Below, piece by piece: positions 1-64,000 of a stretch of 64,000 nucleotides of DNA. Every line of letters starts with the position of its first letter. Positions within the stretch are counted from its first letter, which is position 1. This DNA is from Cliona cf. orientalis (lineage: Eukaryota > Porifera > Demospongiae > Clionaida > Clionaidae): positions 1,385,501 to 1,449,500 of the forward strand of contig OZ005699.1 of NCBI GenBank assembly GCA_963930775.1, written 5' to 3'. Both the position numbers and the translations under genes were made by a program. The notes beneath the pieces were generated by a model that was not told the origin of the DNA, made no database searches, and saw only the letters and a program-made list of their open reading frames with translations.

Positions 1-449
1 ACACAATATTATTATTATCATAAGTTATTATGGATAGCTAGCTAGTTTGTTTTTGAACTGTATGAAAAACGTTTGGAGTAGGAAATCTGTAGGATAGGAC
101 AACAATGTATATTTTACTTACTTGCTAAGAATTTCCCCTACAATATTTTATATGCTCTGCCTGATATTATTATGAGTGGGAAATATGTAATTAATGTTAT
201 GTATACATTTTGGTAAGCAGGATTGAGATTCTGTAACAAGTTCAATATTATAATATTATTGTTATGAAAAAACAATACCCACTTATACAATATAAGGCTA
301 CAAAAATACACTTTCCCAAATTTATAGTTTCTGCTCATGGATGTCATAACTATACATTCTTTGTTGCTATGCATGTACTACTAACTATAATATAGCTACT
401 ACCACAGTATCCTCCCCTTAATGATGGTTATTTTGACTGTAATACGTAC
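1..449 (-). other. Intron or 3' part of the RTK gene, no exon seen
   Basis: The last visible kinase exon ends at 450 with a GT donor (gtacgt) and leaves an incomplete codon (phase 2). The remaining C-terminal kinase exon or exons must lie beyond the left edge. I see no reading frame here that continues the kinase (no RPxF-like motif); the sequence is AT-rich. Confidence 0.6.
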
Positions 450-3400
450 CAGCACTGTATCATGATGTGGTAGATGTCCCTAGGGCAGCCGGGGGGAGGG
501 GGGAGACGGAAACCACTGTCCACTTTCCTGATGACGTCATGTTTGGAGTATCCCTCAAACGGCTTGTGCCCGAGACTCCATATCTCGTACACCACACAAC
601 CAAAGCTCCACACATCACTTAAGCTGGAGTACTTCTTGTAGTGAAGAGCCTGTATGTACACCAAATTAATGCTAGATCATTAATTTTGGTAATTGAACTG
701 GAATTAGATCTACCTCAGGAGCTGTCCACTTTACTGGAATCATTCCGCCATGTGAGATGTAGTAGCTCTCATCTTCCAGATCTCTGGACATACCAAAATC
801 ACTGATCTGCACATCAACAACAATCGTGCGTTGGCATGATACTATACATGAAACTTAACAATAGCTAAATAATGGAATTACTGACTCAGAGCTGCATTGT
901 GCCCCTTTTTGCTATCTATTCATATACTAGAGAATGCGGCGTACTATTAGCTTATTATGGAAGCCGAGAAGGGAAATTTGTTTGATTCCGCGACCTGCAT
1001 TCCGTATGGTTCACTGGCATATTTATGCACATGGGATGCAGGTTGCGAAATTGAATGAAATTGCCCTTCTTGGCTTCCATAGCTTATCATCACCTTGCAA
1101 GTCTTCTCTTCGGAGACCAGTATGTTCCTGGCAGCTAGGTCTCGGTGGATGAAGCCTTTGCCTGCAAGGTACTTCATTCCAGCAGCTATCTCCTTGCAGA
1201 ACCTCAGAAGAGTATGGGGTGTGTTTGAAGGTGCCATTTCTCCTGGTCTGTAATTGGAAAGAACTTCGTGACATATTGGTCATACCAATTGCAAGAGAGT
1301 GTATTGCACTCTCTCATAATGTACTCTAAGACCGATACTACCAATTTAACGTAAGAAATTAGCATTAATTTTTAGGAATTCTCATAATGTGTATAATATT
1401 ATGGAGTGGTTGACGACCTTTACCAGAAAAGTGTATGTTTTTCAAACAATTTTTTTCTATTCGTACAGTATTCAGCAAATACTATTACCGGTATGTGACC
1501 ATGCAGCTAGAGACCATTTGTGACTTTTGTAGTGTGTAGCATGGTAAACATATAATGTACTGTAGTATAGACCCACTCTATGTTCGTGGCCGCTGTATTG
1601 TAGCTACTCACAGGTTTTGTAGAAAGTATGTTTAAAATTTAACTTGTTTTCAAGTCCCTCTACAAAAAGGTCCCTAGCTTGCTAGGATTACAGCAGACCA
1701 CATTAATTTTGTTACTACCGGTAAATAAGAATCTTACGTAGGCTGAATTTTCATGAGGTATCCTCTCAAATCACCATTAGACAAGAACTCAAGAACAATC
1801 ATGACCTACAAAAATTTAATTCTTTAATGTGTGCAGTGACCCATTTTTAAAAAATTTTCTCACTGGCTCTCCAATTGTTACTACTCCCATGAGCTTGACA
1901 ACATTGGGGTGGTGGAACTGCCCGTTGATGGCTGCTTCTTGTAGGAACCGGACCTTCTCAGTCTCACTGGCTTCCTCCTTCAGCATCTTCACTGCCACCT
2001 CCTTAGACCCTCCAGAGAGAAGCCACACCCCCTTCATGACATTACCAAACTGGCCAGAGCCAAGTGAATCAGAGAGTCTATAAGGTGTTAAATTTTATGC
2101 TCATATTAATAATGATTTTAATAGTCATATTCATAAATTCTCTCTCAGGTGCAGGCTATAGTTATATTTTTAGCAAACATTGTGGCATTGCCTTGTCATG
2201 ATTGACAGCTAGATGATCAATCATGATAAGGTGTGCATGTATAGCTCTATACAGAGGTCAGGTTCATACAAGAAGCAGCTATCAATGGGCAGTTCCGACA
2301 CCCCAATATTATGTTATTATGACACTGCAATAAGTGACAGTGATAACATGCAGTACATTGTGCATGTTCACTGAATCCCCAAAATTATTGTAATTGAAAG
2401 CATTCTCCTTATCATACATAACAATAACAAGGTCACATGCGATATGCTCAACGGTTACCCTGATGCTCAGCAAGAAATGTTTTTTATCAATCCTGTGTTT
2501 ACGAACAGAGATGTGGTTTACACAGATCTATACGGTTATTTTAGACTTTGATTATTTTCTAAATTAAGAGGCTAGATATTGCACAATCTCCGTGACAAGC
2601 ACACAACATTCACACCCATTATTATACCGTACTACTACAGAGTGTTTCCTGTACAAAACGTGTACACTAAATGCACTATTCATACACATTATAGCTACAC
2701 ATGATATACACAAGAATAGCCAAATGTACATGACTTACATAGCATAAATGCATATAGTACATAAACATACGTGCACACACACACATGCACACGCACACAA
2801 CTTATATGCATACTGAATCTGTTGTCGCAGTATTTCCCGGTATTTCTTCCTGGACAGCTGCTGATAGAGACCCTCAGTGTCTGAAGCAGGCTTCCAATAG
2901 TTGTCAGTGTTTTCAAAAAACTCTGGACCTTTATTGAACTGTTGCAGTTTGGAATATTGACTCTACAACAAAAATTAAAGGATTCTGTCATACTTAGTCT
3001 TATAATATAATTATTACTTATGATACTTGAGGCTATGATATGTATGTATTTGTTCCGTCGCTATTGAGACTGAGAGTATGTTGTGCACACACTGGACAGG
3101 ATAGTTTTCCTAGGACAATACCAGATTATGCTACTATTGAGGTACATGCAATAAATGTAGCCCATAAATTAGTTCAAACTGAATTCTCACCTCACCCAAT
3201 GTTGAATAAACACTATCATCATTGTTAGCTCCACTAGAGGCAAGCTTTCCTCGTTGGTCCTGTGCATAATATTATGTGAATGCTAATAATTATTATGATA
3301 ATTGGCCATGAATGCACATGCTTAATCTTCTGAACCATTCTACATTCCTGGAACATATTAAATTTTCATAATCTGAATAATTGCCCAGATTGGGGTATGT

Positions 3401-6400
3401 ATACTCTATATAGCCAGAGAAGTCTCGGGGGAGTGATGATGTACATAGTATAGTACATGCCTGCACGCAGTAGGAACTGAAACTCACCGCTGTTGGAACA
3501 AACACTCCCCACTCGTACAGCTTGTAGTAATAGTAGTCCTGTAACAAGGTCAAAAGTACACACACAACAACATACATAAAGCATGCACATGGACCAGAGC
3601 AGAAGTGCTTATGATGCATTCGATTCTTACATCTTGTTGAATATCATGCTGAGCAATAGCTACTGGTATAGCAGATGCTGGTGCACTATCACTGAGTGGC
3701 CTGTCATCAGACTCGAGGTAATCATTCTCTAAAGTTGGACCCCTCTCATTCCCTGGAGAATACAAAGATAACATTATTATTATCAAAATTATTAGCAGAC
3801 TTACTAGGAGTATTATGGAGCATTCGTGATTGAGCACTCATCTCAATGGGATCAATAACATTCACAGAGGCAGATTTCCTTCTTTGTTTTACCACAAAGA
3901 TCAACACCACCACAAAAAATAAAAGAATAAGCAATAGAAGGAGAGAGAAAACTACAGTTCCACTGATTATTATTATCTTGTCACTAGTGGTTGATGAATT
4001 ATTTCGTTTTATGCTTGCTCGAGTAGTAAAAGTAGACTCCTTAGTCATAGTTGCTGTACTACCGCTTGTGGCTAGTATGCCAGTAACATTTCTGATCATA
4101 TTTATGCTATCCGTAGCCATTACAGGAACATCTTCACAGTACAGAGTATTAAGCGTCAGCAGGTCTGTTTCTGGATTATAATCACCCACAATAATGGAAA
4201 CCATTGGTACTGAGGACGTTCCATTATTATAATAAGGAAGAGAGAAACGGATCTGGTCACACCATAGTACGTTGCCATACCATGAAATATTTAATTTGTC
4301 TCCAACTTCAATGTCAAAATCCTTTGGTGCCAAATCATACTCATATAGATTTAAGTACCCCGTTGGTTTTGGTTCCGTTGCATTAGTGGTGAATACAACG
4401 TTAGATGTTCCATTATTTGCTGTTCTTATGATCTGCAGTTCTGGCCAACCAACAGGCACACGTATATTAAATCTTGCTGCAATGATAATCTTTCTGAGAG
4501 GACCAAATTGAGTGAATGGCATACTCATAGCCAGATGAGGTATTCCAGGAAAGGAGAAAGAATCATTATCACATATATTATTCCTTGGTGCTTCCATAAT
4601 CATTCTCAGTGATTGCTCATTCAAAAATCCACTAGTACATTGCCGAATAGCTGGAGCTGTAATGGAAGTCTGTATTCACTGGACTGGAATACTGGACTCA
4701 CCTTTCACTCAAAAAATAGCACACAAAGGGCTTAATTTAGCCTCCTATAGCTTGGTGGCCATGGGGCGAGTGCTTTGTTCTATTAAATTAATATGCATTG
4801 ATCATCTACCTGGGCACTGCCTAGGCCTGGTAGCCTCAGGCCTGCATATTCCTGATGACACATGTATTGATCTGAGATTATTAAATGCCAACTATGCTGT
4901 TGTGACTATTAAACGTTACAAAAATCCTGCCCGCTATTAGATAGGATCAGCCTAATATTGTAAGCAAATAAGCATGATAAAGCTAGCTATAGCTACTTGT
5001 ATTACAGCCACAGCAATGCTCCCCTCCACCTCCCCAATGTCATGATCAGTTATGGTTTCCCCAAGAATATGAATAAAGTAATGCATCATGCTACATGTAT
5101 ATGTATACAAGAATACGAGTACATTTATGGTAAGTATATTTTTTGCATTTTCAATGTCAGATAAAATTACTTCATTAGCTCAAATTTATCATACTTGGAT
5201 ATCGATGTGGACAACAGTTGATCAAAAGAGTGAGGTAGCTAGCTAACAATAGAAACTGAGGAGCAAAACAGTGCAACATTGAAGAGTTGACCCTAAAAGC
5301 AAGCAGTATCTTAGTCTGCAGTAGATATCGAAGGCGGTAGGTGTGGCCGGCCCAGGGGCAGCACAAAGGGGAATATTAATTTGCTTGTTCAAGTTAATTA
5401 CTGAAGATAAATGATGCTATGCTGACCTGAAATTGATGACCCAATGTGATTAGGAAGCCCACTGTTCTGTGCATATGTACTGATATAGCTATAGAGACAC
5501 ACTAGCTATCAATGACGGAATAATGGTCAATTAAATCGGTATTTTGGGGTCAAAGGTGAGTCCAGTAATCCAGTCCAGTGAATAGAGACCGCCGAGTAAT
5601 AATTACTGGGATAACAAGTCTGTGGCTGTATCCATAATGCAATAATGCCAGGGGCCATGGCTACTATATTCAAATTTCATGAGGATCCTTTACATGTTTT
5701 CAATGGCTTACTGGTTTCTATTGCAATGTATGGCATCTCTTGAACTATATTTACATCAGATTCTGTTGGGCACGAAGTATACAATTCATCACAGGTCAGT
5801 GCCAGACCATAACCTCTGCTCTGTCTTAGTACTTTTATAGAATAGTTGCTTACCACCGGCCAAAAGGTACCAGTGCTTGAAGTATTGTGCCAGTGTTCAT
5901 TTTGCGGTCTATATACATTGTATTGTCTTAATCCAAGAACATCACCAGCTACAAATCTGACAGGTGGTGCATATGCAAAGTTAACCATTACTACCTCCAC
6001 TTCTTTGCCATCAATTGAAGATCTGCTGGGTGGCTGAAGAGAAGTTATTTCAATAGGATTCAAGGGACTGAAACTCAATCTGAAACTTCTGTAGTCATCA
6101 TCTGATTCAGTGTGCCATAGAGAAAACACGGGCCATGATGTTATCAAATTTTGATTGGACTCACGTTGTCTGCTGGCTACAAACATCAATCTAGTTAATC
6201 CACCACCGCACGTGAAATTCATGAAGGGAAAAAGCAATTGCTCCATTGGACCAATCTGGTCTGTTGCTGAAAGTATCGGTGGCGTGTAATCATCACCACT
6301 GCCATCGATAAACATTGCCCTGTTCAAGACTTCACTAATTGGAAGGATTTGGTATCCACTAGCACCTGTAAAAAGGTCAAGTCACAATGACCGTGAGTAT

Positions 6401-6508
6401 ATTGTAGTATAGCTATGTATCATACTTCTTACCATAAAGATATGAAAAAACTAGTGCTAGTAGGTACAGAGGTCCATACGACCACCGTACACCGAAATTT
6501 GAAACCAT
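450..6508 (-). CDS. Sponge-type receptor tyrosine kinase (3' end outside window)
   Basis: Single-pass membrane receptor that should phosphorylate tyrosines on itself and on cytoplasmic partners. Exons in coding order: 6508-6433 (signal peptide, MVSNFGVRW...), 6365-5712 (ectodomain 1), 4656-3805 (ectodomain 2, membrane helix, basic stop-transfer QRRKS), 3752-3631, 3538-3488 ([10 protein letters not shown]), 3259-3191 ([10 protein letters not shown]), 2962-2799 (juxtamembrane), 2077-1864, 1805-1738, 1247-1094, 806-714, 649-450. Phases agree at every junction. Kinase landmarks: glycine loop LGSGQFGNV, lysine in VAVKML, alpha-C glutamate in [18 protein letters not shown], activation-loop tyrosines [17 protein letters not shown] and DVWSFG. 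The catalytic set looks complete up to subdomain X-XI. The ectodomain halves resemble each other ([10 protein letters not shown] and [11 protein letters not shown]), suggesting an old internal duplication. It is the only kinase-bearing copy of a five-member array. RTK identity is certain; the ligand is unknown. Confidence 0.9.
4673..5584. mobile_element. Inverted-repeat DNA element in RTK intron 2
   Basis: The ends are near-perfect inverted repeats of about 33 bp (TATTCACTGGACTGGAATAC... and its complement ending ...CCAGTCCAGTGAATA). The element fills the intron between the two ectodomain exons; the paralogues have only about 90-120 bp there. No convincing transposase is visible, so it is probably non-autonomous. 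Confidence 0.75.
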
Positions 6509-6534
6509 TTTGTCCGTTGTAGCCGATGATTTTA
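6509..6534 (-). promoter_or_regulatory. Conserved leader just upstream of the receptor start codons
   Basis: Reading on the minus strand, an ATCATCGGCTACAACGGACA-like block lies directly before the ATG. The same block precedes the starts at 10208 and, more altered, 13302 and 15323. It is either a shared 5' UTR or promoter element, or simply part of the duplicated unit. Confidence 0.5.
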
Positions 6535-8219
6535 TAGTCTTTATTATACTCTTTAATACTTGTAATTGTGTAGACTGTGACTGTCCCGATTGTGCACGTA
6601 CTGCGTTACGTACTGCGCATTCCAATGACTGCACGTGCTGGTTGGAAGGGTGTGGCAATCAACAAGAACCTCCACGCAAGTTACTGATCAGACTGAGAAG
6701 AGGGATAAGACACAAGACCAGTATATAAAATGAGTCTTGTGAGGTCGATCAGGAGAGAGAGCTGTATTTAATAATATAATATAGTGGGTGGGTGACTCAG
6801 TGACTGAACTTGGATGACAGCCCCACCATTAGGAATTTGGTAGTAATAGAATGCGTGGTCAGTGAGACTATGCATACATCTGCATTGGAATATTATCACA
6901 CTCAGCGCTAGCTCAGAATGAGGCTCAATAATATTTTTATCTTGATACGAGATTGCAATTAAAGTTGACCTACACTGTTGAACTGCAGTCAACTTTCACA
7001 CCAGTAGCAGCGTTCATGCAGTCATGTTTGTCTCAATAATGTAGTTATGATAATAAAATATTATATTAAGTCATACCATGACTTTCATTTTTTTTAATTT
7101 CTGTGCATAGTATTTTGATTTGTATTTGCCTTAATCAAGTCTCGGTTAATGTCTCATGTAAGATGTATCCATAAATAAATTAAAAATATTATAGTACTAC
7201 TGTATTAACCTAGCCATGTAGCTAACAGTTGTGCCACGATCACAGTAGCTAAACACTAAACTGTCTTGATTTTGTTTTCCTAAAAATTAATGTAACAGTT
7301 GGCAATGAATGTTGTATAATAATATTATATTCGGGGCGAGCCTGAGCGAGCCCCGAATACACGAGGTACAGGAAGCGGTTTTATATGTATATTATATATA
7401 TTATATTTGTATGTTTGTGGGGTGATCATTTCAGTGAGGAGAGAGTTAAATTTTGAACGCGTAAGGTAATGGTCGTCATGCGCATGCGCATACGCCCGCA
7501 CTGCACCGTCGATCTGAGGGAAAGTAGGTGAGTGCTGTACCACTCTGGTAAGGCTTAGGTCCACGATTAACATCACTGGTAGACTCCACTTTCCTGAGCA
7601 TGAAGATGACTGCATGGAGGCTTATCCCCTCAGGGCCTGGCTACAGGTACTTGGACTCATGGTCATGGCATGTAGCTAGACTATCAACATTATTGGACTA
7701 GCTATAGCTATTATACTAGCAATCTGTGAGGCTTTCACTGTCGTGGTAGCGTCTCAGTCCTAGCTATTGGGGTACCAACCTCATGTGCGCACGCATACCC
7801 TGTGTGCTTTCAAAGAAATCTTGTGACTTTGGCGAAGGCTCGCCCCGCACAGATGATTTTCATCACCACTAGTAATATAGCCAGGAATGAAAACTGTGTA
7901 AAAAGCTAACATGATTTACGGTGCATGATTGCTTTAAATGGACACAGAATTATGGTGATATGCTGTGATATCATTCAGTAACTGTTGTTTTAGCCTGGTC
8001 CACTCAGCAGTATTACAAACAACATAAAAAGTATGATAATTATTATTGTGTCAAGTTATGCAAACCTTCAAAATGAGTTCATTGTATACAGTAGCAGTTG
8101 TAAACAGGGGACTGATATTAAAGTGAAGGGCTCAATTGCCTGTTTACAAAACCTGTGTTACCAGGCTTATGGTAATTAGCTTTTAATAGCGGTCATAGAT
8201 TATGATGCACCATGTGAGT
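6535..8219. other. Spacer between receptor copies 1 and 2
   Basis: No coding exon seen. It holds the 516-bp inverted-repeat element at 7332-7847. Flanking blocks (for example ATCTTGATACGAGATTGCAA near 6937 and TGTGCCACGATCA near 7231) recur in the spacers at 10.5-10.8, 15.5 and 16.9-17.1 kb. The spacers are therefore part of the tandem duplication. Confidence 0.6.
7332..7847. mobile_element. Element with 12-bp terminal inverted repeats CGGGGCGAGCCT
   Basis: The left end CGGGGCGAGCCT is matched exactly by AGGCTCGCCCCG at the right end. The inside is short and non-coding and includes one copy of the GGTAATGGTCGTCA motif next to GCGCATGCGC. No clear target-site duplication is visible. Confidence 0.6.
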
Positions 8220-10208
8220 TCAGAGAAGAGCAACATATTCATAATCATGTAAATATTTGTGGTGCATGAGTACCGTAAGCCACATTAGGGTCAGTTGGAA
8301 CAGTATTTGTGCCATATGCCTGGTTTGCATTCATCTCAACGGTACCATAGGCCACATTATTAGGATCAGTTGGAGAGTAGCTATCTGTGCCATAAGCCTG
8401 GTTTGCATCCATCTCAATGCAGTCCACTGCTTCATCAGGTTTGATTTCTTGTGTGGTGGAGGCCTGATTTGCGTCCATGATAGACTCACTGGCCATGGGA
8501 GGATTGTGGAGCATTTGTGGTTGAGTACTCATTTCAATGGGGTCAGTAACATTCATAGAGGCAGACTTCCTTCTTTGTTTTACCACAAAGGTGAATACCA
8601 CCAAAAATATTAGAAGAATAATCAATAAAACAAGAGAGAAAGCTACAACTCCACTGATTATTATTATCTCGTCACTATTGTTGATTTGGTTTGTGCTTGC
8701 TTGAGTAGTACTAATGGACTTCTTAGTCATATAGTCATAGTTACTGTACTAGCTGTTGTGATAGTTACAGCAACTTCTTCACAGTACAGAGTATTAAGTG
8801 TCAGCAGGTCTGTTTCTGGATCACAATCACCCACAATAATGGAAACCATTGGTACTGAGGATGTTCCGTTATTATAATATTAAAACAAGAGAGAAACGGA
8901 TTTGGTTAGTCTGTAGTAGATCTACATTGCTATACCAGGCAATATTTAATTTGTCTCCATCCTGAATGTCAAAATTCTTTGGTGCCAAATCATACTCATA
9001 TAGATTTAGGTATCCTGTTGGTTTTGGTTCTGTTGCATTAGTGGTGAATACAACATTATATGTTACATATGCATTATTTGCTATTCTTGCTATCTGCAGT
9101 TCTGGCCAACCAATAGGAATATGTACATCAAATCTTGCTGCAATGACAATCTTTCTGAGAGGACCGAATTGAGTGAATGGCATACTCATAGCTGGACGAG
9201 GTATTCCAGGAAAGGAGAAAGAGTCATTATCATATATATTCCTTGGTGCTTCCACAATCATTCTCAGTGACTGCTCATTCAAAAATCCACTAGTACATTG
9301 CTGACTAGCTGGAGCTGTAGAGTAAGAATTTCTGGGATAATTGTATCCATAATGCAATAATGGCTATGGCTACTATTATTCAATATCATGAGGATCCTTT
9401 ACATGCTTTCAATGACTTACTGGATTCTATTGCAATGTATGGCATCTCTTGAGCTCCATTTACATCTGTTGGGTACGAAGTACAAAATTCATCACAGGTC
9501 AGTGCCAGACCATAACCACCACTCTGTCTTAGTACATTTATAGAATAATCGCTTACCAAAAGTACCTGGTCCAGTACTTAAAGTATTGTGCCAGTGTTCA
9601 TTTTGCAGTCTATCAAGTTGTCTTAATCCAAGAATATCACCAGCTACAAACCTAACAGGTGATGTAAAGTTAATCATTACCACCTCCACTTCTCTATCAT
9701 CAATTGAAAATCTGCTGGGTGGTTGAAGAGAAGTTATTATATTAGGATTCAAGGGGCTGATACTCAGTCTGAAATTTCTGTAATCTTCATCAGTGTGCCA
9801 TAGAGAAAACACGGGCCATGATGTTATAAAATTTTGATTGGACTCATGTTGTCTGCTGGCTATGAACATCAATCTAGTTAAGCTACCATTGCAAGTGAAA
9901 TTCATGAAGGGAAAGAGTAGTTGCTCCGTTAGATCAATCTGGTCTGTTGCTGAAAGTATTGGTGATGTGTAATCATCATCATTGATAAATATTGCTTTGT
10001 TTATGACTTCACAAACTGGAAGGATTTGGTATCCACTAGCACCTGTAAAAAGGTCAAGTCACAAATGACCATGAATCTGGCAGGGTAGTCAGTATGCATC
10101 ATGGCTGGTGTATACAGGGTGATAGTCAGGCTACTTCTTACATAAAAAAACTAGTGCTAGTAGGTGCAGAGATCCATACGACCACCGTACACCGAAATTT
10201 GAAACCAT
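8220..10208 (-). pseudogene. Kinase-less receptor paralogue, copy 2, frame broken
   Basis: Same plan as the RTK ectodomain: signal exon 10208-10142 (MVSNFGVRW), ectodomain exon 10042-9421, and an exon from 9314 that reads through ectodomain 2, membrane helix and tail. Frame breaks against the paralogues: a small deletion near 9556-9570 in ectodomain 1; an insertion near 8875-8885 giving a stop after IRFSL; a TGA created near 8731; and an insertion near 8247 that hides the usual HDYEYV end. The tail still shows NQAYGT and NVAYGT motifs. Several independent breaks argue for a pseudogene. A lower-quality assembly or a null allele is the alternative, since the splice sites and most of the sequence remain well kept. 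Confidence 0.75.
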
Positions 10209-11238
10209 TTTGTCCGCTGTAGCCGATGATATTAGTCTTGAATACTCTTATTCGTCTAGTAGATAGTCGTAATTGAGTACTGCGGAATCTCGTTACGTAT
10301 ATATACAGGACTTACTCATTCGTAATTAATCACTGCATGGGCTTGCCCCCTGTGATCAGAAGGGTGTGGCTAGACAACGTACGAGACCAGAAGCATAAGA
10401 TCAGGATCAGAGCATTGTGTGTATAAGGTTGTCCAAGATGAATATCCGTAATGATATTTCTAAGTTCCCAGGAGTAGTATCACACTCAGAAGTTCAGAAT
10501 GCACTGCTGTGATATCTTGATATGAGATTGCAAGTATCTGTTGTCACGATAAAGCAAATTGGGTGCTGGCCCACAACTCCTGTACCGAATGATTATTACG
10601 TATCAGTTATATTATTCATATCACTGGACATGCATTGTGTGCATGCATGCAAGAAGAATGCAAAATATTTTTTGTTTTCACTTGCACAGGAAGGTTATTT
10701 ATGAGTTGTGTATGTACACGTGACATTGCCACTATGTATGCAATGTTTGATCATGTGTGTATTAACTTAGTCATGTTGTGCCACGATCATGGTAAACACT
10801 AAACTGTCTTGTTTCCTGCTTAAAATTAAACGTAACTGTAACGTACAGTTGAATGTTGTATATAGTCAGTAATAAAAAAAACTCTTGAAACTTGTGTAAA
10901 AAGCTAAAATGATTTAGCTACAGTGCATGATTGCTTTAAATGGACACAGAATGGTGACATGCATATGTTGGGATATCATTCAGCAACTGTTGTATTAGCC
11001 TGCTCCACTCAGGAGTAGTACTAGTACAAGCAATATAAGAAAGTGTGATTATAATTAGTCAAATTATGCAAACTTTCAAAATGAGTCAAGTTCAAGTTAA
11101 TTATTAAATTTTACAGAACAGCAAAAAGTGCATGTAGTAGCAGTTGTAAACAGGGTACTGAGAAATGAAGCACTCAATTGCCTGTTTACAACATCTGCCT
11201 TACCAGGCTAATGGCAATTAAATTTTGCTTTTATTTAT
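10209..11238. other. Duplicated spacer between receptor copies 2 and 3
   Basis: No exon seen. Blocks at 10509-10540, 10545-10590 and 10770-10810 are near copies of blocks at 15505-15530, 16877-16925 and 17105-17135. This supports segmental duplication of gene plus spacer. Confidence 0.55.
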
Positions 11239-13302
11239 TTAGCTATTATGGACTATGCATGATACACTATGTGAGTTCAGGGAAGAGCAATATATTAATT
11301 CATAATCATGTATTTGCAGTGGATGAGTATTATAAGCCACATTGGGGCTAGTTGGAACAGTATTTATGCCATAAGCCTGGTTTGCATCCATCTCAATACA
11401 ATCAGTGGTGCCATAGGCCACATTAGGATCAGTTGGAAGAGTATCTGTGCCATAAGCCTGGTTTGCATCCATTTCAATGCACCCCTTTTTACCAGCACCT
11501 TTGGTTTCACTATGTTTAATATAGGCCTGATTTGCATCCATCTCAATGCAGTCCACTGCTTCATCATGTTTGACTTCTTCTTGCAATTGTGTGGTGGAGG
11601 CCTGATTTGCGTCCATGATAGACTCACTAGAAGTATTATGGAGCATTTGTGGTTGAGTACTCATTTCAATGGGATCAAAAGTATTCACAGTGGCAGACTT
11701 CCTTCTTCGTTTTATAACAAACGTGAACACAACCAAACATATAATCAATAAAAGGAAAGAGAAAGCTACAACTCCATTGATTATTATTATCTCATCACTA
11801 TTGCTGATTTTCAGTGTGCTTGCTTGAGTAGTATTAATAGACTTTTTAGTCATAGTTACTGTACTAGCTGTTGTGCTAGTTACAGTAACATCTTCACAGT
11901 ATAGACTATCAAGTGTCAGCAGGTCTATTTCTGGATCACAATCGCCCACAACAATAGAAACCATTGGTACTGAGGACGTTCCGTTATTATAGTAGGCAAG
12001 AGAGAAACGGATCTGGTCATGCAGGCAATATTTAATTTGTCTCCAGCCTGAATGTCAAAATTCTTCGGTGCTAAATCACACTCATATAGATTTAGGTATC
12101 CTGTTGGTTTGGGTTCCGTTGCATTAGTGGTCAATACAACATTATATGTTTCATTATTTGCTATTCTTACTAACTGCAGTTCTGGCCAACCAACAGGCAC
12201 ATGTATGTCAAATCTTGCTGCAATGACAATCTTTCTGAGAGGACCAAATTGAGTGAATGGCATACTCATAGCCCTGATGAGGTATTCTAGGAAAGGAGAA
12301 AGAGTCATTATCATAATTATAATATATTCCTTGGTGCTTCCACAATCATTCTCAGTGTCTGGTCATTCAAAAATCCACTAGTACATTGCTGACTAGCTGG
12401 AGCTGTAGAGTAAGAATTTCTGGGATAATAATATTATTCTGTATCCATAATGCAATAATGCCAGGGTCTGTGGCTACTATATTCAAATGTCATGAGGATC
12501 CTTTATATGCTTTCAATGACTTACTGGTTTCTATCGCAATGTATGGCATCTCTTGAGCTCCATTATCTGTTGGGCATGGTTCATCACAGGTCAGTGCCAA
12601 ACCATAACCTCCACTCTGTCTTAGTACTTTTATAGAATAGTCACTTACCACTGGCCAAAAGGTACCAGTGCTTGAAGTATTGTGCCACTGTTCATTTTGC
12701 AGTCTATCATGTTGTCTTAATCCAAGAATATCACCAGCTACAAACCTGACAGGTGATGTAAAGTTAATCATTACCACCTCCACTTCTCTATCATCAATTG
12801 AAGCTCTGCTGGGTGGCTAAAGAGAAGTTATTTGATTAGGATGGACGGGGCCAACACTCCGTTGGAGATTACCATAATATTCATCAGTTTGCCATAGAGA
12901 AAACATAGGCCATGATGTTACCAAATTTTGATTGGACTCACGGTGTCTGTTGGCTACAAACATCAATCTAGTTAATCCACCACTGCATGTGAAATTCATG
13001 AAGGGAAACAGTAGTTGCTCCGTTGGACCAATCTGGTCTATTGCTGTAAGTATTGGTGATCTATGACCATTATCATTGCCATTGATAAACATTGCCTTGT
13101 TCACAACTTCATGAACTGGGAGGATTCGGTATCCTCTAGCACCTGCATGTACTAGTACTAGTTTTTTCATATCTTTATGGTAAGAAGTATCACCTTGTAT
13201 ACATGCACCAGCCATATATACTAGCTATAATAATATATTCCCAATCATTGTGATTAGGTACAGGGATTTATACCACCACCGTACTACAAAATTTGAAACC
13301 AC
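11239..13302 (-). pseudogene. Kinase-less receptor paralogue, copy 3, multiply broken
   Basis: Ectodomain 1 exon is 13142-12525 and the ectodomain 2/membrane/tail exon starts at 12402. Damage: the first exon has GTG where the others have ATG (13300-13302). The segment that should hold the end of exon 1 and its donor (about 13150-13185) is present in inverted orientation. A CAG-to-TAG stop lies at 12817-12819. Frameshifts occur near 12325 and 12288, and a deletion removes the ISWxGN region near 12020. The membrane and tail part is still open for over 200 codons, with EMDANQAY repeats (NQAYIK, NQAYGT, NVAYGT, NQAYGI, NVAYNT) and an IHDYE terminus. I infer a decayed copy. Confidence 0.8.
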
Positions 13303-13588
13303 TTTGTCGATCCGTTGTAGCCGATGATCTAGGTCCAGGAAAATTTTCCACACACAATGTGTTTTTGATCCGCATTGCTCCACGATCATGCATGGTATCA
13401 GTAATTATTTAAAACTGTTTTCCTTACTAAGTCAAACTGAAACATAATCATTGATATCATATTAGCTATACAATAATGCTAACATGTCAGTTCGGCTGAA
13501 TATGCTATCAACACACAAACATGAATGAATGTGAAGATCTCCAACCATTGAATAGCATATTAATAATAGTGCATCTATAACTACAAAG

Positions 13589-15323
13589 TCACACAATAAC
13601 ATTATCATAATCATGTGGCATAGTACTATCAAGGACTACAGGAGTGCAGCTGCTGTAAGCAACGTTTGATTCAGTATGAATAGTATTTGTGATGTATGCT
13701 TCGTTCATGTCCATTTCAATGACCTCTGCACTTGTAGGCTGGAACTCTGATCTGGAATCACTCTCTTGCATTGAAGACCTAGGCCTATTCATTTTATGCT
13801 TTTTCTGACGCACAAAAATTACTAGGATAACTACTACTATCAATAAGAGTGAACATAACACAACTATACTGGTGATAATACTTACAATAACTGGCAGTGC
13901 TGTATTATTGTATTTCAGTAACAGTACCAGACTGTGTGGCAGTGATGCCACTTGAGGGTAGTTCAATGTTAACATCTTCACAGTACAGAGTATTAAGTGT
14001 CAGCAGGTCTGTTTCTGGATCACAATCGCCCACAACAATAGAAACCATTGGTATGGCTGGGGATGTTCCGTTGTGATAGTAAGCAAGAGAGAAACGGGAC
14101 TGTTGTATATTATTACCATGCCATGAAATATTCAATGTGTCTCCGACCTGAATGGCAAAATTTATTGGTGTCAAATTATACTCATACAAGTTTAGGTATC
14201 CTGTTGGTTTTGGTTCCATTGTATTAGTGGTGAATACTATAATGTTAGGTGTTCCATCATTTGCCATTCTTATGATCTGCAGTTCTGGCCAACCAACAGG
14301 CACACGTATGTCAAATCTTGCTGCAATGACCATTTTTCTGAGAGCCCCAGATCGAGTGAATGGCATACTCATAGCCTGATGAGGTATTCCAGGAAAGGAG
14401 AAAGAGTCATTATCATACATATATATATTCCTTGGTGCTTCCACAATCACTCTCAGTGACTGCTCATTCAAAAAACCCATAGCACACTGCTGCCTTGATG
14501 GAGCTGTAGAGAAATTAGTACAAATTATTTAGGCTTGATGATAATTATTATTGAATGATTAGGTATGTATATTACATTCACATAGCTACTGGTTTCTATA
14601 GCAATGTAGGGGATTTCCTGATGTGTGGATCCTATAATACTAGCCGGGCATCTCATGTAATCATCACAGCTTAGTGTCAAGCCATATCCTCCTATCTGTC
14701 TCAGTGCTCTTATACTATACTGGTTTGGCTGAGCACTCATTGAATATTGTCTCAATCCAAGAATATAACCAGGCTCAAACTGGATAGGTGGCACAAAGTC
14801 GATCATGAACACTTCAAATACCTCTTGGCTATCACCAGACATAGATCTACTGACTGGCTGAATTGAATGGAGACTATTTGATTAGGGTGCATGGGTCCCA
14901 AGGCTTGCCTTTCCATGAAGTCACCACCTGACAGTGTATGGTGCCACAAAGAAAACACTGGCCATGATGTTACATTATTTTGATGACCATCGGGATTCAA
15001 CTGGTGGGCTCTGTGTGCCACGAAGATCAACCTGGTCATACTGCCACTGCAAGTGAAATTCATGAAGGGAAATAGTAGTTGCTCCGTTGAACCAATCTCA
15101 TCTATTACTGAAAGTATTGGTGACCTGTAATCATCATCATCACCATTGATAAATATTGCCTTGTTCATGACTTCACGAACTGGAAGGATTTGGTATCCAC
15201 CAGCCCCTGTAAACGATCAAGTCACAATAATCATGAATCTGGCAGGGTAGCCATACTAGTCTTCTTACCATAAAAGCATGAAAAAAATAAGTACAGGGAT
15301 CCATACCACCATCTGACACGCAT
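13589..15323 (-). pseudogene. Kinase-less receptor paralogue, copy 4, two frame breaks
   Basis: Signal exon 15323-15269 (MRVRWWYGSLYL), ectodomain 1 exon 15206-14590, ectodomain 2 to tail exon 14503-13589. Splice sites and phases fit, but ectodomain 1 has a 5-nt tandem duplication (ATTCA twice near 14859-14868) that shifts frame. Another one-base shift lies just before the membrane helix (near 13905-13933). Removing a 28-nt GT...AG segment there would restore frame, but that is very short for an intron. The tail diverges from the others (QKKHKMNRPRS, NEAYIT, NVAYSS) and ends HDYDNVIV. Pseudogene is the simplest reading; confirmation needs transcripts. Confidence 0.65.
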
Positions 15324-15531
15324 TTTGTCCACTGTAGCCCGATACTCTTACTCGTCATGGGGAGTGCCAAAACAAGTATCGCGCATGCGCACTCTGTAGT
15401 GAGTGATCGGAAGGGAGTGGCCAGACAACGGATAAGCATTATTGACCAGTAGTGGTATAGGCTATAGCTGCATGATTGGCATCACCCTCAGAGGCTCTGC
15501 CGTGATATCTTGATATGAGATTGCAGCATAT
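15324..15531. promoter_or_regulatory. Upstream region of receptor copy 4 with GCGCATGCGC site
   Basis: Immediately upstream on the minus strand is the family leader block in altered form (near 15324-15345). A palindromic GCGCATGCGC lies at 15381-15390. This matches the consensus bound by NRF-1 in other animals; function here is inferred only. Confidence 0.35.
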
Positions 15532-16822
15532 GGCATTCCAACACTGACAAAATTGGCAAGCTCAAATATATGGTCAAACGTGAGTCAGATATATGGTCAA
15601 ACTCAAATATGTGGTCAGAATGGTTGCCTATTTATGATCAAAGGCAAATATATGGTCAAATTTTATATGATTAAACTCAAATACATGGTCAAACGAAAGT
15701 TATGGTCATTTTTCCCATATATGGTCAAACATGCAGTAAATGTATGGTCAAAATTCAAGAAAATCCCCTTACATAATAGTCACGGATATGACGTATCTAT
15801 TAGTTAATTGGACCGACGTGACGTCAACAGAATCCGCATTTGCGAATAAAATTCGCGATCGCGCGCACAAACGTACACTCACGATCCTTACCTTATGTAG
15901 TCTCGTTCACGGACCGGCCCCCTTTAGGGCGGAGTCTGGGGACTTGATCATTTCGCTCCGCTCCTACGTGGGAGGGCTGGTGCGCGAGACGAGGTACAAT
16001 CGGACATTATATTGTATGGCAGTATGGTAAGCATGAATGAATCTACTATAGCTATTCATGTACTATAATATTATATCCTTCTGCACCTGGTGTGTCTTAC
16101 CTTAGTCTCGTAACCAGACCGCTCCCACTGAAAGAACTGAACGCTGCGGTGGGAGCGGTCTGGTTTCGAGACTAGTCTTACCTGGGCTAGCCTTATCCCC
16201 AGGCCCTCTCTCGATCTCCCAGTATTTATTATGAAAGATAGAGAGAGGGCCATGGGACACGGCTAGCTCAGCTAATTTCATTCATACTTACCTTACAATG
16301 TCCGATTGTACCTAGTCTCGCGCGCCAGCCCTACGATCTACGAAGGAGGTAGCGGAGCGAGATGGCCAAGTCCCCAGACTCCGCCCCAGAGGGGGCGGGT
16401 CCGTGAACGAGACTACATGTACATAGCGGGTAAAGAATCGTTTGTGCGCGCGATCGCGAATTTTATTCGCGAACGCGGATTCTGGCTATGATTCTATTGA
16501 CGTCACGTCGGTCCAATTAACTAATAGATACGTCATATCCGTGACCATTATGTAAGGGGATCTTCTTGAATTTTGACCATATATTTGCTTCATGTTTGAC
16601 CATATATGGGAAAAATGACCATAACTTTCGTTTGACCATATATTTGAGTTTGATCATATAAAATTTGACCATATATTTGCCTTTGACCATATATAGGCAA
16701 CAATTTTGACCACATATTTGAGTTTGACCATATATCTGACTCAAGTTTGACCATATATTTGAGCTTGCCAATTTTGTCAGTGTTGGAATGCCCTTGCCAA
16801 TTTTGTCAGTGTTGGAATGCCA
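15532..16822. mobile_element. Foldback element with ~500-bp inverted arms and ATATGGTCAAA subrepeats
   Basis: The arms 15532-16040 and about 16270-16793 are inverted copies. Each begins GGCATTCCAACACTGAC and carries a run of degenerate ATATGGTCAAA units, then a GACGTCA/CGCGATCGCG block. The final ~30 bp are repeated once more at the right end (to 16822). The central loop holds a second hairpin (about 16106-16175, arms CAGACCGCTCCCAC). The mirrored reading frames in the arms are by-products of the repeat. No transposase is visible. The element sits in a duplicated spacer. Confidence 0.85.
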
Positions 16823-17505
16823 TAGCAGTCACTGTAAATCTAGTCAATTTGGTACACCAATAGCTGCGAGTCTGTTATCACAATAAAGCAAATTAGATGC
16901 TGGCCCTCAACTCCTCAGCCTGTACCGAATAATTATGTATCCCATTCTTAACTAATGCATGCCACTGGTTGTGAATCCTCAGCAAGTGTACATGCATGCA
17001 AGAATGTAATTTTTTTGTTTTCACTTGCACAGGAGGTTGTTTGTGGGTGTGTATGTGTAAACTTGATATTGTCTATAGCTATGGATCATGTGTGTATTAA
17101 CTTAGCCATGTTGTGCCACGATCATGGTAAACACGTTTTCCAGTTGAATGTTGTATGAAAATTGTGTAAAAAGCTAACATGATTTTATAGTACACGATTG
17201 CTTTAAATTCGGGATGCAGAATGGTGACAAGTTGTGATAATAATATCATTCAGTACGGTAACTGTTGTATTAGCTTGCTCCACTCAACAGTAGGAGAAGC
17301 ATAATAATATTATTGTATTATTATTATGGCAAACTTCAAGTTAATAATTATTTACAGAACAGCAAAAATGTATGCAGTAGCAGTTGTAAACAAGGGACTG
17401 AGAAGTGAAGGGCTCAATTGCCTGTTTACAACACCTGCCTTACCAGGCTTATGATAATTATCATAATAGCAGTCATGGACTACAATACACCATAATAATA
17501 TGAGT
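16823..17505. other. Spacer downstream of receptor copy 5
   Basis: No exon seen. It contains blocks shared with the 10.5-11.2 kb spacer, including the GCCTGTTTACAACACCTGCC region near 17420. Confidence 0.5.
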
Positions 17506-20500
17506 TCAGGGAAAAGCAACATATTCATAATCATGTATTTGCGGTGGGTGAGTACCGTAAGCCACAGTGGGGCTAGTTGGAACAGCATTATAATTAGTGG
17601 TACCATAGGCCACATTTGGGTAAGTTGGAACAGTAGTAGCATTACTGCCATAAGCCACATTGGTGTCAGTTGGAACAGTATCTGTGCTATGAGCTGGATT
17701 TGAATCCACTTCAATGCAATCAACGGTCCCATAGGCCACATTAGGATCAGTTGGAAGAGTGTCTGTAGCATAAACATGGTTTACCTCAATGTAGTCCTCT
17801 GCTTCATCGAGTTTGACTCCATGTGTGGAGTCTGTGATAGACTCACTAGAAGTATTATGGAGCGTTCGTGGTTGAGTACTCATCTCAATGGGGTCAGTAA
17901 CATTCATAGAGGTAGACTTCCTCCTTCGTTTTACAACTAAGGTTAACGTTAACACAACCACAAAAATTAGAAGAATAATCATAATGAGAGAGAATACCAC
18001 AGTTCCACTGATTATTGTTGTCTTATCACTAGTGGTTGATAATTTGACTTCAGATTCTGAATTTACCGTTTGGTTTATACTTGCCTGAGTAGCACTCATG
18101 GACCCCATAGTCATGGTAGCTGTAGTGTTACTAAAATTTAATTTTGGATTAGTAGTGGTGCTAGTCAGCTCATTATCTGTGGCTGGTGTGCGGCTAACGG
18201 TGTTATATGGCCCCGGGCTATCTGAAGTTGTAGTAATGTTCATCTCCTCACACTGCGGAATATTTGATGTCAGCCAGTCAGTTTCAGGACCACAGTCACC
18301 AACAATAATAGAAACCATTGGTACTCTAGAGCCACTACTAATAATATAGTAGGCAAGAGAATAACGGATCTGATCTGTCTGACTTACATTACCATGCCAG
18401 GAGATAGCCACTTCGTCACCAATCTGAACAGCAACACTGTTATTAAATTCGTACTCATAGACATTAAGATATCCTGTAGGTCTTGGTTCAGTTGTATTAG
18501 TTGTTGAAGCAACAATGTCGTAAGTATTTTGTTCCACATTGATTCTCATGATTTGCAGTTTTGGCCAGCCAACATGTGCAGTTGCATTGAATTTTGCTGC
18601 AATAATTATTCTCCTAAGATGTCCTGACTGGATGAGTTGCAAGTTCATAGAATCTGATGTTATGATTCCAGGAAAGTGGAGAGGAGGCTGGGAATATCTT
18701 GAGGCACTCCAGACAATCCTCAGTGACCGTTCATTAAAAAATCCCATGGCACACTGCTGAGAGGGAGGCTCTACACATGTACAGAGAAGCAATAATCATT
18801 ATTTGAAAGATGCTAGCAAGTATAAAGGGGTAGAATAGTGATACCCATTGAACTTGTGTTACACCATGATCCTATTCTGTATGTATGCATTATATTAATA
18901 ATTGAAGGGTCGAGAACCAGAGTGGCCTAACCCCAAATTGAATGCAGGAAATTGTCTAAATGGACTAAACCAAACACCCTACTCTACCAAATCACTCAAA
19001 TTTTCAAAAATGTGAATTTTCTGTTGCTCATGAAATGCATTTTAAACATATTTTCAAGATTAGGGGGCTAACTCAACATTAATAAATTTTATGGGTTAGG
19101 CCACTCTGGTTCTGAGCCCTTCAATTCTAGTAATAGGCCTGGATATTGATTACATCTCACCAATTTCTATTGCAACGTATGGCTTTTCTTGAAGTGAATA
19201 TAAATTGCACTGAGCATGTGTACTCTGACAATTATGATCATAAACTGGTGTCTCGCCATAACCTCTTGATTTAAGTAGCTCTATGCTACTATAAATGCCA
19301 TTTCCAGTGGGTAGACGATTTTGCCATAGTGTTACTCCTAAGATATCGTCAGCACTAAACATGACATTTGTTGTTAAAGTAACTTCCACCATCTGATGGG
19401 TTACATTAATTCTGCTTAGGCTCAGAGAACCAGTTAGCAGATCATTAGGTCCAATTTGTATCTCCTCGAATTGATGCTGGTGTGGGCGCCACAGAGAGAA
19501 ATAGGGCCACGACATCAACCTTGTAACATCAAATTGTTCACTTGACCCACTGAGCCATCCAAGGAACGTCAGCCTTATTATTCTACCATTGCAAGTAAAA
19601 TTCATGAAGGGGAACAGCAGTTGTCTGCCCCCGGACAGATTCAGTGTCGGTGGTGGGTTTGGTATCAGTGGGGGGCCATTGACAAATGTAGCATTCCTCA
19701 CTACTTCACTAAATGTGGGGATTTGGAAGCCGCTTGTTTCTTGGACATCTAGTGCATGTATATGATGTTTCATTCAATAACCCTTTGATTTACATGGCAA
19801 CTATCGAAGGCAATTAACATGAGATCAGAATTTAATATTAATATTTTAATATCACAATGACGGTCCCGGTGTCATAAAATTTTGGGGACCCCATGAAAGT
19901 GGGGACCCCGGGTCCCTATTTTCATTATGATTTTGGGGACCCTTCCGTGAATTTGGGGCCCCTCCAAGTGTAATCGAGTATAATTCGATATTCATAGTAG
20001 AACGCGAAGAATCAGTGGTTGCCATGAGTTTACTTGGTTCAGCGGAGCTCATAATTATTGTTCGGAGAAGTTAGTGGCTAGCTAGAAACAGTATGGCTAG
20101 CTTGTTTAAAATTTTGAGATTTAGAGATTTGTTTAAGATTTAGAGATGCTGTGGGGATTAAACTACCACCAAAGCAAAGGTGTTATTGACAGAGATCCAT
20201 AATTATATTATTGCCTAATATAATTAGCAAATCGTATTATGAGTACTTTTGGTCGGAAGTGGGAGGAGTCAGGAAGAGCCAGGGATGATTATGCAAGTCA
20301 TCAGAAAGGCCCCTGAAGAAAAGGCCAGTAATAGTCCACATTGATCATACTGGCACAAAAATTAAGCTAAAATTAACCTTGTGCAAGACATGCCCCAAGT
20401 CTTGGGTACAGTATTTGTGTTCATGTTTGTGTTTGCATGGGGTACACACCTATGGGGATGACGTTAATATTACTATTGTACTATTGATTTTAATGTCCAC

Positions 20501-21519
20501 TGTAAACATCCACTACTTTCATAAATTCCTGCAACGTCACTAAATGTCTGCCACTACAGAATTTTGTCACAAACTGTATAAATATCTATTCATGTTTGTG
20601 TTTGCATGGGGCATACAACCTATGGGGATGACATTAATATTACTACTGTACTATTGATTTTAATGTCCACTGTGTTTTTCTGTAAACATCCACTAGTTTC
20701 ATAAATTCCTGCAACATCACTAAAATTAATGTCTGCCACTACAGAATTTTGTCACAAACTGTATAAATATCTATTCATGTTTGTGTTTGCATGGGGCATA
20801 CAACCTATGGGGATGACGTTAATATTACTACTGTACTATTGATTTTAATGTCCACTGTGTTTTTCTGTAAACATCCACTAGTTTCGTAAATTCCTGCAAC
20901 ATCACTAAATGTCTGCCACTACAGAATTTTGTCACAAACTAGTAAAAATTTAATGTCTGCTGCAATTTATACAATGTCTACTAGTGAGATTTACGTAAAT
21001 ATCCACTACTTTCATAAATCCCCACAGTTATAACATCTCTAAATAATATTACACTGTGATTTATGTAAATGTCTAGCTACTACTTTTGTAAATCCTCAGA
21101 CTTTTCTAAATGCCTGCAATAATGAATTTTGACACAAATGGCACCCCACTTAATTTTAGCATGTAACCACAACCTAGAGCTTGCATGATAATAATCATGT
21201 TACAAAATTAGCTAATGGATACCATGCGGGCTGAGTCATGTGCTGTCTAGTCAGTCAAGGTATACATGCCTACCGTCAAGTAAATTGCACTGGGAGTCCC
21301 CATTTTCATAAGAGGGTCCCCAAAATCCTGTGAAAATGGGGACCCAGGGGTCCCTAAAATATTATGAAAATAGGGACCCGGGTCCCCATTTTTCTATGAA
21401 AATGGGGACCCCGGGCCATTTTGGGGGGTCCCTATTTTCATATGACACCGGTTTAAATACTTACCGTCAGTAACTGTTAGGAAGCATACAAGACACAGAT
21501 ACCACCATCTATCTTTCAT
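17506..21519 (-). CDS. Intact kinase-less sponge receptor with NxAY-repeat tail, copy 5
   Basis: Exons: 21519-21465 (signal peptide MKDRWWYLCLVCFL), 19748-19161 (ectodomain 1), 18770-17506 (ectodomain 2, Ser/Thr-rich stalk, membrane helix, tail). Junction phases agree (GAC G|AT, ATT G|AG) and the frame is unbroken, about 635 residues. Ectodomain 1 keeps [12 protein letters not shown] and WPYFSLW; ectodomain 2 keeps GWPKLQI, TGYLNVYEYEF, ISWHGN and VGDCGPETD. After the basic VKRRRKS anchor the tail carries repeated PTDPNVAYGT-like units (four NVAY or TVAY copies), EVNHVYAT, and a final HDYEYVAFP. These resemble NxxY docking motifs for PTB domains. There is no kinase; the stop is in the same exon as the membrane helix. 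At the place where the RTK splices out (HNTP, A|gtaagt) this gene reads through A|GTGAGT. Either it is a scaffold or decoy receptor, or it is alternatively spliced. Ligand unknown. Confidence 0.85.
18901..19125. mobile_element. 225-bp MITE in intron 2 of receptor copy 5
   Basis: The terminal inverted repeats of about 30 bp begin ATTGAAGGGTCGAGAACCAG and are complemented by the end GGTTCTGAGCCCTTCAAT. The inside is AT-rich and non-coding. Confidence 0.8.
19866..21451. mobile_element. 1.6-kb inverted-repeat element filling intron 1 of receptor copy 5
   Basis: The left end CCGGTGTCATAAAATTTTGG is matched in reverse at the right end (...TTTTCATATGACACCGG). Both ends are followed inwards by GGGGACCC palindromic blocks (19885-19960 and 21295-21440). 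A triplicated segment lies inside at 20421-20945. No transposase frame is visible. The element accounts for almost all of the intron. Confidence 0.65.
20421..20945. repeat. Three tandem copies of a 170-185-bp unit
   Basis: Copies start at 20421, 20590 and 20774, each with TCATGTTTGTGTTTGCATGG, a CTATGGGGATGACGTTAATA block and GTCTGCCACTACAGAATTTT. Copies 2 and 3 share the insertion TGTTTTTC absent from copy 1, so they are the younger pair. Confidence 0.85.
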
Positions 21520-21701
21520 CTTTCAGTTACTCACGAAGCCTAAAATGCGTAGCTGAGTGTCAGAGTTCGTATATACTGTAGTATTGCGCCTGCGGAAAGG
21601 TCTTGGCCTACTGCGCATGCGTATTTTAGCCCACACGTGATGTGGGGGAAATAGCTAATTAACGAGACGTAGAGGGTGTGTCCGATCGATCAAGAAGAGA
21701 G
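21520..21701. promoter_or_regulatory. Compact divergent promoter region, 182 bp
   Basis: This region separates the start of receptor copy 5 (minus) from the start of the intronless gene (plus). It contains TGCGCATGCG (21612-21621, NRF-1-like) and CACGTG (21634-21639, E-box) in otherwise TATA-poor sequence. Shared regulation is inferred from spacing. Confidence 0.5.
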
Positions 21702-23672
21702 ATGGATGGTGCTACTATAGACGTTGACTACAGCAGAGAGGCCTACACTCGTCGCCACCGTGAGAGGCTGCGTCACCAGAAGGAGAAGCAGTTGGAGTCC
21801 ACGAAGGTCTGGGTGCTCTCTCTCCCCCAGCACCGACTGGACTTGCGATGTCACTCGATCGCTTCCGTCAAGGTGGATGAATTCTTTCACTCGACCCTCT
21901 ACTTTCAGTGGTGCGTGAGGAGGTTCAAAAAGAGTCTAGCTGGCTCCCTTCCCGAGGATCAAGATGGCGCTGAATGGGCGAGGATGGTTTTCGAGTATAT
22001 GATGGGTGCTAGCGAGCGAAAACCGTTCGAGATGTACAACCTCACCGATCTACAGATCTTGACCGACGCAAAGGAGGTATTCGGGGTGATCGACGACTCA
22101 CTCGCTTTCCCCGTCATGAAACCGAACGGAATGCTTGAATTCGGGATGGTGACGCACAATCCGGAGGAAGAACTGGAAGCGGGTCGCTCTGGAAATGCAA
22201 TGAGCTGCTGGGCCCACAGGATCAACCGAGACCCTGACACAATCTTCGAGACATGCCGAAACGAAGATCTTCAGCTTCCCTCCATGCCGAAAAAAGGGGC
22301 CATGAAGATGAACGATCAACTGGTTGAAGAGGGTATGCTTACAGATGAATCTGAAAGCAACCCACCACCACCTATTATCACTGATGGTTCATCAGCTACG
22401 CCTACAGCTAGCATAGGTGTTCCCCTTGCTGCCGCAAGTGCTAGTGAGGAGGTAAACCCAATGATTGAGACGGAGAGCGAACTCACGTCAAGCACGAAAG
22501 ATTCCGACATACTCAAACAGATTGGTGAGATAATTGCAGGAAAGGTCAGCAGTGAAGAGGGGAAAGAGGAGATCGGTGGTGCAACTCCTTCTACGTCTGA
22601 AGCAGCTTCCGTGTCAGCTCTCAATGATACAGAAAAAGGCATGAGCTACAAAGACGCTTGTAGTGAAATATCTGCTGCGATAGATTTTGGAGCACCGGCG
22701 TACAACAAAGGTGACCACAAAGGGTGCTATGAAAGGTACAGAGCGGCCGGGGAGAAAATCCTCAAGAACTGCTCCCTGAAAGGTGTTCAGCAAGAATTTC
22801 GTTCGGCAATCGAATTGGCCGACAAACAACCAAGCTTCACCAAACAAGCATGGACCATGCGACATGCTTTCGATGCCATCCTCTGTGGTGACATCGATAC
22901 GTCGGATTTCACAGACAGCGATAAAGAAGAGCTAGCAAAGTCTACCGGAGCTGAAGATGATGACCCGGCAGAGATGGGCTACAAGGAAGCTTGCCTTGAA
23001 ATCTCGGCCGCCATAAGTCGCGGGGCTCCTACGTACAACGAAGGAGACCACAGCGGTTGCTACAACATCTACAGGCAGGCAGCGGAGAAGATCGTCGAGC
23101 GATGCTCCGTGGCTGTCGTGCAACAGAAGCTACGTTTGGCTCTCTATTTGGCTGAGAAGCAGCCCAGTTTCACCGATCGAGCCTGGACCATGCGTCACTC
23201 CTTTGACGCTATCCTACGTGGTATTTTTGTCATTCTCAACGGTGCTGTGGGAAACGATGATGAAGAGGAAGGGGCGGCGGCCAATGGAGAGGGCGGAGTC
23301 CCAAACGAGGAGAGAGAAAAGGGGATGAGCTACGAAGAAGCTTGCAAGGAAATCTCGGCCGCAATTAGCAGGGGAGGGCCCCTCTATAACGAGGGAGACC
23401 ACGAAGGATGCTACAATACGTACAAACAGACGGCAGAAAAGATCCTCGAAGAGTGTACGGTGGCCGGCGTAAAACGAGAGCTTCGCTCGGCACTCGAGAC
23501 CGTCTCGAAGCAGGCCAGCGCTACGATGCGTGCGTGGACCCTTCGTCATGCGTTCGATGCCATCTTGCGAGGCAACATTGACAGGGATCGTGGAGGGAGC
23601 GTGAGGGTCAGGAGAGGTGACGGCCCAAATTTGTCGCTCGGTGAACTATTAGAGCGTAGAGGTACTCTATAG
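21702..23672 (+). CDS. Intronless gene, protein with three ~88-residue repeats, function unknown
   Basis: I do not recognise this gene. It is one uninterrupted frame of 656 codons, starting at the first ATG in frame (MDGATIDVDYS); the frame is open a few codons further upstream, but without an ATG. Residues 1 to about 205 form a charged N-terminal part (RRHRERLRHQKEKQ, then TLYFQWCVRRFKKSL). A low-complexity acidic/Ser linker follows. Three repeats start near residues 314, 425 and 542. Each reads EISAAI-GAP-YN-GDH-GCY--Y, then AEKIL, LR-A, and ends AWTMRHAFDAIL. No signal peptide or membrane segment is seen, so it is probably intracellular. It is visibly richer in G+C than its surroundings and lacks introns, unlike every neighbour. 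A retrogene or horizontal origin is possible. Confidence 0.85.
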   Translation: MDGATIDVDYSREAYTRRHRERLRHQKEKQLESTKVWVLSLPQHRLDLRCHSIASVKVDEFFHSTLYFQWCVRRFKKSLAGSLPEDQDGAEWARMVFEYMMGASERKPFEMYNLTDLQILTDAKEVFGVIDDSLAFPVMKPNGMLEFGMVTHNPEEELEAGRSGNAMSCWAHRINRDPDTIFETCRNEDLQLPSMPKKGAMKMNDQLVEEGMLTDESESNPPPPIITDGSSATPTASIGVPLAAASASEEVNPMIETESELTSSTKDSDILKQIGEIIAGKVSSEEGKEEIGGATPSTSEAASVSALNDTEKGMSYKDACSEISAAIDFGAPAYNKGDHKGCYERYRAAGEKILKNCSLKGVQQEFRSAIELADKQPSFTKQAWTMRHAFDAILCGDIDTSDFTDSDKEELAKSTGAEDDDPAEMGYKEACLEISAAISRGAPTYNEGDHSGCYNIYRQAAEKIVERCSVAVVQQKLRLALYLAEKQPSFTDRAWTMRHSFDAILRGIFVILNGAVGNDDEEEGAAANGEGGVPNEEREKGMSYEEACKEISAAISRGGPLYNEGDHEGCYNTYKQTAEKILEECTVAGVKRELRSALETVSKQASATMRAWTLRHAFDAILRGNIDRDRGGSVRVRRGDGPNLSLGELLERRGTL

Positions 23673-25319
23673 GGGCATTGACTAACTTTTTTTATAATAT
23701 TAATTGGTAAGCTACCATCATACTTTTCCCCATATTTCTATTCCATTATAATATACCTTGCTCTTCCCTGGCACCTCTCTGGGTGTAATATTGCAAGACT
23801 GATAGCTTGCAATTGGACAGGGCTAGTAACTATATATGCATCATTAATTTATAATTATTGCCTATTGTTATAATGCACATTGCTGTAATTTAATAACAAT
23901 CTCTGTCATTGTAAACTGGGAGTAGCCACCAGGGGCTTATACTAGTTCCCAACTTAAACTGTATAATTATTATTATACGTAGTTTGATGTTTAAAGCAGC
24001 TTCGTTAAACATTGAATATACATGTATGTGACCTGCTATGAGAAATGGGACCATTATTTTGTGGACAGCGATAGTATTCAATTTTTATGCCCAAATAGCT
24101 TGCTTTCAATAGAATTATGTAGCTGGTTGTGAGTAGGCACAAACAGAGCGGATCAGCTACATATACAGTACATTAATTACTCCATATATGCAACAAGCCA
24201 CATACTACGAACAAAAAACTCTCAAATGGTCCCTTTTCTCATAGCTGGTCACATATTATGTACAGTGTTCTTCATGTTCTTCCCAAGCAATATTCAAAGC
24301 ACGACAGTATAATAATATTATGGCATGCATACTTTGGGTGGAGGCTGTGCTCACATCAAAGCTTTTGGAATATCCCTATTCATACATCAAAGGAAATTCT
24401 GTACTGAAGGGTTGTTGGGCTGACATGCCTAAATTATGTATGCTGGGGTGAACACTGATACAAGTGTGGTATGTCAAGTTATACTTGGGGATTTTTCTTT
24501 ATAAGCAGAAATATTGTAATTGAATCAATTCAACTCCCTGGCATAGCATACTGAAGCCATGCATGCACGATCACATTATTGATTCCATAATAATTGTACT
24601 AGCTACTGGGGTGTATCTAGATCTAGTTGTTTATGCCTGCTATCGTAGTGTTGATAGAGTTTCATCCAATGGTCTGATACTGCATGGTCATGATTCAGGC
24701 CATGATACATAATTATTATACATGGGGGGGGGGGCATTATAATATATTATAATATTAAAATACTATCACAAGTCACCAAATCAAACCACTAGCATTCCTT
24801 TTTGATCAAAAAGTACCCGAGACAATCCAGAGAAATCTATACTATATTATGTCCTAAGGAGCTTGGCATGCTAAATACACCCATTCATTAATTTTATCAT
24901 CCTTCGACCCCAAATTTTTGTCACTAGCTTGGTTGAACAGTATTGACTACCCAGGAGAATACATTATGTCAACACAGCCATACACGGTAGGCGAGATGCT
25001 ATGAATTCAATTGAGACTAATAATTAGGAAAGACTGTTTGTATGAATCTACTATACTTGCTGAGCCGGCCCCCTTAAATAGTATAATATGGAGCGCAAAT
25101 TAAGCAGGCGTATGCGTGCACATGCACACAATCATGCTTTGAATTCTGATCACTATTCTAATAATAGATTATTATAATAATACATAGTACGCACAAAAAT
25201 AGTATCAGTGATTCTACACAGACTGATGTGATTTAATACACAAACATCTTACACGTACATAAGAAGCATAAAAAAAAATAATATTGGCTGTTTATATTAA
25301 AAGAGGAGAGAAATTACTG
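23673..25319. other. Intergenic, AT-rich, one MITE
   Basis: This is the convergent interval between the 3' ends of the intronless gene and the first integrin gene. No coding frame of note. It holds the MITE at 24025-24254 and a G-run at 24724. Confidence 0.5.
24025..24254. mobile_element. Short MITE with GTGACC-GAGAAA-GGGACC ends
   Basis: The left end TATGTGACCTGCTATGAGAA and the right end complementing it (TTCTCATAGCTGGTCACATA) form inverted repeats of about 29 bp. Single ends of the same family occur near 55672-55700 and 59690-59710. Confidence 0.75.
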
Positions 25320-25382
25320 CTACTTTCCATACAGTGGATTTTCGTAATCCTTTGCTGCACTGCGATAGAGTGGATTCTCATT
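25320..25382 (-). other. Alternative last exon 2 of integrin beta A
   Basis: 63 bp after a CAG acceptor, encoding NENPLYRS...DYENPLYGK and a stop. It has the same length and phase as the exon at 25813-25875. It keeps NPLY at both motif positions. Confidence 0.8.
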
Positions 25383-25878
25383 CTGTGCACAATAGACAAC
25401 ATGACAAATCATGTGACAAGTGTATGACAGTCATGTGATAATCACATGATACTGCATGAGAATGGAATGGGAATGGGAAATCAATAGGTGCATGGAGAAT
25501 GGGACATGGAAGTATGCATGGAAAGTGGATTAAAACAAAGATAGTCGGAGGTGCTTGGATTAACGATGTATGAGTTTACGAACAGGGATTGACTATAATC
25601 ATTAGTGAGGTGACTAAAATTACTCATTAATTATACATGTACAGTAGATGCATGGAGTATGAGTTGGGAAAGTATGTTTATAGTTGGTGCATGAATTGAA
25701 GAATGGTTTTCAGTTTTAAAAAATAAATAGATGACTAACTACCCGACAACCCAGCTAAATTGGCATTGTTTGAAAGCAACAGCACCCATGGAACAAAGGA
25801 TGAGTTGACTTTCTATTTGCCATAAGCTGGGTTGTCAATTTCTTCAATAGGAGGTTGGTAGAGAGGATTGAGATTCTG

Positions 25879-25964
<86 letters not shown>

Positions 25965-28709
25965 GGAGGGGAGGGGGGATAGGGGAAGGGTGCGGGGAGA
26001 GAGACAGAATAGATCAGTAAGCAGAGAGATAGCTATATAGCTATATAGATTAGAGTAAGAAAGTAAGCTAGTAGTAGACAAGAAAGAAGGTAGATCATCT
26101 TCATATTCATAAACTCCTTGCCAGTCAAGTTAATAGTTTTTTTTTATATGGGTGTATTGTAACATGGTGGCATGGTCAAATCTGAAACTCATTGTACAAC
26201 ATACATGCATGCACAGTAATCTCAATCTGCGCAAAAGCTTGTATAGTTACTCCCAGAAAAATTGCAGGCATACCTTTGAATATTTGGTTCTTGCCAATTC
26301 TTCTTCAAACCTCTTCACCTCAACTGCATCCTGAAGAGAAAACCAGTAAAAAATTTCTGATAATATGAAAATTTTCAGGAGAAAATGAATGCATAATTTA
26401 TATACATGACTTCACTGACTACACACCTAAAGGGGCAATATTATCCCAATGAAAGTAATAATGGTATTACTGGCAACGTGGGTAATAATGATAATGAATA
26501 GTAGTAATATTATTGGTAATGTAGGTAATATTGGTAATAAAGGTAAAGTAAGTAATATTAAAATGGGGACTATAATTGTTTTGTTACAACGAAAGGCAGA
26601 GTCATTTACTTAATAGGTACCTAGCGATAAGTACACAATACATGCACAAGACTTACATAAATGAGCAACAAGACTTTGAGTAGTAGGAGAGCCAGCAGTC
26701 CAAGGACCAGGAGAGGGATGATGATGGCAATGGCAATGATCCAAGGAGCTGTGCTGACAGCTGGTTCAGGACAAGCTGGAGGGAGAGGAGAGGGGGAGGG
26801 AGGGGGGAGAGAGAGAGAGAGGGAGAGGGAGAGAGAGAGAGGGAGAGAGAGAGAGAGAGGGAGAGGGAGAGAGGGAGAGAGAGAGAGAGGTGGGGTGGGA
26901 GAGAGGGAGGGAGAGAGAGAGAATAAATTAGGAACATACATCCTCTAAATCAAAACGGCTGTTAGTCTAAGAGCTGTTATTCATGCACTGCCATTTATAT
27001 TACTGGTTTTTACTTACATCTCAAGAACTCCACGTGTAGGTCGAGGAAGGGGTTAGCATTAGGAGTCAATGGGTTTGGATTCTCATTGGCAGCAACAAAA
27101 TATCGGTAGGTGCATACTCCCACCGATCCTTCACAGCGCACAGACTCAGAACCTGTAGTGGCACAAAGAATGAATGAAACAATAACTAATTTTTGCTACT
27201 AAATTTTGTGATCTGTACGTGGAAATGGTAACAAATTGACAATTTTTAATATTCCACTGCGATTTTCCCCTTCACTGCCTGGTACTCTTAGTATAATAAT
27301 TATTATAGTTCAGCTGCTATCAATACAATCATGAACAATGGTTAAATATAAATAACTCTATCTATTAATTATATGCGCATGCATGAGCCGTGCAAAATTA
27401 AAGGCAGAGAATTCATGCAAAACAGATTCCACTCCAATCTACACGTATATATATAGTTTGTGCCTACCGTCAATGTCGTAGTCCACCTCGCTCGTGCCGT
27501 TGATAATGACGATGGTTGGACACCTGTTTTCCCTTTCCTCCCTGCTCTCCAGGGCCATCACCTCCTGGCAGAAAGTCTCGGCCGGCGGCAGGATCAGCTG
27601 GTAAGTCCCGCCCGTCTGGATGAACGTTGAATTTCTGGGAATTCCCTCCCTCGCGAGCAGTCCGTCGTTGAAGAACTCTTCCTGTGTGAGGGTCATGGCA
27701 TACGGCTCGATGACGCTGAGAGCACACTGGGCACAGACGCGGTTGATTTCACAGTTTTCCATGCACTCGTTGGAGCCCGAGCACCTCTCGCAGTAGGTAC
27801 CGGAGTAGGGAGGGTCGCACTGACATGTTCCGTCGCATCCACACACACCACGACCATTGCATGTGGCCTGTGTATATACAATCACAAAACAAATTGGTAA
27901 AGATCGTCAAATATAATAATATATGCAGACCGGGCGACCCTTTACCATGTCGAGTCGTGTGTATATACCCCCCTCCAAACACAATCCATGCATTAGAAGA
28001 ATCCAGGGCCAGAGACAGGAATTATTAAACAAAATTTTGGGGGTGACCTAGGCCTTATGCTTAAGCTTATATAATTAATATACTGACCGTGCTATTCCTT
28101 GGGTCGATACAGTTCGTAGCCGGAGTGCACTCGCAGGCCTGCAGGTCTCCGTTGATGTAGGGCTGGCTGGTGGTCGGCTCAACGTTGCACTGGCAGCCGC
28201 TGCACGTGCAGGTGCCCCGCCCGGAGCAGAGCTGTCCGTCCACTCGGCCACACCGGGAGTCGTCGCACTCGCAAGCCGGGCCATAGAACTCTGGCTCACC
28301 CTGTGATTATTTTGTGTACATGTACATGTATAATATTATGAATACATGTATGTATATATGGTGCAATTATATTATGTTAAGTCATAATGCAATACCATAC
28401 TATATAGAACTCTGGCTATGTGATACGTCATAATATATTATGCAACAATGCAGTATTGTAAGATTGTAAGCATGTGTTATGTGGGTGTGCACTCATGAGT
28501 GCGAGTGTGAGAATATGTGTATTTGTGTGTTTCAAGATGGTTTAGAGTGCTGTGCACCTTTGTCTTTACGTACCTGAGCATTTGTTCGGCAAATGCACTC
28601 TCCACACACGCAAGTACCTCTGTCACTTCGAGTACACTGAATGTCCGTTGGACCAAGACTAAATAAAGATAAGAAGATGTCACATGTAAGTTAATCAATC
28701 CTCCCTCCT

Positions 28710-28805
<96 letters not shown>

Positions 28806-31652
28806 TCCCTCCCTCCCTCTCTCTTCTCTCTCTCCCTTCTTCCCTCTCCCTCCTCTCCTGCGTGTACACTCACGGGCATGTTAGATCTGCAGGTCCTCCC
28901 AGTCCAGCAGCATCACACTGACACATTTCTCCAAGGCTGCAGTAAAATAAAACACATGTATACACAACAAGCTATACGATACATGTACATTAAATTATAC
29001 TAGTTTTAATATTCTGAATGCTACACAGTAGATACCAATTAATATGACTTACCGGCCCATGTTGCATTCACAGATTCCACAAGTGAGGTTGCCTTGGCCA
29101 CTGCAGGTGGGACTATTCATCGTCTGGAATAGAATATCAGTTGATGAAGCATGCATAACACATACACACAACAGCTAGTGACATACATGTACTAAGCTAG
29201 TCATTATAATAAACATTATACTCACAGAGTTGTCTTCACATGGACAGCCACAGATGGCAGTTAGCTGCACCATGAATGTGCCAAAGCCTACGACACGGAT
29301 TGGCACACTGCAGAGGAGGGGAGAGGGGGGGGGGGATAAATTGTTAAAGTAAAGTGAGGAAGAGAGAGAGAGAGATCAACCTACTTGATGGGTTGCCCAG
29401 AATTCTCGGGATTACACTCGGTCAAAGAGACACTGACCGTGAAGTTGGCTACCTGTTCAATCTGCACTCCAGTGCAAACTCCATCAGCTGTGATACTGCG
29501 TTGATTGAAAAAAATCCAATGATTCAGCAAGCATCTTACAATATTATACTCATGGTCACTATAGCTAGTCTTGTACCCTAGGCCGTGGGAGGAGGGTGAA
29601 AAAGCGTACAGTCGTTTGCGGCACCCCAGGTTTTTATTGGGGTAGGTAGTTGGCGCATGCGCGTGCAATAGGTACCAGGCCCTTTTTCCTCCTCCTTCCA
29701 GGCCTGGGTACGAGGCTATAGCTATACTTACACTCCAGGACAGACGGTTGGGGTGATGTTGAATGAGACTCCTGGAATGGGCTGGGGATCAAAGAGAATC
29801 CTCTGAGAGATGGTCTGTATGGGGAATGGGGAATGGGGAATGGAATTATTGTAAATCACGAATATTTCGTGTCCAAAATATTTCATGCAATAATTATTCG
29901 CGTTAAATAAAGTTTCAGACAGATGACCTTGTACCGCATTATCGTTAATGCTGCGCATAGATTTTTTCATGTTTAATTTTCGCATAAGCCAGGCTGTCTG
30001 AAAACATTTTAACAACAAAATATTCTCAATTTATGGTAGTCAGTGTAAATGTAATGGAATGTAATTTATGTAAGTGTCAATATTAATTCCAGATCGCTAT
30101 TTCACAGCTTGACTTAGTTTAAAATGTGGGATTATAATTAATCATCACTCGGGAATGAACATTTGCCGGCATCTCGTATATACATACTGTATAGCGGGAA
30201 ACTTTCGAGGGAGAAAATTTTCACGAATTTCGCAATTTTTCAGCCATCCGCGAAAGTTTTCTCCACGAAATTCTAGGCATGCCACACCCATTATGCGACT
30301 AGTTTTAACATTCCGCGAAAGTTTTCTCCGCGAAATGCTCCTTTCCTACCGATCCGCGAAAGTTTTCTCCCTCGAAAATTTCCCGCTATACGGTACATAA
30401 TATTATTTCACACAACTAGTGTGATATTTTTTTTTTACTCACATTGTATAAATCCTCAACTAGTGTGACCACATTGCTGGAGTCTGCAGCCAGGGTGCCA
30501 GAGAAGGCTCCGTTGCTACCGAGCTCGTTCACCAATTCCTGCACGGATACAATGGGAGTTGGTAAAGGTGATATCAGAACAATGGGAAAGGTAAAGGTCG
30601 TCAATATAGTACGCGCCGATATGCGCATACAAAGGGAAGGTAAAGGTCGTCAGTACAGTAAGTACCATAATATCGGGTATATATCACATGTATATAGAGG
30701 GTAATGGTCGTCACAGTTGTCGTATACATGCTTACATCATAGATTGGCTTGGCTCTGGCCTCTGCGGCAAAAATTGGGATGATGTCATTCCTCCGGAGTG
30801 CCTCGGCAATCTGACCAATGGAGGGATAGTCGTAGACGTCCCAGTCGTTGTACTCGTTCCCTGGTGAAGTTACCTTGCAAAGACCATCGTGGGGAAGAAT
30901 GACTCCACCGAGCTATAAGGAGATATAAATTGATCATTAGCGATATGCCGTTAGCTAGAACTGCATGTGAATGGTGTTGACTGCATACTTTTACTAAAAG
31001 ATTTTCGAAAAGATAACTACTTACCCACACACAGATCAGTGCAGTGGATTTTGCTCCTTTTTCTTTGACACGCACGTGTGTATATGAACGCTCCTCTTAA
31101 AAACACTCTTAGACTAGTGGTGTGTATACATTAAATTAAATAATGTTGCTGTAAGCTTTAATGCATCATCACACGTTCCTTTGAAGGCTCAAGATTGTAA
31201 ACGGACAAATTTCTTCTTGCAATGGCCAAAAAAAAGCACAAAGTACATGTACGTACGTGTCAATAGAGTATATATCACAGCTATCTTTGTACTACAGAAT
31301 TCAGTGGAATAAATTTTCGCCAATGCAGTAAAAGTTGCCATATCTTCGATACAATCATTAACGCAAGACAAAAAAATCTGCAGGAAAAATTTCATTTACC
31401 TTTCCATCATTGGCGTAGTGAAATCCTGCATCAGTGATGTAGAGCAGTAGCTTTCGTGATACTTCTCTCCAGCCAATCAGATCAGTACAGACAATGGACT
31501 GCAAAAAGCCATCAAAACCACCCTCAGGCGAATCTTGGTTACCAGAGATTTCCTGCTCTTGAACTCTGTTCTGTAAGTTAAGAGAACACAAAATTAGTGA
31601 CCCCCTCTCTCCCCACACTCATCGCTCTCTCTCTCCCCCTCCCTCTCCCCTC

Positions 31653-31697
<45 letters not shown>

Positions 31698-33438
31698 CCT
31701 CTCCCTCCCACATACACCCCATGGAGCCACCCAAGACGTGCCAACAGTATATAGCTATCTTTAACTTACATTGAATTCGTTTTGATTCGGTGTGAGGCTA
31801 ACAACATGCCTGTAGCTGTACGTTGGCACACAGTTATCGAAATTTGAATTATCAAAGCAGGGGTCATTCTGAACCTCAGGTCGGAGGCTGACGTAGGGGC
31901 CGAGCCTTTTGTCCACAAAGGAGCCAAAACCGATGGTGAAGTTGGTGGAGATGCCCACAATACTGGCAGCTACATGATTGTGTGTAAAGAACAAGTAAAT
32001 ACACTATATTATGTATGTATGTATGCAGCAGGGGCGGATCTAGGATTTTTAGTATGGTGGGGTTGTAGATATAATTGCGCGCGAAATTTTTGCGACCACG
32101 CCCACTTTTAATGAGCTACGCCCACTTTTAATCATCTTCTCGTGCCCCAGAGCGTGACTGTGACCTAGTAAGGCACTGTAGCACTGCAAGTATAGAGCTT
32201 TACCAAGCCTAGCACCACAGCTGACTCTTGTGGTCTACAGTAGATTATTCATAGCTGAAGCCATGTTCAGGGTGTACCACTAACCACCGTGCACCGCCTG
32301 TTGGTTGTGGCCAATTATGTACTACACAGCTTATCTGCTGCTAACCATGTACAGTGGCAACTACGTACTGTTAGCCTCGTGCCCATCCCTATTCCCACCT
32401 TTTCAATGTTGCGCAACATTGAAAAGGTGGGAATAGGGATGGGCACGAGGCTAACTACTGTGCCAAGCTATAGTAAGCCTTGCATATAAGTGGGAGGGGC
32501 TGCTCAAAATCGTTTGGGGGGATTGCAACCCCCTGAACACCCCCCCCCCCCCCCCCAGATCCACCCCTGTGCAGATAGACATTATTTTACAATCATGTGA
32601 CAGGCATACAATGCATGTATGTCGAGTTTTTTTAAGACATTAATTGGGATGTCTCATGGCTTGTCTAGACTTTTTTTTACCAAAGGCTATACTGATCGAT
32701 GTACACATGTAATATCCAGTTCTCCTCTTATTTCTGAGTATAAAGTTTTTCTTTCGTGCAATTCTTCTAAGAATCCGGCATAAAAATATCAATGATGCGT
32801 GATGTTCGCTCGATCTTTGCCCAGTAATTCGGTATTCACGCGATAATGATTTCACCGATGAGAGCAGGCGGTGAAATTGTCGAAATTTCTGGTATTCTAT
32901 TAGTTAATAGACACGCTGTTCAATTAGGAAGCTCTAATTGAAGGGAAACTACATGTAGATACATACATAATGTTGTTGTGAGGATGGAAGCTTCAATTGT
33001 GTATCAAATGTGTACAATCATGTGGCAAGATATGCTATGTACATGTAATCAACAGCACATAGCGAAAGAGCTAAGTAAGGAATCGGGAAGTGCACACTAT
33101 AGAAAATTGAATAATACATCAGCTGGCAGGAATTAAAAAAAAAAAAATTCGGTGAACTAGCTGTCATCATGCACGTACCTAGCTGTGCTCCTAGAGCTTT
33201 GAGGTTGTTCAAATCATCGTTCATGGAGAAAGAGAGATCCATGAGGAGGTAGAGGTCAAGTGGGAAGTTTCTTGCCGGACGGATTGCCAGAGGAAACGTG
33301 ACCGGTGCACCTGCGAGTGTGTGTGTGTGTGCGTGTTGTGTGTGTGAAATGTTTATGAAACGGATAATATTATTACACATAATAATACATGCTTTGTACA
33401 TGTGTATACTTAATAAATGTATAATTGTATTCCTGTTT

Positions 33439-33491
<53 letters not shown>

Positions 33492-35343
33492 ATTACCTGG
33501 CCTCACTCTGACACTAATACTTGATGGTGTGATTTGGTTCAAGCCTCCCCGAGTCAGATCAACCTGAAATAATAAGGATCAGGCAAATTAACTCATTACC
33601 CTAATATGGTAACTGTTACAAAACAAGGTCAGGGAGGAGTAGATCACATGCACAACAAGATCATGGGAGGAGCATGCTACATGTACGTACGTTATTTGCG
33701 CCATCGACTTCGCCCTGAGGGTTCTGTTCAAAACTCGTACCGTCCATTGCAGCTGGACACGTAACATCGGGGTCATTGGTCGGGTAGCAACGGTTAGTGC
33801 CAGTGAAATCCTGCAATTAAAATTATGCATAATGAAGTTTTTATTTTACCAATTTTACTTTATCCACTTTACCTACATACATTACCAATTACATTACTTA
33901 TTAATGCTGTAGCATGGACTCGACTGCTGGTAAATGGCAGCAGGTTAGCTAGTAGGCGCTTTGTAGTAGTACACAGCAGAAATATCTCTGGGAATAAATC
34001 TTAATCTGGGACAGTTTCACGGGGCTTTAAATAAATACAGGACATGGTGGGGGTAACAGACAACAGACAAGACGTACACAAATCATAATGTTTAAGGGCT
34101 GACAATAATTGGTGAATGCTAATTTGTTATGGAATAACGTCTCGATCTACATGTGTTCACGGTGAATAATATTATGATAATCTTTGTAATACCTTAACCT
34201 CATCTCCAAGCTCCCCACTCTTATCAATCGTGACTACAGTGAGTTGAAGAAGGAAGCTAGCCTTGGGATTGTAGCACTATAGTTCATTCTTGGATTTGTG
34301 TCAAACTGGCTAAAATTGGTCACGTGATATAATAGACAGGGGGGATGGGGTGGGATTGGGATAATTATGGCTGGTTGTGTTCCTGGGACAAGGTTCAAGG
34401 GGCCAGGAGCAATGAAACCTCCCAATATCTATATCTGCCACTTCACACACACACACACACAGCGTCACACACCCACCACAAACAAAAAGCACAGACACCA
34501 CAGCAACTTAATTACAGCTCATCATAAAAAAAAACACTTCCGCATTATACAGCGACAAATAGATTGGAAACTGCGACTTAATTAGTGGGCGGATCTATGC
34601 ACTGTGAGGCTGTATATATATTACTCAAGGGGTTTCATGCACCGCAAACTTACCGGGTTTGCGCACCAACTACACAAGTGGGAAGCCTGTACACAGTCCC
34701 TACACACACTCTGCGCGTTGCACAGACGTCTCAGATTCAGATCCACTTCTTGTGAATGTACTGCAAATAAATGTTGACAAACACACACGATATTATAATA
34801 TGTACCGTAGCATTGGGGACGTGCTAGTATTGTATAAACATTTCGCAGCATATTGAAACATACATAGAGCACAAAATTAGGTGTTTTTACAACGCAACTA
34901 GGCCTGAGCGAGAGAAAGTACGCCGCACAGCTACTAAGTAGCAAAATTGTATTCGCTTGCGAGGGATCGAGAGAGAGAGAGGGGGGGGAGGGTCGCTGTA
35001 GTTTCACTATACGCACGGGCTAGCTAGCTAAGGATGGTTGTTGTTGCGGGCGAGTTGGACAAGTGATATACACGTACAAGCAAGCTACAGCCTAGCCATG
35101 CACAAAGTGTACTATGTAAGCTTGTACTGAGCGCTATCATCAGCGCGCGCTATTCTGCTAAGTCGTATTTATCACTAGTCTATGCAGCTATTAAAGGAGC
35201 TGCGGTATAGAGCTGCTTCATACTGTGATAGCTACTCGGGCTTCTTCACACATGCATCCCGAGAACTGAACAACATAGATCAGATCTAACTTACCTCCAC
35301 AAAATAGCGCCGCTAGCGCTAGTATCAGCAATCTGAGCTCCAT
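25320..35343 (-). CDS. Integrin beta subunit, paralogue A
   Basis: Cell-surface adhesion receptor subunit that pairs with an integrin alpha chain. Exons in coding order: 35343-35295 (signal, [17 protein letters not shown]), 34760-34654 (PSI domain, CxxC...CSWC), 33810-33691, 33563-33497, 33310-33179, 31969-31770, 31570-31400, 30912-30736, 30538-30443, 29814-29732, 29495-29385, 29307-29226, 29123-29053, 28936-28874, 28658-28574, 28300-28088, 27867-27468, 27152-27018, 26775-26657 (membrane helix), 26330-26274, then a last exon. The beta-I domain carries the MIDAS motif DLSFSM. Cysteine-rich EGF repeats, including CxCxxC patterns, span 29.3-27.5 kb. The cytoplasmic part has [11 protein letters not shown] in place of the usual HDRREFAKFEKE, then two NPxY motifs. 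Two alternative last exons are present (listed separately). All junctions fit GT-AG and phase. Confidence 0.92.
25813..25875 (-). other. Alternative last exon 1 of integrin beta A
   Basis: 63 bp after a CAG acceptor, encoding NLNPLYQPP...DNPAYGK and a stop. It is closest to the upstream exon at 26330-26274, so it is the default end unless skipped. Either last exon can be used in frame, giving tails that differ between and around the two NPxY motifs. Confidence 0.8.
25881..25961. repeat. (GA)n tract
   Basis: About 80 bp of perfect GA dinucleotides directly upstream of the acceptor side of the alternative last exon 25813-25875. On the sense strand it is a long CT (pyrimidine) tract that could act on acceptor strength. 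Confidence 0.95.
28713..28801. repeat. (CT)n tract in integrin A intron
   Basis: Near-perfect CT dinucleotides for almost 90 bp between exons 28936-28874 and 28658-28574. Confidence 0.95.
29571..29713. mobile_element. Small foldback element
   Basis: The ends TTGTACCCTAGGCC and GGCCTGGGTACGAG, followed inwards by AGGAGG and CCTCCTCCT, form an imperfect inverted pair within an integrin A intron. It includes GCGCATGCGCG. Confidence 0.5.
30185..30395. mobile_element. MITE, TACTGTATAGCGGGAA family, copy 1
   Basis: The terminal inverted repeats read TACTGTATAGCGGGAAACTT at one end and the complement of TACCGTATAGCGGGAAATTT at the other. CGCGAAAGTTTTCTCC is repeated three times inside. A second copy lies at 40027-40192. 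Confidence 0.85.
30590..30713 (+). repeat. Three copies of GGTAAAGGTCGTCA within 124 bp
   Basis: Copies lie at 30590-30603, 30639-30652 and 30700-30713 (GGTAATGGTCGTCA) in one integrin A intron. The motif recurs elsewhere in the window (see findings). Function unknown. Confidence 0.8.
32029..32569. mobile_element. Element with CAGGGGCGGATCT ends
   Basis: The inverted ends CAGGGGCGGATCT and AGATCCACCCCTG are flanked by TGCAG on both sides, a possible 5-bp target duplication. It lies in an integrin A intron and contains the perfect palindrome 32370-32455. No transposase frame. Confidence 0.75.
32370..32455. repeat. 86-bp perfect palindrome with no spacer
   Basis: The left half (from GTTAGCCTCGTGCCCATCCC to AATGTTGC) is followed at once by its exact reverse complement, 43 bp each. 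A transcript would fold into one continuous hairpin with only a minimal turn. Confidence 0.95.
33442..33488. repeat. (GA)n tract beside integrin A exon 33497-33563
   Basis: 47 bp of GA dinucleotides, starting 9 bp past the donor of that exon. Confidence 0.95.
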
Positions 35344-36940
35344 CGTTGAGTGTACTGATAAAGTGGCAATTTTCTGCTCGATTCGAAAGAGACTGGAAAC
35401 TCTCGTCGACAGCTGCACTGTTTTTCTGCCTAACTCTTGCTCAACTGTTGCGATTTCCCGGCCGGCGATTGTATGCAGACTTTGGCTGCGTGTTGGCGGG
35501 ATCTGACTGCTCTTCCTTTCTGTTCTGGCCAAATATGATTATGATGCGCTCTCCGTTTTCTCTCGCTGTCGTGGTCAAACAGAACCAATTATGGGCTAGT
35601 CGAGAATTCTTGAAAGCAAACGTCGCATGATTGCGGTTTGGCACCATAATTGGTTATGCGGAACGGGAGTTTGGACAAACCATCTGAGCCGCGATAGATT
35701 CCGGAACGTACATGTTGAAAATTTCATTCGGGATATGCACGGATTCGATTCCGTTCGATGTTCTCTCGCACAATGTTCGCGCGCGCGTGCAATTCGAAGT
35801 CGCGGCGATAAAAAATATTGCTCTAAATTCTAATATTGCGCGGAAACGGAACGCAATACATTTTTAGCTGCCAATTTTGTAGGTCTGTTCCATTATGCGG
35901 AAATTGAATTTAAGGGACACCATCCCATGGTTCCTATAATTATTAATTTTATGATATAGATCTACCCCTGACATACATACGTTTTTTTTTTTTTTTATTA
36001 TTGCATGGTGAAAATTTTTAATTGTTATCATCAGCACTGCATAATGATAATAATTATATCCCTAGAGCAATTTACTTTTCTGAAACATTGCTTAATATTA
36101 TTTGCCCAGTAAAGGGTATCAAATCGTGAAATTTGGCACAGACACAGGTGAATGTAGAAAATGATCTATAAAATTACTTTAGTTTTCACTTTCAAGTTAT
36201 GCGCATACCCCGGTATGGTAACACATTAAATTTTGATGATTACATGTCATAATGTTGCATAGTATTATTATGGATCTCGTTATGTACAGACATCCTACGA
36301 GAACTTAAAAATTTCAACAAGTGAAAAAAAATCAAAGCATAAAGCGAGATTCGAACCCGCTACATTCTGTTCCACACACAAGAGCCCCAACCACTACACC
36401 ACCGCTAGCTGTCGTTGCTGTTGCCAATCATTATATTTTCCCCCTTTCATAGACAAACCCTAGAGACTAACCCTGCTAACCATTGGCAACCCATCCCCTC
36501 CCACCATACCGCGTATAATAATAATTATTGTAATATTATTATTACCAGTATACATTATATTATGCGCGTGTGATTGCGTCATAATCACGTGCCGATAATC
36601 TATAATTAGGATGTCTGTACATAACGATTTCGATAGTATAACAATTTGCATACATACATAGTGACCCTTTACCATAATACAATGGCGCTGCTAGGGATGT
36701 ACGTGGTCATCATTATTACTAACAACTGTATTGGTCATGTGCAAACAATGATCAAGAACTACAGGCAGACACTCATGAAAATTAATTCATTATGCTACAT
36801 ATAATATATCAAAATAATAATTAAAATTAATGTTAAACTAGGGTGTCAAAGAGTCTTTTGAATAAAATAATCATGCAAAAATTATTAATGCAATAAGCAA
36901 TAAGCATAGATACAGATGGGGGCGGGTGCATGTGCTGTTC
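35344..36940. other. Intergenic between integrin A start and integrin B end
   Basis: Promoter side of integrin A. I see no coding frame of note. A short inverted pair ACCAATTATGG / CCATAATTGGT lies at 35585 and 35643. A tRNA-like segment is at 36335-36407. Confidence 0.5.
36335..36407 (-). other. tRNA-like segment (pseudo-tRNA or SINE head)
   Basis: Reading on the minus strand, GTGGTGTAGTGGTTGGGGC resembles a D-arm/A-box. GCGGGTTCGAATCTCGC forms a good T-arm with a B-box (stem GCGGG/CTCGC). The would-be acceptor strands (CTAGCGG and TTTATGC) do not pair and the anticodon stem is weak, so I do not call a functional tRNA. Confidence 0.45.
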
Positions 36941-50681
<13,741 letters not shown>

Positions 50682-51528
50682 CTTTGTCTTCTACTTATTC
50701 ACTATTCAGTCTTCAAAGCCTTCCTGTTGAACATGTAGCTTGATGATCTGATCTCGGCGCTAAACAGCCTTGCTCACCTTTGACCTCGACGAGCGACCTT
50801 TTACCATTTTTACCCACCACACCCAAAATTAAATGCAAATAATATGGATGTCTGAAATCCACAACGTGTTACTTACCCTAACTATTAAATATTGGTATCA
50901 CAGTAAATAAATAAATTTGACGATTGTAGCTATACTGGCTTAACTGGGAGGAAAGAGTGAATCCCTGCGCTACACTCTTTCTTGCCGCCATAGATAATAG
51001 AGGATGTACGTATATATACAGATCCGTCGAAATAGCTACGTAACGTAGATAGGCAGATCCACCTTTGACCTCAACGACCCTTGACTCATCACACCCATTG
51101 CAACTGGTTTTGACAAATTATACAAGTGATTATATGAACAATGCACTGAGAACAACTTAGCTACAATTAGTTTATGGGACGACAAAACAGATCAGTATAA
51201 TCTAGAGAAGGCTAGTGATGTACAAAAGAGTCAGTGGGGGTGTAGCTAGCTAGCTAACTGGATACTAAATTTATCACAGAAATCCACAAGTGTTATAATA
51301 TTATAATAATATTACCCTAAACTATTAAATTAATAATGGTATCGATCACAATAAACAAAATAAAAGTTGATGATTGTAGCTATACTGTACTGTGTAGCTA
51401 TTGTTAAATATTATCATTGAATACATAAAATTTAATAATTAAATTCACACATACCATGCACTGTTGTGTCGTTTGCATAAAGTTCCTTACAAGTTTCATG
51501 TATATGCTGGCATATCTAAGGAGTGATG
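50682..51528. other. Intergenic between integrin B start and integrin C end
   Basis: No gene seen. Two similar stretches (50745-50960 and 51050-51390), with ACCTTTGACCTC and GATTGTAGCTATACTG in each, indicate a local duplication of about 300 bp. Confidence 0.5.
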
Positions 51529-61584
<10,056 letters not shown>

Positions 61585-62001
61585 GGCTGGCTATGGGTCG
61601 CTTTTGAAGTCGGCTGCAGTCTAGTCAGTTAATCGAATTAGAAAACCACGCCCAGTTCTGTCAATCTCACGCATGCGCGCATAAATTGAAATAGCGTATG
61701 CATAATTATTATGACCATTGCACAGCTTTTAATGTGATTGAAGCATCGAAAATTGTCTCTATCAAGGTTGAGAGTCGATCTTAGACGCCATCTCCATGAT
61801 TTCTGGGGCCAGCATCGATCGATGTGTACGCATTCTATTGACGACCTTTTACCACATGCACCATTGGCATTATACTATACAGCTACCGGGGATATGGTCA
61901 AGTGTTCATTATTATGACCATTGCATAGCTTTTAATGTGAAAAAGGTGGATGGAAGGACCACACATGCTGTGCTTGCTGTGAGCTAGCTATAGCTTGGCC
62001 T

Positions 62002-62378
62002 CAGAGGAGGTAGGACACGCTTGACCTTTGGCTAATAGTTCACTAATTGAATCGCTAGTATAGGCTTTCGTGAAGATTTTTAGAGGATATCGTTGCGATT
62101 TTCGAAGTCAGCGCTATTGATTTAGTGGGGGAGCCCCTCTTAGTTAGCACTGTAGAGCAATTTTTAGATCTTTGGAATGTTAATCAGCCGCTTTGATTAA
62201 CATTCCAAAGACCTAAAAATTGCTCTACAGTGCTAACTAAGAGGGGCTCCCCCACTAAATCAATAGCGCTGACTTCGAAAATCGCAACGATATCCTCTAA
62301 AAATCTTCACGAAAGCCTATACTAGCGATTCAATTAGTGAACTATTAGCCAAAGGTCAAGCGTGTCCTACCTCCTCTG
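62002..62378. repeat. Near-perfect hairpin, 185-bp arms, 7-nt loop
   Basis: The left arm 62002-62186 (CAGAGGAGGTAGGACACGCT to GTTAATCA) and right arm 62194-62378 are reverse complements with a single mismatch noticed (GATC/GACC near 62168). Such a structure is young or under selection, or is a snap-back insertion or assembly artefact. Confidence 0.95.
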
Positions 62379-62607
62379 GCTTGGCCTTTCATGAGAAATA
62401 TATTGCCAGTGTTTATTCCCCCACCCCCAAGGAAAGTAAAATAATTGAATACCGGTATTTTTTCTAGGTGCATGACTGTGCAGTGTGGCCATGTATACAG
62501 TAATGTAAAAACAGTTACAGTATTTACCTGCTATAGAAACTGAGTTTCCCGATGTACTTCTATAATGATAACAATAATTTTCAACGTAGCTATTAAAGTA
62601 GCTATAC

Positions 62608-62742
62608 CAGCCAGACTGATAGAATCCGAATCAATTTGACGGCAATGATTATCAAGAGTCCAAGAAGAAACAGTCCTCCAATGGTTACTGCTGTTATTGC
62701 CCAAATTGGAAGAGCCAGATTAGTAGGTACCGCCACTGCATA
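62608..62742 (-). other. Orphan exon-like frame with a membrane helix resembling integrin beta
   Basis: Between a good acceptor (ATGCAG) and a GT (gtatag), 45 codons encode a segment with IWAITAVTIGGLFLLGLLII followed by AVKLIRIL. Layout and the K-I-IL ending resemble the membrane exons of the three beta genes. The phase differs (0 on both sides), and no DYLEVKR or NPxY exon follows. It could be a relic of a fourth beta gene, an exon of an unrelated membrane protein, or chance. Confidence 0.4.
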
Positions 62743-63330
62743 CTGCATTAATTGAGAGAATAACATTTTTAACAATACTAATAATTTAGTGGCAGCTGTA
62801 ATCATATATTATGCACATTGCTTCATATTATGATTGTGAAAGTTTGTGTAAAATAAAGCATTATAATTGCTCTCAGACTGATTTTGTATATAGAAGTGCT
62901 AGCAATTGCTTTTTTAAGTCTCAACCTAAAATAGAAGTGTTGACAGTTGCTTGAATCAACAAATAAACACTCTATGGTTTCCAAACCTACCAGGTATTCA
63001 TGTAGACCATTATGCAAATTATGATTGCTATTCTTATATAGGACGTCTTGCAATATTGGAGACCAACGTATTATTCTTAGGCTTATGTTATCACAACAGT
63101 TATTTCTACATAAGATTATCCGAAATTAATGGACTTACTACGCGCATGCGCGTGCGCACGGCGCAGGCGTACGTATGCGTATGATTTGGTTGTGTAGGAG
63201 AATAACGCTCTGGCTCTATAGTTTGAAAGGACGCCTGTAAATCTGCTAAGAAGTCATAAACGAACAGAGTGTCCCCGGGCCTCCAAGCGAGGAAGCTACC
63301 AGCGCCAAACATAGCTACATCTGAATCACC

Positions 63331-63547
63331 ATGTATAGGAACTCTATATCTCTGCTGCTCTATGTAGTGCACATAGCCAGCTCTTTTGGAGCTCGCGCGA
63401 TTAGCATCGACAATGTTCACGTTTCCCAGCCAATAGTGAGAAGATCCCCAGCTACAAATATAAATCCTGACGACATGTTCGGGTTTGCAGCCATCATGCA
63501 TCAGATAGAAGTGGTAAATTCTGGAGATAGTCTGGACGAGGCTGCTG
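63331..63547 (+). CDS. Integrin alpha subunit, first exon (rest outside window)
   Basis: ATG followed by a signal peptide (MYRNSISLLLYVVHIASSFG), then the start of the mature chain. Residues NINPDDMFGFAAIMHQIE match the first FG-GAP blade of the integrin alpha beta-propeller (typically FGYSVALH). The exon ends GAG GCT GCT G|gtaaaa, phase 1. It faces away from integrin beta C. Its product would pair with a beta chain at the cell surface. Evidence rests on one exon, so a different FG-GAP protein is possible. Confidence 0.65.
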
Positions 63548-64000
63548 GTAAAACAAGGTTAGAACAATTACCAAATTAAAATTTAAGGTGTACATTATTG
63601 AATACTTCTTTGTGATCATTGATATGTATTTTATTTATTTATTTATTTATATATAATAATTTCTGCTCAAAAAAAAAAAAACAGGACAGTGGTTAACATG
63701 ATTAGCTGGAGATAGCTAAAACTAGCATGTAACCTATGGAGGGAGTGCAAATAAGAATGAGTTAAAGTTAAAATGCTGACTGTATTGGAAATATTGTGAG
63801 ATTTTTCAACATTTTGTTGGTGTTGATACTTGGCTTGTATCTGACTAATGACTTACCATTGCATTCAGGCTTGGTTTATGCACTGCCTTGCTTGTCGCAT
63901 CAGGTGTGTGTTGAAATAACAGTTCAAGTGAGTGTATGTACATGTAGTTATGGAGCTTTAACTAGCTACAGGTAAATGTCAGATCAGTGGCGTAGGAAGA
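63548..64000 (+). other. Intron 1 of the putative integrin alpha gene
   Basis: No second exon with an FG-GAP signature seen before the window ends. It contains a (TTTA)n run near 63630 and an A run near 63669. Confidence 0.45.

Follow-up and report, generated by a model that had tools for sequence, protein, structure and literature searches.

How does a sponge locus come to carry one type of ectodomain on a receptor tyrosine kinase (RTK) and on kinase-less receptors alike, and might the two kinds act together? We addressed this question in a window of 64,000 nucleotides from Cliona cf. orientalis (contig OZ005699.1, positions 1,385,501 to 1,449,500), numbered from its first base, with negative numbers lying to its left. 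An earlier note on this DNA had described five tandem receptor genes, and these are real: units E, D, C, B and A follow one another on the minus strand between 21519 and the left edge of the window. Every unit begins with a signal-peptide exon, which in C is degraded, and has a two-part ectodomain followed by a membrane helix; signal peptides and helices were assigned by reading, with no predictor. Juxtamembrane and kinase exons occur within the window only in unit A; neither tblastn at E 1e-3 nor self-blastn with matches of at least 150 bases revealed either kind of exon among E, D, C and B.

Unit A (1..6508, minus strand, with its last exon outside the window at −66..−285) is intact. Spliced alignment gave 974 aa in 13 exons, with all introns GT–AG and no stop or frameshift. 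The signal peptide exon (6433..6508) is followed by an exon for ectodomain part 1 (5712..6365) and one for ectodomain part 2 and the membrane helix (3805..4656), which ends at a GTAAGT donor with its first base at 3804. Juxtamembrane exons at 2814..3752 (3752–3631, 3538–3488, 3259–3191 and 2962–2814) contain no NxAY, and the kinase exons within the window lie at 450..2077 (2077–1864, 1805–1738, 1247–1094, 806–714 and 649–450). The kinase matches PF07714 with an E value of 8.6e-85 and has the catalytic lysine, HRDLAARN and DFG, so that unit A combines a signal peptide, an ectodomain, one membrane helix (peptide and helix both by reading) and a kinase with catalytic residues, as an RTK should. 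Among the 60 PDB matches listed, the closest to this kinase are chains labelled EGFR and Eph.

The kinase-less units of the window, all on the minus strand, differ in their state. Unit E (21519–17506) is encoded by exon 1 (21465..21519, signal peptide, ATG to a GT donor in phase 1), exon 2 (19161..19748, ectodomain part 1, an open frame with fitting phases) and exon 3 (17506..18770, a 429-aa open frame with ectodomain part 2, stalk, membrane helix, NxAY tail and stop), and the joined frame of 635 aa is lesion-free. Unit D (13589..15323) has a frame break in ectodomain part 1, and its membrane/tail part and ectodomain part 2 lie in different frames. Unit C (11239..13302) has lost its start codon, by reading, and carries one stop and three frameshifts, and unit B (8245..10208) has two frameshifts in its ectodomain exons and another frame change ahead of the membrane helix. 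Provided that the assembly is correct, the four kinase-less copies of the earlier note therefore reduce to one intact gene and three apparent pseudogenes. The units differ by about 9–50% in the compared part and 144 kb of sequence contain no N, which makes an assembly artefact unlikely.

The window does not hold the complete array, as unit A and the array continue leftward past its start. A further five kinase units (F, G, H, I and J) and a kinase-less unit on the plus strand (K) lie in the adjoining 56 kb or so on the left, which brings the number of units to eleven, six of them kinase-bearing and each of these six with its own kinase exons. The claim that only the last unit has a kinase thus holds inside the window but not beyond it, where it proves to be a window-edge effect, and the array has no single kinase copy. 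Among the kinase units, F and G are broken too; H, I and J show no lesion within the modelled part, although a search for the first exon of I did not find it, and K shows none over its exons as read. In total, 5 of the 11 units (B, C, D, F and G) carry lesions, and E and K are the only intact kinase-less genes. As read from its sequence, the locus is a birth-and-death array. LTR-retroelement-like and LINE-like elements sit inside the cluster. Units K and I are arranged head to head, a layout that is only suggestive of co-expression on one cell type.

The tails of the kinase-less units contain 2–5 strict N-x-A-Y motifs each in E, D, C and B, against 0.01–0.06 expected, a number reached in 0 of 2,000 shuffles for each tail. 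The described NxAY repeats are therefore far above chance, but not all tails are of one kind: those of B, C, E and K, with three to five motifs each (three strict ones in E), form one family (C/K 80% identical over 347 columns), whereas the membrane/tail part of D is of a second kind, resembling that of a unit on C14. The E/K tail comparison gave a dN/dS of 0.26 (68 codons), and other tail pairs gave 0.20–0.67, though with broken partners. The motif is found outside such tails too, kinase unit J bearing a single NPAY after its helix. Receptors with different ectodomains likewise carry NxAY tails, which contradicts the proposal that docking sites expanded in this array after kinase loss; the tails were not born here in that way.

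To relate the two kinds of receptor, we built an ectodomain tree of 12 units, each labelled 'kinase' or 'tail'. Kinase and kinase-less units were nearest relatives in each of three well-supported groups: I (kinase) with K (tail) (support 100/99), E (tail) with F (kinase) (100/100), and A and G (kinase) with B and C (tail) (100/99). The label changed five times on the tree, at least four of these changes being forced by starred branches, and a one-clade arrangement was rejected (AU p 8.9e-9). One unit losing or gaining the kinase once, as had been suggested, is incompatible with this result. The related idea that kinase and kinase-less receptors have common ectodomains, and so could be partners, is supported and extended by the mixed groups and by the I/K conversion tract described below.

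Homology between the two kinds stops sharply at one place. Exon 2 of E matches RTK unit F in two pieces (82% and 67% nucleotide identity) and exon 3 matches it at 82–87% down to 17839, the E/F homology ending at 17839/−8884; B matches RTK unit G at 84% over 1,820 columns, stopping at 8496. In E/F, E/A, B/G, B/A, C/G and C/A the homology stops 0–9 bases from the RTK donor, the splice donor between the membrane exon and the kinase-side exons. Unit E reads through a GTGAGT at this position (17841..17846, minus strand), which marks the kinase/tail homology border and has counterparts in C at 11627 and in B at 8489. These sites score 8.15 in E, 8.15 in C and 9.19 in B, against a median of 7.97 for 55 modelled introns, placing them in the top 0.7–1.6% of 4,555 GT sites. 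Unit K has a tail of the same family but, by reading, no donor-like site. Homologous ectodomains, different signalling parts and clustered genes, three features of paired receptors, are all found here.

The closest link between the two kinds is that between I and K. Their first ectodomain exons are 97.3% identical over 552 nucleotides and their introns 98.2% identical over 57 aligned columns. The longest mismatch-free run, with indels set aside, spans 252 aligned bases, a length reached in 0 of 20,000 permutations. The last 124 codons of the first ectodomain exon have no synonymous difference, and its first 60 codons have a dS of 0.14. The second domain is 85.4% identical (dS 0.29), and the flanks are unlike. 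Sequence comparison thus shows a conversion tract that joins a kinase gene without visible lesion and an intact tail gene. Homogenisation of heads by gene conversion was found for I/K only and was not demonstrated for E/F or A/B/C/G. Conversion between neighbouring genes can be neutral, and it was demonstrated in this one pair only.

The same split recurs elsewhere. On C7, a tail gene at 273013 has an ectodomain with 82–84% amino-acid identity to the genes at 250108 and 244158 and 54% to two other members. An RTK-type membrane exon is present in both 250108 and 244158, with kinase and juxtamembrane exon matches 2–3 kb on. The C7 tree had no starred branches, and these identities were used in its place. 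On this sequence evidence, C7 is a second cluster with one ectodomain on both kinase and tail genes. A gene at C7:278397 has an RTK-type membrane exon, but the unit A kinase query gave no match in its locus, and we gave it neither label. Among the matches listed, 12 of 17 merged NxAY-tail places lie among RTK exons and 5 (two on C19 and one each on C12, C14 and C7) have no kinase exon within 100 kb. All 11 NxAY-tail places at 241–604 kb on C7 have a kinase exon no more than about 17 kb away, in a region where RTKs are dense. Other candidate pairs were dropped. At 421–436 kb and 451–458 kb on C7, tail genes adjoin RTKs with other heads, and one intervening exon has a short NEAY. C14 carries a single kinase-less unit, its tail being of the second kind, and a partial copy. 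About 17–22 kb away is an opposite-strand kinase that is the most A-like outside the array among the matches listed (82% in the first kinase exon); the 9 kb around this kinase contain no family ectodomain, and we therefore claim no pair there.

On balance, we think it probable that the array belongs to a paired-receptor cluster, in which one ligand-binding head serves two cytoplasmic outputs. The two-part ectodomain type probably binds one class of ligand and would be joined either to a juxtamembrane region and an active-looking kinase (A; H, I and J) or to a kinase-less tail with multiple NxAY motifs (E and K). Such pairs would repeatedly be made and homogenised as genes duplicate, swap their cytoplasmic part at the splice donor of the membrane exon and undergo gene conversion, and many copies would die. 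Both partners on one cell could then meet a common ligand or each other; the kinase partner, or a Src-type kinase, could phosphorylate the NxAY tyrosines; and these could recruit PTB/SH2 adaptors or a phosphatase, amplifying or restraining the kinase signal. That the partners share a ligand and are expressed together, and that the tails are phosphorylated, is what we infer, as is the sign of the signal. Against such pairs, the closest kinase partner of E, unit F, is broken, and I, the partner of K, yielded no first exon.

The lesions in 5 of 11 units and the retroelement-like sequences inside the cluster would also suit ordinary birth-and-death, in which tandem RTK duplicates lose kinase exons, recombine by chance with a neighbouring tail gene and decay, the sharing reflecting neutral conversion between neighbours and kinase-less copies having no partner role. 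We regard this as unlikely, though a serious contender, given that neither the whole frame of E nor the exons of K, as read, contain a lesion, that the E/K tails have the dN/dS noted above, that each of three ectodomain groups contains both outputs and that C7 repeats the split. Considerably less probable are decoys, kinase-less receptors that merely bind ligand away from kinase receptors and use the tail for uptake, with NxxY as a sorting signal. Ectodomains common to both receptor kinds would serve that purpose, and uptake can be signalled by motifs of the NxxY type, but with three to five NxAY motifs each the tails of B, C, E and K would seem to exceed the needs of sorting. It is very improbable that kinase-less heads also splice from the GTGAGT donor to the juxtamembrane and kinase exons of unit A, with every head existing in two versions, one with the tail and one with the kinase. 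The single strand of the window units, the kinase exons in last position and the good donors of E, C and B are what such splicing would predict, yet every kinase unit has its own kinase exons, K bears the tail without the donor and the tails have their own stop.

If the paired-receptor reading is right, the logic of paired receptors on vertebrate immune cells is present in a sponge, with a kinase built into one partner. I/K would be the foremost pair, followed by E/F, A or G with B/C, and the C7 gene at 273013 with those at 250108 and 244158. As the cytoplasmic part is the main difference within pairs, a docking tail and a kinase behind one head can be compared directly by experiment, and kinase counts alone miss part of such receptor families. 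A wider proposal, which we advance tentatively and hold to be possible but doubtful, is that the pairing of receptors is ancient in animals and requires no immunoglobulin fold and no ITIM/ITAM motif. At least two clusters here would match RTKs with NxAY-tail receptors, their heads kept alike by conversion and one ligand read through the relative weight of kinase and docking tail, perhaps to recognize self/non-self or microbes.

The ectodomain itself gave few clues. Part 1 of A, E and K matched no Pfam family, exons with part 2 gave only weak Pfam matches below the curated cut-off at the stalk/helix part, and a part 2 profile found nothing convincing among PDB sequences (best E 0.18–0.19). As AlphaFold models were weak (mean pLDDT 54 for part 2 and 30 for part 1) and Foldseek matches scattered and mostly all-beta (best E 0.006), we claim no fold.

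Among known systems, the array most resembles the paired receptors of vertebrates (Siglec-11/-16, CEACAM1/3, CD300A/C and, also of this kind, PIR, KIR and LILR), which likewise are neighbouring genes with closely similar ectodomains and different cytoplasmic signalling parts, and likewise show gene conversion of heads and broken copies. Neither vertebrate partner has a kinase, the outputs being ITIM versus ITAM or an adaptor, whereas here one partner is a tyrosine kinase and the other bears NxAY repeats, which are neither canonical ITIM nor ITAM; the array ectodomain, moreover, reaches no Pfam cut-off. For Siglec-11/16, the parts of PMC5701461 consulted describe conversion as keeping the binding of the pair alike. 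Lineage-specific RTK expansion is shared with the RTK arrays and Eph-like receptors of sponges and choanoflagellates, for which the portions consulted of PMC6485061 report one choanoflagellate Eph-like receptor without a kinase domain and differing head and kinase phylogenies in sponge Ephs. Clustered protocadherins are alike in their one-strand order and in head exons with similar ends, but the array has no shared constant region, as the kinase exons and stops of individual units attest. Clusters of variable surface receptors also characterize Alr/fester/fuhc-type allorecognition loci and are described for Botryllus in the titles and abstract openings consulted. Clustered kinase-less partners with shared ectodomains were not found in the titles and abstract openings searched or in the portions consulted of PMC8662651 and PMC6485061.

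The five tandem receptor units that the earlier note had described in the window (C11:1385501–1449500 of a 216.8 Mb genome) are present, all on the minus strand and transcribed in the order E, D, C, B, A. Its claim that only the last unit carries a kinase fails once the array is followed beyond the left window edge. In the 60 kb examined to the left (negative coordinates), the minus strand carries five further kinase units: F (−1.9 to −12.7 kb), G (−23.5 to −29.5 kb), H (−31.7 to −37.7 kb), I (−40.4 to −46.2 kb) and J (−46.9 to −56.2 kb). Kinase-less unit K, head to head with I, occupies −39.9 to −38.0 kb of the plus strand, and there is a tail remnant at −23.2 kb. One additional kinase-less unit and one partial copy lie on another contig, C14. 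With the second ectodomain part (ectodomain 2) of E as genome query, 16 of 16 matches at E 0.001 fell on C14 and the array's own contig, C11; the wider ectodomain domain family is larger than these 16 matches. Inside the array, −22.1 to −18.4 kb appears by eye to be a Ty3-type LTR element, and a long imperfect inverted repeat between D and E (15532–16792; around 80% over 1,317 columns) is probably a mobile element. A 669-aa open frame (21663–23672, plus strand), with three internal repeats by eye, matched no Pfam family above the cut-off; its pieces recur beside kinase units A, F and G, indicating that it was duplicated together with the receptors. Exons at around 26600–30000 (minus strand), with only a below-cut-off Pfam match (EGF_2, E 0.0007), look like a portion of an integrin beta subunit, covering what would be its EGF and membrane regions.

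Unit A encodes a complete receptor tyrosine kinase (RTK) of 13 exons and 974 residues, with no stop or frameshift and all introns GT–AG, by spliced alignment to a template of its own hand-joined exons, which checks the joins and does not predict them. Its last exon lies beyond the window (−66..−285). The kinase part matches PF07714 (8.6e-85), with EGFR- and Eph-labelled chains nearest among the best 60 of 825 PDB rows. An inverted 22-residue kinase piece, 73% identical to that of A, sits within an intron of A (2254–2319, plus strand). Spliced alignments of H and I are lesion-free from ectodomain 2 onward, and that of J from a late juxtamembrane exon onward; the ectodomain frames of all three are open, and a search for the first exon of I did not find it. 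F is broken by stops in the signal exon and in the kinase part, the latter also having a frameshift, and by a changed HRD motif, and its ectodomain 1 is interrupted by an insert (−7.6 to −5.4 kb) with reverse-transcriptase-like frames, by eye a LINE. G has lost its start and carries two frameshifts. Among the four kinase-less copies noted in the window, E is intact (635 aa, three exons) and the other three are disrupted: C by a lost start, one stop and three frameshifts, B by two frameshifts in ectodomain exons and an additional frame change ahead of the helix, and D by two frame breaks, one in ectodomain 1 and the other ahead of the helix. Reading of the exons of K, which are open, and of its splice sites indicates that it is intact.

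Strict N-x-A-Y motifs number 3 in the tail of E, 4 in K, 5 in C, 4 in B, 2 in D, 2 in the C14 unit and 5, 6 and 5 in three tails on contig C7, where a second receptor cluster lies. In no tail did any of 2,000 shuffles reach the observed value, so the repeats are not noise. Among the kinase units, A, F, G, H and I lack the motif throughout the cytoplasmic sequence that was modelled (the single one in A is in the ectodomain); the exception is J, with one NPAY after the helix, outside the spliced-alignment model. I has NPTY after the helix, and the C7 kinase genes NPIY. As far as seen, kinase units thus carry single NPxY-like sites and only tails carry NxAY repeats. B, C, E and K have a common tail module past the RTK donor place (C/K 80% over 347 columns). 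The E/K tail dN/dS is 0.26 over 68 codons; other pairs, which include broken partners, give 0.20–0.67. Two merged genome searches place NxAY tails at 17 distinct sites, 12 of them among RTK exons and five (two on C19, one each on C12, C14 and C7) with no RTK exon within 100 kb among the matches listed.

The earlier note envisaged a single loss or gain of the kinase in one unit. A tree of both ectodomain parts from 12 units (broken units entered with X at breaks; J and H included, with long branches) rules out one clade per label (AU p 8.9e-9): three well-supported groups each mix kinase and tail units, the label requires five changes, and labels are mixed to the same degree as in shuffles. DNA likeness of tail to kinase units extends through the helix and ends at 17839/−8884 (E/F), 17839/3797 (E/A), 8496/−25261 (B/G), 8498/3807 (B/A), 11619/−25270 (C/G) and 11620/3797 (C/A), six pairs that are non-independent events. 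As the RTK donors start at 3804 (A), −8877 (F) and −25262 (G), homology ends between 2 bases before and 9 bases past the exon end. Ectodomain and cytoplasmic part thus have separate histories.

The cleanest case of a head common to kinase and tail units is I/K. In inverted orientation, the two are 90.7% identical over 1,110 columns from ectodomain 1 to ectodomain 2, with 97.3% over 552 bases in ectodomain 1, 98.2% of 57 aligned columns in the intron (14 gap columns) and 85.4% in ectodomain 2 (dS 0.29); the flanks align poorly. The longest mismatch-free run, 252 aligned bases from ectodomain 1 into the intron with indels set aside, was reached in 0 of 20,000 permutations that assume uniformly placed mismatches. 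Ectodomain 1 has zero synonymous differences in its last 124 codons and a dS of 0.14 in its first 60. Our reading of this stretch is that gene conversion has taken place between an RTK and a receptor lacking the kinase; a tract of this kind is seen for I/K and for neither E/F nor A/B/C/G.

The C7 cluster (genes named by coordinate) appears to agree with the array in having one head type on kinase and tail genes. Tail receptor 273013 has 82–84% of ectodomain residues in common with 250108 and 244158 (89% of DNA over around 665 columns), both of which have an RTK-type membrane exon followed around 2–3 kb on, on the same strand, by juxtamembrane and kinase exon matches; it has 54% in common with 401287 and with RTK 426980, whose kinase exons are present. 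A related ectodomain unit gave at least 77 matches (E 1e-10) over six places (C5:1683982–1738201, C7:244158–475914, C11:2386331–2398293, C11:8014639–8059742, C3:6042882–6046624 and C14:1001501–1034462), with RTK exons of the same subfamily near five of the six and none at C14 among the matches listed. These matches point to a large receptor domain family, whose tested members reached no Pfam model. Elsewhere, ten successive PF07714 matches in one 2,925-aa open frame (C17:2316562–2324877, minus strand) may represent a multi-kinase protein; three other matches lie in one 1,326-aa frame (C2:7894805–7897624) and another four close together at C6:5771139–5774296.

Two other accounts bear on the tail units. 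At the place where GTAAGT serves A, F and G as donor, E, C and B read through a GTGAGT, and this donor-like site means that the heads of E, C and B could in principle be spliced to the kinase exons of A. The site scores 8.15 in E, 8.15 in C and 9.19 in B (median 7.97) on a matrix of 55 GT-starting introns from six kinase units, paralogous and therefore non-independent, and GTGAGT serves as donor in 5 of the 55. K has the same tail without the donor, so the tail is independent of it. The main objection to a reading as paired receptors is that neutral birth and death may explain the array. Unbroken frames in E and K, the dN/dS of the E/K tail and the existence of a second cluster on C7 speak against a purely neutral account, although they do not settle the matter.

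The anatomy of the array fits paired receptors and may reflect such a system. N-x-x-Y sites suit PTB domains, and through such putative binding K and E would serve the kinase receptors as substrates and scaffolds; the same anatomy would be compatible with inhibition or with a role as decoys. Our literature search, with subscription journals largely outside it, found no description of sponge RTKs clustered with kinase-less partners that share their ectodomains. PMC6485061 describes one choanoflagellate Eph-like receptor without a kinase. According to PMC5701461, repeated conversion keeps the heads of Siglec-11 and Siglec-16 similar while the two signal differently, and one partner commonly occurs as a broken allele. 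The sponge array is alike in its similar heads and differing outputs; here the difference lies between a kinase and putative NxAY docking sites.
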